DNA of 64,000 nucleotides from Pseudomonas sp. HS6 (GTDB lineage Bacteria > Pseudomonadota > Gammaproteobacteria > Pseudomonadales > Pseudomonadaceae): NCBI RefSeq assembly GCF_023375815.1, contig NZ_CP067412.1:5084001-5148000 (forward strand), read 5' to 3'. The notes beneath the pieces are model-generated. The model saw only the letters and a list, made by a program, of their open reading frames with translations, was not told where the DNA came from and made no database searches. Below, piece after piece: positions 1 through 64,000 of the stretch (positions within the stretch are counted from its first letter, which is position 1; each line of letters starts with the position of its first letter). The translations under genes were made by a program, and so were the position numbers.

Positions 1-8
1 ACGTTCTC

Positions 9-1406
9 CTAGGCTTCGCACGCAGTCTGCGCCGGGTTGTTCACCAGGCGCTCAAGAGTGGTGCGATCCATTAATTCGGTGTCCAGTTTGATGTAGATCG
101 CCGCTTCATCAGCGACTATGACTGCATCAGTTACCCCTACGAGGGCCTTGAGGCGCTCGACCAGACCCGCTTCGCGGATCGCTTCGGGCGACAACGGCAG
201 GCGCAGGCTCGTCACGTAGGGAGGTTCGCGCATGGTAACAGCAAAGGCCAGCCAAAGTGCAGCCAGCCCGGCACATCCGAGGAACACAACCGACAGACCG
301 CCATGCTGGAACATCCAGCCGCCGAGAATCCCGCCGAGCGCAGAACCGAGGAACTGGCTGGTGGAGTACACGCCCATGGCCGTGCCTTTGCCACCTGCCG
401 GTGAAACCTTGCTGATCAGCGACGGCAGCGAGGCTTCCAGCAGATTGAACGCGGTGAAGAACACCACCGTACCGATCACCAGAGCCCGCAAGCTGTCACC
501 GAACTGCCAGAAGAATAGCTCAGTGAGCATCAGCGTCATGACGGCGCCGAGCAAAACTCGTTTCATTTTGCGTTTTTTCTCGCCGTAGATAATGAACGGG
601 ATCATGGCGAAAAAAGAGATCAGCAAGGCTGTGAGGTAGACCCACCAGTGCTGCTCCTTGGGCAGCCCGGCTTTTTCGACCAGGGCCAGGGGCAGCGCGA
701 CGAAGCTCGACATCAACATCGCATGTAACACAAAGATGCCCAGATCCAGGCGCAGCAGGTCCGGGTGCTTGAGCGTCGGCATCAACGCCTGACGCGCCAC
801 GCCGGACTCACGATGGCTCAGCGGCCCGGTGGACTTCGGCACCATGAACATCACGATCACGATCCCGACCAGTGCCATCCCGCCGGTGGCCAGGAACAAG
901 CCGGACAGACCAAATGCGCGGGTCAGCAACGGGCCGACCACCATGGCCACGGCGAACGACAGGCCGATGGTCATGCCGATCATGGCCATCGCTTTGGTGC
1001 GGTGCTGTTCGCGAGTCAGGTCGGACAGCAACGCCATGACTGCCGCGGAAATTGCGCCGGCGCCCTGCAGGATCCGGCCGGCAATCACGCCCCAGATCGA
1101 ATCGGCCTGAGCCGCCAGCACACTGCCGAGGGCGAAGACGATCAGCCCCAGGTAAATTACCGGACGGCGGCCGATGCGGTCGGAAATGATCCCGAACGGA
1201 ATCTGGAAAATCGCCTGGGTCAGGCCGTAAGCGCCAATCGCCAACCCGATGAGGGCCGGGGTCGCTCCCGCCAGATCCATGCCATAGGTTGCCAGTACCG
1301 GCAGCACCATGAACATGCCAAGCATACGGAAGGCGAACACCAGGGCCAGACCGCTCGCTGCGCGGGTCTCGCTGCCACTCATGCGTTCGCTGTGGGGATC
1401 GTGCAT
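9..1406 (-). CDS. MFS transporter, DHA1 family, YajR-like
   Basis: A 465-residue major facilitator. The N-terminal half shows the family A motif (SDRIGRRP, about residues 75-82) and about twelve hydrophobic segments follow. After the last membrane segment (about residue 390) there is a soluble tail of roughly 70 residues (LVERLKALVGVTDAVIV...), resembling the ferredoxin-like cytosolic domain of E. coli YajR; this comparison is from memory. It is divergent from uvrA with a 191-bp spacer, as PA4233/PA4234 are in P. aeruginosa. Substrate unknown; probably a proton-coupled exporter in the inner membrane. The stop codon lies 8 bp from the window edge; ssb would be expected next but is outside. Confidence 0.85.
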   Translation of the reverse strand: MHDPHSERMSGSETRAASGLALVFAFRMLGMFMVLPVLATYGMDLAGATPALIGLAIGAYGLTQAIFQIPFGIISDRIGRRPVIYLGLIVFALGSVLAAQADSIWGVIAGRILQGAGAISAAVMALLSDLTREQHRTKAMAMIGMTIGLSFAVAMVVGPLLTRAFGLSGLFLATGGMALVGIVIVMFMVPKSTGPLSHRESGVARQALMPTLKHPDLLRLDLGIFVLHAMLMSSFVALPLALVEKAGLPKEQHWWVYLTALLISFFAMIPFIIYGEKKRKMKRVLLGAVMTLMLTELFFWQFGDSLRALVIGTVVFFTAFNLLEASLPSLISKVSPAGGKGTAMGVYSTSQFLGSALGGILGGWMFQHGGLSVVFLGCAGLAALWLAFAVTMREPPYVTSLRLPLSPEAIREAGLVERLKALVGVTDAVIVADEAAIYIKLDTELMDRTTLERLVNNPAQTACEA

Positions 1407-1597
1407 GGAAAAACCTCGTGTGAACCGGCGGCGATTCTACCAGTCCCATCGAAAGACGGGGTATATCGCGACGCTTTGCCGCGTACAGATGAAACTCTCT
1501 TCATGTAAGGCAAAAAACCCTTTATTTGATAGTGTGCATCCATCCAGTATTTGGCCGTATACTCCTGTGTTTTCGACGCCCGCCGAGCGAGGCCACT

Positions 1598-4432
1598 TTG
1601 GACAAGATCCTGATACGTGGGGCCCGTACCCACAACCTGAAGAACATCGACCTGACCCTGCCACGGGACAAACTGATCGTCATCACCGGCCTGTCCGGAT
1701 CCGGCAAGTCGTCCCTGGCCTTCGACACGCTGTACGCCGAAGGTCAGCGCCGCTATGTCGAATCTCTGTCGGCCTATGCCCGGCAGTTCCTGTCGATGAT
1801 GGAAAAACCCGACGTCGACACCATCGAAGGTCTGTCGCCGGCCATCTCCATCGAACAGAAGTCGACCTCGCACAACCCACGCTCCACGGTCGGCACCATC
1901 ACCGAAATCTACGACTACCTGCGTCTGCTCTACGCACGCGTCGGTACGCCGCGTTGCCCGGATCACGACATTCCGCTGGAAGCCCAGACTGTCAGCCAGA
2001 TGGTCGATCTGGTGCTGGCACAACCGGAAGGCAGCAAACTGATGCTGCTGGCGCCGGTGATCCGCGAGCGCAAGGGCGAGCACTTGTCGGTGTTCGAAGA
2101 ACTGCGCGCTCAGGGCTTCGTCCGGGCCCGCGTCAACGGCCGGCTCTGCGAGCTGGACGAACTGCCGAAACTGGATAAACAGAAGAAGCATACGATTGAA
2201 GTCGTGGTCGACCGCTTCAAGGTACGCGCCGACATGCAACAGCGTCTGGCCGAGTCCTTCGAGACCGCGCTGAAACTGGCGGATGGCATCGCGCTGGTGG
2301 CGCCGATGGATGACGAGCCGGGCGAAGAGATGATCTTCTCCGCGCGCTTCGCCTGTCCGATCTGCGGCCATGCGATCAGCGAACTGGAACCGAAGCTGTT
2401 TTCCTTCAACAACCCGGCCGGCGCCTGCCCGACCTGTGACGGTCTGGGCGTGAAGCAGTTTTTCGACATCAAGCGCCTGGTCAACGGTGAGCTAACCCTG
2501 GCCGAAGGTGCGATACGCGGATGGGACAGACGCAACGTCTATTACTTCCAGATGCTCGGCTCACTGGCCGCGCATTACGGCTTCAGTCTGGAGCAACCGT
2601 TCAACGAGCTGCCGGCCGATCAGCAGAAACACATCCTGCACGGCAGCGGCTCGCAGAACGTCGATTTCAAATACCTCAACGACCGGGGCGACATCGTCAA
2701 ACGCTCGCACCCGTTCGAAGGCATCGTCCCGAACCTCGAGCGTCGCTACCGCGAGACCGAATCGGCCAGTGTCCGTGAAGAACTGGCGAAGTTCCTCAGC
2801 ACCCAGTCGTGCCCGGATTGTCGTGGCACTCGCCTGCGTCGCGAAGCGCGGCACGTCTGGGTTGGCGAGAAAACCCTGCCGGCGGTGACCAACCTGCCGA
2901 TCGGCGATGCCTGCGACTACTTCGGCGAGCTGAAGATGACTGGCCGGCGCGGTGAAATCGCCGACAAGATTCTCAAGGAAATTCGCGAGCGCCTGCAGTT
3001 TCTGGTCAACGTGGGGCTGGATTACCTGTCGCTGGATCGCAGCGCCGATACGCTGTCCGGCGGCGAGGCACAGCGGATCCGTCTGGCCAGCCAGATCGGG
3101 GCCGGCCTGGTCGGGGTTCTGTACATCCTCGACGAGCCGTCCATCGGTTTGCACCAACGCGACAATGATCGCCTGCTTGGCACCCTCAAGCACCTGCGCG
3201 ACATCGGCAACACGGTGATCGTGGTCGAACACGACGAAGACGCGATCCGACTGGCTGACTACGTAGTGGATATCGGCCCGGGCGCCGGGGTTCATGGTGG
3301 GCAGATTGTCGCCGAAGGCACGCCGGCCGAAGTCATGGCGCACCCGGACTCGCTGACTGGCAAATACCTGTCGGGCCGGGTCAAGATCGAAGTGCCGGCC
3401 AAGCGCACGCCGCGTAACAAAAAACAGGTGCTGTCGCTCAAGGGCGCGCGGGGCAACAACCTGCGCAACGTCGACCTGGAGATCCCGATCGGCCTGCTGA
3501 CGTGTGTGACCGGAGTTTCCGGCTCGGGCAAATCGACACTGATCAACAACACGCTGTTCCCGCTGAGCGCCACGGCACTCAATGGCGCGACCACACTGGA
3601 AGCGGCAGCCCATGACAGCATCAAGGGGCTGGAGCATCTGGACAAGGTCGTCGATATCGACCAGAGCCCGATCGGTCGTACACCGCGCTCCAACCCGGCG
3701 ACCTACACCGGCCTGTTCACGCCGATCCGCGAACTGTTCGCCGGCGTGCCCGAGTCCCGTTCCCGTGGTTATGGTCCGGGGCGTTTCTCCTTCAACGTCA
3801 AGGGCGGTCGTTGCGAGGCTTGCCAGGGCGACGGCCTGATCAAGGTGGAAATGCACTTCCTGCCAGACATCTACGTCCCTTGCGATGTGTGCAAGAGCAA
3901 GCGCTACAACCGCGAAACCCTGGAGATCAAATACAAGGGCAAGAGCATCCACGAAACCCTCGAAATGACCATTGAGGAAGCGCGGGAGTTCTTCGACGCG
4001 GTGCCCGCGCTCGCGCGCAAGCTGCAAACGCTGATGGATGTGGGCCTGTCCTACATCAAGCTCGGGCAGTCGGCGACCACACTGTCCGGCGGTGAGGCGC
4101 AGCGGGTCAAGTTGTCTCGCGAGCTGTCCAAGCGCGATACCGGCAAGACCCTGTACATCCTCGATGAGCCGACCACCGGCCTGCACTTCGCGGATATCCA
4201 GCAACTGCTCGATGTGCTGCATCGACTGCGCGACCACGGCAACACCGTGGTGGTGATCGAACACAACCTCGACGTGATCAAGACCGCCGACTGGCTGGTG
4301 GATCTCGGCCCCGAGGGCGGTTCGAAAGGTGGGCAGATCATTGCCACCGGCACGCCGGAGGAAGTGGCCGAGATGAAGCAATCTCACACCGGCCACTACC
4401 TCAAGCCGCTGCTGATCCGCGATCGAGCCTGA
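1598..4432 (+). CDS. uvrA: Excinuclease ABC subunit A
   Basis: UvrA, the damage-recognition ATPase of nucleotide excision repair. 944 residues from a TTG start, preceded by GAGG at 1589-1592 (5-nt spacing). The open frame continues upstream to 1526, but conserved UvrA sequence ([13 protein letters not shown]) begins only at this TTG. Visible: first Walker [10 protein letters not shown] (residues 31-39), second Walker [10 protein letters not shown], two ABC signatures LSGGEAQR, and two CxxC-type zinc modules (CPICG...CPTCDG and CEACQGDG...[10 protein letters not shown]). No canonical CTG-N10-CAG LexA site is visible in the spacer before it, so SOS control is not evident from sequence. Confidence 0.97.
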
Positions 4433-4447
4433 TTGCCGGGCATGAAA

Positions 4448-4484
4448 AAGCCCCTGTCACTTCACCAGTGGCAGGGGCTTTTTT
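4448..4484. terminator. Bidirectional Rho-independent terminator (uvrA / ftnA)
   Basis: Stem AAGCCCCTGTCACT (4448-4461) pairs with AGTGGCAGGGGCTT (4467-4480) around a 5-nt loop, followed by a T run. An A run on the other side lets it serve the convergent ferritin gene as well. Confidence 0.9.
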
Positions 4485-4497
4485 GTATTGGCTGCAA

Positions 4498-4965
4498 TCA
4501 GGATGTGTGGGATTGCAGATAGTTCTGAATGCCGATCAGCTTGATCAGGCCCAACTGCTTCTCAAGCCAGTAGGTGTGGTCTTCTTCGGTATCGTGCAAC
4601 TGAAGCTTGAGAATATCGCGGCTTACATAGTCGCCATTCTTTTCGCACAGCTCAATGCCTTTACACAGCGCGGCACGCACCTTGTATTCAAGGCGCAGAT
4701 CCGCTTCGAGCATGGTTTCCACTGTGGTGCCAACGTCCAGATCATCCGGACGCATACGCGGTGTGCCTTCCAGCATCAGAATGCGGCGCATCAAAGCGTC
4801 AGCATGACCGGCTTCTTCTTCCATCTCGTGGTTGATTCGTTCGTAGAGCTTGGTGAATCCCCAGTCCTCATACATCCGCGAGTGAACGAAATATTGGTCA
4901 CGCGCGGCCAGTTCGCCGGTCAGCAACGTGTTGAGGTAATCGATAACGTCTGGGTGGCCTTGCAT
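4498..4965 (-). CDS. ftnA: Bacterial ferritin / bacterioferritin (non-heme type)
   Basis: A 155-residue iron-storage protein of the bacterioferritin family that oxidises Fe(II) and stores the mineral in a 24-mer. Ferroxidase ligands are at the expected places (E18, E51, H54). Residue 52, the heme-ligating Met in classical Bfr, is Ala (E51-A52-G53-H54), so heme binding is not expected. It corresponds in position to the P. aeruginosa gene first called bfrA and later ftnA, next to katA. The frame is open 24 codons upstream; the start was placed at MQGHPDV, preceded by a GGGAG. It shares its terminator with uvrA. Confidence 0.9.
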
Positions 4966-5080
4966 CGCCCTACATCTCCCTTCTTGAAAGACTGTAGTTT
5001 GAACCAACCTGACTGCGAGGTCACTCACTTCGCGCAATAAAAGCGAAGATATTCTGAGAAAAGAAGGTTAAATAACGCAA

Positions 5081-5103
5081 AAACCGCCCTAATGAGGGCG
5101 GTT
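5081..5103 (-). terminator. Terminator of katA
   Basis: Stem AACCGCCCT (5082-5090) and AGGGCGGTT (5095-5103) with a 4-nt loop; on the minus strand it is followed by a short T run just after the katA stop. Confidence 0.85.
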
Positions 5104-5114
5104 CTGCTTCTCGT

Positions 5115-6569
5115 TTAGACTTCGTTAAGCTGTACGTTGAGCAGCTTTGCGATTGCTTCTCCATACGCCGGGTCGGCCTTGTAGAAATGCTGCAACTGGC
5201 GGTCGACGACATCACTCGAAACACCCGCCATCGCACCAGCAATGTTGCTGACCAGCAGCGCTTTCTGTTCGTCGCTCATCAAACGGAACAGCGCACCGGC
5301 ATGGCTGTAGTAGTCGGTGTCTTCGCGGTGATCGTAGCGATCAGCCGCGCCACTCAAGGCCAGCGCAGGCTCAGCGTAATGCGGCGCCTGCTTTGGCGAC
5401 TCTACGTAGCTGTTCGGCTCGTAGTTAGGCGTCGCACCACCGTTGCTGCCAAAAGCCATCGAACCATCACGCTGGTAGGTATTCACTGGACTGCGTGGGG
5501 CGTTCACTGGCAGTTGCTGGTGATTGGTGCCTACGCGATAGCGATGCGCATCGGCGTAGGCAAACACGCGACCTTGCAGCATGCGATCCGGCGAAAGACC
5601 AACACCCGGTACCATATTGCTCGGGCCGAATGCAGCTTGCTCGACTTCGGCGAAGTAGTTCAGCGGGTTGCGATTCAACTCCAGCTCACCGACTTCGATC
5701 AAAGGGAACTCCTTCTGCGACCAGGTCTTGGTCACGTCGAACGGGTTCTCGTAATGCGCCGCTGCCTGGGCTTCGGTCATGATTTGGATGCACACGCTCC
5801 ATTTCGGGAAGTCGCCGCGCTCAATGGCCTCGAACAGATCACGTTGCGCGTAATCAGGATCGGTACCTGCCAGGCGTGCCGCATCTGCCGGCGCAAGGTT
5901 CTTGATCCCTTGCTTGGTTTTGTAGTGCCACTTCACCCAATGACGCTCGCCTTGCGCACTGATCAAGCTATAGGTGTGACTGCCGAAGCCGTGCATGTGG
6001 CGGTAGCCGTCAGGAATACCCCGGTCAGAAAACAGAATGGTGACCTGGTGCAGTGCCTCAGGCGAGTGCGACCAGAAATCCCACATCATCTGCGCACTTT
6101 TCAGATTGCTCTGCGGCAGGCGTTTCTGGGTGTGGATAAAGTCGGGGAATTTCAGCGGATCGCGAATAAAGAACACTGGCGTGTTGTTGCCGACGATGTC
6201 CCAGTTGCCTTCTTCGGTGTAGAACTTCAGGGCGAAACCACGAGGATCGCGTTCGGTGTCAGCCGATCCGCGCTCACCACCTACTGTGGAGAATCGCAGG
6301 AAAGTCGGCGTTTGCTTGCCCACGGCCGAGAACAACTTGGCGCTCGTGTACTGCGTGATATCGCGGGTGACAGTGAAAGTACCGTAGGCGCCCGAACCCT
6401 TGGCATGTACACGGCGTTCAGGAATGTTTTCACGGTTGAAGTGAGCAAGCTTCTCGATCAGGTGAAAGTCTTCGAGCAGCAAGGGACCACGTGGCCCGGC
6501 GGAGCGGGAGTTCTGGTTATCGGCGACTGGAGCGCCGCTGGCAGTCGTAAGCGTCTTGTTCTGGCTCAT
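5115..6569 (-). CDS. katA: Catalase, small-subunit monofunctional heme type
   Basis: A 484-residue catalase converting H2O2 to water and oxygen. The catalytic His is at about residue 55 ([12 protein letters not shown]), the distal-pocket Asn at about 128 ([11 protein letters not shown]), and the proximal heme Tyr at about 338 (RVFAY). The length and lack of a C-terminal flavodoxin-like domain match small-subunit catalases such as P. aeruginosa KatA. ftnA lies downstream on the same strand, but a terminator separates them. In P. aeruginosa FtnA is reported to supply iron to KatA, so the adjacency is probably functional. The upstream region (6570-6720) is AT-rich and contains ATAG-A7-CTAA at 6674-6688, a partial match to an OxyR half-site. 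Confidence 0.95.
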
Positions 6570-6766
6570 GCGATCTTCTTCCTCTGTCAGTCTTGAACTG
6601 CCGGCTAATCGGCTTGTTGGGGAGTATCGATCATCAACATGACAGCCACAAATTCATTAAGTTATGGTCATCAATAGAAAAAAACTAACGATAAATCCCC
6701 GCACATAGTGCAGACCCAGACAGGGTAGAAGCTTGTACGAACCGCGCGTTTCTTGCAGGCACAAAA

Positions 6767-6787
6767 AACCGGGCACTAGGCCCGGTT
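6767..6787 (-). terminator. Terminator of the alpha operon (after rplQ)
   Basis: Stem AACCGGGC (6767-6774) / GCCCGGTT (6780-6787), loop ACTAG, followed on the minus strand by a T run (plus-strand AAAAAA at 6763-6768). Confidence 0.9.
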
Positions 6788-6807
6788 CTTTGTTTCAGAC
6801 TGACGTC

Positions 6808-7194
6808 TTACTCAGCGGATACAGCTTCACCGCCGACAGCACGATCAACCAGTTCGACGTACGCCATAGGCGCGTTGTCGCCAGCGCGGAAACCGCACTT
6901 GAGGATGCGCAGGTAGCCACCCTCACGGGTAGCGTAACGCTTGCCCAGGTCGTTGAAGAGCTTACCAACGATAGCTTTCGAACGAGTACGGTCGAAAGCC
7001 AGACGACGGTTAGCAACGCTGTCTGTCTTAGCCAGAGTGATCAGCGGCTCGGCAACGCGGCGCAGTTCTTTGGCTTTTGGCAGAGTAGTTTTGATCAGCT
7101 CGTGCTCGAACAGCGACACCGCCATGTTTTGGAACATGGCCTTGCGGTGCGAGCTGGTGCGGCTCAGGTGACGACCACTTTTACGATGACGCAT
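6808..7194 (-). CDS. rplQ: 50S ribosomal protein L17
   Basis: A 128-residue L17 of the large subunit, near the exit tunnel. The basic N-terminus ([20 protein letters not shown]) is the family signature. Last gene of the alpha operon (rpsM-rpsK-rpsD-rpoA-rplQ), 42 bp after rpoA and followed by a strong terminator. Length and start agree with the family; nothing unusual was seen. Confidence 0.97.
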
Positions 7195-7236
7195 GGTTCA
7201 TTCCTTACCAAACACAACGTTCGGTGATTACGACGA

Positions 7237-8238
7237 TCAGGCAGTCGCCTTGTCGTCCTTCTTAAGACTTGCAGGCGGCCAGTTGTCGAGGCGCATGCCG
7301 AGGGACAGACCGCGGGAGGCCAGAACGTCCTTGATTTCAGTCAAGGATTTCTTGCCCAGGTTCGGAGTCTTCAACAGCTCTACTTCGGTGCGCTGAATCA
7401 GGTCACCGATGTAGTAGATGTTTTCCGCCTTAAGGCAGTTAGCCGAACGTACAGTCAGTTCCAGATCGTCAACCGGGCGAAGCAGGATCGGATCGATCTC
7501 GTCTTCCTGCTCGACAACCACTGGCTCACTGTCACCTTTGAGGTCGACGAACGCAGCCAACTGCTGTTGCAGAATGGTTGCAGCACGACGGATAGCCTCT
7601 TCAGGATCCAGGGTACCGTTGGTTTCCAGATCAATAACCAGCTTGTCCAGGTTGGTACGCTGCTCGACACGGGCGTTTTCCACCACGTATGCGATACGGC
7701 GAACCGGGCTGAACGAAGAGTCAAGCTGCAAGCGACCGATGCTGCGACTTTCGTCTTCATCGCTCTGACGCGAGTCTGCTGGTTCATAACCACGACCACG
7801 AGCTACGGTGAGCTTCATGTTCAGGGCGCCGTTAGACGCCAGGTTAGCGATTACGTGATCGGGATTAACGATCTCGACATCATGATCCAGCTGAATATCG
7901 GCAGCGGTAACCACCCCCGAACCCTTCTTCGACAAGGTCAGCGTAACTTCGTCACGGCCGTGCAGCTTGATAGCCAGACCTTTAAGGTTCAACAGGATTT
8001 CAATTACGTCTTCCTGTACACCTTCGATGGCGCTGTACTCGTGGAGCACACCGTCAATCTCGGCCTCGACTACTGCGCAGCCGGGCATTGAGGACAACAG
8101 GATGCGGCGCAGCGCGTTGCCCAGGGTGTGGCCGAAACCACGCTCGAGAGGCTCGAGAGTGATCTTGGCGCGGGTTGGACTGACAACCTGCACATCAATA
8201 TGGCGGGGTGTCAGGAACTCATTTACCGAAATCTGCAT
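7237..8238 (-). CDS. rpoA: RNA polymerase alpha subunit
   Basis: A 333-residue alpha subunit. The N-terminal assembly domain (about 1-235) includes [24 protein letters not shown]; after a charged linker comes the C-terminal DNA/activator-binding domain, with the helix-hairpin-helix region [19 protein letters not shown] near residue 290. Preceded by rpsD (22-bp gap) and followed by rplQ, the usual bacterial arrangement that ties polymerase supply to ribosomal protein transcription. Confidence 0.98.
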
Positions 8239-8260
8239 GGATGCACCTATTTTCTAGCCC

Positions 8261-8881
8261 TTACTTGGAGTAGAGCTCGACAATCAGGCTTTCGTTGATG
8301 TCGGCGGACAGATCACTGCGAGCAGGAACGTTCTTGAAAACGCCCGACTTCTTCTCAGTGTCTACTTCTACCCACTCTACGCGGCCACGTTGAGCACACA
8401 GATCGAGAGCTTGGACAATGCGAAGTTGATTTTTTGCTTTCTCGCGAACAGCGACCACGTCACCAGCACGAACCTGGTACGAAGGAACGTTTACGGTCTG
8501 ACCGTTAACGCTGATCGACTTGTGCGATACCAGCTGACGGGATTCGGCACGAGTCGAACCAAAGCCCATACGGTATACGACGTTGTCCAGACGGCATTCG
8601 AGCAGTTGCAGCAGGTTTTCACCGGTTGCACCTTTCTTGCCAGCAGCTTCTTTGTAGTAGCCGCTGAATTGACGCTCGAGAACGCCGTAGATACGACGGA
8701 CCTTCTGCTTTTCACGCAGTTGGGTGCCGTAGTCGGACTGGCGACCGCGGCGTTGGCCGTGGATACCAGGTGCTGCTTCAATGTTGCACTTCGATTCGAT
8801 CGCGCGCACGCCGCTCTTCAGGAAGAGATCGGTGCCTTCGCGACGAGCGAGTTTGCATTTTGGACCAATGTAACGAGCCAT
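8261..8881 (-). CDS. rpsD: 30S ribosomal protein S4
   Basis: A 206-residue S4, a primary 16S rRNA binder that nucleates 30S assembly. Starts [16 protein letters not shown]; the S4 RNA-binding motif lies around residues 95-160 ([15 protein letters not shown]). It lacks the full four-cysteine zinc site seen in some S4 proteins, having only C9 and C32 in the N-terminal region. In E. coli S4 represses translation of this operon; whether that holds here cannot be read from the sequence. Confidence 0.97.
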
Positions 8882-8899
8882 TCTTTACAATCTCCTGGA

Positions 8900-9289
8900 T
8901 TACACGCGGCGCTTCTTCGGCGGACGGCACCCGTTGTGCGGGATTGGCGTCACGTCGGTGATGCTGGCGATCTTGTAGCCACAGCCGTTCAAAGCGCGGA
9001 CTGCGGATTCACGACCTGGACCTGGACCCTTGACGTTCACGTCGAGGTTTTTCAGGCCGTATTCCAGCGCAGCTTGACCAGCACGTTCAGCAGCTACTTG
9101 AGCAGCGAACGGGGTGGACTTGCGGGAACCGCGGAAACCCGAACCACCGGAGGTAGCCCAGGAAAGAGCGTTACCTTGACGGTCGGTAATGGTCACGATG
9201 GTGTTGTTAAAAGAAGCATGGATGTGGGCGATGCCATCAACCACTGTCTTTTTAACTTTTTTACGAGGACGAGCAGCAGGTTTTGCCAT
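8900..9289 (-). CDS. rpsK: 30S ribosomal protein S11
   Basis: A 129-residue S11 of the platform region of 30S. The conserved core [14 protein letters not shown] and the C-terminal [12 protein letters not shown] are present in full. Sits between rpsM (30-bp gap) and rpsD (18-bp gap) in the alpha operon. Confidence 0.97.
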
Positions 9290-9319
9290 GATTAAATTCC
9301 TGTCGATTCGCTGGGGCGA

Positions 9320-9676
9320 TTACTTGCGGATCGGCTTACGCGGACCTTTACGGGTACGCGCGTTGGTCTTGGTACGCTGACCGCGTACTGGCAGACCACG
9401 ACGATGACGCAGACCGCGATAGCAACCGAGGTCCATCAAGCGCTTGATTTTCATGTTGATTTCGCGACGCAGGTCACCTTCAGTGGTGAACTTCGCCACT
9501 TCGCCACGCAGCTGTTCAATCTGCTCGTCGCTCAGATCCTTGATCTTTGCGGCTGGGTTTACCCCAGTCTCTGCACAAATCTTCTGTGCAGTAGTGCGAC
9601 CAACACCATAGATGTAGGTCAGCGAGATAACAGTATGCTTGTTATCTGGAATGTTAACGCCTGCAATACGGGCCAT
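9320..9676 (-). CDS. rpsM: 30S ribosomal protein S13
   Basis: A 118-residue S13, which contacts the P-site tRNA and forms bridges to 50S. N-terminus [19 protein letters not shown]; basic tail ending [12 protein letters not shown]. First gene of the alpha operon, separated from rpmJ by 130 bp that contain a stable hairpin, so the alpha operon may have its own control point here. Confidence 0.97.
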
Positions 9677-9764
9677 TCAGTGGGACTCCAATTGACAGCT
9701 ACCTACGCCCCGGAAGCCAAGAAATAGGGCGCGAGATAATATCGCTGTAATAACAAATAATCAA

Positions 9765-9788
9765 CCCGGCAGCGCACTAGCTGCCGGG
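9765..9788 (-). terminator. Hairpin between rpmJ and rpsM (weak terminator or attenuator)
   Basis: Perfect 9-bp stem CCCGGCAGC (9765-9773) / GCTGCCGGG (9780-9788) with a 6-nt loop. On the minus strand it is followed by TTGATTATTTG, a poor T tract. It divides the spc genes from the alpha genes and could be a leaky terminator or a processing site. Confidence 0.55.
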
Positions 9789-9806
9789 CTTGAAGCACAA
9801 TCACAC

Positions 9807-9923
9807 TCAGCCTTGGCGCTGTTTGTGACGCGGTTCCGCGCTGCAAATTACTCGAACAACACCTTCGCGGCGAATAATCTTGCAGTTACGGCACAGCTTT
9901 TTCACCGATGCACGAACTTTCAT
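9807..9923 (-). CDS. rpmJ: 50S ribosomal protein L36
   Basis: Read directly from the sequence: 38 residues, [15 protein letters not shown] then ...[12 protein letters not shown]. It carries the full zinc ribbon (C11, C14, C27, H33), i.e. the zinc-binding form of L36. It follows secY by 27 bp and ends the spc group; start and length match the family exactly. Confidence 0.96.
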
Positions 9924-9950
9924 CACCAACTCCTCGAACCTTATGGGTAC

Positions 9951-11279
9951 TCAGCGCAACATGCCGCTGCCGTAACCCTTCAGGTTGGCTTTCTTCATCA
10001 GGGATTCGTACTGGTGCGAAACGAGGTGCGATTGTACTTGGGACATGAAGTCCATCACAACCACGACCACGATCAGCAACGAGGTCCCGCCAAGGTAGAA
10101 CGGAACGTTTGCTGCAACCACCAGGAACTGGGGCAACAGGCACACGGCCGTCATGTAAAGAGCACCGAACATGGTCAAGCGAGTCAGAACGCCATCAATG
10201 TAGCGCGCGGACTGCTCACCTGGACGGATGCCCGGAATAAAGGCACCGGACTTCTTCAGGTTTTCCGCTACGTCTTTCGGATTGAACATCAACGCCGTAT
10301 AGAAGAAGCAGAAGAAAATAATCCCTGCACTAAACAGCAGAATATTCAACGGCTGACCAGGAGCGATCGACTGCGAGATGTCCTGCAACCAGCCCATACC
10401 TTCAGACTGACCAAACCAGGCACCCAGCGAAGCCGGGAACAGCAAAATGCTGCTCGCGAAAATAGCCGGAATAACACCGGCCATGTTCACCTTCAGCGGC
10501 AAGTGGCTAGTCTGCGCAGCGAAAACCTTGCGGCCTTGCTGACGCTTGGCGTAGTGAACGGCGATACGACGCTGACCACGCTCAATGAACACCACGAAAC
10601 CGATAATCGCTACTGCCAGCAAACCGATGGCAACCAGGGCGAAGATGTTGATATCACCCTGACGCGCAGACTCGAAAGACTGCCCGATTGCTCTCGGAAG
10701 ACCGGCGACGATACCCGAAAAAATCAACATCGAGATACCGTTGCCTACACCACGCTCAGTAATCTGCTCACCCAGCCACATCATAAACATCGCACCAGCC
10801 ACAAAAGTGGATACCGCGACGAAATGGAAGCCAAAGTCACCAGTGAACGCAACGCCCTGCCCCGCCAGACCAATGGACATGCCAATGGCCTGGACGAGAG
10901 CGAGGACGACGGTGCCGTAGCGGGTGTACTGGCTGATCTTGCGACGGCCAGCTTCACCTTCCTTCTTCAACTGCTCCAGCTGCGGGCTGACGGCGGTCAT
11001 CAGTTGCATGATGATCGATGCCGAAATATACGGCATGATCCCCAGTGCAAAAATGCTCATCCGCTCCAGCGCGCCGCCGGAAAACATGTTGAACAAGCTA
11101 AGAATGGTCCCCTCATTCTGTCGAAACAGGTCCGCGAGTCGGTCCGGGTTGATACCTGGAACCGGGATGTGTGCGCCTATTCGGTAGACGATAATCGCCA
11201 GGAACAGAAAACGCAGACGAGCCCAGAGTTCAGACATACCGCCTTTGCCGAGCGCAGAGAGAGCACCTTGCTTAGCCAT
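9951..11279 (-). CDS. secY: Protein translocase subunit SecY
   Basis: A 442-residue channel subunit of the Sec translocon with ten predicted membrane helices in the inner membrane. N-terminus [22 protein letters not shown], with the plug and first-helix region following ([16 protein letters not shown]) and the conserved cytosolic loop [19 protein letters not shown] around residues 235-253. The start codon abuts the rplO stop directly, with no spacer, indicating translational coupling to the ribosomal proteins. Confidence 0.98.
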
Positions 11280-11717
11280 TTATTCCTCGAACTTGCCGCC
11301 AGCTGCTTCGATAGCCGCACGCGCACCTTTGGTGGCGCCGATTCCCTTGCCGATAGTGACAGCGCGAGTCACTTCACCGGACAGCATGATTTTCACACGC
11401 TGTACGTTGACGTTGATCACGTTGGCATCTTTCAGGGACTGCACGGTGACGATGTCGCCTTCCACTTTAGCCAGCTCGGACAAACGCACTTCTGCGCGGT
11501 CCATGGCTTTCAGGGAAACGAAACCGAACTTCGGCAGGCGACGATGCAGCGGCTGTTGACCGCCTTCAAAGCCTGGAGCAATGGTGCCACCGGAGCGGGA
11601 GGTCTGACCTTTGTGACCACGGCCACCAGTCTTACCCAAACCACTACCGATACCACGGCCCGGACGATGCTTTTCGCGACGGGAACCCGGCGCTGGACTC
11701 AGATCATTGAGTTTCAT
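11280..11717 (-). CDS. rplO: 50S ribosomal protein L15
   Basis: A 145-residue L15. The glycine/arginine-rich N-terminus ([20 protein letters not shown]) threads into 23S rRNA; a folded C-terminal domain follows. It abuts secY, and rpmD lies 3 bp upstream. Confidence 0.97.
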
Positions 11718-11720
11718 CGA

Positions 11721-11897
11721 TTAACCCTCGACACGCAGCATGTAGTAAGCCTTGTTGATCATCCCGCGATTCTCGGGAGTATCCTGGACTTCTACAGTGT
11801 GACCGATGCGACGCAGACCCAGACCCTTAACGCACAGTTTGTGGTTAGGGATGCGGCCGGTCATGCTTTTGATCAGCGTAACTTTAACGGTAGCCAT
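11721..11897 (-). CDS. rpmD: 50S ribosomal protein L30
   Basis: Translated by hand: 58 residues, [15 protein letters not shown] to ...[11 protein letters not shown]. The conserved segment [18 protein letters not shown] is intact. It lies between rpsE (2-bp gap) and rplO (3-bp gap), its standard place in the spc operon. Confidence 0.97.
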
Positions 11898-11899
11898 GA

Positions 11900-12400
11900 T
11901 TACTTGATCTCCTCAACACGCAGGCCACGCTTGGCTGCGATGGACTCAGGAGACTGCATAGCCTTCAGACCCTTGAAAGTGGCGTGAACCACGTTTACAG
12001 GGTTAGTCGAGCCATAGCACTTGGCCAGAACGTTCTGAACGCCAGCAACTTCGAGGACAGCACGCATAGCGCCGCCAGCGATGATACCGGTACCTTCAGA
12101 AGCAGGCTGCATGTACACCTTCGAAGCGCCGTGAGCGGACTTCATTGCGTACTGCAGAGTGGTGCCGTTCAGATCAACCTGGATCATGTTGCGGCGAGCA
12201 GCTTCCATTGCCTTCTGGATCGCAGCAGGCACTTCACGCGACTTGCCACGGCCGAAGCCAACACGCCCTTTACCATCACCAACCACGGTCAACGCGGTGA
12301 AAGTGAAGATACGGCCGCCTTTAACGGTTTTGGCTACGCGGTTAACTTGAACCAGCTTCTCAATGTAGCCTTCGTCGCGCTTTTGGTCGTTATTTGACAT
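11900..12400 (-). CDS. rpsE: 30S ribosomal protein S5
   Basis: A 166-residue S5, involved in decoding accuracy and mRNA entry. The N-terminal double-stranded-RNA-binding domain shows [25 protein letters not shown], and the C-terminal domain has the [15 protein letters not shown] motif. Spacing to rplR is 3 bp. Confidence 0.97.
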
Positions 12401-12403
12401 AAC

Positions 12404-12754
12404 TTAGAACTCCAGCCCAGCTTCACGAGCAGCATCAGCCAGCGCTTTAACGCGGCCGTGGTACTTGAAGCCAGAGCGGTCGAAAGCCACCTGCGAGACG
12501 CCAGCGGCCTTAGCACGCGTAGCGACCAGCTGGCCAACCTTAGTGGCCGCGTCGATGTTGCCAGTGGCGCCATCACGCAGTTCTTTATCCAAAGTCGAGG
12601 CGCTTGCCAGGACTTTGTTGCCGTCGGCCGAAATGACCTGGGCGTAGATGTGCTGCGACGAGCGGAACACGCAGAGACGCACGACTTCGAGTTCGTGCAT
12701 TTTCAGGCGTGCTTTGCGAGCGCGACGCAGTCGAGTAACTTTTTTGTCGGTCAT
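12404..12754 (-). CDS. rplR: 50S ribosomal protein L18
   Basis: A 116-residue L18, a 5S rRNA binder of the central protuberance. A very basic N-terminus ([18 protein letters not shown]) precedes the fold, and the C-terminus reads [26 protein letters not shown]. 10 bp after rplF. Confidence 0.97.
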
Positions 12755-12764
12755 TTGCTATGCC

Positions 12765-13298
12765 CTACTTCTTCTTGGCTTCTTTACGACGGACGACTTC
12801 GTCCGCGTAGCGCACACCTTTGCCTTTGTACGGCTCTGGTGGACGGAAGTCGCGGATCTCGGCGGCCACTTGACCTACCAGCTGCTTGTCGATGCCCTTG
12901 ATCAGGATATCGGTCTGGCTAGGGGTCTCAGCGGTGATGCCTTCCGGCAGTTCATAATCCACTGGGTGCGAGAAGCCAAGAGCCAGGTTCAGCACTGTGC
13001 CTTTTGCTTGCGCTTTGTAACCAACACCGACCAGCTGGAGCTTGCGCTCGAAGCCTTGGCTTACGCCCTGGACCATGTTGTTAACCAACGCACGAGTGGT
13101 ACCGGCCATTGCGCGAGTTTGCTGATCGCCATTGCGAGCAGCAAAACGCAGCTCACCGGCTTCTTCAACGATCTCAACGGACGAATGGACGTTCAGTTCG
13201 AGAGTGCCCTTGGCACCCTTCACCGAAAGCTGTTGGCCTGCGAATTTGACTTCGACACCGGCTGGCAGCTTAACGGGGTTCTTAGCGACGCGAGACAT
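12765..13298 (-). CDS. rplF: 50S ribosomal protein L6
   Basis: A 177-residue L6 with the usual two-repeat architecture. The C-terminal repeat carries the conserved ...[30 protein letters not shown] region that binds 23S rRNA near the sarcin-ricin loop. It follows rpsH by 12 bp. Confidence 0.97.
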
Positions 13299-13310
13299 GC
13301 TTATCCCCCC

Positions 13311-13703
13311 TTAGAACACAGTGCAAAGAACTTCGCCGCCGACACCGGCAGCGCGCGCAGCACGATCAGTCATCACACCTTTGTTGGTGGAGACGATAGA
13401 CACACCGAGACCGCCACGTACTTTTGGCAGATCTTCGACGGACTTGTACTGACGCAGGCCTGGACGGCTAACGCGCTTGACTTCTTCGATGACCGGACGG
13501 CCTTCGAAATATTTCAGCTCGATAGACAGCAGTGGTTTTGTTTCGCTGCTGATCTGATAACCCGCGATGTAACCTTCGTCCTTCAGGACTTTAGCTACAG
13601 CCACCTTCAACGTGGAAGAAGGCATGCTTACGACGGACTTTTCAGCCATCTGGGCATTACGGATTCGAGTTAGCATGTCCGCTAACGGGTCCTGCATACT
13701 CAT
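13311..13703 (-). CDS. rpsH: 30S ribosomal protein S8
   Basis: A 130-residue S8, a primary 16S rRNA binder. N-terminus [18 protein letters not shown]; the C-terminal region [26 protein letters not shown] is typical. In E. coli it is the translational repressor of the spc operon. Here it is separated from rpsN by 209 bp containing two hairpins, an unusual gap for this operon. Confidence 0.97.
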
Positions 13704-13773
13704 GGGCTAGACGCTCCTAATACAGAAAAATTAGCCTTGCGGCTACTACTTGTCGCCGAGAAATTCCGGGCAT

Positions 13774-13797
13774 AAAAAACACGGGCTCAGGCGAGCC
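13774..13797 (-). terminator. Terminator-like hairpin inside the spc operon, before rpsH
   Basis: On the minus strand GGCTC-GCCT-GAGCC (13797-13784) is followed by CGTG and then six T residues (13779-13774). It lies between rpsN and rpsH, so full termination would cut off ten downstream ribosomal genes; attenuation or partial termination is more likely. Confidence 0.5.
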
Positions 13798-13821
13798 GGT
13801 CATTCTAGACATACCCCAGAA

Positions 13822-13853
13822 ATGAATCAAGCCCCAAAAGGGGCTTGATTCAT
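13822..13853 (-). other. Perfect 14-bp hairpin between rpsN and rpsH
   Basis: ATGAATCAAGCCCC (13822-13835) and its exact complement (13840-13853) enclose an AAAA loop. No T tract follows on the minus strand. It may be a processing site, an mRNA-stability element or part of a regulatory structure together with the hairpin at 13784-13797. Confidence 0.6.
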
Positions 13854-13912
13854 GTTCAAGGCCACCGATGGTCAGGTTCTTGCGAACCCGAACATCGAGA
13901 CTTTGACAGCAA

Positions 13913-14218
13913 TTACCAGCTGGCTTTAACCAGACCTGGAACGTCACCACGCATTGCAGCTTCACGCAGCTTGTTACGGCCCAGGCCGAACTTGCGGTAA
14001 ACGCCGTGCGGACGACCAGTCAGGCGGCAGCGGTTACGCATGCGCGAAGCGCTTGCGTCACGTGGCTGCTTCTGCAGAGCTACGGTAGCTTCCCAACGCG
14101 CTTCTGGACTTGCGTTCAGATCAACGATGATAGCTTTCAGCGCTGCACGCTTGGTGGCGTACTTGGCAACGGTGAGCTGACGCTTCAGCTCACGGTTCTT
14201 CATGCTCTTCTTGGCCAT
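13913..14218 (-). CDS. rpsN: 30S ribosomal protein S14 (zinc-independent form)
   Basis: A 101-residue S14. The open frame extends 22 codons further upstream, but the conserved start is [14 protein letters not shown]. The C-terminal RNA-binding region [24 protein letters not shown] is intact; a single cysteine is present, so this is the long, zinc-free form. 13 bp after rplE. Confidence 0.97.
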
Positions 14219-14231
14219 TTTCCTACTCCAA

Positions 14232-14771
14232 TCAGTTGCGGAACGGGAATTTGAAAGCACGCAGCAGAGCGCGGCCTTCATCATCGTTCTTGGCAGTGGT
14301 GGTCAGGGTAATGTCCAGACCGCGGAGAGCATCGATCTTGTCGTAGTCGATTTCCGGGAAAATGATCTGCTCTTTCACGCCCATGCTGTAGTTGCCACGA
14401 CCATCGAAGGACTTGGCATTCAGGCCGCGGAAGTCGCGAACCCGAGGCAGGGAGATCGACAGCAGACGATCCAGGAACTCGTACATACGCTCACGGCGCA
14501 GGGTCACTTTGACGCCGATCGGCCAACCTTCACGGACTTTAAAGCCAGCGATGGATTTGCGAGCGTAGGTCACAACGACTTTCTGGCCGGTGATCTTTTC
14601 CAGGTCAGCAACAGCGTGCTCGATGACTTTTTTGTCGCCGATCGCTTCGCCCAGACCCATGTTCAGGGTGATTTTGGTAACGCGCGGAACTTCCATCACG
14701 TTCGAAAGCTTAAGTTCTTCCTTAAGTTTCGGAGCGATTTCCTTCCGGTAAATCTCTTTTAGTCGTGCCAT
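14232..14771 (-). CDS. rplE: 50S ribosomal protein L5
   Basis: A 179-residue L5, which carries 5S rRNA into the central protuberance. Starts [19 protein letters not shown]; contains [16 protein letters not shown] and ends ...AFKFPFRN. Its start is 20 bp from the rplX stop. Confidence 0.97.
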
Positions 14772-14791
14772 GGTCTTCTACCTAGCAGTGT

Positions 14792-15106
14792 TCAAGCATC
14801 AACCGCTTTTTGGGTCGACTTGAAGACACGAATTTTTTTACCGTCTTCTACTTTGAAACCAACGCGGTCAGCCTTGTTGGTTTCGCCGTTGAAGATGGCG
14901 ACGTTAGAAGCGTGCAGTGGCGCTTCTTTCTCGACGATACCGCCCTGTACGCCCGACATCGGGTTAGGCTTGGTATGACGCTTGACCAGGTTCAGACCAC
15001 CAACAACCAGACGGTTGTCAGCAAGAACCTTCAGCACCTTACCGCGCTTACCTTTGTCTTTGCCGGCGATCACGATGATCTCGTCGTCACGACGAATCTT
15101 TTGCAT
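14792..15106 (-). CDS. rplX: 50S ribosomal protein L24
   Basis: A 104-residue L24, an assembly-initiator protein for 50S. The N-terminal KOW motif ([21 protein letters not shown]) is clear. It follows rplN by 11 bp. Confidence 0.97.
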
Positions 15107-15117
15107 GTCGGATCTCC

Positions 15118-15486
15118 TTACAGCACTTCTGGGGCGAGCGAGACGATCTTCATGAACTTCTCAGTACGAAGTTCACGGGTCACTGGCCCAAAGATACGGG
15201 TGCCGATCGGCTCTTGCTTGTTGTTCAGAAGAACAGCAGCGTTGCCATCAAAGCGGATAATGGAGCCATCAGCACGACGTACGCCGTGACGAGTGCGGAC
15301 TACAACAGCAGTCATCACTTGGCCTTTTTTCACCTTACCGCGAGGAATTGCTTCCTTCACGGTAACTTTGATGATGTCACCGATACCAGCGTAACGACGA
15401 TGGGAGCCACCCAGCACCTTGATGCACATAACGCGGCGAGCGCCGCTGTTATCGGCCACATCGAGCATGGATTGAGTCTGAATCAT
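15118..15486 (-). CDS. rplN: 50S ribosomal protein L14
   Basis: A 122-residue L14 at the 30S-50S interface. Starts [21 protein letters not shown] and contains [15 protein letters not shown]. First gene of the spc group, 23 bp downstream of rpsQ with no terminator between, so S10 and spc genes are probably read through. Confidence 0.97.
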
Positions 15487-15509
15487 ATAATTTCTCCGAC
15501 CCCTAGCCC

Positions 15510-15776
15510 TTAGACTTCCACAGCGCGTTCGAGAACATCAACCAGCGCCCAAGACTTGGTCTTGGCCATCGGACGAGTTTCACGAATAGTGACTTTGTCG
15601 CCGATGTGGCACTGATTGGTTTCGTCGTGCGCGTGCAGCTTAGTCGAACGCTTAACGTATTTACCGTAGATCGGGTGCTTAACGCGACGCTCGATCAGAA
15701 CGGTGATGGTTTTGTCCATCTTGTCGCTGACAACACGGCCAGTCAGCGTACGGACAGTTTTTTCGGCTTCAGCCAT
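15510..15776 (-). CDS. rpsQ: 30S ribosomal protein S17
   Basis: An 88-residue S17 starting [27 protein letters not shown] two codons upstream is in frame, but the ATG at 15776 gives the family start. OB-fold protein binding the 5' domain of 16S rRNA. The start lies 2 bp from the rpmC stop. Confidence 0.96.
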
Positions 15777-15778
15777 GA

Positions 15779-15970
15779 TCACTTACCTGCCTGCTGGTTG
15801 AGCACAGTCTTCACGCGAGCGATGTCACGCTTAACTTGCGAGAGCAGATGAGACTGCCCCAACTGGCCAGTTGCTTTCTGCATGCGCAGATTGAACTGGT
15901 CGCGCAGCAAGCCGAGCAGTTGCTCGTTCAGCTGCTGTGCGGATTTTTCACGAAGCTCATTCGCTTTCAT
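15779..15970 (-). CDS. rpmC: 50S ribosomal protein L29
   Basis: A 63-residue helical hairpin protein at the tunnel exit, starting [18 protein letters not shown]. The A of its ATG is shared with the rplP stop (TGATG), giving translational coupling. A GTG one codon upstream is less likely. Confidence 0.96.
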
Positions 15971-16383
15971 CACATCACCGTCCGTTTAACAAAGGAGGTG
16001 GCGAGCGGCAGCTTTGCAGCAGCCAGGGCGAAAGCCTCACGCGCCAGCTCTTCAGAAACACCCTCGATTTCATACAGGACTTTGCCTGGCTGAATCTGGG
16101 CAACCCAGTACTCCACGTTACCCTTACCTTTACCCATACGAACCTCGAGAGGCTTCTTGGAGATCGGCTTGTCCGGGAATACACGGATCCAGATCTTGCC
16201 GCCACGTTTTACGTGACGGGTCAGAGCACGACGCGCTGACTCGATCTGACGAGCGGTGAGACGACCACGAGCTACAGACTTCAGCGCGAACTCGCCGAAG
16301 CTGACTTTGCTACCGCGCAGTGCCAGACCACGGTTGTGGCCGGTCATCTGCTTGCGGAACTTCGTACGCTTTGGTTGCAACAT
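15970..16383 (-). CDS. rplP: 50S ribosomal protein L16
   Basis: A 137-residue L16, which organises the A-site region of 50S. Starts [19 protein letters not shown]; contains the loop around [20 protein letters not shown] that approaches the tRNA. 12 bp after rpsC. Confidence 0.97.
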
Positions 16384-16395
16384 TTGGCGTACCCC

Positions 16396-17082
16396 TTACT
16401 TAGCAGCTTTTTTACGAGGCGCTGGTGCTTGTGGTTTCAGTTCTTCTTGGCGACCACCAATTACTTCGCCCTTGAAGATCCAAACCTTTACACCGATCAC
16501 ACCGTAAGTGGTGTGAGCTTCGTAGTTGGCATAGTCGATGTCGGCACGCAGGGTGTGCAGTGGCACACGACCTTCGCGATACCATTCAGTACGTGCGATT
16601 TCAGCACCGCCGAGACGACCGCTCACTTGGATTTTGATGCCTTTGGCACCAATGCGCATGGCGTTCTGTACAGCGCGCTTCATAGCGCGACGGAACATTA
16701 CGCGACGCTCCAGCTGCTGAGCTACGCTCTGCGCAACCAGCATACCGTCGAGTTCCGGCTTGCGGATCTCTTCGATATTGATGTGCACAGGCACACCCAT
16801 TTGCTTGGTCAGGTCCTGACGCAGTTTCTCAACATCTTCACCTTTCTTCCCGATAACGATACCTGGACGAGCGGTGTGGATGGTGATGCGTGCAGTTTGG
16901 GCCGGACGATGGATATCGATACGGCTTACGGACGCGCTTTTTAGTTTGTCTTGGAGGTATTCACGCACCTTCAGATCAGCGAACAAGTAGTCCGCATAAG
17001 TCCGACCGTCTGCGTACCAGACGGAGGTGTGCTCCTTGACGATTCCCAGGCGAATGCCAATGGGATGTACTTTCTGACCCAT
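16396..17082 (-). CDS. rpsC: 30S ribosomal protein S3
   Basis: A 228-residue S3, part of the mRNA entry channel helicase. The frame is open 28 codons further upstream, but the family start is [13 protein letters not shown]. The KH domain is seen at about residues 40-110 ([21 protein letters not shown]). The tail is Pro/Lys/Ala rich. 13 bp after rplV. Confidence 0.97.
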
Positions 17083-17095
17083 CTCTTCGACTCCG

Positions 17096-17428
17096 TTACT
17101 TGTCAGCAACCTTGACAGTGATATGGCAAGACCGCTTGACGATGCGATCAGCACGGCCTTTGGCACGTGGCATGATGCGCTTCAGCGAACGCCCTTCGTT
17201 GACGAAAACGGTGCTGACCTTCAGGTCATCAACGTCTGCGCCTTCGTTATGCTCGGCGTTGGCTACGGCCGACTCCAGCACTTTTTTCATGATCTCGGCG
17301 GCTTTCTTACTGCTGAAAGCCAACAGGTTGAGCGCTTCGCCCACCTTCTTCCCGCGGATCTGGTCGGCGACCAAGCGGGCTTTCTGGGCGGAGATTCGAG
17401 CGCCCGACAACTTAGCGGCTACTTCCAT
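17096..17428 (-). CDS. rplV: 50S ribosomal protein L22
   Basis: A 110-residue L22, whose beta-hairpin lines the exit tunnel and influences macrolide sensitivity. The conserved hairpin region [18 protein letters not shown] is wild type in appearance. It starts 11 bp after rpsS. Confidence 0.97.
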
Positions 17429-17439
17429 TTCCTTACCCC

Positions 17440-17715
17440 TTAACGCTTGGCTTTCTTGTCTGCCACGTGCCCGCGATAGTTGCGGGTACCGGCGAACTCG
17501 CCCAGTTTGTGGCCGACCATGTCTTCGTTAACGAGAACTGGGACGTGCTGACGACCGTTGTGTACTGCGATGGTCAGACCGACCATTTGTGGCAGGATCA
17601 TCGAACGACGCGACCAAGTCTTAATTGGTTTGCGATCGTTCTTTTCCGCCGCCACTTCGATCTTCTTCAGTAGGTGAAGATCAATAAAAGGACCTTTTTT
17701 CAGAGAACGTGGCAC
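17440..17715 (-). CDS. rpsS: 30S ribosomal protein S19
   Basis: A 91-residue S19 of the 30S head. Starts [18 protein letters not shown] and includes [23 protein letters not shown]. 16 bp downstream of rplB. Confidence 0.97.
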
Positions 17716-17731
17716 TGTCGTATCCCTCTAT

Positions 17732-18556
17732 TTACTTGCGACGACGGACGATCATTTTGTCGGTACGCTTATTACCACGAGTCTTCGCGCCCTTAGTCGG
17801 GAAGCCCCATGGCGATACCGGATGACGACCACCAGAGGTACGACCTTCACCACCACCATGTGGGTGGTCAACCGGGTTCATGGCAACACCACGAACGGTT
17901 GGGCGAACGCCACGCCAGCGCTTGGCACCAGCTTTACCCAGCGAACGCAGGCTGTGCTCGGAGTTCGAGACTTCGCCCAGGGTCGCACGGCACTCAGCCA
18001 GTACTTTACGCATTTCACCGGAACGCAGACGCAGAGTCACGTAAACGCCTTCACGAGCGATCAGCTGAGCCGAAGCACCAGCGGAACGAGCGATTTGTGC
18101 GCCTTTACCTGGCTTCAGTTCGATGCCGTGTACGGTGCTACCAACTGGAATGTTGCGCAGTTGCAGAGCGTTGCCCGGCTTGATCGGTGCCAGAGCACCT
18201 GCGATCAGCTGGTCGCCAGCGCTCACGCCTTTAGGGGCGATGATGTAGCGACGCTCGCCATCTGCGTACAGCAGCAGAGCGATGTGAGCAGTACGGTTTG
18301 GATCGTATTCGATACGCTCGACAGTGGCAGCGATGCCATCTTTGTCGTTGCGACGGAAGTCGACCAGACGATAATGCTGCTTATGACCACCACCGATGTG
18401 ACGAGTGGTAATACGGCCATTGTTGTTACGACCACCAGACTTCGATTTTTTCTCGAGCAGCGGTGCGTGAGGAGCGCCTTTATGCAGCTCCTGGTTGACC
18501 ACCTTGACCACAAAACGGCGGCCAGGGGAAGTCGGTTTGCATTTAACGATTGCCAT
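17732..18556 (-). CDS. rplB: 50S ribosomal protein L2
   Basis: A 274-residue L2, required for subunit association and close to the peptidyl transferase centre. The highly conserved C-terminal loop [18 protein letters not shown] with its essential His is present. It follows rplW by 14 bp. Confidence 0.98.
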
Positions 18557-18570
18557 GATGCACCCCTTCC

Positions 18571-18870
18571 TTACTCAGCACTGCTGCTGAAATCGAGATC
18601 TTGGCCTGGCTGAAGGGAGATAACTGCCTTCTTCCAGTCATTACGCTTGCCCAGACCGCGAGCGGTGCGCTTGCTCTTACCCAGAACGTTCAGGGTAGTA
18701 ACACGCTCAACTTTCACGCTGAACAGGCTTTCGACGGCCTTCTTGATTTCCAGCTTGGTTGCGTCAGTAGCAACCTTGAAAACGAACTGGCCTTTCTTGT
18801 CTGCCAGAACCGTAGCCTTCTCGGAAACGTGCGGGCCAAGCAGAACTTTAAATACGCGTTCCTGGTTCAT
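18571..18870 (-). CDS. rplW: 50S ribosomal protein L23
   Basis: A 99-residue L23, the docking site for trigger factor and SRP at the tunnel exit. Starts [19 protein letters not shown]. The start overlaps the rplD stop by 4 bp (ATGA). Confidence 0.97.
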
Positions 18871-19469
18871 CCCAGCAGCTCCTCGAATTTCTTCACGGCC
18901 GACACGGTGATCAACACCTTGTCGTATGCGATCAGACTAACTGGATCGGAACCTTGCACGTCACGTACATCTACGTGTGGCAGGTTGCGAGCAGCCAGGT
19001 ACAGGTTCTGATCAACAGCGTCCGACACGATCAGAACGTCGGTCAGGCTCATGTTGTTCAGTTTGCCCAGCAGGTCTTTGGTTTTCGGAGTTTCAACTGC
19101 GAAATCCTGAACCACAACCAGACGATCAGTACGCACCAGCTCAGCAAGAATGGAACGCATTGCTGCGCGGTACATCTTCTTGTTCAGCTTCTGGGAGTGA
19201 TCTTGTGGACGAGCTGCGAAAGTGGTGCCGCCGCCGCGCCAGATTGGGCTACGGATAGTACCGGCACGAGCACGGCCAGTACCTTTCTGACGCCATGGGC
19301 GCTTACCGCCACCACGAACGTCGGAACGGGTCTTTTGCTGCTTGCTACCTTGACGGCCGCCGGCCATGTAGGCCACGACTGCTTGGTGAACCAGCGTCTC
19401 GTTGAACTCGCCGCCAAATGTCAGTTCGGAAACTTCGATCGCTTGAGCGTCATTTACATTTAATTGCAT
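18867..19469 (-). CDS. rplD: 50S ribosomal protein L4
   Basis: A 200-residue L4. The extended loop around residues 45-95 ([23 protein letters not shown]...) reaches into the tunnel. In E. coli L4 is the autogenous repressor of the S10 operon through a long leader; here the leader before rpsJ is only about 55 nt, so the E. coli mechanism is not obvious. Confidence 0.97.
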
Positions 19470-19481
19470 GTCAGCTTCCCC

Positions 19482-20117
19482 TTAACCGCGAGCCTTGGCT
19501 GCTGGACGTACAACCAGGTTGCCGCCAGTAGCGCCAGGAACAGCACCCTTGACCAACAACAGATTGCGTTCAGCGTCCACGCGCACTACTTCCAGGGACT
19601 GCACGGTCACGCGCTCAGCGCCCATATGACCGGACATTTTTTTGCCCTTGAATACACGACCAGGAGTCTGGCACTGGCCGATAGAGCCTGGGACGCGGTG
19701 GGATACGGAGTTACCGTGGGTGTTATCTTGCCCGCGGAAATTCCAACGCTTGATCGTACCCTGGAAGCCTTTACCTTTGGACTGACCGGTTACATCAACC
19801 AGTTGACCAGCGGCGAAGATTTCAGCGTTGATCAGATCGCCGGCCTGGTACTCGCCTTCTTCAAGGCGGAATTCCATTACGGTACGACCAGCGGCAACGT
19901 TCGCTTTAGCGAAGTGGCCAGCCTGAGCAGCTGTTACACGGGAAGCACGACGCTCGCCGACAGTGACTTGCACTGCACGATAGCCATCGGTTTCTTCAGT
20001 TTTGAACTGGGTGACGCGATTCGGCTCGATCTCAATGACCGTGACCGGAATGGAGACACCTTCTTCGGTGAAAATACGGGTCATACCCGCTTTACGACCG
20101 ACTACACCAATAGTCAT
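19482..20117 (-). CDS. rplC: 50S ribosomal protein L3
   Basis: A 211-residue L3. The frame is open 11 codons upstream; the conserved start is [16 protein letters not shown]. The finger reaching the peptidyl transferase centre ([22 protein letters not shown]) is intact and includes the glutamine normally methylated by PrmB. 80 bp after rpsJ. Confidence 0.97.
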
Positions 20118-20197
20118 GTTGTAAACCTCATGAGTGTACGGGGCTTTCACCCGCTATGGCCGCCCATTTCAGAGCGTTACACGACTAAGACCGAGTC

Positions 20198-20509
20198 TTA
20201 GCCGAGGCTGATCTGCACTTCCACACCGGCCGCAAGATCAAGCTTCATAAGTGCATCAACGGTTTTATCCGTTGGCTGGACGATGTCCAGAACGCGCTTA
20301 TGAGTGCGGATTTCGTACTGGTCACGCGCGTCTTTGTTGACGTGCGGGGAAACCAGAACGGTAAACCGCTCTTTACGGGTAGGCAGTGGAATTGGACCAC
20401 GCACTTGAGCACCAGTACGTTTCGCGGTTTCCACGATTTCCTGGGTTGATTGGTCGATCAGGCGATGGTCAAAAGCCTTCAACCTGATACGGATTTGCTG
20501 ATTTTGCAT
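20198..20509 (-). CDS. rpsJ: 30S ribosomal protein S10
   Basis: A 103-residue S10, which also works as NusE in antitermination. Starts [21 protein letters not shown] and contains [27 protein letters not shown]. First gene of the S10 operon, 62 bp downstream of a strong promoter. Confidence 0.98.
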
Positions 20510-20571
20510 TGGATTTCAGACTCCGGCTGCTATTCCCACCGGGCGCAATACGCCCGTTAAAAGGAGGCGCA

Positions 20572-20600
20572 ATTCTATAGACGCCCCAGATAGGTGTCAA
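20572..20600 (-). promoter_or_regulatory. Sigma-70 promoter of the S10 operon
   Basis: On the minus strand TTGACA (20600-20595), a 17-bp spacer, then TAGAAT (20577-20572). This is one mismatch from consensus and should drive rpsJ and the following genes. The predicted leader of about 55 nt contains a small hairpin (GGGCG 20541-20545 / CGCCC 20551-20555). Confidence 0.85.
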
Positions 20601-20610
20601 CCCAATAAAA

Positions 20611-20633
20611 AAGCCCCCGCTAAGCGGGGGCTT
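20611..20633 (-). terminator. Terminator of tuf
   Basis: Stem AAGCCCCCG (20611-20619) / CGGGGGCTT (20625-20633), loop CTAAG, followed on the minus strand by six T residues. It lies just upstream of the S10 promoter and insulates rpsJ from tuf. Confidence 0.9.
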
Positions 20634-20666
20634 TTTCAACTCATCAAAGCTATCTCAAAAAAGAGA

Positions 20667-21101
20667 TTACTCGATGATTTTGGCTACGACGCCAGCGCCG
20701 ACGGTACGACCGCCTTCACGGATAGCGAAACGCAGACCGTCTTCCATCGCGATGGTTTTGATCAGGGTAACAGTCATCTGAATGTTGTCACCTGGCATTA
20801 CCATTTCAACGCCTTCTGGCAGCTCGCAGTTACCAGTCACGTCAGTAGTACGGAAGTAGAACTGTGGACGGTAGCCTTTGAAGAACGGAGTGTGACGACC
20901 GCCTTCTTCCTTGCTCAGAACGTAAACTTCTGCGGTGAACTTGGTGTGCGGCTTAACCGAACCCGGCTTAACCAGAACCTGACCACGCTCAACGTCGTCA
21001 CGCTTGGTGCCACGCAGCAGAACGCCGCAGTTCTCGCCAGCACGACCTTCGTCGAGCAGTTTGCGGAACATTTCAACACCGGTGCAGGTGGTGACGGTAG
21101 T
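20667..21101 (-). pseudogene. tuf: Elongation factor Tu, C-terminal fragment only
   Basis: About 144 codons of EF-Tu ending at the native stop (...[14 protein letters not shown]). Recognisable EF-Tu sequence begins near [19 protein letters not shown], i.e. roughly residue 255 of about 397. Above 21101 homology stops abruptly and an in-frame TGA occurs a few codons further on (21113-21111). The entire GTPase domain (P-loop, switch regions, NKxD) is missing, and fusA, normally upstream, is absent. As it stands it cannot encode a functional factor; Pseudomonas usually carries a second tuf elsewhere. The cause may be a genomic rearrangement or an assembly join at the repeated tuf gene. Confidence 0.85.
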
Positions 21102-21301
21102 GGGAAGGTTTCACTGACACGCCACCAAAACTGAAAGCTCCCACAGCCCAGCATTTCCATCAAATAAACACGATCGCCTGGCCACGTTTAAAGTACACGA
21201 ACCGTTACGCCATAAGGGCTACAACACCTTGCGTCGTTGCCTACGCGTACGCCAGAATCCGCCGGCTTACGCGGTTCGGAAAGGGCTATATCGTTTCCCT
21301 G

Positions 21302-21523
21302 TCACTGAAAAACAGTGATCGGGTTTGGTAGCCCGCTTCGAAACCGTCGTATGGCGTCACCATATGCAGTCCCTTATTTGGGGCTCAGATTTTATGGTGG
21401 GCATGCGCGGGGCTCCTTTGTGAGCGCCGGGTTTCCCGTTTCGACCGGTCTACCAACCCGCGTATGGCCACCACCCTTCGTTTGGTAGCGAGGGTGATGG
21501 CTCCTAAACATTCGAAACTGGAG
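21302..21523 (+). promoter_or_regulatory. Structured leader of a DUF6124-like gene (candidate regulatory RNA)
   Basis: No ORF of note lies in 21102-21531, but the stretch before 21532 is rich in pairing. Seen: TCACTG-AAAAA-CAGTGA (21302-21318); TATGG/CCATA (21350-21364); an 11-bp stem with one mismatch, GCCACCACCCT (21467-21477) / AGGGTGATGGC (21491-21501). The 10-mer GTTTGGTAGC occurs twice (21323-21332 and 21480-21489), and CTACCAAC at 21450-21457 can pair with either copy. CTCC (21501-21504) can pair with the ribosome-binding GGAG (21520-21523). This suggests alternative folds controlling translation. I know no named family for it with certainty. Confidence 0.5.
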
Positions 21524-21531
21524 TTACGTCT

Positions 21532-21897
21532 ATGTTCAAAGCCACACCCAACCCGCCAGAAACCGATTCAATCCCCTACGACGCCGCACTCGAAGCCGAA
21601 AACATAAAAATGGCAACCGAGCGGGCGATCAATCATTACCTCGATCCTGGGGCGCAGAAGACGTCCAAGCCCTCGCGTAAGCCGGGCAAGATCTATCTGG
21701 TCAATCCAACCATGGATGACGAAACGCTACTGGTCGAAGCGTGCGAAACGCTGTCGTCGGCCAGTGACATGGCCCGGGATATTGGCGACACCGTCGATCC
21801 GTCGCAGCGCAAGGCGATGCAGATACTGCAGCAGGTCATCATGCTGAGTGAGCTGCTGGTCAATCGTGTGCTGGATAACCATCACGTCTCGCGGTAG
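21532..21897 (+). CDS. Small protein of unknown function, DUF6124-like (copy 1)
   Basis: A 121-residue soluble protein with ribosome-binding CTGGAG 8 nt before the ATG. Features: an N-terminal polar segment, a helix MATERAINHYLDP, then a short stretch with YLVNPTMDDETLLVEACETLSSAS followed by two helices. It matches, from memory, the Pseudomonas-restricted DUF6124/DUF3077 group often present in many paralogues per genome. No catalytic motif is visible. A paralogue follows 88 bp downstream, and both share a terminator. Confidence 0.75.
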   Translation: MFKATPNPPETDSIPYDAALEAENIKMATERAINHYLDPGAQKTSKPSRKPGKIYLVNPTMDDETLLVEACETLSSASDMARDIGDTVDPSQRKAMQILQQVIMLSELLVNRVLDNHHVSR

Positions 21898-21985
21898 TTG
21901 CCGCCTCGGAGAGGGACTTGTCCCCTCACTGCCTGGCAGCCATCTATACAAATCCTCAAGCGACTCTTTTTCGGAGTTCCAGCTG

Positions 21986-22345
21986 ATGTCCCAGACCGTC
22001 ATTCCACCGTTAGAAGATCCGGTGTCCCCCTACGAGTTTCCCGATTCAAGAAAACTCCACGACGCCGCCGAACGCGCCCTCGACTATTACCTGACCCCGA
22101 CAGCCCGGATCATGGCCACTCCCTACACCCCAAACGACATGTTCATGGTCAACCCGCAAACCGACACGGAGTCCTTGCTGGCCAATGCCTGCGAATCCCT
22201 CGCGTCAGCCACGGTCATGCTCGGTGACTTTGCCGGCCTGCTGGAAGGGCCGAACCGCAAGACACTGTTGGGCATTGCGCAAGTGGTGATGTTGGGTGAG
22301 TTGGCGGTGAATCAGGCGCTGGATAACCTCGTGCCGAAGGAATAA
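21986..22345 (+). CDS. Small protein of unknown function, DUF6124-like (copy 2)
   Basis: A 119-residue paralogue of the preceding gene. Shared landmarks are the AERALDYYL helix, FMVNPQTDTESLLANACESLASA, and a C-terminal helix VVMLGELAVNQALDNL. The start MSQTVIPPLEDP was chosen because a GGAG lies 9 nt upstream; the frame is open further upstream but unlike the family. Probably co-transcribed with copy 1. Function unknown. Confidence 0.75.
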   Translation: MSQTVIPPLEDPVSPYEFPDSRKLHDAAERALDYYLTPTARIMATPYTPNDMFMVNPQTDTESLLANACESLASATVMLGDFAGLLEGPNRKTLLGIAQVVMLGELAVNQALDNLVPKE

Positions 22346-22358
22346 ACGGCACAAAAAA

Positions 22359-22387
22359 ACCGGAAGCGTTTGCCTTCCGGTTTTTTT
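22359..22387. terminator. Bidirectional terminator after the DUF6124-like pair
   Basis: Stem ACCGGAAG (22359-22366) / CTTCCGGT (22374-22381) with a T run on the plus side and an A run on the other, so it could also end a minus-strand transcript from the small ORF at 22403-22555. Confidence 0.88.
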
Positions 22388-22402
22388 ATCGATATCACAC
22401 GG

Positions 22403-22555
22403 TCACAGCCTGCCAGAGATCACAAATTGATCGAATGCTTTCTGCCCATCACGCGCAGCTCGCCGCACATCAAGGAATGTAAGTTCGCCCCGGACTTCCT
22501 TTCTCACAGGTTTGTCGGTCCTGATCATCGGATTCTGCGTAGGTGGTGTATTCAT
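22403..22555 (-). CDS. Possible small protein, 50 residues
   Basis: Read by hand on the minus strand: begins MNTPPTQNPMIRTDKPVRK, contains GELTFLDVRRAARDGQKAFDQF and ends ISGRL. It is convergent with the DUF6124-like pair across a bidirectional terminator, which would suit a real gene. Against it: no good ribosome-binding site is visible before the ATG and I do not recognise the protein. Confidence 0.35.
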   Translation of the reverse strand: MNTPPTQNPMIRTDKPVRKEVRGELTFLDVRRAARDGQKAFDQFVISGRL

Positions 22556-22691
22556 GCTGGCTAGCCCATGTGAATAGGTTTGAACGACAAAGTAGAGCGG
22601 GGCTTCATCGCGTGCCAGTCAGTTGGGTCTGATTCAGTTGTAGGCACTGTCCGCGCTTTTTGAATGAGATTTTCGCCAGCAGGCTGGGCCT

Positions 22692-22784
22692 CTTCGCGGG
22701 CAAGCCCGCTCCCACAATGGGTGGTGGTGTTGCGAGATTTCGTGGCCAATGCGAAACCCTGTGGGAGTGGGCTTGCCCACGAAG
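22692..22784. repeat. Inverted pair of REP-like elements
   Basis: Two oppositely oriented copies of the Pseudomonas REP core: CTTCGCGGGCAAGCCCGCTC... (22692-22716) and TGTGGGAGTGGGCTTGCCCA... (22760-22784), 43 bp apart. Each copy is itself palindromic. Such doublets are mobilised by RAYT transposases; none is present here. The rest of 22556-22820 holds nothing recognisable. Confidence 0.8.
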
Positions 22785-22823
22785 AGGGCGGTGCTGGCTA
22801 CGTCCATTTCAGACTGGCAATAA

Positions 22824-22854
22824 AAACCCCGGAAGCTTTCGCTGTCCGGGGTTT
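22824..22854 (-). terminator. Terminator of aer
   Basis: Stem AAACCCCGGA (22824-22833) / TCCGGGGTTT (22845-22854), followed on the minus strand by a short T run; it lies 17 bp beyond the aer stop. Confidence 0.85.
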
Positions 22855-22871
22855 CTTTATTGCCAGAGCAA

Positions 22872-24437
22872 TCAGCGGTTAAACCGCTCCACCAACGAGT
22901 ATTGCGTGTTGGCAGTCTTCGTCAGCTCTTCACTCAGCAACGCCGAGTTATGCGCCTGTTCCGAAGTCTGGTCCGCCAACTCCGAAATATTGCTGATGTT
23001 GCGGCTGATTTCTTCAGCCACGGCACTTTGCTCTTCGGTCGCGGCGGCGATCTGGGTGGTCATGTCGGTGATGTTGGCCACCGCTTCGCTGATGCCCACC
23101 AGGGCCTGATCCGCTTCCAGAACCCGTGCCACGCCTTCTTCAGCCTGACGATGCCCGGCTTCCATGGTTTGTACGGCGCTGGATGCAGTCTGTTGCAGCT
23201 TGGCGATCAGGGCGTGGATCTGCCCGGTGGATTCGCTGGTGCGTTGCGCCAGTTGGCGGACTTCGTCGGCGACCACGGCAAAACCACGGCCCATTTCGCC
23301 GGCACGCGCGGCTTCAATCGCGGCGTTGAGCGCGAGCAGGTTGGTCTGGTCGGCGATGCCTTTGATCACGTCGACCACGCCGCCGATTTCGTCGCTGTCC
23401 TTGGCCAGTTGGGTGACGGTCAGGCCGGTTTCACCGACCACGACCGACAGGCGCTGGATGGCTTCGCGGGTTTCGCCGGCGATGTCGCGGCCGCGACCGG
23501 TCAGGCGGTTGGCTTCCTGGGTGGCGTCGGCGGTGCGCTGGACGTGGCTCGCCACTTCTTGCGTGGTGGCGGCCATCTGGTTGACGGCGGTGGCGACCTG
23601 TTCGGTTTCCACGCGCTGGCGTTCCAGGCCGATGGAGCTGTTGTGCGCCAGGCTGTCGGACTGCTTGGCCTGATCGGTCAGGTGCTCGGCGGTGTCCTGC
23701 AGACGGGTCAGGCAGGTTTTCAGGCGGGCTTCCTGGCTGAGGATCGACATTTCCAGACGCGCCTGGGCGCCACGGCTGTCGGTGTACATCTGCGCGATCA
23801 GTGGGTCGGACGTGGTCTGCTCGGCCAGACGCAGCAGGCGTTTGAGCCCGCGTTGTTGCCATTGCAGGCCCAGCAGGCCCAGCGGCACCGACAGACCGGC
23901 GGCGAGGGCGAAGCCCCACTGCGAGTTGAGGGTGGCGCCGATCATGAAGCTCAACTGGCTGACCAGAATGAACGGCAGCCAGTCCTGCACGATCGGCAGC
24001 CATTTGTCGCTCGAAGGAATCGCCGACTTGCCCTGGTTGATGCGTTGGTAGAGCGCTTCGGCACGGCGGATCTGTTCGGCGGACGGCTTGACCCGCACCG
24101 ACTCGTAACCGACCACCTGACTGCCATCGAACACCGGCGTTACATAGGCGTTCACCCAGTAATGATCACCGGTCTTGCAGCGATTCTTGACAATGCCCAT
24201 CCATGGCAAGCCTTGTTTCAGTGTGCCCCACATGTGCGAAAACACCGCAGCCGGGACGTCGGGGTGACGAACCAGGTTGTGCGGCGCACGGATCAGTTCC
24301 TCACGCGAAAACCCGCTGATTTCGACGAAAGCGTCGTTGCAGTAGGTGATCACGCCTTTGGCGTCGGTTGTGGAAATCAACCGTTGCTGAGCCGGGAAAG
24401 TCCGTTCGCGTTGTGTAATGGGCTGGTTATTACGCAT
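22872..24437 (-). CDS. aer: Aerotaxis receptor (PAS-domain chemoreceptor)
   Basis: A 521-residue chemotaxis transducer. The N-terminal PAS domain (about 10-120; [20 protein letters not shown] and [13 protein letters not shown]) is expected to bind FAD, as in E. coli Aer, and sense redox state. A hydrophobic segment (about 146-195) anchors it in the inner membrane without a periplasmic ligand domain. The cytoplasmic signalling hairpin is intact ([20 protein letters not shown] and [15 protein letters not shown]), so it should couple to CheA/CheW. Same length as P. aeruginosa Aer as I recall it. Monocistronic with its own terminator. Confidence 0.88.
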
Positions 24438-24539
24438 GGTTTTTCAATCCGCAAGGCTTTGAAAGGTTGTCGGCGGGGTCGGCGATTTGTTGAAGTTTTT
24501 TTTCATTTATAAGTACGGCGTCGCAAAACGGGACTTGCT

Positions 24540-25331
24540 TCAACCCGCGAGCATCGGATAGGTGAACAGGCCGAAGTGCAGCAGGTTCAGACCAAAGTGC
24601 GTCATGATCGCCGCGCCGAGCCCGCCAAAACGGTAGGCCAGACCATAGCCGACACCCGCCAGGCCCGCCAGCAACACCCATTGCCACCCGGCGCCCACAT
24701 GCACCAGGCCGAACAGCAGGGACGCGAGCAGCAGCGCGAGGTTTTCGCCGTAGGGCAGGTGTTTGAAATGCCGACTCAGGCCACCCTGTATATAGCCGCG
24801 AAACAGCGCTTCTTCGACCAGCGTCACCAGCAGCAGATTGTTCAGCACCCACAGCCACGCCTGATCCGGCCATTTCGGTGCCCAGGCGATCATGCCCAGC
24901 AACACCGCGCCACCCAGCGCCAGGATCACACTCAACGTCAAAGCCAGTGCGGTGGCGTACACGGTCAGGCGCAACGAGCGCCGCGCGACAATCCACGGGC
25001 AGGCCAGCAACAGCCAGAAGCCAATCAGCGGTTTGTCGAGATTCACGAACATCGAGAACGGCACGGCGTTGTCGGTGAAGCGCTGCGCCGGAATGGCCCG
25101 GCCGTTGTAGAAGCCTGGCAGCCAATGCATGGCCAGCGCCAGGGCCAGTACGACAAACAGGCCATGACCGAGAAAACGCCCGACCGGCACGGTTTGCTGG
25201 CGCACGGCGTAACCGGCGAAAACCAGCAGTGCAATGGAGATCAGCGCCAGCCAGCCGAGCTGGCCGAAACTCAGCGCCAATCCGTAACCAAGGCTGAGAA
25301 GCCCGAGATAGAGCCATGGCAGAGCTGTCAT
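24540..25331 (-). CDS. CPBP family intramembrane metalloprotease
   Basis: 263 residues with about eight hydrophobic helices. Start MTALPWLYLG was chosen because AAGGA lies 6 nt upstream; the frame is open for 56 more codons. The three CPBP motifs are present: EEALFR (E173, E174, R178), H211 in LLFGLVHVG, and HFGLN (H245, N249). The family includes CAAX-type proteases and bacteriocin-immunity-like proteins; the substrate is not known. Not obviously linked to its neighbours. Confidence 0.82.
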   Translation of the reverse strand: MTALPWLYLGLLSLGYGLALSFGQLGWLALISIALLVFAGYAVRQQTVPVGRFLGHGLFVVLALALAMHWLPGFYNGRAIPAQRFTDNAVPFSMFVNLDKPLIGFWLLLACPWIVARRSLRLTVYATALALTLSVILALGGAVLLGMIAWAPKWPDQAWLWVLNNLLLVTLVEEALFRGYIQGGLSRHFKHLPYGENLALLLASLLFGLVHVGAGWQWVLLAGLAGVGYGLAYRFGGLGAAIMTHFGLNLLHFGLFTYPMLAG

Positions 25332-25447
25332 GGAAAGTCCTTGTGCACGATTTGTGGACAGGCTTTCTACACGGGTGGGGGCGAGGGGACAAGTGAAGTT
25401 GAGGTGAGAAACCGGGACAAAACAAAAACCTGTAGCTGACACCGAGA

Positions 25448-25541
25448 CCTGTGGGAGCTGGCTTGCCAGCGATGAGGCCTGTACAGCCGACATCTTCATC
25501 TACTGATGTACCGCTATCGCTAGCAAGCCAGCTCCCACAGG
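25448..25541. repeat. Inverted pair of REP-like elements
   Basis: CCTGTGGGAGCTGGCTTGCC... (25448-25477) and the inverted copy ending ...GCAAGCCAGCTCCCACAGG (25511-25541), separated by 33 bp. This is a different sequence variant from the pair at 22.7 kb (GCTGGCTTGCCAGC rather than GCGGGCAAGCCCGC). Confidence 0.8.
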
Positions 25542-25562
25542 TATTTGTATAAGGCTGAAATG

Positions 25563-26249
25563 TCAGCGCAGGTTGAGTTTTGCCGCGGCACGCTCGGTGA
25601 TTTCAGTGCGCAACTTCAGCGAAGGCGCTGCACGTTTGCGTGCCTCATCGACAACCGCGCTCGGCGCCATCTCTGGACTGCCGGAATCAAACGGCGGCGC
25701 CGGCGCATATTCCAGCTGCAACTGCACCAGTTGCGCCGTGTCGACGCCGACCAGTTCTTGCGCCAGCGTCAGGGCAAAATCGATCCCGGCGGTGATGCCA
25801 CCCCCGGTAAACAGATTGCCGTCACGCACCACCCGATCCTTCACCGGGATCGCGCCCAGTGTCGGCAGCAGATCGTGATAAGCCCAGTGTGTGGTCGCCC
25901 GTTTGCCCTGCAACAGACCCGCCGCGCCGAGCACCAGCGAACCGGTGCACACCGACGTCACGTAACGCGCCTGCGCCGCTTGCGACTTGATGAACGCCAG
26001 CGTCTGTTCATCTTCCATCAACGGCCCAACGCCCGCGCCGCCGGGTACGCAGATCACGTCCAGATCCGGGCAGTCCTCGAAGGTGGTGGTCGGTTTCAGC
26101 ACCAGCCCGGTGCTGGCGGTGACCGGCACCAGATCCTTCCAGATCAGGTGCACTTGCACGTCCGGTAACGAGGCCAGCACGTCATACGGGCCGGTCAGGT
26201 CGAGTTGCTGCACCTGGGGAAACAACAGAAAACCGATCTGCAACGCCAT
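25563..26249 (-). CDS. inhA: Isonitrile hydratase (DJ-1/PfpI superfamily)
   Basis: 228 residues, the length of InhA of P. putida N19-2, and closely similar throughout (MALQIGFLLFPQVQQLDLTG). It hydrates isonitriles to N-substituted formamides. Catalytic Cys101 in the SVCTGS nucleophile elbow, Asp17 and Thr102 are all present. A GlxA-type regulator is divergent, 88 bp away, and probably controls it. Confidence 0.88.
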   Translation of the reverse strand: MALQIGFLLFPQVQQLDLTGPYDVLASLPDVQVHLIWKDLVPVTASTGLVLKPTTTFEDCPDLDVICVPGGAGVGPLMEDEQTLAFIKSQAAQARYVTSVCTGSLVLGAAGLLQGKRATTHWAYHDLLPTLGAIPVKDRVVRDGNLFTGGGITAGIDFALTLAQELVGVDTAQLVQLQLEYAPAPPFDSGSPEMAPSAVVDEARKRAAPSLKLRTEITERAAAKLNLR

Positions 26250-26337
26250 GATTCATCTCCGTGAAAAGGGGTGGACGGCTTCACTGTAGGCGCGTAGGTT
26301 TTGGCGCATACGCCAATCAGCCCACGAATTACGCCAA

Positions 26338-27321
26338 ATGCCGAAAACCATCCACGTACTCGCGTTCGCCAATGTGCAACTGCTCGATGTCACCGGGCCG
26401 TTGCAGGTCTTCGCCTCGGCCAACGACATTGCCCGCCAGCAGGGTTTGCCTGCGCCTTACGCGCCAACGGTCATCGCCAGCGGCGGCGGGACGGTGAGCT
26501 CGTCTGCCGGGTTGGCGATGCTGGCCGAACCGCTGCCGAAACAGCCAAGCGATACGCTGATCATCGCCGGCGGCTGGGGCGTCTACGCTGCTGCCGAAGA
26601 CGCCGATTTGGTGAGTTGGGTGCGTGAACATGCGAGCGGCTGCCGGCGCGTGGCCTCGGTCTGTACCGGCGCATTTCTGCTGGCTGCCAGCGGCTGGCTC
26701 GACGGTCGCCGGGTCGTCACCCACTGGACCCGTTGCGAGCAACTGGCGCAGAAGCACCCGCGCTTGCAGGTCGAGCCCAATCCGATCTTCATCAACGACG
26801 GCCCGGTCTGGACCTCAGCGGGCGTCACCGCCGGCATCGACCTGGCGCTGGCCATGGTCGAAGACGACCTCGGTCGCGACATGGCCCTGGACGTCGCCCG
26901 GCAACTGGTGGTGTTCCTCAAGCGCCCAGGCGGGCAGTCGCAATTCAGCGTGACGCTGTCACTGCAAAAACAGGGCAACCGCTTCGATGATTTACACGCG
27001 TGGATTGCCGAACACTTGACCTGCGATCTGGGCATTCCGACCCTCGCCGAACAGGCCGGCATGAGCGAGCGCAGTTTCGTCCGTCACTACCGCGCCGACA
27101 CTGGCCAGACCCCGGCCCGCGCCATCGAACTGATCCGCGTCGAAACCGCCCGCCGGTTGTTGAGTGATACCGGATTGCCGATCAAACGGGTCGCGACCAA
27201 CTGTGGATTTGGCAGTGAAGAGACCTTAAGACGCAGTTTTCTGCGGGCCATGGGCGTGACGCCGCAGGCGTATCGGGAGCGGTTTTCGGTCAGTGCTGGA
27301 GCAGATCCAGTAATGCCTTGA
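26338..27321 (+). CDS. GlxA-family transcriptional regulator (DJ-1/PfpI plus AraC HTH)
   Basis: 327 residues: an N-terminal DJ-1/PfpI (class I glutamine amidotransferase-like) domain (about 5-190) with the nucleophile elbow ASVCTGAF, then an AraC-type double helix-turn-helix (about 215-320; IPTLAEQAGMSERSFVRHYR and IKRVATNCGFGSEETLRRSF). Divergent from inhA and likely its regulator. Its sensor domain belongs to the same superfamily as the enzyme, which may let both bind related ligands. Its 3' end overlaps the convergent hydrolase gene by 32 bp. Confidence 0.87.
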   Translation: MPKTIHVLAFANVQLLDVTGPLQVFASANDIARQQGLPAPYAPTVIASGGGTVSSSAGLAMLAEPLPKQPSDTLIIAGGWGVYAAAEDADLVSWVREHASGCRRVASVCTGAFLLAASGWLDGRRVVTHWTRCEQLAQKHPRLQVEPNPIFINDGPVWTSAGVTAGIDLALAMVEDDLGRDMALDVARQLVVFLKRPGGQSQFSVTLSLQKQGNRFDDLHAWIAEHLTCDLGIPTLAEQAGMSERSFVRHYRADTGQTPARAIELIRVETARRLLSDTGLPIKRVATNCGFGSEETLRRSFLRAMGVTPQAYRERFSVSAGADPVMP

Positions 27322-28189
27322 GCGTCTCGCCCGGCGCTTCCTCGGGAATGTTATGCCCGACACCGGCCAGCACCCGCCGCTCATAAGGCCCGATGAAGTG
27401 GTGCGCATCTTCATCGTCATCTGGCGCCGGACCGACGCCATCATCCGCACCGCACAGCGAAATCGTCGGCACGCCGATTGCTGGCTGTTTCTCCAGCGCC
27501 TGCTCCATCCCCTCCAGTGCCGGATCGCCCGGCGCATACATGAAGCGATGTCGGTAGGAGTGAATCACCACCTCGACGAAATCCGGGTTGTCGAACGCCG
27601 GTGCGCTCAACGGATAACGCTCGGCGTTCCGCGCCCAGGTCGGTGACCACAACTGCCACAGCAATTCGCACAGCGCCCGACGATTCTGCGTCAATCCTTC
27701 AACGCCACGGGGCGTGTGGAAGTAATACTGATACCAATAGCGATGTTCGCTCTGCGGATCCAGCGGCTGGGTCGAATGCGGAATGTCCTGCAGATTGTAG
27801 CCATCACCCGTCACCAGCCCGCGCACACGCTCGGGATACAACGCCGCCACAATGCACGCCGCCCGACCGCCCCAGTCATAACCGCACAACGTCGCTTGCT
27901 CGATCCCTAGCGCATCCATCAGATCCAGCAGATCCTGGGCCAGCGCCGCTTGCTGGCCGGAGCGCAGTGTGTCCGGGCTGTTGAAACGGGTCGGCCCGTA
28001 ACCGCGCAGGTACGGCACGATCACCCGATAGCCTTTGGCGGCGAGGGGCGGGGCGATTTCGTCGTAGGCGCGGGGGGAGTAGGGGAAGCCGTGGAGCAAG
28101 ATGACCGGCGTGCCGTTTTCCGGGCCGTGATGCTCATAGGCGATGGTCAGACTTTCAGTCTTGCAAAACTGCATCACGGCTTGGGTCAT
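27290..28189 (-). CDS. Alpha/beta-hydrolase, epoxide-hydrolase/dehalogenase-like
   Basis: 299 residues. HGFPYSP oxyanion-hole motif (about 33-39), an aspartate nucleophile elbow GYDWGG with Asp105, acid near CGADDGVGP and histidine in VGHNIPEEAP. An Asp rather than Ser nucleophile points to epoxide hydrolases or haloalkane dehalogenases, but substrate cannot be inferred. It lies 10 bp downstream of the small gene at 28200-28589 on the same strand, so the two are probably co-transcribed. Confidence 0.8.
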   Translation of the reverse strand: MTQAVMQFCKTESLTIAYEHHGPENGTPVILLHGFPYSPRAYDEIAPPLAAKGYRVIVPYLRGYGPTRFNSPDTLRSGQQAALAQDLLDLMDALGIEQATLCGYDWGGRAACIVAALYPERVRGLVTGDGYNLQDIPHSTQPLDPQSEHRYWYQYYFHTPRGVEGLTQNRRALCELLWQLWSPTWARNAERYPLSAPAFDNPDFVEVVIHSYRHRFMYAPGDPALEGMEQALEKQPAIGVPTISLCGADDGVGPAPDDDEDAHHFIGPYERRVLAGVGHNIPEEAPGETLKALLDLLQH

Positions 28190-28199
28190 ACGGGATTCC

Positions 28200-28589
28200 T
28201 CAAGTTTCAGCTTCCGCCACCTGATTGAAATACTTGCTGCGATCCGGCGTAAACGTCACCACCATTTTCGTCCGCGTGCAGGTCATGACCCGTTCGGAAC
28301 CCAGATCAATATCCAGATCTTCCCCACGCAAACCCTGCCACTGGGCCAAGTACTTCAGCGATCCGTATTTTTCATTCTTCTTCAGGCTGCGACTGACGCC
28401 ACCTTTCCAGCCGAGTACCGGCAATTCGTCGGCGCGGCAGCGTTGGGCGAGGTCGGGGAAGCGGGTGGCGCGCTGACGGCCGATTTCCCAGCATTTGATC
28501 AGGCCCTTGTCGGCGGCTTCCCACAGTTCGTCGCGGGTCAGGCCCGTGCGCAGAGGAGAATCGATCTGGCGGTGGATGCGTTGGCTCAT
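28200..28589 (-). CDS. Conserved hypothetical protein
   Basis: 129 residues from MSQRIHRQIDSPLR; an AAGGA just upstream supports this start over the open frame further up. Basic, tryptophan-containing, with no membrane segment or signal peptide (LTRDELWEAADKGLIKCWEIG, VTFTPDRSKYFNQVAE). I do not recognise a family. Probable first gene of a two-gene unit with the downstream hydrolase. Confidence 0.65.
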   Translation of the reverse strand: MSQRIHRQIDSPLRTGLTRDELWEAADKGLIKCWEIGRQRATRFPDLAQRCRADELPVLGWKGGVSRSLKKNEKYGSLKYLAQWQGLRGEDLDIDLGSERVMTCTRTKMVVTFTPDRSKYFNQVAEAET

Positions 28590-28897
28590 TCTGGTTCCTT
28601 GAATCGGGTTTTTATTGGACAGCTCCGCTGTGCCCGTTGCGGTGGATGGTAGGGGGGGATGTAACAGCTGGCAACAAGGTATTTCGGGGTGTAAGTGCGA
28701 GTTGCGGGCCAAGCGTTACACGGGGTTGGCAGGTTTTTGTAGGCCGTGCCATCAACAAGTTGTATCGAAAGGAATCGATTGTGTGGGCCAGCCCTTCAAC
28801 CGCAAGGCTCGGGGGTGTTTGCCGTTCGTAGGTGGCCATCCTACAAACGGCGATTGGAGTTGAGATCTTTCTTACAGCGTGTGGCGAAAAATGATGA
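28590..28897. other. Intergenic stretch with one inverted repeat
   Basis: 308 bp without a convincing gene. The only structure seen is GCCGTTCGTAGG (28821-28832) facing CCTACAAACGGC (28840-28851), one mismatch, loop of 7. It is 47 bp beyond the stop of the GH15 gene and might act as its terminator, although no T tract follows on the minus strand. Confidence 0.5.
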
Positions 28898-30724
28898 CTA
28901 CGGCTGCCAGTAATTCTTCTCCCCACTCAACTTGCGATCAAGAAAACTCGCCGCACTGATCAGCGCCAGATGCGTCAATGCCTGTGGCGTGTTGCCCAGA
29001 TGCCGGCCACGGTTGTCGAACTCTTCCGCGTACAACCCCAGCGGATTGGCGTAGCGCAGCAGTTGTACGAACTCCAGATGAGCCTTTTCCACTTGCCCGG
29101 CCCGGGCCAGGCATTCCACGTACCAGAACGAGCACGCAGCGAAGGCGCCTTCGGTGCCGGATAAACCATCGATGCCCGCATCGTCGTTGCGATAGCGGTA
29201 AACCATTCCGTCGCGCACCAGATGTTTTTCGATGGCTTCCAGCGTCGCGAGCCAGCGTGGGTCCTTGGCACTGACGAAACGCACCAGCGGCATCAACAAC
29301 ATCGAGCCATCCAGCGCGGTGCCGCCCTGGTATTGCACAAAATGCCCGCGTTCTTCGTTCCAGAAGTTGTCCCAGATGTCGGCATGAATCGCCTGACGCG
29401 TCTGGTCCCATCGGGCGAAGGGTGCCGGCAGCGAGCGTTTCGAGGCCAGGCGGATGGCCCGGTCCAGCGCCACCCAGCACATCAGCCGCGAATGCAGAAA
29501 GTGATGTTGCTCACCGCGCATTTCCCAGATGCCTACGTCCTTGGTCTGCCAGGTCTCACAGACCTGATCGACCACTTCCATCACATGTTTCCAGCCTTCG
29601 TGGGAAATGGCGTCGCCGTACTTGTTGACCAGATAAACGGCGTCCATCAGTTCGCCGAAGATATCCAGTTGAATCTGGTCGTACGCACCATTGCCGATGC
29701 GCACTGGTTTTGCGCCGCCATGCCCGGACAAATGCGAGAGTTCGGTTTCCGGAAGTTCCTGGCGTCCGTCGATGGCGTAGAGGATGTTCAGCTTCATCGA
29801 TTGGCCGCTGCAATCGCTGACCCGCCCGCGCAACCAGCGCATGTAGCCGTTGGCTTCGTCGACAAAGCCCAGGCGCATGAAGGCGTAGACGGTGAACGAC
29901 GCGTCGCGGATCCAGGTGTAGCGATAGTCCCAATTGCGCTCGCCGCCGGGTGTCTCCGGCAGGCCGAACGTAGCGGCGGCGAGGATTGCGCCGTGCTGGC
30001 GCGAGGTCAGCAGCTTCAGGGCGAGAGCCGAGCGGTTGACCATTTCGCGCCAGCGACCGCGGTAGTTGGACTGGCCAATCCAGTCGCGCCAGAACTTCAG
30101 GGTGCGCTCAATGCACAGCTGCGCGGCGCCTTCGGCAAAACGCGGATCGTCGCTGGCGCCGAGCATGAACGCTGCCGTCTGATCCTGTTTGAGAGTGAAT
30201 TGTGCGACTGCTGCATCGTTATCGACGCTCAAGGTTTGATCCGAGGCCAGCCGTAGCGTTGGCTGCCCGCTGGCGCTGAAAAGTACATCCTTCTTGTCGA
30301 TTGCGGCGTGAGTTTCAGCGCGGGCGTAGTCATGCCGAACGGCGCAGTGCAGATGAAACGTCGCCTGCCCGCTGACCACTCGCACCCGGCGGATCAACAA
30401 TGGCAACGCATCGTCGTTGTCGCCAATGGGCAACAGGTCGGTGATTTCCACCACGGCGTGGTCGCTGAGCCAACGGGTTTGCAGGACGTTGGTGTCCGGC
30501 AGGTAAATTTGCTCGCGCCGGGCATCTGGCAGGTCCGGCGCGAGCTGGAAAATCCCGGCATCGGGGGTGTCCAGCAGCGAACAAAAGATCGACGGGCTGT
30601 CGAACTCCGGCCAGCAGAAGAAATCCACGCTGCCCTTGTCATTGACCAGCGCGGCGCTGCGCATGTCGCCGATGATGCCGTGGGCGTCGATGGGGCTTTG
30701 TCGTTCGGAATGATGCTCAGCCAT
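28898..30724 (-). CDS. Glycoside hydrolase family 15 protein (glucoamylase/trehalase-like)
   Basis: 608 residues from the ATG at 30724 (a GTG two codons upstream is also possible). The N-terminal beta-sandwich domain (about 1-230; DMRSAALVNDKGSVDFFCWPEFDSPS) precedes an (alpha/alpha)6 barrel with the family signatures ERNWDYRYTWIRDASFT and NTPQALTHLALISAA. No signal peptide, so it is cytoplasmic. Related proteins hydrolyse alpha-glucosidic bonds, some of them trehalose. Its start overlaps the stop of the SDR gene (ATGGCTGA), so they form a coupled pair. Confidence 0.85.
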   Translation of the reverse strand: MAEHHSERQSPIDAHGIIGDMRSAALVNDKGSVDFFCWPEFDSPSIFCSLLDTPDAGIFQLAPDLPDARREQIYLPDTNVLQTRWLSDHAVVEITDLLPIGDNDDALPLLIRRVRVVSGQATFHLHCAVRHDYARAETHAAIDKKDVLFSASGQPTLRLASDQTLSVDNDAAVAQFTLKQDQTAAFMLGASDDPRFAEGAAQLCIERTLKFWRDWIGQSNYRGRWREMVNRSALALKLLTSRQHGAILAAATFGLPETPGGERNWDYRYTWIRDASFTVYAFMRLGFVDEANGYMRWLRGRVSDCSGQSMKLNILYAIDGRQELPETELSHLSGHGGAKPVRIGNGAYDQIQLDIFGELMDAVYLVNKYGDAISHEGWKHVMEVVDQVCETWQTKDVGIWEMRGEQHHFLHSRLMCWVALDRAIRLASKRSLPAPFARWDQTRQAIHADIWDNFWNEERGHFVQYQGGTALDGSMLLMPLVRFVSAKDPRWLATLEAIEKHLVRDGMVYRYRNDDAGIDGLSGTEGAFAACSFWYVECLARAGQVEKAHLEFVQLLRYANPLGLYAEEFDNRGRHLGNTPQALTHLALISAASFLDRKLSGEKNYWQP

Positions 30725-31517
30725 TGCCACGGAACTCCGGATAGAGGCTCATGCCGCCGTCGATGAACAGGGTGGTGCCGACGATGTAGTCGGAAGCATC
30801 GGAGGCGAGGAACACCACCGCGTTGGCCACGTCCTCGACATCGCCGATGCGCCCGTAAGGGATGAGTTTGAGCAGGGCTTGCCCGGCGTCGCCTTCGGTG
30901 GCGTCTTTATTGATGGCCGTGCGGATTGCCCCCGGTGCGATGCCGTTGATGCGGATTCGCTGGTGGCTGACTTCCTGGGCCAGGGTCTGCATCAATTGAT
31001 CGACGCCGCCCTTGGAGGCGGCGTAGTTCACATGCCCGGCCCAGGGAATGCGCTGGTGCACCGAGCTCATGTGGATGATTTTGCCGGCGGCCCGCGACAC
31101 GCCTTCGCGCACGCCCTGGCGGTTGAAGATCCGCAGCGCGGCGCGGGCGCAGAGGAACTGTCCGGTGAGGTTGACGCCAATCACCGTGTTCCAGTCGGCC
31201 AACGACATATCCACAGCCGCCGCGTCTTTTTGCAGGCCGGAATTGGCCACCAGAATGTCCAGCGTGCCGAAAGCGTCGAGGGTTTGCTGGAACAGTCGCT
31301 CTACCTCTTCTTCCTTCGAAACATCGGCGCCGATGGCAATGGCCTGGCCACCGTCGGCGACAATCTGCCGGGCCAGCGCTTCGGCCGGTTCGGCTTGTCG
31401 GTTGTAGTTGATGACCACGGCGGCACCGGCAGCGGCCAGGGCTTTGGCGGCGCCATGGCCGATGCCGGAGCTGGCGCCGGTGACAAGTGCCACTTGGCGG
31501 GCGAGGGAAATCTGCAT
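30717..31517 (-). CDS. Short-chain dehydrogenase/reductase, glucose 1-dehydrogenase-like
   Basis: 266 residues. NAD(P)-binding TGASSGIGHG (about 14-23), NSG motif, catalytic Ser in HMSSVHQR and YAASK (Tyr and Lys), and the C-terminal FIDGGMSLYPEF typical of glucose 1-dehydrogenases. Overlap with the GH15 gene suggests that the two act on the same sugar: glucose released by the hydrolase could be oxidised here. That link is inference. Confidence 0.83.
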   Translation of the reverse strand: MQISLARQVALVTGASSGIGHGAAKALAAAGAAVVINYNRQAEPAEALARQIVADGGQAIAIGADVSKEEEVERLFQQTLDAFGTLDILVANSGLQKDAAAVDMSLADWNTVIGVNLTGQFLCARAALRIFNRQGVREGVSRAAGKIIHMSSVHQRIPWAGHVNYAASKGGVDQLMQTLAQEVSHQRIRINGIAPGAIRTAINKDATEGDAGQALLKLIPYGRIGDVEDVANAVVFLASDASDYIVGTTLFIDGGMSLYPEFRGNG

Positions 31518-31725
31518 GCGGGGTCGCGCCTTGGGTTGAGGGCTTACTTAGCTGACTGGCGGCCGGCGGCGAGAGTTCATCCGCGTACATGAAATGATCG
31601 ACAGCTTGGCGCCGCAGCGATTGGCCTTGCATGCCACAGGGACTTCACACTCCACCAACAATTCCTCGCTTTCCCGCCCGTCAGGCTTTGTGGCAAGTTG
31701 GCCGCCCCTGATGAGGCTGTATCCG

Positions 31726-32898
31726 ATGGCAAACCCTTACCGCGAACTGTTCAACGCCCCCGGCGCCCGGGCCTTTGTGATGGCCGGGATGATCGCGCGC
31801 ATGCCGATTTCCATGACCGGCATCGGCGTGATCACCATGCTCTCGCAATTGACCGGCGGTTATGCGTTGGCAGGCGGGGTGGCGGCGACCTTTGCTTTGG
31901 CCACGGCGTTCTGCGCGCCGCAGGTGTCGCGGCTGGTGGACCGTTACGGTCAGGGACGGATTTTGCCGGTGTCGGCGCTGATCGGTGGCGGGGCGTTGCT
32001 GATGTTGCTGCTGTGCACCCGTTTGCAGGCGCCGACCTGGACGCTGTTCATCTGCGCCGCGCTGGCCGGTTGCATGCCGAGCATGTCGGCGATGGTGCGG
32101 GCGCGCTGGACGGAAATCTATCGTGGCCAGCCGCAATTGCAGACCGCGTATGCGCTGGAATCGGTGCTCGACGAAGTCTGCTTTATCGTCGGGCCGCCGC
32201 TGTCGGTGGGGCTGTGCGTCGGCGTGTTTCCCGAGGCCGGGCCACTGGCGGCGCTGTTGATGCTGGCGATCGGCGTGACGGCGTTTGTCGCGCAGCGCAG
32301 CACCGAGCCGCCGGTGCACCCTCACGAATCAGAGCATCAAGGTTCGATCATTCGTTCGACCGACGTGCAATGGCTGCTGCTGTTGATGGTCGCCATGGGC
32401 ATGATCGTCGGCGTGGTCGATGTGGTTAGCGTTGCGTTCGCCCAGCAACAAGGGCAACCGGCGGCGGCGAGCATCGTGTTGTCGGTGTACGCCATCGGTT
32501 CCTGTTTGGCGGGTATCGCGTTTGGTGCGATGCGCTCGAAACTGCCGTTGCCGCGCCTCTTTCTCTACGGCGGCCTGGCGACGGCGGTGACCACGCTGCC
32601 GTTGCTGCTGGCGACCAATATTTTCGGATTGTCCGTGGCGGTGTTCATCGCCGGGCTGTTCTTCTCGCCAACATTGATTGTGGCGATGGCGTTGATCGAG
32701 CGCATCGTGCCGCCGGCCAAACTCACCGAAGGCCTGACCTGGCTGGTGACCGGCCTGAGCATTGGCGTGGCCATCGGTGCCGCTGGTTCCGGCGCACTGG
32801 TGGATGCGTTCGGCGCCCGCAGCGGGTTCTGGCTGGCGATCGCTGCGGGTGCGGTGGTGCTGTGTTCGGCGGTGCAGAGTTTCCGTCATTTGAAGTGA
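31726..32898 (+). CDS. MFS transporter
   Basis: 390 residues from MANPYRELFNAPGARAF with about twelve hydrophobic segments and a weak A-motif (VDRYGQGR). An in-frame ATG at 31711 and open frame back to 31594 are alternatives; no strong ribosome-binding site decides. It lies immediately upstream of the siderophore genes on the same strand (72-bp gap), but there is a candidate PvdS site in that gap, so it is probably a separate unit. Substrate unknown. Confidence 0.8.
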   Translation: MANPYRELFNAPGARAFVMAGMIARMPISMTGIGVITMLSQLTGGYALAGGVAATFALATAFCAPQVSRLVDRYGQGRILPVSALIGGGALLMLLLCTRLQAPTWTLFICAALAGCMPSMSAMVRARWTEIYRGQPQLQTAYALESVLDEVCFIVGPPLSVGLCVGVFPEAGPLAALLMLAIGVTAFVAQRSTEPPVHPHESEHQGSIIRSTDVQWLLLLMVAMGMIVGVVDVVSVAFAQQQGQPAAASIVLSVYAIGSCLAGIAFGAMRSKLPLPRLFLYGGLATAVTTLPLLLATNIFGLSVAVFIAGLFFSPTLIVAMALIERIVPPAKLTEGLTWLVTGLSIGVAIGAAGSGALVDAFGARSGFWLAIAAGAVVLCSAVQSFRHLK

Positions 32899-32911
32899 TC
32901 GATGCACCGGA

Positions 32912-32936
32912 CTAATTCCCGCTGTACCTCATCCGT
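32912..32936 (+). promoter_or_regulatory. Possible PvdS-type (iron-starvation) promoter, imperfect
   Basis: CTAAT (32912-32916), 17 bp, then CGT (32934-32936), 35 bp before the thioesterase start. Compared with TAAAT-N16-CGT it has one changed base in the -35 element and a 1-bp longer spacer. Confidence 0.4.
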
Positions 32937-32970
32937 TCTCTTTTACAGATAACCCATTGAGGTAAACGCG

Positions 32971-33711
32971 GTGACAAAGCTGACACTGCTGTGCCTGCCC
33001 TATTCGGGCGCCAGCGCCATGGTCTACAGCCGCTGGCGGCGCCAGCTGCCGTCGTGGATGCAACTGCAACCGGTGGAGTTGCCCGGGCGCGGCGCGCGCT
33101 ACGACGAACCCCTGCAAATCGACATGCGGGCCCTTGCCCGGCAATTGGCCCGCGAGCATAAACCTTCGCTGCAGGCGCCCTATGCGTTGTTCGGGCATAG
33201 CCTGGGCGCGCTGCTCGCGTGTGAACTGGCCCATGCCTTTCGCGAACTTGGTGCACCCGAGCCGGTGGCGCTGTTTGCCTCCGGTACGGCCGCTCCGAGC
33301 ATGCGCAGCGACTACGACCGCGGTTTTTCCGAGGCTCGCAGCGACGAGGAGTTGATCGAGCAGTTGCGCACCTTTCAGGGCACCAGCGAAGAAGTCCTGG
33401 CCAATCAGGAGCTGATGAGCCTGACGCTGCCGGTCCTGCGTGCCGATTTCATGATGTGCGGACGCTTCACGCCGATTGAACGGCCTCTGCTCAATTGTCC
33501 GGTGCATGTGCTGGGCGGCAAGGAAGACCGGGCGACCACCGAACAATTGATCGGCTGGAGCAAAGAGACGCTGGGAAGCTTCTCGGTGGACATGATGACC
33601 GGTGGTCATTTCTTCATTCATGAGCATGAAGCCCGGGTCATCCGCACGCTCAAGAGTCACCTGGAAGCCCATCACCGGCGCCATGCGCTGTCGGCGGCAC
33701 CGGCGCTGTGA
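32971..33711 (+). CDS. Type II thioesterase of the siderophore NRPS
   Basis: 246 residues starting at GTG with GAGG 8 nt upstream. Alpha/beta-hydrolase with GHSLG (Ser77), Asp186 in LGGKED and His213 in GGHFF. Such GrsT-like enzymes free stalled carrier proteins in NRPS lines by removing wrong or misprimed groups. It heads the siderophore operon, 39 bp before the hydroxylase gene. Because the synthetases here carry no in-line thioesterase, a role in product release is also conceivable. Confidence 0.88.
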   Translation: MTKLTLLCLPYSGASAMVYSRWRRQLPSWMQLQPVELPGRGARYDEPLQIDMRALARQLAREHKPSLQAPYALFGHSLGALLACELAHAFRELGAPEPVALFASGTAAPSMRSDYDRGFSEARSDEELIEQLRTFQGTSEEVLANQELMSLTLPVLRADFMMCGRFTPIERPLLNCPVHVLGGKEDRATTEQLIGWSKETLGSFSVDMMTGGHFFIHEHEARVIRTLKSHLEAHHRRHALSAAPAL

Positions 33712-33750
33712 AGCGCGGTTCACCTATCGAGTGTTTTGAGGAGGCCAGTC

Positions 33751-34734
33751 ATGGCTGTTGCTGAGGGATTTTCTGTCCGTCCGTTGTTGCCGCACCGCGG
33801 TCGCCTGCCGCTGCTGGTGGAGGCAAGCGACGCCGATACAGACTTGCTGGCGGTGTTCGACGAATTGAAGACACTGGTCGATGAGCATCTGCTGCAAGAC
33901 GGCGGTGTGCTGTTTCGCGGGTTCCGGCTGGACGGCGCAGAACGCTTTCGCGAGTTTGCGGCGAGCTTCGGTCATCCGCTGTTGAACTACGAGTTTGGCT
34001 CGACGCCGCGCACCAATGTGACCCAGGGTGTGTACACCTCCACCGAATACCCGGCGCACCAGAGTATTCCGCTGCACAACGAGCAGGCGTACTCCCGGGA
34101 CTGGCCGATGAAGATCTGGTTCTACAGCATGATCGCGGCAAAGTCCGGTGGCGAAACGCCGATTGCCGACAGTCGTGAAGTGTATCGTCGGATTCCGGTG
34201 GCGATCCGCGAGCGTTTCGTCAGCAAGGGGCTGATGTATGTGCGCAACTTCGGTAACGGGCTGGATGTGGCCTGGGAAGATGTGTTCAACACCGAAGACC
34301 AGGCTGAGGTCGAGGCCTACTGCCAGGCTCACGGCATTGTCTGCGAGTGGAAGGACGACGGTGAGCTGCGCACCCGCCAGACCTGTCAGGCCGTCGCGCA
34401 GCACCCGGTCACCGGGGACATGGTCTGGTTCAATCAGGCGCACCTGTTCCATATTTCCAACCTGCAACCGGAAGTGCGCGAGAGCCTGCTGGACATCGTC
34501 GATGAAGAGGACTTGCCGCGTAACGTCTACTACGGTGACGGTTCGCCGATTGAAGATGAGGTCCTGAGCCAGATCCGTGCTGTGCTCGACGAATGCGCCA
34601 TCAGCTTCCCTTGGCAGGAAGGCGATGTGCTGATGCTCGACAACATGTTGTCGGCTCATGCCCGCTCGCCGTTCGAAGGCCCGCGCAAGGTCATCGTGGC
34701 CATGGCCGAAGGTCACTCCCAGGACGCACTCTGA
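33751..34734 (+). CDS. SyrP/TauD-family aspartyl beta-hydroxylase
   Basis: 327 residues from the ATG preceded by GAGGAGG (6-nt spacing). Non-heme Fe(II)/2-oxoglutarate dioxygenase: iron ligands HNE (H109, E111) and distal H303, with R312 for 2-oxoglutarate (SAHARSPFEGPRK). Relatives hydroxylate Asp on NRPS carrier domains, giving the beta-hydroxyaspartate that serves as an iron ligand. The only module here reading as Asp is the first module of the second synthetase, which is the likely partner. A hairpin (34765-34787) follows the stop. Confidence 0.88.
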   Translation: MAVAEGFSVRPLLPHRGRLPLLVEASDADTDLLAVFDELKTLVDEHLLQDGGVLFRGFRLDGAERFREFAASFGHPLLNYEFGSTPRTNVTQGVYTSTEYPAHQSIPLHNEQAYSRDWPMKIWFYSMIAAKSGGETPIADSREVYRRIPVAIRERFVSKGLMYVRNFGNGLDVAWEDVFNTEDQAEVEAYCQAHGIVCEWKDDGELRTRQTCQAVAQHPVTGDMVWFNQAHLFHISNLQPEVRESLLDIVDEEDLPRNVYYGDGSPIEDEVLSQIRAVLDECAISFPWQEGDVLMLDNMLSAHARSPFEGPRKVIVAMAEGHSQDAL

Positions 34735-34764
34735 CCCGTTGCGACAGTTGAACGGGTTATTGTC

Positions 34765-34787
34765 GAAGCCGGTCAAGTACCGGCTTC
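34765..34787 (+). terminator. Hairpin after the hydroxylase gene (possible terminator)
   Basis: GAAGCCGGT (34765-34773) / ACCGGCTTC (34779-34787), loop CAAGT, followed by GGCATTTGTG; the T tract is poor. It lies upstream of the PvdS-type promoter of the first NRPS gene. Confidence 0.5.
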
Positions 34788-34840
34788 GGCATTTGTGCGT
34801 CAGTCCCTGTTGCCCTCGACCGGGGATTGCCCGGCCTCGC

Positions 34841-34864
34841 TAAATCATTGCGTTTGCCATTCGT
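34841..34864 (+). promoter_or_regulatory. PvdS-type iron-starvation promoter before the first NRPS gene
   Basis: Exact TAAAT (34841-34845), 16-bp spacer, CGT (34862-34864), the sequence recognised by PvdS-family ECF sigma factors in Pseudomonas. It sits 57 bp before the NRPS start, implying Fur/PvdS-dependent expression in iron limitation. Confidence 0.8.
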
Positions 34865-34921
34865 TCTTGTTGATACGACCGGGCCTCCTGGTCACGCCGC
34901 CGATCAGCAAGGACCCAATGC

Positions 34922-37900
34922 ATGAATGCCGCAGACGCACAGAAACTAGCCCGCCGCTTTATCGAATTGCCTCAGGACAAACGCCGTGTGTTCCTCGCCG
35001 GCATGGCCCGTGAAGGGATCAATTTTGCGCAGCTGCCCATGACCGCCTGCATCGGGGCCGCCGAGCGTGACGGCCTGTCCTATGCCCAGCAGCGGATGTG
35101 GTTTCTTTGGCAGATGGACCCGCAAAGTGCCGCCTACAACCTGCCGATGGCCGTGCGCCTGAGCGGCGAGTTGCAGGCCGAGGCGCTGGAGCAGGCGTTC
35201 AGTCTGTTGGCGGCGCGGCATGAGTGCCTGCGCACGACGTTCGGCCAGGAGGGCGAGCAAGCGTTCCAGAAAGTCGCCGAACCCCGGCCGGTCAAATTGG
35301 CCCTCACAGATCTGAGCGCCTTGCCTGAGGATCAACGCTGGCCGCTGGCCCGGCAGCACATGATGGCGGAAGCCACGCAAGCCTTCGATCTGGAAAACGG
35401 GCCACTGCTGAGCCTGCGCCTGCTGCGGCTGGACGCGCAAGAGCACGTGCTGTTGCTGACGTTGCACCACATTATTGCCGACGGCTGGTCGATGAACATT
35501 CTCATCGACGAATTCATGCGCACCTACGATGCGCTGGTGGCCGGGCGCGAGCCACAATTGCCGGCGATCACCGTGCACTACCGCGACTATGCACTGTGGC
35601 AACGCAGTTGGCTGGAGGCGGGCGAGCGTGAGCGGCAGCTCGATTATTGGCGCGCGCATTTGGGTGACGAGCATCCGGTGCTTGAACTGCCGACCGACCG
35701 TGCGTACCCGGCCCAGGCCAGTCACCGCGGCGCGCGTCTGGAAACGGTCATCGATGCCAGCCTGCGTCAGGATTTGAAAAATCTCGCGCAACGTCAGGGC
35801 GTGACCCTGTTCGTAGTTCTGCTGGCGGCCTTCAAGACCTTGCTGCATCGCTACAGCGGCCAGACCGACATTCGCGTCGGCGGCCTGATCGCCAACCGCA
35901 CCCGCAGCGAAACCGAAGGCCTGATCGGCTTCTTCGTCAATACGCAAATCCTGCGCAGCGTGGTCACCGCCAATAGCCGTTTCGCCGATTTGCTGCAGAG
36001 CGTGCGCCAAGCTGCGGCCGGCGCGCAGTCCCATCAGGATCTGCCATTCGACGCCTTGATCGAAGCGTTGCAGCCGGCTCGCAGCCAGAGCCATAACCCG
36101 CTGTTCCAGGTGATGTTCAACCACCAGCCGCTGGTGACCGATTTGCAGCAGGCGCAGTTGGCGTCCGGTTTGCAGGTTGGTTACCTGACCGAAGAGCAAC
36201 TGACCGGCAGTGGCCGCGAACACGCGGCCACCAGCGATCTGATGCTCGATACCCGCGAAGAGGGCGAGCAACTGTTCGCCGCGTTTACCTACGCCACCGA
36301 TATTTTCGACGAATCCACCATCGCCGCGCTGGCCGGGCACTGGCGCAACGTGCTGGTGTCGGTCTGCCGCGATCCGCAGCAGTTGATCGGCAACCTTTCG
36401 ATGCTGGACGTTGCCGAGCAGCAGGGCTTGATCCAGATCGCCGAAACGAGCCCGCGACTGGCCAGCTTTCAGACCCTGTTCGAAGCGCAAGTGACGCGTA
36501 CGCCAGATGCACCGGCGGTGATTCTGGCGAGCGAGTCGGCGCCCTCGATCACCTATGCCGAACTGAATCGACGCAGCAATCGCCTGGCCCATCAACTGCG
36601 CGCCCGGGGTGTTGGCCCGGACGTGTTGGTCGGCGTGGCGCTGGGGCGTTCGCTGGAACTGGCCGTCGCCTTGCTCGCCGTGCTCAAGGCCGGGGGCGCC
36701 TATGTGCCGCTGGATCCGCAGACCCCGGGCGAGCGCTTGCGCCACGTACTTGACGACAGCGGACTGAAACTGTTGCTGACCGACCGCCAGACACTGGCCG
36801 GTCTGCCGACCCTCGACGGCGTGGAAAGCCTGTGCCTGGACACGTTGCCGGACGACGGTGCCGGCGACAATCTGCCGGTGACCGTCGAGCCGCAAAACCT
36901 GGCTTACGTGATCTATACCTCCGGTTCGACCGGCCGGCCCAAAGGTGTGGCGATCAGTCACGCCGCGCTGAGCGAGTTCATCGAGCGCGCCATCGACTAC
37001 AGCGACCTGCGCGAAGGCGACCGGGTGTTGCAGTTCGCAACCAGCAGCTTTGACGGGTTCGTCGAGCAGTTTTTCCCGCCGCTCTGTCACGGCGCGAGCG
37101 TGGTGCTGCGCGATGCGCGTCTGTGGGACAGCGCGACATTGCATCAAGTGATCCTCGAACACGGCATCACCCTGGCCGACCTGCCGGCGGCGTACTGGTA
37201 CTGGCTGGTGCAGGAATACGCAGCCAATCCTCCGGCGCACTTCGGTGCCCTGCGCCAGATTCACGTGGGCGGCGAGGCGATGGCGGTGGACGGTCTGCGC
37301 CTGTGGCAACAGGCCGGGCTGGGTCATGTGCGTCTGCTCAACACCTACGGGCCGACCGAGGCGACGGTGGTATCGACGATCCACGACTGCTCGGCGCTGA
37401 CTGCGGAAGCTGTGTCGTGGCGCGGCATACCGATTGGGCAGGGTCTGGCCGCACGTCGTCTGTACGTGCTGGATGATGATTTGAACCTGCTGCCACAAGG
37501 CGCGGTAGGCGAGTTGTACATCGGTGGACCGGGCCTGGCGCGCGGTTATCACCGACAGCCGACGTTGAGTGCCGAGCGTTTCATTGCCGACCCGTTCGCC
37601 AGTGGCGAACGCTTGTATCGCACCGGCGATCGCGCACGTTTGCGCGCTGACGGCGCGGTGGAATACGTCGGTCGCGTGGATCACCAAGTGAAGATTCGCG
37701 GCTTCCGTATCGAGCTGGGTGAAATCGAATCGCGCCTGCAGCAGTGCCCGGGTATCCGCGAGGCCGTGGTGCTGGCCTTGCCGCTGAATGGCAGCCTGCA
37801 ACTGGTGGCGTATCTGGTGGCCGATCAGGACGTGCTCGACGGAGTGGCTGGTCAATCGGCGTTCCGTCAGCAGGTCAGGGCTTCGCTGCAAGCCAGGCTG

Positions 37901-38323
37901 CCGGACTACATGGTGCCGGGCCACCTGCTGTTGTTGGCGGAATTGCCGCTGACGCCGAGCGGCAAGCTCGATCGCAAGGCTTTGCCGGCGCCGGACATGG
38001 ATCAATTGCAGGTCGACTATCGCGTCCCGCAATCGGACATCGAACAAGCCCTGGCGCAGATCTGGGCGGATGTCCTGCAAGTGCCTCGCGTCGGGCTGGA
38101 CGATCACTTCTTTGAGTTGGGCGGCCATTCGCTGCTGGCGGCGCAAGTGATCGGACGGATCAAGAAACAACTAAACGTGGTGTTGCCGCTGCGCAACCTG
38201 TTCGAAAAACCGTTGCTCGGCGATCTGGCCCTGGCGGTGGCGCTGCTGACCGACGGTGCAACGGACAACGACTGGTCCGACATGGACCTGTTCATGAGTG
38301 CTTTGGAAGGAGAAGAAGTATGA
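34922..38323 (+). CDS. Pyoverdine NRPS 1: single C-A-T module, predicted Lys
   Basis: 1133 residues. Condensation domain of the L-donor type (LHHIIADGWS near 181), adenylation domain (YTSGSTGRPKG near 667) and carrier domain FFELGGHSLLA (near 1066). No epimerization or thioesterase domain. Specificity residues, aligned by eye to GrsA, read D-G-E-D-H-G-T-V-V-K, which I recall as a Lys code in pyoverdine synthetases. The N-terminal helical stretch (LARRFIELPQDKRRVFLAGM) recurs in the next synthetase. AAGGA lies 8 nt before the ATG. The stop overlaps the next start by 4 bp (ATGA). The N-terminal C domain should accept the PvdL-made chromophore tripeptide, so this module adds residue 1 of the peptide. 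Confidence 0.9.
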   Translation: MNAADAQKLARRFIELPQDKRRVFLAGMAREGINFAQLPMTACIGAAERDGLSYAQQRMWFLWQMDPQSAAYNLPMAVRLSGELQAEALEQAFSLLAARHECLRTTFGQEGEQAFQKVAEPRPVKLALTDLSALPEDQRWPLARQHMMAEATQAFDLENGPLLSLRLLRLDAQEHVLLLTLHHIIADGWSMNILIDEFMRTYDALVAGREPQLPAITVHYRDYALWQRSWLEAGERERQLDYWRAHLGDEHPVLELPTDRAYPAQASHRGARLETVIDASLRQDLKNLAQRQGVTLFVVLLAAFKTLLHRYSGQTDIRVGGLIANRTRSETEGLIGFFVNTQILRSVVTANSRFADLLQSVRQAAAGAQSHQDLPFDALIEALQPARSQSHNPLFQVMFNHQPLVTDLQQAQLASGLQVGYLTEEQLTGSGREHAATSDLMLDTREEGEQLFAAFTYATDIFDESTIAALAGHWRNVLVSVCRDPQQLIGNLSMLDVAEQQGLIQIAETSPRLASFQTLFEAQVTRTPDAPAVILASESAPSITYAELNRRSNRLAHQLRARGVGPDVLVGVALGRSLELAVALLAVLKAGGAYVPLDPQTPGERLRHVLDDSGLKLLLTDRQTLAGLPTLDGVESLCLDTLPDDGAGDNLPVTVEPQNLAYVIYTSGSTGRPKGVAISHAALSEFIERAIDYSDLREGDRVLQFATSSFDGFVEQFFPPLCHGASVVLRDARLWDSATLHQVILEHGITLADLPAAYWYWLVQEYAANPPAHFGALRQIHVGGEAMAVDGLRLWQQAGLGHVRLLNTYGPTEATVVSTIHDCSALTAEAVSWRGIPIGQGLAARRLYVLDDDLNLLPQGAVGELYIGGPGLARGYHRQPTLSAERFIADPFASGERLYRTGDRARLRADGAVEYVGRVDHQVKIRGFRIELGEIESRLQQCPGIREAVVLALPLNGSLQLVAYLVADQDVLDGVAGQSAFRQQVRASLQARLPDYMVPGHLLLLAELPLTPSGKLDRKALPAPDMDQLQVDYRVPQSDIEQALAQIWADVLQVPRVGLDDHFFELGGHSLLAAQVIGRIKKQLNVVLPLRNLFEKPLLGDLALAVALLTDGATDNDWSDMDLFMSALEGEEV

Positions 38324-41300
38324 GCGGCACTATGGCGGATCGTATCGCTAAAAGGTTCGTCGGCTTGCCGCTTGAGCAACGTCGGCTGTTTCTGGCCAAG
38401 CTGCGCGAGGAGGGCAAGGACTTCAGTCTGCTGCCGCTGCCGGTCAGTCGCCACGACTGCGCACAGATCCCGCTGTCGTTCGCCCAGCAGCGCCTGTTGT
38501 TTCTCTGGCAGCTTGAACCGCAGAGCGCCGCGTACAACATGGCCGCCGGTCTGCGCCTGAACGGGCGGCTGGACGAATCGGCGCTGACCCGCTCGTTCGA
38601 TCACCTGCTGGCGCGCCATGAAGTGCTGCGCACGGTGTTCCGCACCGACGGCGACCAGCCGCATCAAGTCATACTCGAGCCGCAAGGCGTCGCGCTGGAG
38701 CGCATCGACCTTCGCGGTGTTGCCGCCCCGGAGCGCGAGCAGGCACTGGCTCTGCAAGTGCAGGACGTGACGGCGCAGCCATTCGATCTGCGTCACGGCC
38801 CGTTGCTGCGCGCCAGTCTGTTTTGCCTGGCGGACGATGAGTTCGTGCTGGTGGTGAGCATGCACCACATCGTCTCCGACGGTTGGTCGATGGACGTAAT
38901 GGTCAAGGAGTTCGTGCAGTGCTATCAGGCGTTCAGCCTGGAGCGCGAGCCGCTGTTGCCGGCGTTGGCGTTGCAGTACGCCGACTACGCCATTTGGCAG
39001 CGGCGCTGGCTGGAAGCCGGCGAGGGCGAGCGTCAACTCGATTACTGGCGCCAGCAACTGGGTGAGGAACATCCGCTGCTGGAAGTCGCCCCGGACTTCG
39101 CCCGCCCGCTGACCCAAAGCTTTGAAGGCCAGACCCTGAGCTTCGATTTCGGTACGGATCTGTCGCGTCAGCTCAACGGGTTCGCTCGCGCTCAGGGCAT
39201 CAGTCTGTTCATGCTGGTGCTCGCCGGTTTTTCGCTGTTCCTCTCGCGTCAGGCCGGGGAGCGTGACATCCGCGTCGGCGTGCCGAATGCCAACCGCAGT
39301 CGCGCCGAAGTCGAAGGGCTGATCGGCTTCTTCGTCAATACCCAGGTGCTGCGCTGCGAGGTGGACGAGCGGGGCAGCTTCGAGGATTTGCTGGCGCAGG
39401 TGCGTGAGGCGTCGTTTGGCGCCCAGGCTCATCAGGAGCTGCCGTTCGAACAGCTGGTGGACGAACTGGTCGCCGAACGTACCTTGGGGCACAACCCGTT
39501 GTTCCAGGCCAAGTTCAACCAGAACGTCGGCATGCAGAAACAACGGTCGATGGCGCTGCCGGGCCTGAGCGTGGCGGAGTATCCGCTGGACAAGGACGGC
39601 ACGCACTTCGATCTGGCACTGGACATCACCGACGACGGCACGCTGATCCACGGGCAGATGACCTACGCCAGCGACCTCTATCGACACGCGACGGTTGAAG
39701 CTTTTGTCCCGGCCTTGCTCGGTCTGTTCGGGGCGCTGCTGAAGGCGCCACAAGCGCCGCTGCACAGCGTGGCGACGGCGTTGCCGAGCGCTTTCGCGGC
39801 CCCGCGGGATCCCGCATTGTCGGTGTTGCAACACTGGGCACGCGAAGTCGCTCGTCAGCCGCAGGCATTGGCCGCGCGGGATCTGAATGGCGGCTTGAGC
39901 TTCCAGGCGCTGGATCAGGCGGCCAATCGCCTCGCTCATCATTTGCTGGCCCAGGGCGCAGTTGCCGGTCAACCGGTGGCGGTGCTGATGGAGCGCTCGC
40001 TCGACTGGCTGACGTGCGTGCTGGCGATCTTCAAGGCTGGTGCGGTGTACATGCCGCTGGACGTCAAGGCACCTGCGGCGCGTTTGCAGCAGATGCTCAG
40101 CGCCGCCAAGGCTCGGGCAGTGGTGTGCGCCGAGGGCGATTTGCGGGTTTCGGAACTGGCGGTCGTCGGTTGTCAGGGGCTGGCATTCGATGCGCAGCAA
40201 TGGCAACACCAGCCGATGACTGCCCCGGCCTGCGAGCTGTTGGTGCAGTCGCCGGCCTATGTGATTCACACTTCCGGTTCCACCGGTCAACCCAAGGGGG
40301 TGCTGGTCAGCCACGGTGCCTTGGCCAGCTATGTACGCGGGGTGCTGGAACGTCTCGACCCGGCGTCGGACACCAGCATGGCGCTGGTCTCCACCATTGC
40401 GGCAGACCTGGGTTTCACCGTGCTGTTCGGCGCATTGTGCTCGGGCCGTTTGCTGCATGTGTTGCCGGAAGAGCTGGGCTTCGACCCGGATCGTTTCGCC
40501 GAATACATGGCCGAGCACCATGTGGGCATGCTGAAAATCGTTCCGGGGCATCTGGCGGCCTTATTGCAGGCATCCCGGGCGGCTGACGTGCTGCCGGAGC
40601 AGGCGCTGATCGTCGGCGGCGAAGCCTGTTCGCCTGCACTGGTGGAACGTGTGCGTCAGCTCAAGCCGGGTTGCCGGATCATCAACCACTACGGCCCGAG
40701 CGAAACCACCGTGGGTGTGTTGGCCCACGAAGTCGGTTCGCTGGAACCGGAGGGGCGCAGCGTGCCGGTCGGCACGGCGCTGACCGGGGCGCATGTGTAT
40801 GTGCTCGACGATGTGCTCAACAGCGTGGCCGATCAGGTCGCGGGCGAGCTGTACATCGGCGGCGACAGTGTCGCCCTCGGTTATCTTGGCCAGCCGGGGC
40901 TGACCGCCGAACGTTTTGTTCCCGATCCGTTCGGACCGGCCGGTGCGCGGGTGTATCGAAGTGGCGACCGGGTGCGCCGCAATCGTCGGCAGGCGGTGGA
41001 GTTCATCGGCCGCGCCGACGATCAGGTCAAGGTGCGCGGGTATCGGGTGGAACCGGCGGAAGTCGCCCGGGTACTGCTCGGTCTGGACGGTGTCAGCGAG
41101 GCGGCCGTATTGGCGTTGGCGCTGGATGACGACGCGGCGCGTCTGCAACTGGTGGCCTGGTGTGTACCGGCGGCGGGAGTCGCGTTGAAGGCTGAAAGCC
41201 TGCGCGAGCAACTGCAAGCCTGCCTGCCGGATTACATGGTGCCGGCGCAGATTGTCTTGCTGGAGCAATTGCCGCTGACGGCCAACGGCAAACTGGACAA

Positions 41301-44300
41301 GCGCGCCTTGCCGGTGCCGGGTGTGGTGACTCAGCGTTACGTCGCCCCGATGGGCGAGGTCGAGGAAAAACTCGCGGCGATCTGGGCCGACGTGCTCAAG
41401 CTGGAGCGTGTGGGCAGCACCGACAACTTCTTCGAACTGGGCGGGGACTCGATCCTCAGCCTGCAAATCATTGCCCGGGCCAAGCGTCAGGGCATCAAGC
41501 TAAGCCCCAAGCAATTGTTCGAAAAGCAGACTGTCAGCCAGTTGGCGGCAGTGGCCAAGCTGATCGAAGCCAAACCCGTGGCGGCCGCGCCGCAGAAAGT
41601 TGGCGGACAGCTGGCATTGCTACCGATTCAGGCGCGCTTTTTCGAAACGCCGATTGCCCAGCGTCAACACTGGAACCAGTCGGTGATGCTGCAACCGCAA
41701 GCGCCGCTGGAGGCAGGCCATCTGCAAGCCGCTCTGGCGGCATTGATCGAACAGCATGATGCACTGGGCTTGAACTTCCAGGCGTCGGGCGATGCCTGGC
41801 AGGCAACGTTCCAGACCGCGCGCGACCCTGAACTGCTATGGGTGCGCGATCTGGAAAGCCTGGATCAACTGACGACGCTGGCGGATCAGGCTCAGCGCAG
41901 TCTGGATCTGCAACAAGGGCGACTGCTGCGTGCGGTGCTGGCGAATCTGCCGGACGGTCAGCAGCGTTTGTTGCTGGTGATCCATCACCTGGTGGTCGAT
42001 GGGGTGTCCTGGCGTGTTTTGCTGGAAGACTTGCAGCTCGGTTACACCGCACTGGCGGCGGGCAAGCCACTGGTGCTGCCGGGCAAGAGCAGCTCGCTGC
42101 AGAGCTGGGCCGAACACCTGCACCGCTATGCGCAGAGTGAAGCGCTGGGCCGCGAGCGCGAGTATTGGCTGAAGACTCTGGGCACGGCCGACGCCGAATT
42201 GCCACGGGACTTTGCACAAGACGTTCAGACTCAAGCACAGGCGCAACGCGTCAGTTCGCGCCTGAGCCAGGCACTGACCCACAAATTGCTCAAGGTGGCC
42301 CCGGCCGCATATCGCACGCAGATCAACGATCTGCTGCTCACTGCGCTGGCGCGGGTGCTGTGCGACTGGAGCCGACAGCCGTCGGTGCTGATCCAGCTTG
42401 AAGGTCATGGTCGCGAAGACCTGTTCGACGAGCTCGATCTGAGCCGCACGGTGGGTTGGTTCAGCAGCCTGTTCCCGGTAAGTCTGACGCCGCAGGCAGC
42501 GCCGGGCGAATCGTTGTGCGCAATCAAGGAACAACTGCGCGCTGTACCGGGCAAAGGCATCGGTTACGGCGTGCTGCGCCACCTGACCGGCGCCGCCGAG
42601 CTGCGCTCACTGGCCCCGCCACGGGTGACCTTCAACTATCTGGGGCAGTTCGACGGTGATTTCAGCGCCGCCGAGGGCACACTGTTCGTGCCGTCCGGTG
42701 ATAGCACCGGGGCCAATCAGGACGCCACGGCGCCGTTGGGCAACTGGCTGAGCATTGACGGTCAGGTGTATGGCGGCGAGCTGGAACTGACCTGGACCTT
42801 CGGGTCGGGCATGTACCGCGCCGACACGGTGCAGGCCCTGGCCGAGGCTTACCGTCTTGAGCTGGAGCGGCTGATCGACCACTGCTGCGACAGTGGTCAG
42901 GCCGGCGTCACGCCGTCCGATTTCAGTCTGGTGACCCTGACGCAGGCGCAGCTCTCGGCACTGCCGATTCCGCCCCGGGAAATCACCGATCTGTACCCGC
43001 TGTCGCCGATGCAGCAAGGCATTCTGTTTCACAGCCTTAACGATCCTGACAGCCCGGCGTACACCAACCAGCTGCGGGTCGACGTGCAACATCTGGAGGC
43101 CGAGCGTTTCCGTCAGGCCTGGCAGCAGACCCTCGACGCCCACGACATTTTGCGTACCGCGTTTGTCTGGCCGAGCGATGCGTCTGCGGCAGTGCAAGTG
43201 GTGCGCCAGAGCGTACAAATGCCGTGGAGCGTGCAGGACTGGCGTGGCCGAAGCGACCTCGACACCGCACTGGACCAACTGGCCAATGACGATCTGGCCA
43301 ACGGTTTCGAGCTGACGGGCGCGCCGTTGTTGCGGGTTTCGCTGGTGCGTACCGATGATTCGACGCATCACCTGATCTACACCTGCCACCACATCCTGAT
43401 GGATGGCTGGAGTACCTCGCAGTTGTTCGGCGAAGTGCTGCAGCGTTACGCGGGCCTGACTCCGGCCGCTGCCCAGGGACGTTATCGCGATTACATCGAG
43501 TGGCTGGGTCAACGCGATCAGCCGGCCAGTCAGGCGTTCTGGAAGCAGGCGTTGGCCGAGCTCGAGGAGCCGACGCGCCTGGCCAGTGCCGTGCCGATGG
43601 CGCAGACCGGTGCCGGTGGTTATGCCGATCACCAGCATGTATTCAGTGAACAGCTGACGGCGGATCTGAATCGCTTCGCCCGGGAGCAGAAAGTCACCCT
43701 CAACACCCTGGTGCAAGCGGCATGGCTGGTGCTGTTGCAGCGCTACACCGGTCAGGACAGCGTCGCCTTCGGCGCTACAGTGGCCGGGCGCCCGACCGAT
43801 CTGCCCGGTGTCGAGCAACAGATCGGCCTGTTCATCAACACCTTGCCAGTGGTGGCGACGCCATCCGCCGAGCTGTCGGTCGAGCGTTGGTTGCAACAGG
43901 TACAGGGCCTCAACCTGGCGCTGCGTGAGCACGAACACACGCCGCTCTACGAGATTCAGCGTTGGGCCGGACTGGGCGCGGGTGCATTGTTCGACAGCAT
44001 TCTGGTGTTCGAGAACTACCCGATGGCTGAAGCCCTGCAACAGGGGCCGGACACCGGGCTGGTGTTCTCGGCGATCCGCCGCCAGGAGCAGACCAACTAC
44101 CCGTTGACGCTGGTGGCAGTCACCGGCCGAGAACTGAGCCTCGGTGTCAGCTACGATCGGGCCTGTTTCGATGCCTCGACCATCCTCGGTCTGAGTCGTC
44201 AACTCGAAAGCCTGTTGAGCCAGTTCCTCGGTAACGCCACGCAACCGTTGGGCACGTTGCAACTGCTGGACGGGTCGCAGCGCGAGCAGGCGATCGACTG

Positions 44301-46155
44301 GGGCAAGGCCGCCGTCACGGCGACCGATCCGCGCACGGTGCTGGAGTTCATCGAGGCCCGTGTCGCGCAGCGGCCGGATGCGCCGGCGGTGGTCTACGCC
44401 GAGCAACAGATCGACTATCGCCCCCTCGACCTGCGGGCCAATCGTCTGGCGCACAAGCTGCAAGCGCTGGGCGTGGGCCCGGAAGTGCGGGTCGGTGTGT
44501 GCATGCGTCGCACCCCGGACATGCTGGTCGCCTTGTTGTCGATCCTCAAGGCCGGTGGCACCTATGTGCCGCTGGACCCGGACTACCCGCAGGAACGTTT
44601 GCTGCACATGCTCGACGACAGCCGAGCCGCGGTGTTGCTGACAGAGCCGGCAGCGCAGGCGATGCTGCCCGATGCGTTGAGCGCCCAAGTGGTGCTGGTG
44701 GAGGAGGGCGAGCAATGGCTGGCCGGGTACTCGTCTACCGCACCGGTGGCGGGGATCACCGGGCAAAACCTGGCTTACGTCATTTACACCTCGGGTTCCA
44801 CCGGCAAGCCCAAGGGCGTGGCCATCAGTCACGCCAACCTCACCGCGCTGATCCAGTGGTCGCAAGGGGTGTACCGCGAGGAGCAACTGCGCGGCGTACT
44901 GGCTTCGACCTCGATCTGCTTCGACCTGTCGGTCTGGGAGATCTTTGTCACCCTGGCCAGCGGCGGTTGCATGGTGCTGGCGGACAACGCGCTGGCCCTG
45001 GCGGACTTGCCGGCCCGCGAGCGGGTGACGCTGATCAACACGGTGCCGTCGGCGATAGCCGCGCTGCAACGGGCCGGGCAGATTCCGTCATCGGTCGCGA
45101 CCATCAATCTGGCCGGCGAGCCGCTGAAGCAGAGCCTGGTGGACACGCTTTACGCGACTACGTCGGTCAAGCAGGTCTACGACCTGTACGGGCCGTCGGA
45201 AGACACCACGTATTCGACGTTCACCCTGCGCACCGCGCAAGGTCAGGCCAACATCGGCCGGCCGCTGGACAACACCGTGGCGTACCTGCTCGACACTCAG
45301 CTCAATGGGTTGCCGGCCGGTGTGGCGGCAGAGCTGTACCTGAGCGGCGCCGGCGTGACCCGGGGCTATCTGATGCGACCGGGCATGACCGCCGAGCGCT
45401 TCGTGCCCAACCCCTATGCCAGCAACGGCGAGCGGCTTTACCGCACGGGCGACCTGGTGCGCCAGGGCGCGGACGACAACATCGAGTACCTGGGGCGCGC
45501 CGACCATCAGGTGAAAATCCGCGGTTTCCGTATCGAGCTGAGCGAAGTCGAAGCGCGCTTGCTGGAGCAGGCCGAGGTGCGCGAAGCGGTGGTGCTGGCG
45601 CAGGACGGCGCAGCGGGCAAACACCTGCACGGCTACGTCGTGGCGGCGCAGCCGGCGACCGATCCGGCGGCGTTGACCGAGCGTCTGCGCGCAGCGTTGG
45701 CCAGTCGTTTGCCGGCGCACATGGTGCCGGGGCATCTGCAGGTGATCGAGGCGGTGCCGTTGACCCCGAACGGCAAGCTCGACCGCAAGGCGCTGATGGC
45801 CTTGGGCGCCAACCCGACGCAGCAGCAGTACGAAGCGCCGCAGACGGACTTGCAATGGGAAGTGGCGACGGTCTGGCAGGAAGTGCTGGAAATCGAGCGC
45901 GTGGGCCTGGCGGACAACTTCTTCCAGCTTGGCGGTCATTCGTTGCTGGCGACACTGGTGGTGACCCGGATCAAGGAGCGTCTGGGCGACAAGGTGCCGC
46001 TCAAGGAGCTGTTCGAAGCCGATACGCTGAAAGCGTTCTGCAACCGGATCGAGGCGCTGCGTGTCGAAATGTCGCCCGTTCAGGATGAATTGGCTAAATC
46101 CCTGGAGGCCCTCAAACGTCTATCCCTCGATGATCTGGAAAAACTGATTTCTTGA
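38320..46155 (+). CDS. Pyoverdine NRPS 2: C-A-T-E-C-A-T, predicted D-Asp then Ala
   Basis: 2611 residues, two modules. Module 1: C (MHHIVSDGWS), A (near 500-1000), T with FFELGGDSI (near 1042) and E (HHLVVDG near 1222). Module 2: D-donor C (CHHILMDGW near 1690), A and T with FFQLGGHSL (near 2537), no E. Specificity residues by eye: module 1 D-L-T-K-I-G-H-V-G-K, the Asp code; module 2 D-L-W-N-N-A-L-T-Y-K, closest to Ala codes known to me. GGDSI carriers pair with E domains and GGHSL carriers do not, consistently. Asp in module 1 is the probable substrate of the neighbouring hydroxylase, giving D-beta-OHAsp. A C-terminal helix (SLEALKRLSLDDLEKLIS) may dock with NRPS 3. Confidence 0.9.
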   Translation: MSGTMADRIAKRFVGLPLEQRRLFLAKLREEGKDFSLLPLPVSRHDCAQIPLSFAQQRLLFLWQLEPQSAAYNMAAGLRLNGRLDESALTRSFDHLLARHEVLRTVFRTDGDQPHQVILEPQGVALERIDLRGVAAPEREQALALQVQDVTAQPFDLRHGPLLRASLFCLADDEFVLVVSMHHIVSDGWSMDVMVKEFVQCYQAFSLEREPLLPALALQYADYAIWQRRWLEAGEGERQLDYWRQQLGEEHPLLEVAPDFARPLTQSFEGQTLSFDFGTDLSRQLNGFARAQGISLFMLVLAGFSLFLSRQAGERDIRVGVPNANRSRAEVEGLIGFFVNTQVLRCEVDERGSFEDLLAQVREASFGAQAHQELPFEQLVDELVAERTLGHNPLFQAKFNQNVGMQKQRSMALPGLSVAEYPLDKDGTHFDLALDITDDGTLIHGQMTYASDLYRHATVEAFVPALLGLFGALLKAPQAPLHSVATALPSAFAAPRDPALSVLQHWAREVARQPQALAARDLNGGLSFQALDQAANRLAHHLLAQGAVAGQPVAVLMERSLDWLTCVLAIFKAGAVYMPLDVKAPAARLQQMLSAAKARAVVCAEGDLRVSELAVVGCQGLAFDAQQWQHQPMTAPACELLVQSPAYVIHTSGSTGQPKGVLVSHGALASYVRGVLERLDPASDTSMALVSTIAADLGFTVLFGALCSGRLLHVLPEELGFDPDRFAEYMAEHHVGMLKIVPGHLAALLQASRAADVLPEQALIVGGEACSPALVERVRQLKPGCRIINHYGPSETTVGVLAHEVGSLEPEGRSVPVGTALTGAHVYVLDDVLNSVADQVAGELYIGGDSVALGYLGQPGLTAERFVPDPFGPAGARVYRSGDRVRRNRRQAVEFIGRADDQVKVRGYRVEPAEVARVLLGLDGVSEAAVLALALDDDAARLQLVAWCVPAAGVALKAESLREQLQACLPDYMVPAQIVLLEQLPLTANGKLDKRALPVPGVVTQRYVAPMGEVEEKLAAIWADVLKLERVGSTDNFFELGGDSILSLQIIARAKRQGIKLSPKQLFEKQTVSQLAAVAKLIEAKPVAAAPQKVGGQLALLPIQARFFETPIAQRQHWNQSVMLQPQAPLEAGHLQAALAALIEQHDALGLNFQASGDAWQATFQTARDPELLWVRDLESLDQLTTLADQAQRSLDLQQGRLLRAVLANLPDGQQRLLLVIHHLVVDGVSWRVLLEDLQLGYTALAAGKPLVLPGKSSSLQSWAEHLHRYAQSEALGREREYWLKTLGTADAELPRDFAQDVQTQAQAQRVSSRLSQALTHKLLKVAPAAYRTQINDLLLTALARVLCDWSRQPSVLIQLEGHGREDLFDELDLSRTVGWFSSLFPVSLTPQAAPGESLCAIKEQLRAVPGKGIGYGVLRHLTGAAELRSLAPPRVTFNYLGQFDGDFSAAEGTLFVPSGDSTGANQDATAPLGNWLSIDGQVYGGELELTWTFGSGMYRADTVQALAEAYRLELERLIDHCCDSGQAGVTPSDFSLVTLTQAQLSALPIPPREITDLYPLSPMQQGILFHSLNDPDSPAYTNQLRVDVQHLEAERFRQAWQQTLDAHDILRTAFVWPSDASAAVQVVRQSVQMPWSVQDWRGRSDLDTALDQLANDDLANGFELTGAPLLRVSLVRTDDSTHHLIYTCHHILMDGWSTSQLFGEVLQRYAGLTPAAAQGRYRDYIEWLGQRDQPASQAFWKQALAELEEPTRLASAVPMAQTGAGGYADHQHVFSEQLTADLNRFAREQKVTLNTLVQAAWLVLLQRYTGQDSVAFGATVAGRPTDLPGVEQQIGLFINTLPVVATPSAELSVERWLQQVQGLNLALREHEHTPLYEIQRWAGLGAGALFDSILVFENYPMAEALQQGPDTGLVFSAIRRQEQTNYPLTLVAVTGRELSLGVSYDRACFDASTILGLSRQLESLLSQFLGNATQPLGTLQLLDGSQREQAIDWGKAAVTATDPRTVLEFIEARVAQRPDAPAVVYAEQQIDYRPLDLRANRLAHKLQALGVGPEVRVGVCMRRTPDMLVALLSILKAGGTYVPLDPDYPQERLLHMLDDSRAAVLLTEPAAQAMLPDALSAQVVLVEEGEQWLAGYSSTAPVAGITGQNLAYVIYTSGSTGKPKGVAISHANLTALIQWSQGVYREEQLRGVLASTSICFDLSVWEIFVTLASGGCMVLADNALALADLPARERVTLINTVPSAIAALQRAGQIPSSVATINLAGEPLKQSLVDTLYATTSVKQVYDLYGPSEDTTYSTFTLRTAQGQANIGRPLDNTVAYLLDTQLNGLPAGVAAELYLSGAGVTRGYLMRPGMTAERFVPNPYASNGERLYRTGDLVRQGADDNIEYLGRADHQVKIRGFRIELSEVEARLLEQAEVREAVVLAQDGAAGKHLHGYVVAAQPATDPAALTERLRAALASRLPAHMVPGHLQVIEAVPLTPNGKLDRKALMALGANPTQQQYEAPQTDLQWEVATVWQEVLEIERVGLADNFFQLGGHSLLATLVVTRIKERLGDKVPLKELFEADTLKAFCNRIEALRVEMSPVQDELAKSLEALKRLSLDDLEKLIS

Positions 46156-46168
46156 GAGGGAAAAACGC

Positions 46169-49100
46169 GTGCAAGAGTTAATCGAGTCGGTAGGACAACT
46201 TTCGGCTAAGCAAAGAAAGGCTCTGGCGGTTCTGCTCAAGCAGAAAGGCGTCAACCTCTTTGACATTGCCCCGGTTTTCAAGCGCACGGCCGAAGAGCCG
46301 CTGCTGCTGTCCTACGCCCAGCAGCGCCAGTGGTTTCTCTGGCAATGGGCGCCGCACAGCGCGGCCTACAACATTCCGACGGCCCTGCGTTTACAGGGGC
46401 CGCTGGATGAGTCGGCGCTGGAGCGCAGCCTTCAGGCGCTGATCGAACGACACGAAACCTTGCGCACGGTGTTCTCCCAGGAAACCGAACAACCGCTGCA
46501 AACGATCCTCCCGGCAGGATCGTTTGCACTGGAGACTTACCCACTGAGCCCTGAGCTGGCGAGCGACCCGGATGCCTCGATCCAGGCGTTCGTCCAGACC
46601 CAGAGCCAGAAGACTTTCGATCTGCAGCAAGGCCCGCTGTTGCGCGCCGCCCTGTTGCAGGTCAACCCGAACGACCACGTGCTGGTGTTGACCCTGCACC
46701 ACATCGTCTCCGACGGCTGGTCGCTGCAAGTGATGATCGAAGAGCTGGTGCAGCTCTATGCCGGTTTCAGTCTCGGTCACGATGCCGGTCTGCCGGCTCT
46801 GCCAATTCAATACGCCGACTACGCCTTGTGGCAGCGCCAGTGGATGGAAGCGGGCGAACAGGCACGGCAACTGGCCTATTGGCAGGAAAAGCTCGGCGGT
46901 GAACAACCGGTGCTGGAACTGCCGCTCGACCGCGTGCGCAGCGTCGATCAGAGTTTTGCCGGAGCCAGCCACAACCTGATTCTCGATTCACAGCTGAGCC
47001 AGGGTCTGAAAGCCTTTGCGCGGCAGGAAAACGTCACCCTGTTCGTCTTGCTGTTGGCGTCGTTCCAGGCGCTGTTGCACCGTTACAGCGGCCAGTCGGA
47101 CATCCGTGTCGGCGTCCCGGTGGCCAACCGTGGCCGGGTGGAAATCGAGCGTCTGATCGGTTTCTTCGTCAATACGCAGGTGCTCAAGGCCGACGTTGAC
47201 AGCCAGACCCCGTTTGTCGATTTGCTGCGTCAGGTCAAACAAACCGCGCAGGAAGCCCAGGCCCATCAGGACCTGCCGTTCGAGCAACTGGTGGAAGCCC
47301 TGGAGCCGGGCCGCAGCCTGAGCCACAGTCCGCTGTTCCAGGTCATGTTCAACCATCAGGCGGAACGCCGCAGCAGTGTCGAGACGCGCCTCAACGGCTT
47401 GAGCATCGAACCGCTGGAATGGCAGAGCCAGACCGCCCAGTTCGACCTGACCCTCAACACCACCGAACAGGCCCACGGCATCGAAGCGGTGCTCAAGTAC
47501 GCCACCGACCTGTTCGACGCGGCAACCATCGAGCGTCTGGCACAGCACTGGACTGCACTGTTGCAGGCGATCGTCGAAGACCCGTCGCGCAGCATCGGGC
47601 AGTTGCCGATGCTCGATGACGCCCGTCAGCAACAGCTGTTGAATCAATGGAACCCCACGTGGGTCGAGCATCCGGTCGGGCAGTGCATCCATCAGGCTAT
47701 CGAGGCTCAGGCTGAACGGCATCCCGATGCGGTCGCCGTGACCTTTGCCGGACAACGGTTGACCTACGCCGAACTCAATCGCCGGGCCAACCAGTGGGCG
47801 CACCGGCTGATCGCGAACGGGGTCGGCCCGGATGTGCGGGTCGGTGTGGCGGTCGAGCGTTCGCTGGACATGATCGTCGCCATCGTCGCGGTGCTGAAGG
47901 CCGGTGGTGCCTACGTGCCACTGGATCCCGGCTACCCGGAAGACCGCCTGAGCTACATGATCGAGGACAGTGGCATCGGCCTGCTGCTGACCCAGGGTCA
48001 CCTGCAGGCTCAGCTGCCGATTCCGCCGGGGCTTACCTGCCTGGACCTGAGCCAGCCGCTGGAGCAGGGCCGCAGCGAAAACCCGGTCTGCCTGACCACG
48101 CCGGACAACCTGGCGTACGTCATCTATACCTCCGGCTCGACCGGCAAGCCCAAAGGTGCATTGCTCCCGCACAGCAACGTCCTCCGCCTGTTCAGCGCCA
48201 CCGACCACTGGTTCGGTTTCGGCCCGGACGACAGCTGGACCCTGTTCCATTCCTACGCGTTCGACTTCTCGGTCTGGGAAATTTTCGGTGCGCTGCTGTA
48301 CGGCGGCAAACTGGTGGTTGTGCCCCACGACGTCACCCGTTCTCCGGAAGATTTCTACACCCTGCTGTGCGATGAAAACGTCACGGTCCTGAACCAGACA
48401 CCGTCGGCGTTCAAGCCGCTGATGCAACTGGCCAGCGAGTCTTCGCGCGACAACTCGCTGCGTTATGTGGTGTTCGGTGGCGAGGCCCTGGAAGTGCAGA
48501 ACCTGCGACCCTGGTTCGAGCGTTTCGGCGACCGTGCACCGACGCTGGTGAACATGTACGGCATCACTGAAACCACCGTGCACGTGACGTATCGCCCATT
48601 GTCGATGGCCGACCTTGAGCAAAGCCACAGCAGCCCGATCGGCGAACCGATTGTCGACCTGTCGTGGTATCTGCTCGACAGCGCGCTGAACCTGGTGCCG
48701 CAAGGTTGCATCGGTGAGCTTTACATCGCCGGAGCCGGTCTGGCCCGGGGTTATCTGAATCAGCCAGGCATGAGCGCTACGCGTTTTGTGCCCGATCCGT
48801 TCAACCCGCAGGCCGGCGAGCGTCTGTACCGCACCGGCGACCTGGCGCGCCTGCGCGGCGACGGTGTGATCGAGTACATCGGTCGTATCGACCATCAAGT
48901 GAAGATCCGCGGTTTCCGTATCGAGTTGGGGGAAATCGAAACCCAACTGCTCAAGCATCCGGCGGTGCGCGAGGCGGTGGTGCTGGCGGTAGAAGGCCCG
49001 AGCGGTCAGCAACTGGCGACCTGGATCGTGCCGAACGAGGCACTGCAAGCCGATGCCGAGGCGACGCTGCGCGATTCGATCAAGGCGCAACTGCGCGAAG

Positions 49101-52100
49101 CCTTGCCGGACTACATGGTGCCGGTCAGCTGGGCATTCCTCGACCGCCTGCCGCTGACGGCCAACGGTAAACTTGATCGCAAGCAACTGCCGCAGCCGCA
49201 GGTCGCTCAGGTGCAGGAGGCGTATGCCGCGCCGCGCAGTGAACTGGAACAGCAACTGGCCGCCATCTGGCAAGACGTGCTGAAAGTCGAGCGTGTCGGC
49301 CTCAACGACAACTTTTTCGAGCTGGGCGGCGACTCGATCATTTCGATTCAGGTGGTCAGCCGCGCCCGTCAGGCGGGCATCCGTTTCACGCCCAAGGACA
49401 TCTTCCAGCATCAGACAGTGCAGCGCCTGGCCACGGTCGCGCAGCTGAGCGACGTGGTGCTTGCGACCCAGGGCGATGTGCTCGGCGACGCGGTACTGAC
49501 GCCGATCCAGCAGTACTTTTTCCACAGCGATATTCCGGCGCGTCATCACTGGAACCAATCGATCCTGCTGACGCCGGCTTCGCCTCTGGCGGCCGCGCCA
49601 CTGGCGCAGGCGTTGCAGCATTTGCAACGGCACCATGACGCATTGCGTCTGCGTTATCGCGACACCGACGGTGGCTGGCAACAGACCCACGCGCCGGTCG
49701 AACAGAACCTGGAACTGTTGCGTACCGTGACCTTGCAGGACAGCGCGGCGTTGCCGGCGCAGTGCCAGGAACTGCAACGCAGCCTCGATCTGGACAACGG
49801 CCCGCTGATCCGCGCAGTGCTGGTGGACTTGCCGGACGCCAGCCAGCGACTGTTGCTGGTCATTCATCACTTGGTGGTCGATGGGGTGTCCTGGCGGATC
49901 GTGCTGGAAGACCTGCAAACCGCTTATCAACAGCTGACGGCGGGGCAGGCTGTGCGCCTGCCGGCCAAGACCACCGCGTTCAAGGACTGGGGTGCGCGCC
50001 TGCAGGGACATGCGCGCAGTGCCGAGCTGGAAGCCGAGCTGGATTACTGGCGCGGGCAGTTGGTGGGGGCAGGCGTCGAGCTGCCGCTGGACAACCCGCA
50101 AGGACAGTTGAGCAATCGTTTCGAACGCAGCGTCGATACGCGTCTGGATATCGAGCGCACCCGGCAGTTGCTGCAACAGGCCCCGGCGGTCTATCGCACA
50201 CAGGTCAACGACCTGTTGCTGACTGCGCTGGCCAAGGTGCTGTGTGAATGGACCGGCGCCGACAGCGCACTGGTGCAGCTCGAAGGCCACGGCCGGGAAG
50301 ACCTGTTCGACGATGTCGACCTGAGTCGCACCGTGGGTTGGTTCACCAGCATGTTCCCGGTGCGGCTGACTCCTGGCGTCGGTTTCGAATCTTCGATCAA
50401 AGGCATCAAGGAACAACTGCGGGCGATCCCCAACAAGGGCATCGGCTACGGTCTGTTGCGTTATCTGGGCAGCGCCGAGGCACAGGCTGCCCTGAGCGGT
50501 GCGGCGCAGCCGAAAGTGACGTTCAACTACCTCGGTCAGTTCGACAACAACTTTGATGAAGACACGCTCTGGGTGCCGGCCACCGAAGACAAGGGCGCGG
50601 GACAAGACGAACGAGCGCCAATGGCCAACACGCTGACCATCGACGGCCGGGTTTACCAAGGGCAATTGAGCCTGACCTGGACCTACAGCGGCGATGTGTT
50701 CGAAGACGCAACCATTCATGCTTTGGCACTCGCCTATGAAGGGGCGCTGGCCGAGCTGATCGATCATTGCCTGACCCCTTCGAGCGGTGGTCTGACGCCG
50801 TCCGACGTACCGTTGGCCGGGTTGTCCCAGGCCCATCTGGACCACCTGCCGATTGTCGCCCAGCAGATCGAGGACATCTATCCGCTGGCGCCCATGCAGC
50901 AAGGCATTCTGTTCCACAGTCTCTACGACGCCGATGCCAGCGCCTATGTCTATCAGATGCTGCTGGACATCGAAGGTCTGGACGTGGCGCGCTTCCAGCA
51001 AGCCTGGCAGCGCGTGGTGGATCGTCACGAGGTGCTGCGCGCCGGTTTCATCTGGGGCCGCGACGGCCTCGACACGCCGCTGCAAGTCATCCATCGCCAG
51101 CTGACCCTGGAAATGCCCGAAGTGGACATGCGCCACGAACCGGATCAGGCCGTGGCCATGGAAGCACGGGCACGGGCTGATCTGGAGCGCGGTTTCGATT
51201 TGCAGAACCCGCCGCTGCTGCGCCTGTGTCTATTGCGCGTGGCCGATGACCGCCATCGTCTGATCTTTACCTGCCACCACATCCTGATGGATGGCTGGAG
51301 CAACTCGCGGATGTTCGGTGAGGTGCTGCAGGATTACGCCGGCCATCCGGTGCCCGGTGCGCAGGGGCGTTATCGTGACTTCCTGGCCTGGCTGCAAGGC
51401 CAGGACAAATTGGCTGCGCAGGCTTTCTGGCGCGGGCAACTGGCCGAACTCGACGAGCCGACCCGCCTGGCCTCGGCGTGTCCGGGCAAGGTCCGGCCCG
51501 GTGCGGGCAAGGGTGTGCATCGCCTGACGTTTGACGCCGCCTTCACGCGCCGGTTGAACAGTTTCTCCCGACAACAGCAAGTCACCCTCAACAGTCTGGT
51601 GCAGGCGGCGTGGCTGCTGATTCTGCAACGCTACACCGGCCAGGCCACGGTCGCGTTCGGCGCCACCGTGTCCGGGCGTCCGGTGGACTTGCCGGGCATC
51701 GAACAGCAACTGGGTCTGTTCATCAACACCCTGCCGGTGATCGCCAGTCCGCAACCGGGTGTCAGCGTGCGCGACTGGGTCCGCAGCGTGCAGGACAAGA
51801 ACCTGCTGTTGCGCGACTTCGAACAGACGCCGTTGCAGGACATTCAACGCCTGGCCGAACTCAATGGCGAAGCGCTGTTCGACACGTTGCTGGTGTTTGA
51901 AAACTACCCGGTCTCGGAAACCCTGGAAGCCAACCCGGGCGGCTTGCGCTTCGGTGGGCTGGAGCACCGCGAGCAGACCAACTACGGCCTGACCCTGATC
52001 GCCGGTGCCGGCGAGGTCCTGAGCCTGGACTTCAACTACCTCACCGAGCAGTTCGCCGAGCGCAGCGTGGTCGGACTGGCCACACACCTGGAAGCGGTGT

Positions 52101-55100
52101 TGCAGCAGTTCCTGGAATCGCCGCAACGCCTGTTGGGTGAGGTCGGGCTGCTGTCGAGCGCTGAGCACGACACCCTGGCGCAATGGAATGACAATCATGC
52201 GGCGTATCCGTCAGAACGTCTGATTCATCAAGGCTTCGAGGCGCAGGTCCAGGCCCGTCCGCAGGCTCTGGCCCTGAGCCATGGCGGCGCAGCCCTGAGC
52301 TATGCCGAACTCAATCGCCGGGCCAACCAGTTGGCCCGTCATCTGACGACGCTGGGCGTGGGTGCCGAGGTTCGGGTGGGCGTGGCTATGCCGCGCTCGG
52401 CGGAACTGGTGATCGCCCTGATGGCGGTGCTCAAGTCCGGTGGCACCTACGTGCCGCTGGACCCGGACTACCCGGCTGACCGTGTGGCTTACATGCTCGA
52501 AGACAGCCAGGCGAAGGTCCTGCTGACACAACAATCGCTGCTGGCGCAACTGCCGCAGACCGACGCGCAAGTGGTGCTGGTGGAGGCGGGTGGCGAGGCT
52601 TTTGCCGACGTGGCAGGCGACAACCTTGACGTCCGTGGCGATTCGGCCAATCTGGCCTACGTCATTTACACCTCCGGTTCCACCGGCAAACCCAAAGGCG
52701 TGGCGATTGCCCACCGTAACGTCCAGGCGCTGATCCACTGGTCCGCCGACGTTTACAGCGAGGCTGACTTGCAAGGGGTGCTGGCCTCGACGTCGGTCTG
52801 CTTCGACCTGTCGGTGTGGGAGATTTTTGTCACCCTCGCGCGCGGCGGCTCGATCGTCATGGCGCGTAATGCCCTGGAACTGCCGGACCTGCCTGAGCGT
52901 GATCAGGTGCGGTTGATCAACACCGTGCCTTCGGCAATCGCAGCCTTGCATCGCGCCGGGCAGATCCCGTCGAGCGTGCGGATCATCAACCTGGCCGGCG
53001 AGCCTCTCAAGCAAAGTGTGGTCGACAGCCTGTATCGCGAGACTTCGGTCGAGCACGTCTATGACCTTTACGGGCCGTCGGAAGACACCACGTATTCGAC
53101 CTGGACCCGCCGCGAGGCTGACGGCACGGCGAACATCGGCCGGCCGCTGGTCAATACCACCGCGTACCTGCTGGACGGGCAACTGCAAGCGTCGCCGATC
53201 GGCGTGGCTGCCGAGCTGTACCTGGCCGGCGACGGCATCACCCGGGGCTACCTGTTCCGCCCAAGCCTGACGGCCGAGCGTTTCGTGCCGAACCCGGCCT
53301 CGACCACCGGCGAGCGGATGTACCGCACCGGCGACCTGACACGCTTGCTGGACGACGGCCGGATCGAATACGTGGGACGCATCGACCATCAGGTCAAGGT
53401 GCGCGGTTTCCGCATCGAACTGGGTGAAATCGAAGCGCGACTGCTGGCCCGGGACAGCGTGCGCGAAGGCGTGGTACTGGCGGTGGACGGTCTTGGCGGT
53501 CAGCAACTGGTGGCGTATGTGGTGCCGGTTGACGGCGACCTGAGCCATCAGCAGCAGGACGATTTGCGCGATGCGTTGAAGGCTTCTCTCAAGGCCCACC
53601 TGCCGGATTACATGGTGCCGGCGCAGTGGGTGTTCCTTGAGCAACTGCCGCTGACCCCCAACGGCAAACTTGATCGCAAGGCCTTGCCGGCGCCGGACAC
53701 CACCTCGTCGCAGCGTGATTACGTGGCGCCGCGCACCGCGCTGGAACAACAGATTGCCGAGGTCTGGCAGGACATCCTGAAAATCGAACAGGTCGGCGTG
53801 ACCGACAACTTCTTCACCCTGGGTGGCGATTCGATCATTTCCATTCAAGTGGTCAGCCGGGCACGTCAGCAGGGCATTCGTTTCACCCCCAAAGACCTGT
53901 TCCAGCAGCAGACCGTGCAAGGGCTGGCTTCGGTCGCGCAGCTGGGTGAAGCGCCGGTGCTGACCGATCAGGGACCGGTCACGGGTGAGAGCCCGTTGTT
54001 GCCGATCCAGCAGTGGTTCTTCGATCAGGCATTGCCGGAGCGTCATCACTGGAACCAGTCGGTGTTGCTCAAACCGTTGAATCCGTTGGCAGCTGCGACG
54101 CTTGAACAGGCCCTGCGGGCCCTGATCCGGCATCACGATGGCCTGCGTCTGGAATTTGCCGAGCAGCCGCAAGGCTGGACGGCCAGCCACCATTCGCCGG
54201 AGCCACAAGGGGCATCGCCGCTGTGGCTGGAAACCGTGAGCGATGTCGCCGATCTGGAACGCGTCGCCGAGCAGGCCCAGCGCAGTCTCGACCTGCAACA
54301 AGGTCCGCTGTTGCGTGCGGTGCTGTTCGAGCTGCCTGAAGGCGAGCAGCGACTGTTGCTGATCGTTCACCACCTGGTGGTCGATGGCGTGTCCTGGCGG
54401 ATTCTGCTGGAAGACCTGCAAGGACTCTATCGCCAGTTGCACGCCAACGAACCCGTGGCGCTGGCGGCCAAGACCACTTCGTTCAAGGACTGGGCGCTGC
54501 AACTGCAACGTCACGCCCGCAGCCAGGCGTTACTGGAACAACTGCCTTACTGGCAGGCGCAACGCGCGGACGATACGGCGCCGCTGCCTCAAGACAATCC
54601 ACAGGGCAGTCTGCAAAGCCGTCATGCCGTGACGCTCTACAGCCGGTTGAACCAGGCATCGACACGCCGCTTGCTGCAACAGACACCGGCGGCCTACCGC
54701 ACTCAGGTCAACGACCTGTTGTTGACCGCGCTGGCGCGAGTGATCGCACGTTGGAGCGCACAATCGTCGGTGTTGATCCAGCTCGAAGGCCATGGTCGCG
54801 AAGATCTGTTCGACGGCCTCGACCTGACCCGCACCGTGGGCTGGTTCACCAGTCTGTTCCCGGTCAAGCTGACGCCGGCCGAGGACTTGCCCGGCTCGAT
54901 CAAACGCATCAAGGAGCAACTGCGTTCGATCCCCGATCGCGGCATCGGTTACGGTCTGCTGCGTTATCTGGGTGACGAGGCTGGCCGGGAATCGCTGCGT
55001 GCCTTGCCGACGCCTCGTATCACCTTCAACTACCTCGGGCAGTTCGATGGCAGTTTCGATAGCGAGAAGGGCGCCTTGTTCGTCCCGGCCGCCGAGGCCA

Positions 55101-58100
55101 AGGGCGCCGAGCACAGTGACGAAGCCTTGCTGGGTAACTGGCTGACGCTCAACGGCCAGGTGTATGGCGGTGAGTTGAGTGTCGGCTGGTCGTTCAGCAC
55201 GCAGATGTTCAACACCGCGACCATCGAGCGTTTGGCCGACGAGTACGCCCGGGAGTTGGAGCAACTGATCGAGCATTGCTGCCTGCCCGACAGCCACGGC
55301 GTCACGCCTTCCGACTTCCCGCTGGCCCGTCTGGACCAGCCCCGTCTGGACAGCCTGCCGGTGGCCCCGGCAGACATCGAGGACATCTACCCGCTGTCGC
55401 CGATGCAAGAGGGCATGCTGTTCCATACCTTGTCGGATAACGGCTCCAGTCTGTACGTCAATCAGATCAGCCTGCCCGTCAGCGGTCTGGACGTCGAACG
55501 CCTGCGCAAGGCCTGGGAATTTGTCATCGAGCGGCAGGCGATCTTGCGCACCAGTTTCCATTGGCACGATGGGCTGGCCAAGCCGCTGCAGATTGTTCAG
55601 CGCCATGCTGCACTGGATCTGCAAGTGGTCGACTGGCGTGGCCGCGAAGTCAGCGAGGCGGACATCGCCGAGCGGGCCGCGGAGGATCGTGCGCGTGGTT
55701 TCGAGCTGACCCGGGCGCCGTTACAGCGGGTACTGTTGATCCGCAGCAGCGACGATCAGTACCAGATGGTCTGGACCAGTCACCACATCCTGATGGACGG
55801 CTGGAGCAGTTCGCGCCTGTTCGGCGAGGTGATCCAACACTACGGCAAAGGGGAAGTGCGAGGCGAAAACGGTCGTTACCGCGATTTCATCGCCTGGTTG
55901 CAGGCCCAGGATCAAGATGCCCGCGAGCTGTTCTGGAAAGCACGGCTGGCGCCGGTCAACGAGGCGACTGCACTGAGTCAGGCGATTCACCCGCGGCATG
56001 TGTCCGAGGAAACCGGCCACAATGCGCTGTACTCCCATTGGGATGCGCAGCAGACCGCTCGCCTGTTGCAGTTCTGCCGCGATTTGCGCATTACCCCGAA
56101 CACGCTGATCCAGGGCGCGTGGCTGTTGCTGCTGCAACGCTACACCGGGCAAAGCACCGTGACGTTCGGCGCCACGGTGTCCGGCCGCCCGGAAAGCCTG
56201 GCGAACGTCGGCAACATGCTCGGTCTGTTCATCAACACCTTGCCGATCATTCAGACCGTGGAGCCGGACCTGCCGCTGGCGGACTGGCTGAACCGGATCC
56301 AGGCCTACAACCTGGATATCCGTGACCATTCCCAGGCGCCGCTGGCCGACGTGCAGCGTTGGTCCGGTCTGGGCGGGCAGGCATTGTTCGACAGCATCAT
56401 CGTGTTCGAAAACTACCCGATCGATGACCGTCTCCAGGAAGACAATGACACCGGGCTGAGCTTCGGCAAATCCATCGGTCATGACGTGACGAACGTACCG
56501 ATGGACCTGGCAGTGACGTTGGGCGATACGTTGTCGATCGAGTACCTGTTCCTGCGCAACAGCTTCAACGTGGGCGCCGTGGAGGGCATTCGTCGCACGC
56601 TGGAAAACAACCTCGAAGCGATGATGGCTGCGCCGTATGAGCGACTGGGCAATTTGCAGCGGCTGTCACAGGATCAGCTGCAAACCATGGCCACCTGGAG
56701 CGCCGAACCGTTGGCGAACCATCAGCCGGCCTTGCTGCCGGAATTGATCAGTCGCCATGCACAGCAGCAGCCGCAGGCGATTGCCCTGCAATGCGGCGAG
56801 CGGCAGTTGAGCTATGGCGAACTGGAACAACAAGCCAACCGTCTGGCCCATTGCCTGATCGAGCACGGCGCCGGCCCGGAAGTGGTGATCGGTGTCGCGC
56901 TGGAGCGTTCGCTGGAGATGGTCGTGAGCTTCCTGGCCGTGCTCAAGAGCGGTGCCGCGTACGTGCCGCTGGATATTGATTATCCGCCGGAGCGTCTGGC
57001 CTACATGGTCGAGGATTCGGGCATGGCGCTGCTGCTCAGCCACAGCGGTCTGAATCTGCCGGTGCCGCAAGGGTTGCCACGGCTGGACCTCGATCGACTG
57101 GATGCCTTGCGCTACACCGACTCGACGCCGCCGTGCCGGGTTCAGGAACAGAACCTCGCGTACCTGATCTACACCTCCGGTTCGACCGGCAGGCCCAAAG
57201 GCGTGGCGGTCACTCAAGGGCCGCTGAGCATGCACTGTCAAGCCATTGCCGAACTGTACGAGATGGACGCCAGCAGTTGCGAATTGCACTTCATGTCGTT
57301 CGCTTTCGACGGCGCTCACGAGCGCTGGCTGAGCACGCTGTACAGCGGCGGCCGGTTGGTGATTCGTGACGGTTGCCTGTGGACGCCGGAGCAGACCTAT
57401 CAGGCGCTGCACCGGTACGGCGTGACGATTGCGTGCTTCCCGCCGGCCTATCTCAAGCAACTGGCCGAGTACGCCGAGGCCAGCGGCATTGCTCCGCCGG
57501 CGGTGCGCATCTACTGCTTCGGCGGTGATGCGGTGCCTGACCAGACGTTCGAACAGGTCAAGGCTGCGCTGCGTCCCGAGTACTTCACCAACGGCTACGG
57601 CCCGACCGAAACCGTGGTCACGCCGATGCTCTGGAAGGTGCCGGTCGAGCAGCGATGTGAAGCCGCCTACGCACCAATCGGTCGTGCGGTGGGTGCTCGC
57701 TCGCTGTATGTGCTGGACGAGGATCTGAACGTGCTGCCGGCCGGGTTTGCCGGTGAGTTGTACATCGGTGGCTATGGCGTTGCGCGGGGCTATCACCGCC
57801 GCCCGGACCTGACGTGCGAACGTTTTGTGCCGAGCCCGTTCGTGGCGGGTGAACGGCTTTATCGGACCGGTGACCTGGTGCGTCTGCGCCAGGACGGCGT
57901 GCTCGATTACGTGGGACGCATCGACCATCAGGTCAAGGTGCGTGGGTTCCGTATCGAACTGGGTGAAGTGGAGGCCAGCCTGCGTCAACTGGAAGATGTG
58001 ACCGATGCACTGGTCATCGCCCGTGATGCAGTCTCCGGCAAGCAACTGATCGGCTATGTGGTGACGACTGAAGGACAGGATCTGGGTGATGAACTCAAGA

Positions 58101-59830
58101 CCGGCCTGAGAGCGTCGTTGCCGGAGTACATGGTGCCGGCGCAGATTGTCTGCCTGAGCGCCTTCCCGATCACGCCCAACGGCAAGCTCGATCGCAAGGC
58201 CTTGCCCGAACCTGAGTTCAAGAGCCAGGAATACACCGCTCCGCGCAACGAGCAGGAGCAACATCTGGCCGAGATCTGGGCCCAGGTGCTGCAGGTCGAA
58301 CAGGTCGGGATCACCGACAACTTCTTCGAGCTGGGCGGCGACTCGATTCTCAGTCTGCAGGTGATTTCCCGGGTGAGAAACCACCCGACCTTGGAGATGG
58401 ATCTCAAGCTGCGCGACCTGATGCGTTATCAGACCATCGCCGGGATCGTCGAGCAGGACGAAGGCAAGGGCACCGCCAGCCAGGCGTCGGTCGACGTCAC
58501 GCAAGCGGCGCATGAAGGCCTGTTCAATCTGATCCCGATCCAGGAGTGGTTCTTCACCGAGCGCATGGCTGAACCGCATCATTACAACCAGTCGCTGATG
58601 TTGCGCGCACGTCAGGCACTTGACCTGGCGGCGCTGGAGCAGGCTCTGGCCTTGCTTGAAGCGCATCACGACGGCTTGCGCTTGCGCTTCAGTCAGGAGG
58701 GCGGACGCTGGATGCAGCGCTATGCCACCCCGGCCGACCGCCGCGAGCCATTGCTCTGGCAGCGGGAGGCACAAAACCGTGAGGAGATCGAGGCGCTGGC
58801 CAACCTGACCCAGCGCAGCCTGCAACTCGAAGACGGCCCGGCCTGGCGAGCGGTGCACATCGCGCTGCCGGACGGTGAGGCGAGAGTCCTGATGGTCATC
58901 CACCACTTGGTGGTGGATACGGTGTCCTGGCGAATCCTGCTCGACGATTTGAAGGTCGCTTATGAAGCGTGTGTTCGCGGCGTCGATCCACAATTGCCGA
59001 TCCGTACCAGCAGTTACCGTGCCTGGGCCGAAGGGCTGGCGGCGCATGCGCCGCTGGTGGTCGAGCAGGAACTGGCTTACTGGATGAGCGAGCTGGATCA
59101 GCCGGGCGTAGACCTGCCGTGCGATAACCGTCGCGGCAAGAATCAGGTCAAGCAGACGGCGACGGCACGCCTGGAGATGTCTCGCGAACACACCGAGCAA
59201 TTGCTCAAGCAGGTGCCGGCGGTTTATCGCACGCAGATCAATGATCTGTTGCTGGCGGCGCTGAGTCGTGTGCTGTGTCGCTGGAGCGGGCAGTCGTCGG
59301 TATTGGTCCAGCTTGAAGGACATGGTCGTGAAGACCTGTTCGAAGACATCGATCTGAGCCGCAGCCTGGGCTGGTTCACCAGCATGTTCCCGGTGCGTCT
59401 GAGCCCGGGTGCCGACGCCGATATCGGCGGTGCGATTCTGGGCACTCAGGCGCAACTGGCCGCGGTGCCGAACAAGGGCATCGGTTATGGCGTGCTGCGT
59501 CACCTGGCCGGAACGGATGTCGGCGGGCAGTTGGCGGCATTGCCGCAGGCTCGCGTGACGTTCAACTACCTGGGGCAGTTCGACCAGAGCTTCGACGAGC
59601 AGGCATTGCTGGTGCCGGCAGCGGAAAGTGCCGGCGACAACTACAGCTTGCAGGCCAATCTGGGCAACTGGCTGGAAATAGTCGGTCAGGTGTACGAAGG
59701 GCAGCTCACGCTGCGTTGCATCTACAGCACCCAGCGTTATCGGACGCAAACGATGGAGACGCTCATGCACGATTATCAGCGCGAGTTGCAGGCGTTGATC
59801 GAGCACTGCATGGCGCGTGTGGCGCGATAG
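46169..59830 (+). CDS. Pyoverdine NRPS 3: three C-A-T-E modules, predicted D-aThr, Ala, D-OHOrn
   Basis: 4553 residues from a GTG preceded by GAGAGGG. Three C-A-T-E modules: C1 is L-donor type (HHIVSDG near 176), C2 and C3 are D-donor type (HHILMDG near 1702 and 3205). Carriers are all GGDSI (near 1052, 2551, 4054) and E domains follow each (HHLVVDG near 1232 and 2733; HHLVVDT near 4244). Specificity residues by eye: D-F-W-N-V-G-M-V-H-K (Thr), D-L-W-N-N-A-L-T-Y-K (same as NRPS 2 module 2, Ala), D-G-E-C-C-G-G-V-T-K (close to a code I recall for hydroxyornithine). The protein ends with the third E domain; no thioesterase or reductase domain follows, although this is the last synthetase of the row. 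13 bp after NRPS 2. Confidence 0.9.
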   Translation: MQELIESVGQLSAKQRKALAVLLKQKGVNLFDIAPVFKRTAEEPLLLSYAQQRQWFLWQWAPHSAAYNIPTALRLQGPLDESALERSLQALIERHETLRTVFSQETEQPLQTILPAGSFALETYPLSPELASDPDASIQAFVQTQSQKTFDLQQGPLLRAALLQVNPNDHVLVLTLHHIVSDGWSLQVMIEELVQLYAGFSLGHDAGLPALPIQYADYALWQRQWMEAGEQARQLAYWQEKLGGEQPVLELPLDRVRSVDQSFAGASHNLILDSQLSQGLKAFARQENVTLFVLLLASFQALLHRYSGQSDIRVGVPVANRGRVEIERLIGFFVNTQVLKADVDSQTPFVDLLRQVKQTAQEAQAHQDLPFEQLVEALEPGRSLSHSPLFQVMFNHQAERRSSVETRLNGLSIEPLEWQSQTAQFDLTLNTTEQAHGIEAVLKYATDLFDAATIERLAQHWTALLQAIVEDPSRSIGQLPMLDDARQQQLLNQWNPTWVEHPVGQCIHQAIEAQAERHPDAVAVTFAGQRLTYAELNRRANQWAHRLIANGVGPDVRVGVAVERSLDMIVAIVAVLKAGGAYVPLDPGYPEDRLSYMIEDSGIGLLLTQGHLQAQLPIPPGLTCLDLSQPLEQGRSENPVCLTTPDNLAYVIYTSGSTGKPKGALLPHSNVLRLFSATDHWFGFGPDDSWTLFHSYAFDFSVWEIFGALLYGGKLVVVPHDVTRSPEDFYTLLCDENVTVLNQTPSAFKPLMQLASESSRDNSLRYVVFGGEALEVQNLRPWFERFGDRAPTLVNMYGITETTVHVTYRPLSMADLEQSHSSPIGEPIVDLSWYLLDSALNLVPQGCIGELYIAGAGLARGYLNQPGMSATRFVPDPFNPQAGERLYRTGDLARLRGDGVIEYIGRIDHQVKIRGFRIELGEIETQLLKHPAVREAVVLAVEGPSGQQLATWIVPNEALQADAEATLRDSIKAQLREALPDYMVPVSWAFLDRLPLTANGKLDRKQLPQPQVAQVQEAYAAPRSELEQQLAAIWQDVLKVERVGLNDNFFELGGDSIISIQVVSRARQAGIRFTPKDIFQHQTVQRLATVAQLSDVVLATQGDVLGDAVLTPIQQYFFHSDIPARHHWNQSILLTPASPLAAAPLAQALQHLQRHHDALRLRYRDTDGGWQQTHAPVEQNLELLRTVTLQDSAALPAQCQELQRSLDLDNGPLIRAVLVDLPDASQRLLLVIHHLVVDGVSWRIVLEDLQTAYQQLTAGQAVRLPAKTTAFKDWGARLQGHARSAELEAELDYWRGQLVGAGVELPLDNPQGQLSNRFERSVDTRLDIERTRQLLQQAPAVYRTQVNDLLLTALAKVLCEWTGADSALVQLEGHGREDLFDDVDLSRTVGWFTSMFPVRLTPGVGFESSIKGIKEQLRAIPNKGIGYGLLRYLGSAEAQAALSGAAQPKVTFNYLGQFDNNFDEDTLWVPATEDKGAGQDERAPMANTLTIDGRVYQGQLSLTWTYSGDVFEDATIHALALAYEGALAELIDHCLTPSSGGLTPSDVPLAGLSQAHLDHLPIVAQQIEDIYPLAPMQQGILFHSLYDADASAYVYQMLLDIEGLDVARFQQAWQRVVDRHEVLRAGFIWGRDGLDTPLQVIHRQLTLEMPEVDMRHEPDQAVAMEARARADLERGFDLQNPPLLRLCLLRVADDRHRLIFTCHHILMDGWSNSRMFGEVLQDYAGHPVPGAQGRYRDFLAWLQGQDKLAAQAFWRGQLAELDEPTRLASACPGKVRPGAGKGVHRLTFDAAFTRRLNSFSRQQQVTLNSLVQAAWLLILQRYTGQATVAFGATVSGRPVDLPGIEQQLGLFINTLPVIASPQPGVSVRDWVRSVQDKNLLLRDFEQTPLQDIQRLAELNGEALFDTLLVFENYPVSETLEANPGGLRFGGLEHREQTNYGLTLIAGAGEVLSLDFNYLTEQFAERSVVGLATHLEAVLQQFLESPQRLLGEVGLLSSAEHDTLAQWNDNHAAYPSERLIHQGFEAQVQARPQALALSHGGAALSYAELNRRANQLARHLTTLGVGAEVRVGVAMPRSAELVIALMAVLKSGGTYVPLDPDYPADRVAYMLEDSQAKVLLTQQSLLAQLPQTDAQVVLVEAGGEAFADVAGDNLDVRGDSANLAYVIYTSGSTGKPKGVAIAHRNVQALIHWSADVYSEADLQGVLASTSVCFDLSVWEIFVTLARGGSIVMARNALELPDLPERDQVRLINTVPSAIAALHRAGQIPSSVRIINLAGEPLKQSVVDSLYRETSVEHVYDLYGPSEDTTYSTWTRREADGTANIGRPLVNTTAYLLDGQLQASPIGVAAELYLAGDGITRGYLFRPSLTAERFVPNPASTTGERMYRTGDLTRLLDDGRIEYVGRIDHQVKVRGFRIELGEIEARLLARDSVREGVVLAVDGLGGQQLVAYVVPVDGDLSHQQQDDLRDALKASLKAHLPDYMVPAQWVFLEQLPLTPNGKLDRKALPAPDTTSSQRDYVAPRTALEQQIAEVWQDILKIEQVGVTDNFFTLGGDSIISIQVVSRARQQGIRFTPKDLFQQQTVQGLASVAQLGEAPVLTDQGPVTGESPLLPIQQWFFDQALPERHHWNQSVLLKPLNPLAAATLEQALRALIRHHDGLRLEFAEQPQGWTASHHSPEPQGASPLWLETVSDVADLERVAEQAQRSLDLQQGPLLRAVLFELPEGEQRLLLIVHHLVVDGVSWRILLEDLQGLYRQLHANEPVALAAKTTSFKDWALQLQRHARSQALLEQLPYWQAQRADDTAPLPQDNPQGSLQSRHAVTLYSRLNQASTRRLLQQTPAAYRTQVNDLLLTALARVIARWSAQSSVLIQLEGHGREDLFDGLDLTRTVGWFTSLFPVKLTPAEDLPGSIKRIKEQLRSIPDRGIGYGLLRYLGDEAGRESLRALPTPRITFNYLGQFDGSFDSEKGALFVPAAEAKGAEHSDEALLGNWLTLNGQVYGGELSVGWSFSTQMFNTATIERLADEYARELEQLIEHCCLPDSHGVTPSDFPLARLDQPRLDSLPVAPADIEDIYPLSPMQEGMLFHTLSDNGSSLYVNQISLPVSGLDVERLRKAWEFVIERQAILRTSFHWHDGLAKPLQIVQRHAALDLQVVDWRGREVSEADIAERAAEDRARGFELTRAPLQRVLLIRSSDDQYQMVWTSHHILMDGWSSSRLFGEVIQHYGKGEVRGENGRYRDFIAWLQAQDQDARELFWKARLAPVNEATALSQAIHPRHVSEETGHNALYSHWDAQQTARLLQFCRDLRITPNTLIQGAWLLLLQRYTGQSTVTFGATVSGRPESLANVGNMLGLFINTLPIIQTVEPDLPLADWLNRIQAYNLDIRDHSQAPLADVQRWSGLGGQALFDSIIVFENYPIDDRLQEDNDTGLSFGKSIGHDVTNVPMDLAVTLGDTLSIEYLFLRNSFNVGAVEGIRRTLENNLEAMMAAPYERLGNLQRLSQDQLQTMATWSAEPLANHQPALLPELISRHAQQQPQAIALQCGERQLSYGELEQQANRLAHCLIEHGAGPEVVIGVALERSLEMVVSFLAVLKSGAAYVPLDIDYPPERLAYMVEDSGMALLLSHSGLNLPVPQGLPRLDLDRLDALRYTDSTPPCRVQEQNLAYLIYTSGSTGRPKGVAVTQGPLSMHCQAIAELYEMDASSCELHFMSFAFDGAHERWLSTLYSGGRLVIRDGCLWTPEQTYQALHRYGVTIACFPPAYLKQLAEYAEASGIAPPAVRIYCFGGDAVPDQTFEQVKAALRPEYFTNGYGPTETVVTPMLWKVPVEQRCEAAYAPIGRAVGARSLYVLDEDLNVLPAGFAGELYIGGYGVARGYHRRPDLTCERFVPSPFVAGERLYRTGDLVRLRQDGVLDYVGRIDHQVKVRGFRIELGEVEASLRQLEDVTDALVIARDAVSGKQLIGYVVTTEGQDLGDELKTGLRASLPEYMVPAQIVCLSAFPITPNGKLDRKALPEPEFKSQEYTAPRNEQEQHLAEIWAQVLQVEQVGITDNFFELGGDSILSLQVISRVRNHPTLEMDLKLRDLMRYQTIAGIVEQDEGKGTASQASVDVTQAAHEGLFNLIPIQEWFFTERMAEPHHYNQSLMLRARQALDLAALEQALALLEAHHDGLRLRFSQEGGRWMQRYATPADRREPLLWQREAQNREEIEALANLTQRSLQLEDGPAWRAVHIALPDGEARVLMVIHHLVVDTVSWRILLDDLKVAYEACVRGVDPQLPIRTSSYRAWAEGLAAHAPLVVEQELAYWMSELDQPGVDLPCDNRRGKNQVKQTATARLEMSREHTEQLLKQVPAVYRTQINDLLLAALSRVLCRWSGQSSVLVQLEGHGREDLFEDIDLSRSLGWFTSMFPVRLSPGADADIGGAILGTQAQLAAVPNKGIGYGVLRHLAGTDVGGQLAALPQARVTFNYLGQFDQSFDEQALLVPAAESAGDNYSLQANLGNWLEIVGQVYEGQLTLRCIYSTQRYRTQTMETLMHDYQRELQALIEHCMARVAR

Positions 59831-59853
59831 GTCGTCCCGCCTGATGTTCCCCG

Positions 59854-59890
59854 AGGGGCGCTGCCGTTGTGCGCGCCCCTTTTCTTTTTT
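59854..59890 (+). terminator. Terminator after NRPS 3
   Basis: Stem AGGGGCGC (59854-59861) / GCGCCCCT (59873-59880) followed by TTTCTTTTTT. It ends the NRPS transcript and separates it from the hydrolase gene. Confidence 0.88.
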
Positions 59891-59935
59891 GCCGAACTCT
59901 TTGCCTAAACTCGTTTTTCATAAACAAGGATCTCG

Positions 59936-60895
59936 ATGATGTCGTTACACCCCGATCTTGAAGCCTTCCTTGACCTGGCGCAGGACAGCCAGAGTGCGGG
60001 CATGCCGGCCCTCCATCAACTGGCGCCCGCGCAGGCTCGCGCCACGTTCGAGTCGACCACTGCCCAATTGCGCTGGGCGGCTCCGGAGGATGTGCAGGTG
60101 GTTGAACTGAACGCCCCGACCCGGGACGGCGCCGGTTTGCCGTTGCGTCTTTACCGTCCCCACGGCGTGGAAGGCGCGTTGCCGGTGCTGGTGTATTTCC
60201 ACGGTGGCGGTTTTGTGGTCGGCAGCCTGGATTCCCATGACGGCGTGTGCCGCGAATTCTGTCGGCACACGCCTTGCGCGGTGCTTTCGGTCGGCTATCG
60301 GCTGGCGCCTGAACACCGTTTCCCGACTGCACTGGAGGACGGTGAGGACGCGTTGGCATGGTTGGCCGAACAGGCCCGGTCACTGGGTCTGGACAGCAGT
60401 CGTGTTGCGTTTGGTGGTGACAGTGCTGGAGCAACCCTTGCGACGGTGTTGGCGTTACAGGCAGTGGTCGAGCCGTCGAGCGTGGCCATCCGGCCTAAGG
60501 CGCAACTGCTGTGTTATCCGGTGACGGATGCTTCCTGCACCCACGCCTCGCGGGAACTGTTCAGCGAAGGCTACTTGCTGGAGAACGAAACGCTGGACTG
60601 GTTCTACGAGCAATACGCACGCCATCCGGAGGATCGTGTGAACTGGCGTTTTTCGCCCTTGCTGGCCGAAGATCTGCGCGGGGTCGCGCCGGCAATCGTG
60701 ATGCTGGCGGGGCTCGATCCGCTGCTGGACGAAGGCCAGGCGTATGCCGACAAGCTGCGTGAGCACGGTGTGCCTGTAGAGCTGGAAGTGTGCGAAGACC
60801 TGACCCACGACCTGTTGCGCCTGGGGTCTGTCGTACCGCACGTGCTGGAAGTTTACGGACGGTTGGGGAGTGCGTTGAGTCGGCTGTTAGGCTGA
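59936..60895 (+). CDS. Alpha/beta-hydrolase of the HSL (hormone-sensitive lipase) family
   Basis: 319 residues. HGGGF oxyanion motif (89-93), GDSAG nucleophile elbow with Ser163, Asp261 in AGLDPLLDEG, His291 in DLTHDLL: a complete triad. AAGGA lies 5 nt before this ATG and 8 nt before a second ATG at 59939, so either may be used. No signal peptide, so cytoplasmic. It is squeezed between the NRPS genes and the receptor, though behind a terminator. Family members are esterases; here it could release or process the siderophore peptide, which would fit the missing thioesterase domain, but this is a guess. Confidence 0.85.
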   Translation: MMSLHPDLEAFLDLAQDSQSAGMPALHQLAPAQARATFESTTAQLRWAAPEDVQVVELNAPTRDGAGLPLRLYRPHGVEGALPVLVYFHGGGFVVGSLDSHDGVCREFCRHTPCAVLSVGYRLAPEHRFPTALEDGEDALAWLAEQARSLGLDSSRVAFGGDSAGATLATVLALQAVVEPSSVAIRPKAQLLCYPVTDASCTHASRELFSEGYLLENETLDWFYEQYARHPEDRVNWRFSPLLAEDLRGVAPAIVMLAGLDPLLDEGQAYADKLREHGVPVELEVCEDLTHDLLRLGSVVPHVLEVYGRLGSALSRLLG

Positions 60896-60909
60896 ACTTG
60901 AAGGCAAAA

Positions 60910-60936
60910 AAAACGCCCCGCACTGCGGGGCGTTTT
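60910..60936. terminator. Bidirectional terminator (hydrolase / fpvA)
   Basis: AAAACGCCCCGC (60910-60921) / GCGGGGCGTTTT (60925-60936) around ACT; A and T runs on both sides serve the convergent genes. Confidence 0.92.
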
Positions 60937-60951
60937 CATTTGGCCATTCGA

Positions 60952-63432
60952 TCAGAAGTTGGCTTTGAGCGTCATGGTGAAGTTGCGCGGATCACCGTAG
61001 TAGTTGCCGAAGGATTCGGTGCCGATGGTGGTGTAGTAGCGCTTGTCGAACAGGTTGTTACCGTTGAGCGCCACCGACCAGGTGTCGTCGATGCGGTAGC
61101 CGATGCGACCGTTCCATACGGCATAACCGGCCTGGGTGGTTTTGGTGGTACGCGATTCGCGGTAGTTGTCGCTCTGGGCGTTGACGCCGGCACCGACGGT
61201 GAAGCGATCCAGCGGACCGCTCAGCGCATAGTCACCCCACACGCGGAACAGGTGGCGTGGCACGTAGCTGTTGAACACCGCACCGCTCTTGGTGCTGTCG
61301 AGGTCGTCCAGGGTCTTGGTCTGGGTGTAGGTGTAGCCGGCCAACAGTTGCAGGCGGTCGATGACTTCGCCGCTGACTTCAGCTTCGAAGCCCTGGGCGC
61401 GGACCTTACCGGCGTTGACGTAGCAATAGCCGTCGGACGAAGCGCAGGACGAGTTGTAGTCAGTCTGCGCCTGGTCTTTCTGGATGGTGCGGAACAGGTT
61501 GAACGAGCTGTTGACGCGACCGTCCAGCCATTCACCCTTGATCCCCAGCTCGTAGTTTTCACCGACCAGAGGCTTGAGCGCGGCGCCGTCTTCGGACTTG
61601 AAGTTGCCCTGCGGGGTGAAGATGTCGGAGTAGCTGGCATAGGCCGTCAGGTTGTCGGTCAGGTCGTACAGTACTGCCGCAAACGGCGTGACTTCACCGG
61701 TTTCCTTGGTTTTGGCGTTCTCGGAATATTTCCACGCCAGGAAGTACGAATCGGTATCGGACTTGTACCAGCTGACACGGCTGCCCAGCACGACAGTCAG
61801 CGGATCGGCAACTTTCAGGCGCAGTGTCGAGTAGGCCCCGTACTGGGTGGTCAGGGATTTCACCGGGCCGCCACGCATCGAGTTGGTGGTGTAGTAGGCC
61901 TCATCCGGTTTGGCGATGTGACGGTTGGGGTTGAAGACGTCCTGGGTGTTTTTGAGTGCGGCGGTCGAATAGAAGTCGTCCTTGTTCGAGCGACTGGCGT
62001 TCACGCCGACAATCAGCTCGTGCTGCTGGCCGAAACCGTCGAACTTGCCATCGACATAGGCATCCATCCCGTAGTCTTTCTGGTCGTAATCGAACAGGCC
62101 GGTGTACATCGGGATGGTGGTGTTGGCGCTGTTGTTGGCCACGGCACCTTCGGAGAACGCGTACTGGGTGTCCTGGGTGTTCCTGGAGTAAACGCCCGCG
62201 ACTTTCAGCGCCCAGTTGTCGTTGAACTGATGGCTCAGGTCAGTGAAGTACGTGGCGCGCTTGCTGCGCCAGGTGTTCCAGGACGCGCCCAGGCAGGTGG
62301 AACGGCTGAGTTTCAGGTCGCTGCCATCCTTGTAGCGGGGCAGGCCGCCCCAGCACGGACGGGCGTCGACGTCCTCATAGGCCATTCCGATGCCCAGGGT
62401 GGTGTCGGGGGTCAGGTCGTAATCGAGGGCGCCGTAGTAGATCTGGTCTTTGCGGTCGGCGTTGTCGTAGAAGAACTGACGGGTCTGTTCAGCGATGACC
62501 GCGCGACCGCGCAGGGTGCCGGATTCGTTCAGCGGACCACCGGTGTCGATCTGGCCACGATAGTTATCGTAGGAACCACCGGACAGGGTGAGCTCGGTGT
62601 GCGGGGTGGACTGACCGCGCTTGCGCACGAAGTTGACCGCACCGGCGGTGCCGCCCGAGCCTTTCATCATGCCGGCCGCGCCGCGCAGGATTTCGACACG
62701 GTCGTAGTAAGCCATGTCGCTGCTGAAACTGTCGGCTTGCGGATAGCCGTTGCCCATGTCCAGCGGCACGCCGTCGTACTGGTATTGACCGGTCATGCGG
62801 AAGCCGCGGGAATAAAAATACTTGCCGCCCATGGGCGAGTCGTAAACGGTGATGCCTGGCGTCTTCTCCATCACTTGTTCGATGGTGTTGAGGTTCTGGT
62901 CATCGAGCATCTTGCGGGTCATCACAGTGACCGATTGCGGCGTTTCCTTAAGTGAGTGCTCACCTTTGCCGATTGTGACCGCGCCTGCGGTGTAGGAGTT
63001 GCTGCCTTCGGTGGTGGCCGTCAGACGCTGTCCGTTGATGTTGGTCGGTGCCAGTTCCATCGCGTTGCCGGTGGCGGGTGCCAGCAGCGTCACGGTGTTG
63101 CCGTCACGCTGATGACGGATACCGGTGCCTTTGAGCATGGCCGCGATGGCGCTGTCGTCCGCGTATCGGCCGTTAAGGGCGGTGGAATGCAGGCCTTGCA
63201 GCGTTTCCGGGCTGTAGATGATTTGCAGGCTGGTCTGCTGACCGAGCGACTGCAATGCCTGGGCCAGTGGCTGCGCCGGGATGTTCAGGGTCCATTCCTG
63301 GGCCTGGACATACGGGGCGACGGCCAGCGTCATTGCCAGCCCCAGGCCTGTGGTGGCCAGACGGGAACGGGTGGCACCGTGCGCAAGCAGGGCTCGGGTC
63401 AGAGGGCGAAGCATGAAGCGGGATACGGACAT
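60952..63432 (-). CDS. fpvA: TonB-dependent ferripyoverdine receptor with signalling domain
   Basis: 826 residues. Signal peptide to about residue 45 (...LAPYVQA-type end), then an STN signalling domain (about 46-120; LNIPAQPLAQALQSLGQQTSLQIIYS), the TonB plug (about 160-280; KETPQSVTVMTRKMLDDQNL, VEILRGAAGMMKGSGGTAGAVNFVRK) and a beta-barrel ending ...FTMTLKANF with the terminal Phe expected of outer-membrane proteins. The STN domain implies cell-surface signalling through an FpvR-like anti-sigma and FpvI/PvdS-like sigma, none of which is in the window. pvdE lies upstream on the same strand. Named from context; receptor specificity cannot be read directly. Confidence 0.85.
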   Translation of the reverse strand: MSVSRFMLRPLTRALLAHGATRSRLATTGLGLAMTLAVAPYVQAQEWTLNIPAQPLAQALQSLGQQTSLQIIYSPETLQGLHSTALNGRYADDSAIAAMLKGTGIRHQRDGNTVTLLAPATGNAMELAPTNINGQRLTATTEGSNSYTAGAVTIGKGEHSLKETPQSVTVMTRKMLDDQNLNTIEQVMEKTPGITVYDSPMGGKYFYSRGFRMTGQYQYDGVPLDMGNGYPQADSFSSDMAYYDRVEILRGAAGMMKGSGGTAGAVNFVRKRGQSTPHTELTLSGGSYDNYRGQIDTGGPLNESGTLRGRAVIAEQTRQFFYDNADRKDQIYYGALDYDLTPDTTLGIGMAYEDVDARPCWGGLPRYKDGSDLKLSRSTCLGASWNTWRSKRATYFTDLSHQFNDNWALKVAGVYSRNTQDTQYAFSEGAVANNSANTTIPMYTGLFDYDQKDYGMDAYVDGKFDGFGQQHELIVGVNASRSNKDDFYSTAALKNTQDVFNPNRHIAKPDEAYYTTNSMRGGPVKSLTTQYGAYSTLRLKVADPLTVVLGSRVSWYKSDTDSYFLAWKYSENAKTKETGEVTPFAAVLYDLTDNLTAYASYSDIFTPQGNFKSEDGAALKPLVGENYELGIKGEWLDGRVNSSFNLFRTIQKDQAQTDYNSSCASSDGYCYVNAGKVRAQGFEAEVSGEVIDRLQLLAGYTYTQTKTLDDLDSTKSGAVFNSYVPRHLFRVWGDYALSGPLDRFTVGAGVNAQSDNYRESRTTKTTQAGYAVWNGRIGYRIDDTWSVALNGNNLFDKRYYTTIGTESFGNYYGDPRNFTMTLKANF

Positions 63433-63494
63433 GAGGTTAAGACCTTGGCAGGTATAGTTGTTAATGGTTCTTATTCATCTCATTAAGACGAGGA

Positions 63495-63540
63495 AGCCGC
63501 GGTAAACCGGAAAATATTCTTTTTCGGTTTGGCCGCGGCT
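63495..63540 (-). terminator. Large imperfect inverted repeat between pvdE and fpvA
   Basis: AGCCGCGGTAAACCG (63495-63509) faces CGGTTTGGCCGCGGCT (63525-63540), loop of 15. It follows the pvdE stop by 8 bp and may act as its terminator, but no T run follows on the minus strand. Confidence 0.55.
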
Positions 63541-63547
63541 TTGTCTT

Positions 63548-64000
63548 TCAAGCAGTCTGCAGTTCGCTTTTGACCTTTCCGGCCTCCATGCGCACCAGTT
63601 GATCGGCTACGTCGAAGTAACGGTCATCGTGGGAAATCACGATGATGGTCTTGCCCAGCCGTTTCAGGTCGGGCAGAAGCTCGGTGTAGAAAATCCGCCG
63701 GAATGTCGGGTCCTGATCGGCGGCCCATTCGTCGAACACCAACACCGGACGCTCTTCGAGCCAGGCATTGACCAGTGCCAGGCGCTTGCGCTGGCCGGTG
63801 GAAAGGTCCGTGGTGGTGAAGGCGCCGTCGCGCACGCTGACCTTGTGCGCGATCTCCAGACGTTCGAGGTAGCGGGTGGCGTCCTGTGGTACTTCGCGAT
63901 CGCCCTGGATCAAGTCGTCGAACAGGTAGTAGTCGGCAAAGATCGTGGTGAAGTTCTGTCGGTAGTCGTCACGGTTCAGCGCGGTGATCGGTTGGCCGTT
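63548..64000 (-). CDS. pvdE: Pyoverdine precursor ABC exporter, C-terminal part (runs off the window)
   Basis: The last 150 residues of the ATP-binding domain; the 5' part is beyond 64000. The signature loop reads LSTGQRKRLAL rather than LSGGQ, Walker B is VLVFDEWAADQDP, and the H-loop is VISHDD. This combination is typical of the PvdE/SyrD cyclic-peptide exporter group, which moves the acylated precursor to the periplasm, where maturation takes place. Upstream of fpvA on the same strand. Confidence 0.88.
   Translation of the reverse strand, partial: NGQPITALNRDDYRQNFTTIFADYYLFDDLIQGDREVPQDATRYLERLEIAHKVSVRDGAFTTTDLSTGQRKRLALVNAWLEERPVLVFDEWAADQDPTFRRIFYTELLPDLKRLGKTIIVISHDDRYFDVADQLVRMEAGKVKSELQTA

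Follow-up and report, generated by a model that had tools for sequence, protein, structure and literature searches.

An HSL-family hydrolase linked to terminal hydroxyornithine modules of pyoverdine synthetases: a candidate deacetylase of the last residue

We analysed a stretch of 64,000 nucleotides from Pseudomonas sp. HS6 (contig NZ_CP067412.1, positions 5,084,001 to 5,148,000; hereafter the window), in which the peptide synthetases of a pyoverdine line are followed by a gene for a hydrolase of the HSL family (Table 1). Among related loci, the presence of this hydrolase (HSL) correlates with a terminal hydroxyornithine (OHOrn) module of the DGE[CA]CGG type and with the acetyltransferase PvdY, and not with the loss of the in-line thioesterase (TE). 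We lean towards the explanation that HSL is a deprotecting enzyme of the terminal residue: PvdY would mask its N5, HSL would unmask it, and the freed N5 would close the lactam and thereby release the chain.

The end of the assembly line and its surroundings

Table 1. Features of the pyoverdine locus (positions in the window)
Feature	Position	Strand	Basis and remarks
Type II thioesterase	32971..33711	+	PF00975, 142 bits
TauD-like hydroxylase	33736..34734	+	weak family match; name presumed from sequence
PvdS-box-like site TAAAT-N16-CGT, 5' of NRPS1	34841..34864	+	pattern match
NRPS1, C-A-T, Lys-type code DGEDHGTVV	34922..38323	+	domain and code reading; Lys named after a published assignment (see text)
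NRPS2, codes DLTKIGHVG (Asp, then E) and DLWNNALTY (Ala)	38320..46155	+	code reading
NRPS3, C-A-T-E-C-A-T-E-C-A-T-E without TE; codes DFWNVGMVH (Thr), DLWNNALTY (Ala), DGECCGGVT (OHOrn type)	46169..59830	+	
Last A domain of NRPS3, code DGECCGGVT	56729..58258 (end approximate)	+	
Terminal epimerization domain, final domain of the line	58508..59827	+	domain reading, E-type motifs
Terminator-like hairpin, then U-rich tract, between NRPS3 and HSL gene	59853..59881	+	-20 kcal/mol, z -3.27
HSL-family (Abhydrolase_3-type) hydrolase, S163-D261-H291	59936..60895	+	family match, alignment; proposed N5-deacetylase of terminal acetyl-hydroxyornithine
TonB-dependent siderophore receptor	60952..63432	-	TIGR01783, 383 bits
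PvdE-like ABC exporter gene, start only; extends past window	63548..64000	-	name presumed from sequence

NRPS3 is a protein of 4553 aa with six condensation-type, three AMP-binding and three PP-binding stretches in Pfam. The Pfam scan found no thioesterase domain in it (PF00975, an in-line TE past the last T or E domain) and the reading frame stops after E, whose motifs HHLVVDTVSW (at 58901) and EGHGRE (at 59315) we take to be of the E type. A preliminary description of this DNA, according to which NRPS3 ends in E with no in-line release domain and the terminal residue is OHOrn, is thus borne out on both points, by the T-E end and by the code of the last A domain. It had named a TE-bearing NRPS for the same line elsewhere in the genome as one finding that would overturn its reading, and none was found genome-wide with PF00975: of 10 places in the genome none lies beside the pyoverdine genes in a long NRPS frame, and those within long NRPS frames belong to other clusters at 2.19, 2.62, 2.70 and 2.71 Mb. 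No TE for the NRPS3 line was found on another protein, and the place of the HSL gene has no match at E <= 0.001 in this search. The GHSLG thioesterase reported earlier near the synthetases is a genuine PF00975 protein, a type II TE that probably has an editing role.

The separate GDSAG hydrolase gene that had been described behind NRPS3 starts 105 bp past the NRPS3 stop, and its product has the HGGG oxyanion motif, GDSAG, S163, D261 and H291 all intact, which places it in the HSL/GDXG family. In an alignment of 102 HSL sequences, H89, G90, G91, D261 and H291 are invariant, S163 is found in 101 and D162 in 96. The best NCBIfam neighbours, LipP1 (NF058653, 304.8 bits) and chloramphenicol hydrolase (NF033149, 222.8 bits), remain under their curated cut-offs of 350 and 500, respectively, and the relatives of known structure, EH1AB1 (6i8d, 216 bits) and a serine hydrolase of the EST2 group (1evq, 208 bits), are general esterases that have the family and the catalytic motifs in common with HSL. 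A terminator-like hairpin parts NRPS3 from the HSL gene, which counts against the deprotection reading; this hairpin was not among the predictions of a terminator scan.

In a tree of HSL sequences, the 12 paralogues taken in from Pseudomonas and from one related genome branch off outside a siderophore-linked group of 90 (96% SH-aLRT, in a quick tree with long branches), and the HSLs of E-ended and TE-ended lines lie on different branches. The tree includes two loci with HSL at a contig start (L091, L175) and four with the TE-bearing NRPS on the opposite strand (L110, L113, L114, L115).

The remaining genes fit a pyoverdine locus: a PvdL-like gene lies at 4.04-4.05 Mb, a PvdA-like oxygenase at 5160294 and PvdE/N/M/P-like reading frames 3' of the window, several of these names being presumed from sequence, and the receptor adjoins the peptide NRPSs. 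The sequence TAAAT-N16-CGT, which we take to be the PvdS box, does not occur in the window more often than chance predicts (2 found, 2.66 expected). Homologues of the TauD-like hydroxylase adjoin other siderophore-type NRPSs and this protein is likely an Asp beta-hydroxylase. From the A-domain codes we read the peptide Lys, Asp(E), Ala, Thr(E), Ala(E), OHOrn(E), where the residue names of NRPS2 and some of those of NRPS3 are our assumption. The Lys code DGEDHGTVV follows the assignment given in PMC12283262, and the residue order, here predicted from codes alone, matches that of the pyoverdine Lys-OHAsp-Ala-aThr-Ala-cOHOrn as it is given in PMC8888394.

Distribution of the hydrolase, the thioesterase and the acetyltransferase

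The preliminary description had proposed that one of two hydrolases, or spontaneous lactam formation, may replace the TE, and had suggested a survey of comparable loci. Among the best 80 of 576 confirmed candidate loci, ranked by likeness to the HSL of the window, an E or TE end of an NRPS lies at most 900 bp upstream of HSL in 67, with 21 ends in E and 46 in an in-line TE. As 46 of these 67 ends keep their TE, HSL presence in this sample is not linked to TE loss, and HSL as a simple TE replacement was rejected; from the earlier proposal spontaneous lactam formation is retained as the last chemical step, one that HSL would make possible. The in-line TE is likewise retained in 23 HSL-bearing TE loci of further relatives (with possible species overlap), and the TE-ended OHOrn-type relatives have one TE type in common (alignment A2, built from those relatives). 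The last A code was DGE[CA]CGG[VI]T in all 65 readable loci among the best 80 of 576. As controls we took 23 TE stretches from 16 HSL-negative Pseudomonas genomes, in a search that covered 23 of the 24 such genomes (all except G014) and did not include other long-frame TE places, some of them tandem. None of the stretches has an HSL of at least 60 bits; 12 of them end in codes that we take as Ser, Gly, Ala or Asp, and 9 of these 12 stretches also contain a TonB receptor.

The HSL gene lies behind the last NRPS in 32 of 35 HSL-positive Pseudomonas genomes (G000-G058). In G056 (L174) it is flanked by an Aminotran_5 and an Aminotran_3 gene, one more reading frame lying in between, an arrangement that G003 (L176), L076, L085 and L090 presumably resemble, as judged by sequence. 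HSL as a chance neighbour was rejected: the pairing with an NRPS end in 67 of the best 80 of 576 loci is not fortuitous, and in several cases HSLs away from the NRPS are still within a pyoverdine gene cluster.

PvdY-family acetyltransferases (PF13523) are present in 35 of 35 HSL-positive (E <= 1e-75) versus 4 of 24 HSL-negative Pseudomonas genomes (G000-G058; Fisher 3.8e-12) and, in a family-wide draw, in 36 of 36 HSL-positive (E <= 1e-70) versus 42 of 162 HSL-negative genomes (Fisher 5e-18); these values treat genomes as independent, and the co-occurrence is not phylogenetically independent. For the family-wide searches 198 genomes were taken as one draw, genomes with no match being listed in part, and all 36 HSL-positives are in the PF13523 list. 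Both sets joined, the family is found in 70 of 70 distinct HSL-positive genomes, G000 alone being common to both. In four of these 70 (G022, G026, G049, G161) the match is a short frame of 210-220 aa only, which may be another GNAT and counts against the deprotection reading. PvdY does not imply HSL, because many PF13523-positive genomes are without it (4 of 39 and 42 of 78), which likewise counts against this reading; in three of the four such Pseudomonas genomes (G013, G044, G053) the siderophore-type ends have a different code or layout, the code of the fourth (G028) not having been read.

In the HS6 genome, PvdY (PF13523, 197 bits, a frame of 340 aa) adjoins the PvdL-like gene. The OHOrn-type code occurs in the last module only, yet PvdY is present; G032, G054 and G015, in whose examined stretches a single OHOrn-type module was read, have PvdY as well. 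Thus, both gene components of a PvdY-dependent cOHOrn pathway, a terminal OHOrn A domain and a PvdY acetyltransferase, are found. A mask by formyl rather than acetyl was rejected, as none of the six PF00551 places checked is a PvdF-like gene or adjoins the pvd genes; we take these places to be purN, fmt, two purU, arnA and one longer protein, and PvdF to be a member of PF00551.

In Variovorax (L092, L109) HSL and acetyltransferase are fused in a single protein, and a protein search returned 15 full-length fusion clusters. In Halomonas and Nitrosospira, acetyltransferase, PvdA-like oxygenase and HSL lie a few genes apart (by Pfam in L110 and L114, by motif match only in L113 and L115). The Halomonas locus L114 has HSL and acetyltransferase with the last code DVWNMGLIH, a further observation that counts against deprotection.

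Proposed masking and unmasking of the last residue

Fusion and co-occurrence make HSL a candidate N5-deacetylase, and we infer that deacetylating the last building block is a more likely role for it than replacing the TE. In the proposed sequence, PvdA would hydroxylate ornithine and PvdY would acetylate the N5 of hydroxyornithine, so that the nucleophile stays masked during activation, loading and condensation. After the last condensation, followed here by epimerization, HSL would deacetylate the terminal residue while it is still bound to the carrier, and the freed N5-hydroxylamine would attack its own thioester in an uncatalysed step, giving a six-membered cyclic hydroxamate (cOHOrn) and the released peptide. 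A TE, where present, may assist ring closure and would be dispensable where the line ends in E.

Going by its code, DGECCGGVT, the last A domain may load either acetyl-OHOrn or OHOrn. In an A-domain tree, for which every second terminal A domain was taken (33 of 65), the A domains of last modules cluster separately from the internal ones with codes DGECTGG/DGECTCG, which probably load acetyl-OHOrn. Next to the terminal clade of Pseudomonas stand four further terminal A domains with the code DGEAVGGVT (minus strand), which come from Variovorax, Nitrosospira and Halomonas. A single lineage for terminal and internal acetyl-OHOrn A domains is not supported. Because of the separate clade, terminal A domains may load free OHOrn, a point that counts against deprotection, and the tree is ambiguous on acetyl-OHOrn as the loaded form. 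DGEACGGVTK and DGECTGGITK are listed among codes that are hard to tell apart in the account of PMC12283262.

Three other roles have to be weighed. HSL could work in trans as a thioesterase or cyclase, accepting the chain from the last T domain, and it does lie directly after all 21 E-ended NRPSs among the best 80 of 576 loci, which were found via HSL, so that HSL-less E-ended lines would be missed; the different tree branches of the HSLs of E-ended and TE-ended lines also look as if fitted to different ends. Such a replacement is nevertheless improbable given the TEs kept at most HSL-flanked ends, and it offers no evident reason either for the fusion to a hydroxyornithine acetyltransferase or for PF13523 in every HSL-positive genome. 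We hold it equally unlikely that loaded free OHOrn is released by spontaneous lactam formation, or with the aid of the type II TE, while HSL acts elsewhere in the pathway, in side-chain trimming or hydroxamate turnover. Closure of a six-membered lactam by a free N5-hydroxylamine should be chemically easy, a type II TE is present at the locus and the last A domains form their own clade, but this would leave unexplained why HSL lies behind lines with a terminal OHOrn-type code and not behind the controls, why PvdY is kept when the sole OHOrn module is terminal, and why HSL and acetyltransferase are fused.

Even less probably, the substrates of HSL would be free acetyl-hydroxyornithine or misacylated carrier-bound monomers, and its role would be to balance acetylated and free pools rather than to effect release. 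Fusion to, or tight linkage with, the acetyltransferase would fit a common small substrate, whereas the usual position of the HSL gene behind the last NRPS, the prospect that free-pool deacetylation would undo PvdY, and the other end codes or layouts in three of the four PvdY-positive, HSL-negative Pseudomonas genomes speak against it. Deprotection of the terminal residue is thus the reading that we prefer. As a tentative generalisation, for which we would claim somewhat less, PvdY and a cognate HSL hydroxamate deacetylase may form a release switch that keeps the last residue inert and then triggers self-cyclising, TE-free release in siderophore lines across Pseudomonas as well as Variovorax, Nitrosospira and Halomonas.

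Comparison with known systems

In P. aeruginosa, the type II pyoverdine, which ends in cOHOrn, is described as requiring the acetylase PvdYII, with acetylation believed to be needed prior to release (PMC6206403); pvdYII is also reported in KT2440 (PMC3596284), whose product is given as containing a single, cyclic OHOrn (PMC5187384). The HS6 line, as predicted from its genes, resembles the P. aeruginosa system in its terminal cyclic OHOrn, its dedicated hydroxyornithine acetyltransferase and a final residue without acetyl. The accounts of that system that we drew on (PMC6206403, PMC3596284) name no deacetylase, whereas here a partner HSL is identified as a candidate. In reviews, the acetylase is stated to be needed for the cOHOrn end though the product carries no acetyl there. 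Furthermore, a genome-mining pipeline is described as recognising the end of a pyoverdine line by its TE (PMC11444679), so that TE-less lines would matter for genome mining.

A conserved and genetically linked candidate deacetylase makes the origin of the cOHOrn end directly testable; if true, our proposal would resolve a standing question in pyoverdine biosynthesis and explain the working of a whole group of pyoverdine synthetases without TE. PvdD of P. aeruginosa is described with a terminal TE, whereas the NRPS3 line ends in E, and HSL would occupy the place in the pathway that a PvdD-type TE holds there. Bah of bialaphos biosynthesis, which we take to be an acetyl-hydrolase of the HSL/GDXG family that deacetylates the N-acetylated phosphinothricin, would be a parallel in that it serves an NRPS pathway by taking off a protecting N-acetyl group, as we propose for HSL. 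Bah acts after assembly, whereas the proposed target of HSL is an N5-acetyl hydroxamate whose removal would itself trigger release.

Synthetases of the window and thioesterases elsewhere in the genome

The window carries the peptide part of the pyoverdine locus, in which three serial synthetases are followed by the gene for an HSL-family hydrolase (here HSL). A domain search of NRPS3 gave six condensation-type (C), three adenylation (A) and three carrier (T) stretches and no thioesterase (TE). Its last domain is an epimerization (E) domain, with HHLVVDTVSW at 58901 and EGHGRE at 59315, so domain content and motifs bear out the preliminary description of an E end without a TE. The next gene after HSL, on the opposite strand, encodes a TonB receptor, and between these convergent genes lies a strong hairpin with a T tract (60909-60937). 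PvdE-, PvdN-, PvdM-, PvdP- and PvdA-like genes, several of them presumptive names, are found downstream of the window, and a PvdL-like gene about 1.1 Mb away.

Synthetase and hydrolase genes at the pyoverdine locus (window positions)
Feature	Position	Remark
NRPS1	34922-38323	first of three serial synthetases
NRPS2	38320-46155	second of three serial synthetases
NRPS3	46169-59830	third of three serial synthetases
HSL-family gene	59936-60895	starts 105 bp past NRPS3

A TE-bearing protein of the same line elsewhere in the genome, which the preliminary description had named as the contrary case, was not found: among the ten places matched by the PF00975 profile, the ones inside long NRPS frames fall in other clusters, at 2.19 Mb, 2.62 Mb (lipopeptide-like, with tandem TEs) and 2.68-2.71 Mb (opening with its own A domain), and none lies beside pyoverdine genes. 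A type II TE is encoded separately, at 32971-33711. At 2.683-2.706 Mb, an A-first NRPS with what we take to be cyclization-like and C-terminal oxidase-like domains is followed by a C-A-T-TE protein and by an ORF of 3071 aa that has a further TE. At 2.188-2.196 Mb, two NRPS genes come before a second gene of the Lys/Orn-monooxygenase family (349 bits); this may be a pseudomonine-like siderophore line.

Distribution of HSL

The preliminary description had proposed that HSL, the type II TE or spontaneous lactam formation may replace the missing TE, and called for a survey of TE loss against the hydrolase. The presence of HSL does not go with TE loss. Among 95 relatives, all 19 best HSL loci outside the own genome follow an NRPS, eight with E ends and 11 with TE ends (GWSLGG in the nine TE sequences displayed). 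Among the best 80 of 576 confirmed HSL candidates in a named collection, the stretch up to 900 bp upstream held 21 E ends, 46 TE ends and 13 of neither kind, which argues against HSL as a TE replacement. The last A code, readable in 65 of these 80 loci, was DGE[CA]CGG[VI]T in every one, in E and TE lines alike. DGEACGGVTK and DGECTGGITK are among the codes for N-modified ornithine in a passage of PMC12283262 that does not include DGECCGGVT.

Instead, HSL tracks the family of PvdY, the hydroxyornithine (OHOrn) acetyltransferase. Of 59 Pseudomonas genomes, 35 had both HSL (E <= 1e-75) and PF13523 (E <= 1e-20), none HSL only, four PvdY only and 20 neither; among 198 genomes drawn family-wide from 19 genera, PF13523 occurred in 36/36 HSL-positive and 42/162 HSL-negative genomes (Fisher 3.8e-12 and 5e-18, values that overstate the evidence because the genomes are related). 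Pooled, with the own genome as sole overlap, PF13523 was found in 70/70 distinct HSL-positive genomes, although four of them (G022, G026, G049, G161) match only through a short frame of 210-220 aa, perhaps from another GNAT. Of the 35 HSL-positive genomes among the 59, 32 have HSL directly behind the last NRPS; in two it is in a tailoring cluster and in one a contig end cuts the locus. One HSL match (L012, in G033) spans residues 2-279 of 319, its end possibly truncated or frameshifted.

A model of these lines' TEs, built from OHOrn-type TE-ended lines, gave 25 strong matches (E < 1e-95) in the 95 relatives, 22 of them adjoined by HSL (23 with L143, a weaker match). For the other three, the contig stops 73 bp past the TE (G002) or HSL sits elsewhere, in a pyoverdine tailoring cluster (G056 and, presumably, G003). 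As controls, PF00975 was searched in 23 of 24 HSL-negative Pseudomonas genomes, and the 23 TE stretches taken, from 16 genomes, contained no HSL of at least 60 bits. Twelve end in what we take to be codes for Ser, Gly, Ala or Asp (in nine of these the stretch includes a TonB receptor; one of the twelve, L168, is a short contig), seven are other NRPS lines or a stand-alone TE, and four end in OHOrn-like modules of other code or layout: DGECTGGIT-TE in G044, DGECTGGVT and DGESCAGVT, each then E-TE, in G013 and G020, and E-TE with the code not read in G028. The last three (L154, L158, L159) are siderophore-type lines ending A-T-E-TE with a receptor downstream and no HSL, the two codes read being OHOrn-like; a TE can therefore follow a terminal E domain. 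The G044 line (L165) has PvdY, no HSL and a receptor unusually near the window's (801 bits), and its product may keep acetyl-OHOrn at the end.

Outside Pseudomonas, a single open frame combines Abhydrolase_3 with Acetyltransf_8 both in Variovorax guangxiensis (L092) and in an uncultured Variovorax (L109); the ORF behind it has a PvdA-like motif. In L092, an NRPS ends in DGEAVGGVT then E, without a TE. A protein search gave 15 full-length fusion clusters, which bear Variovorax and Rhodoferax names. Halomonas (L114, L115) and Nitrosospira (L110, L113) carry the acetyltransferase, the oxygenase and HSL at a short distance from one another, as identified by Pfam in L110 and L114 and by motifs in L113 and L115; the last code is DGEAVGGVT with a TE, except in L114 (DVWNMGLIH). 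The acetyltransferase was in the stretch of six of 11 loci from clearly other genera, and absent from the stretches of L101, L102, L103, L107 and L111 (L107 and L111 being short contigs). In a quick tree, 90 siderophore-linked HSLs grouped together (96% SH-aLRT), with 12 paralogues outside. E-ended lines formed two groups among the 90, and could still have a single origin.

A putative unmasking role

HSL is best read as a putative unmasking enzyme: PvdY would acetylate N5 of OHOrn, HSL would strip the acetyl group, and the freed N5 would close the lactam on the thioester, releasing the chain. Such a role would explain its indifference to the TE and its ties to PvdY and to the DGE[CA]CGG[VI]T-type terminal module. 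In the passages available, cyclo-OHOrn pyoverdine depends on the acetylase PvdYII, and an acetylation step some time ahead of release is believed to be necessary (PMC6206403, PMC9569983); pvdYII is present in KT2440 (PMC3596284), yet the only OHOrn of its product is terminal and cyclic (PMC5187384), so the acetyl group has to leave. Those passages name no enzyme for its removal. Searches of open-licence papers brought up nothing that connects this hydrolase with pyoverdine, and the word "hydrolase" is absent from the available text of the papers checked for it.

Two observations count against unmasking. In an A-domain tree, last-module A domains form a clade apart from the internal DGECTGG/DGECTCG domains, and might therefore load free OHOrn; and a terminator-like hairpin lies ahead of the HSL gene.

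The predicted peptide

The own genome has the OHOrn-type code solely in the last module of the line, a PvdY gene (197 bits) adjoining the PvdL-like gene, and no formyltransferase near the pvd genes. G032 and G054 share this layout of terminal-only OHOrn-type code with PvdY, and in G015 the OHOrn-type module is terminal only within the 35 kb read. An E domain after the second Ala module of NRPS3 (approximately 53993-55300) is absent from the otherwise co-linear G032 and G054 lines, and the fifth residue may therefore be D-Ala. The A codes, whose residue names are partly our assumption, give the order Lys, Asp(E), Ala, Thr(E), Ala(E), OHOrn(E). This is the same residue order as in the published pyoverdine Lys-OHAsp-Ala-aThr-Ala-cOHOrn (with cyclic OHOrn), as given in the available part of PMC8888394.
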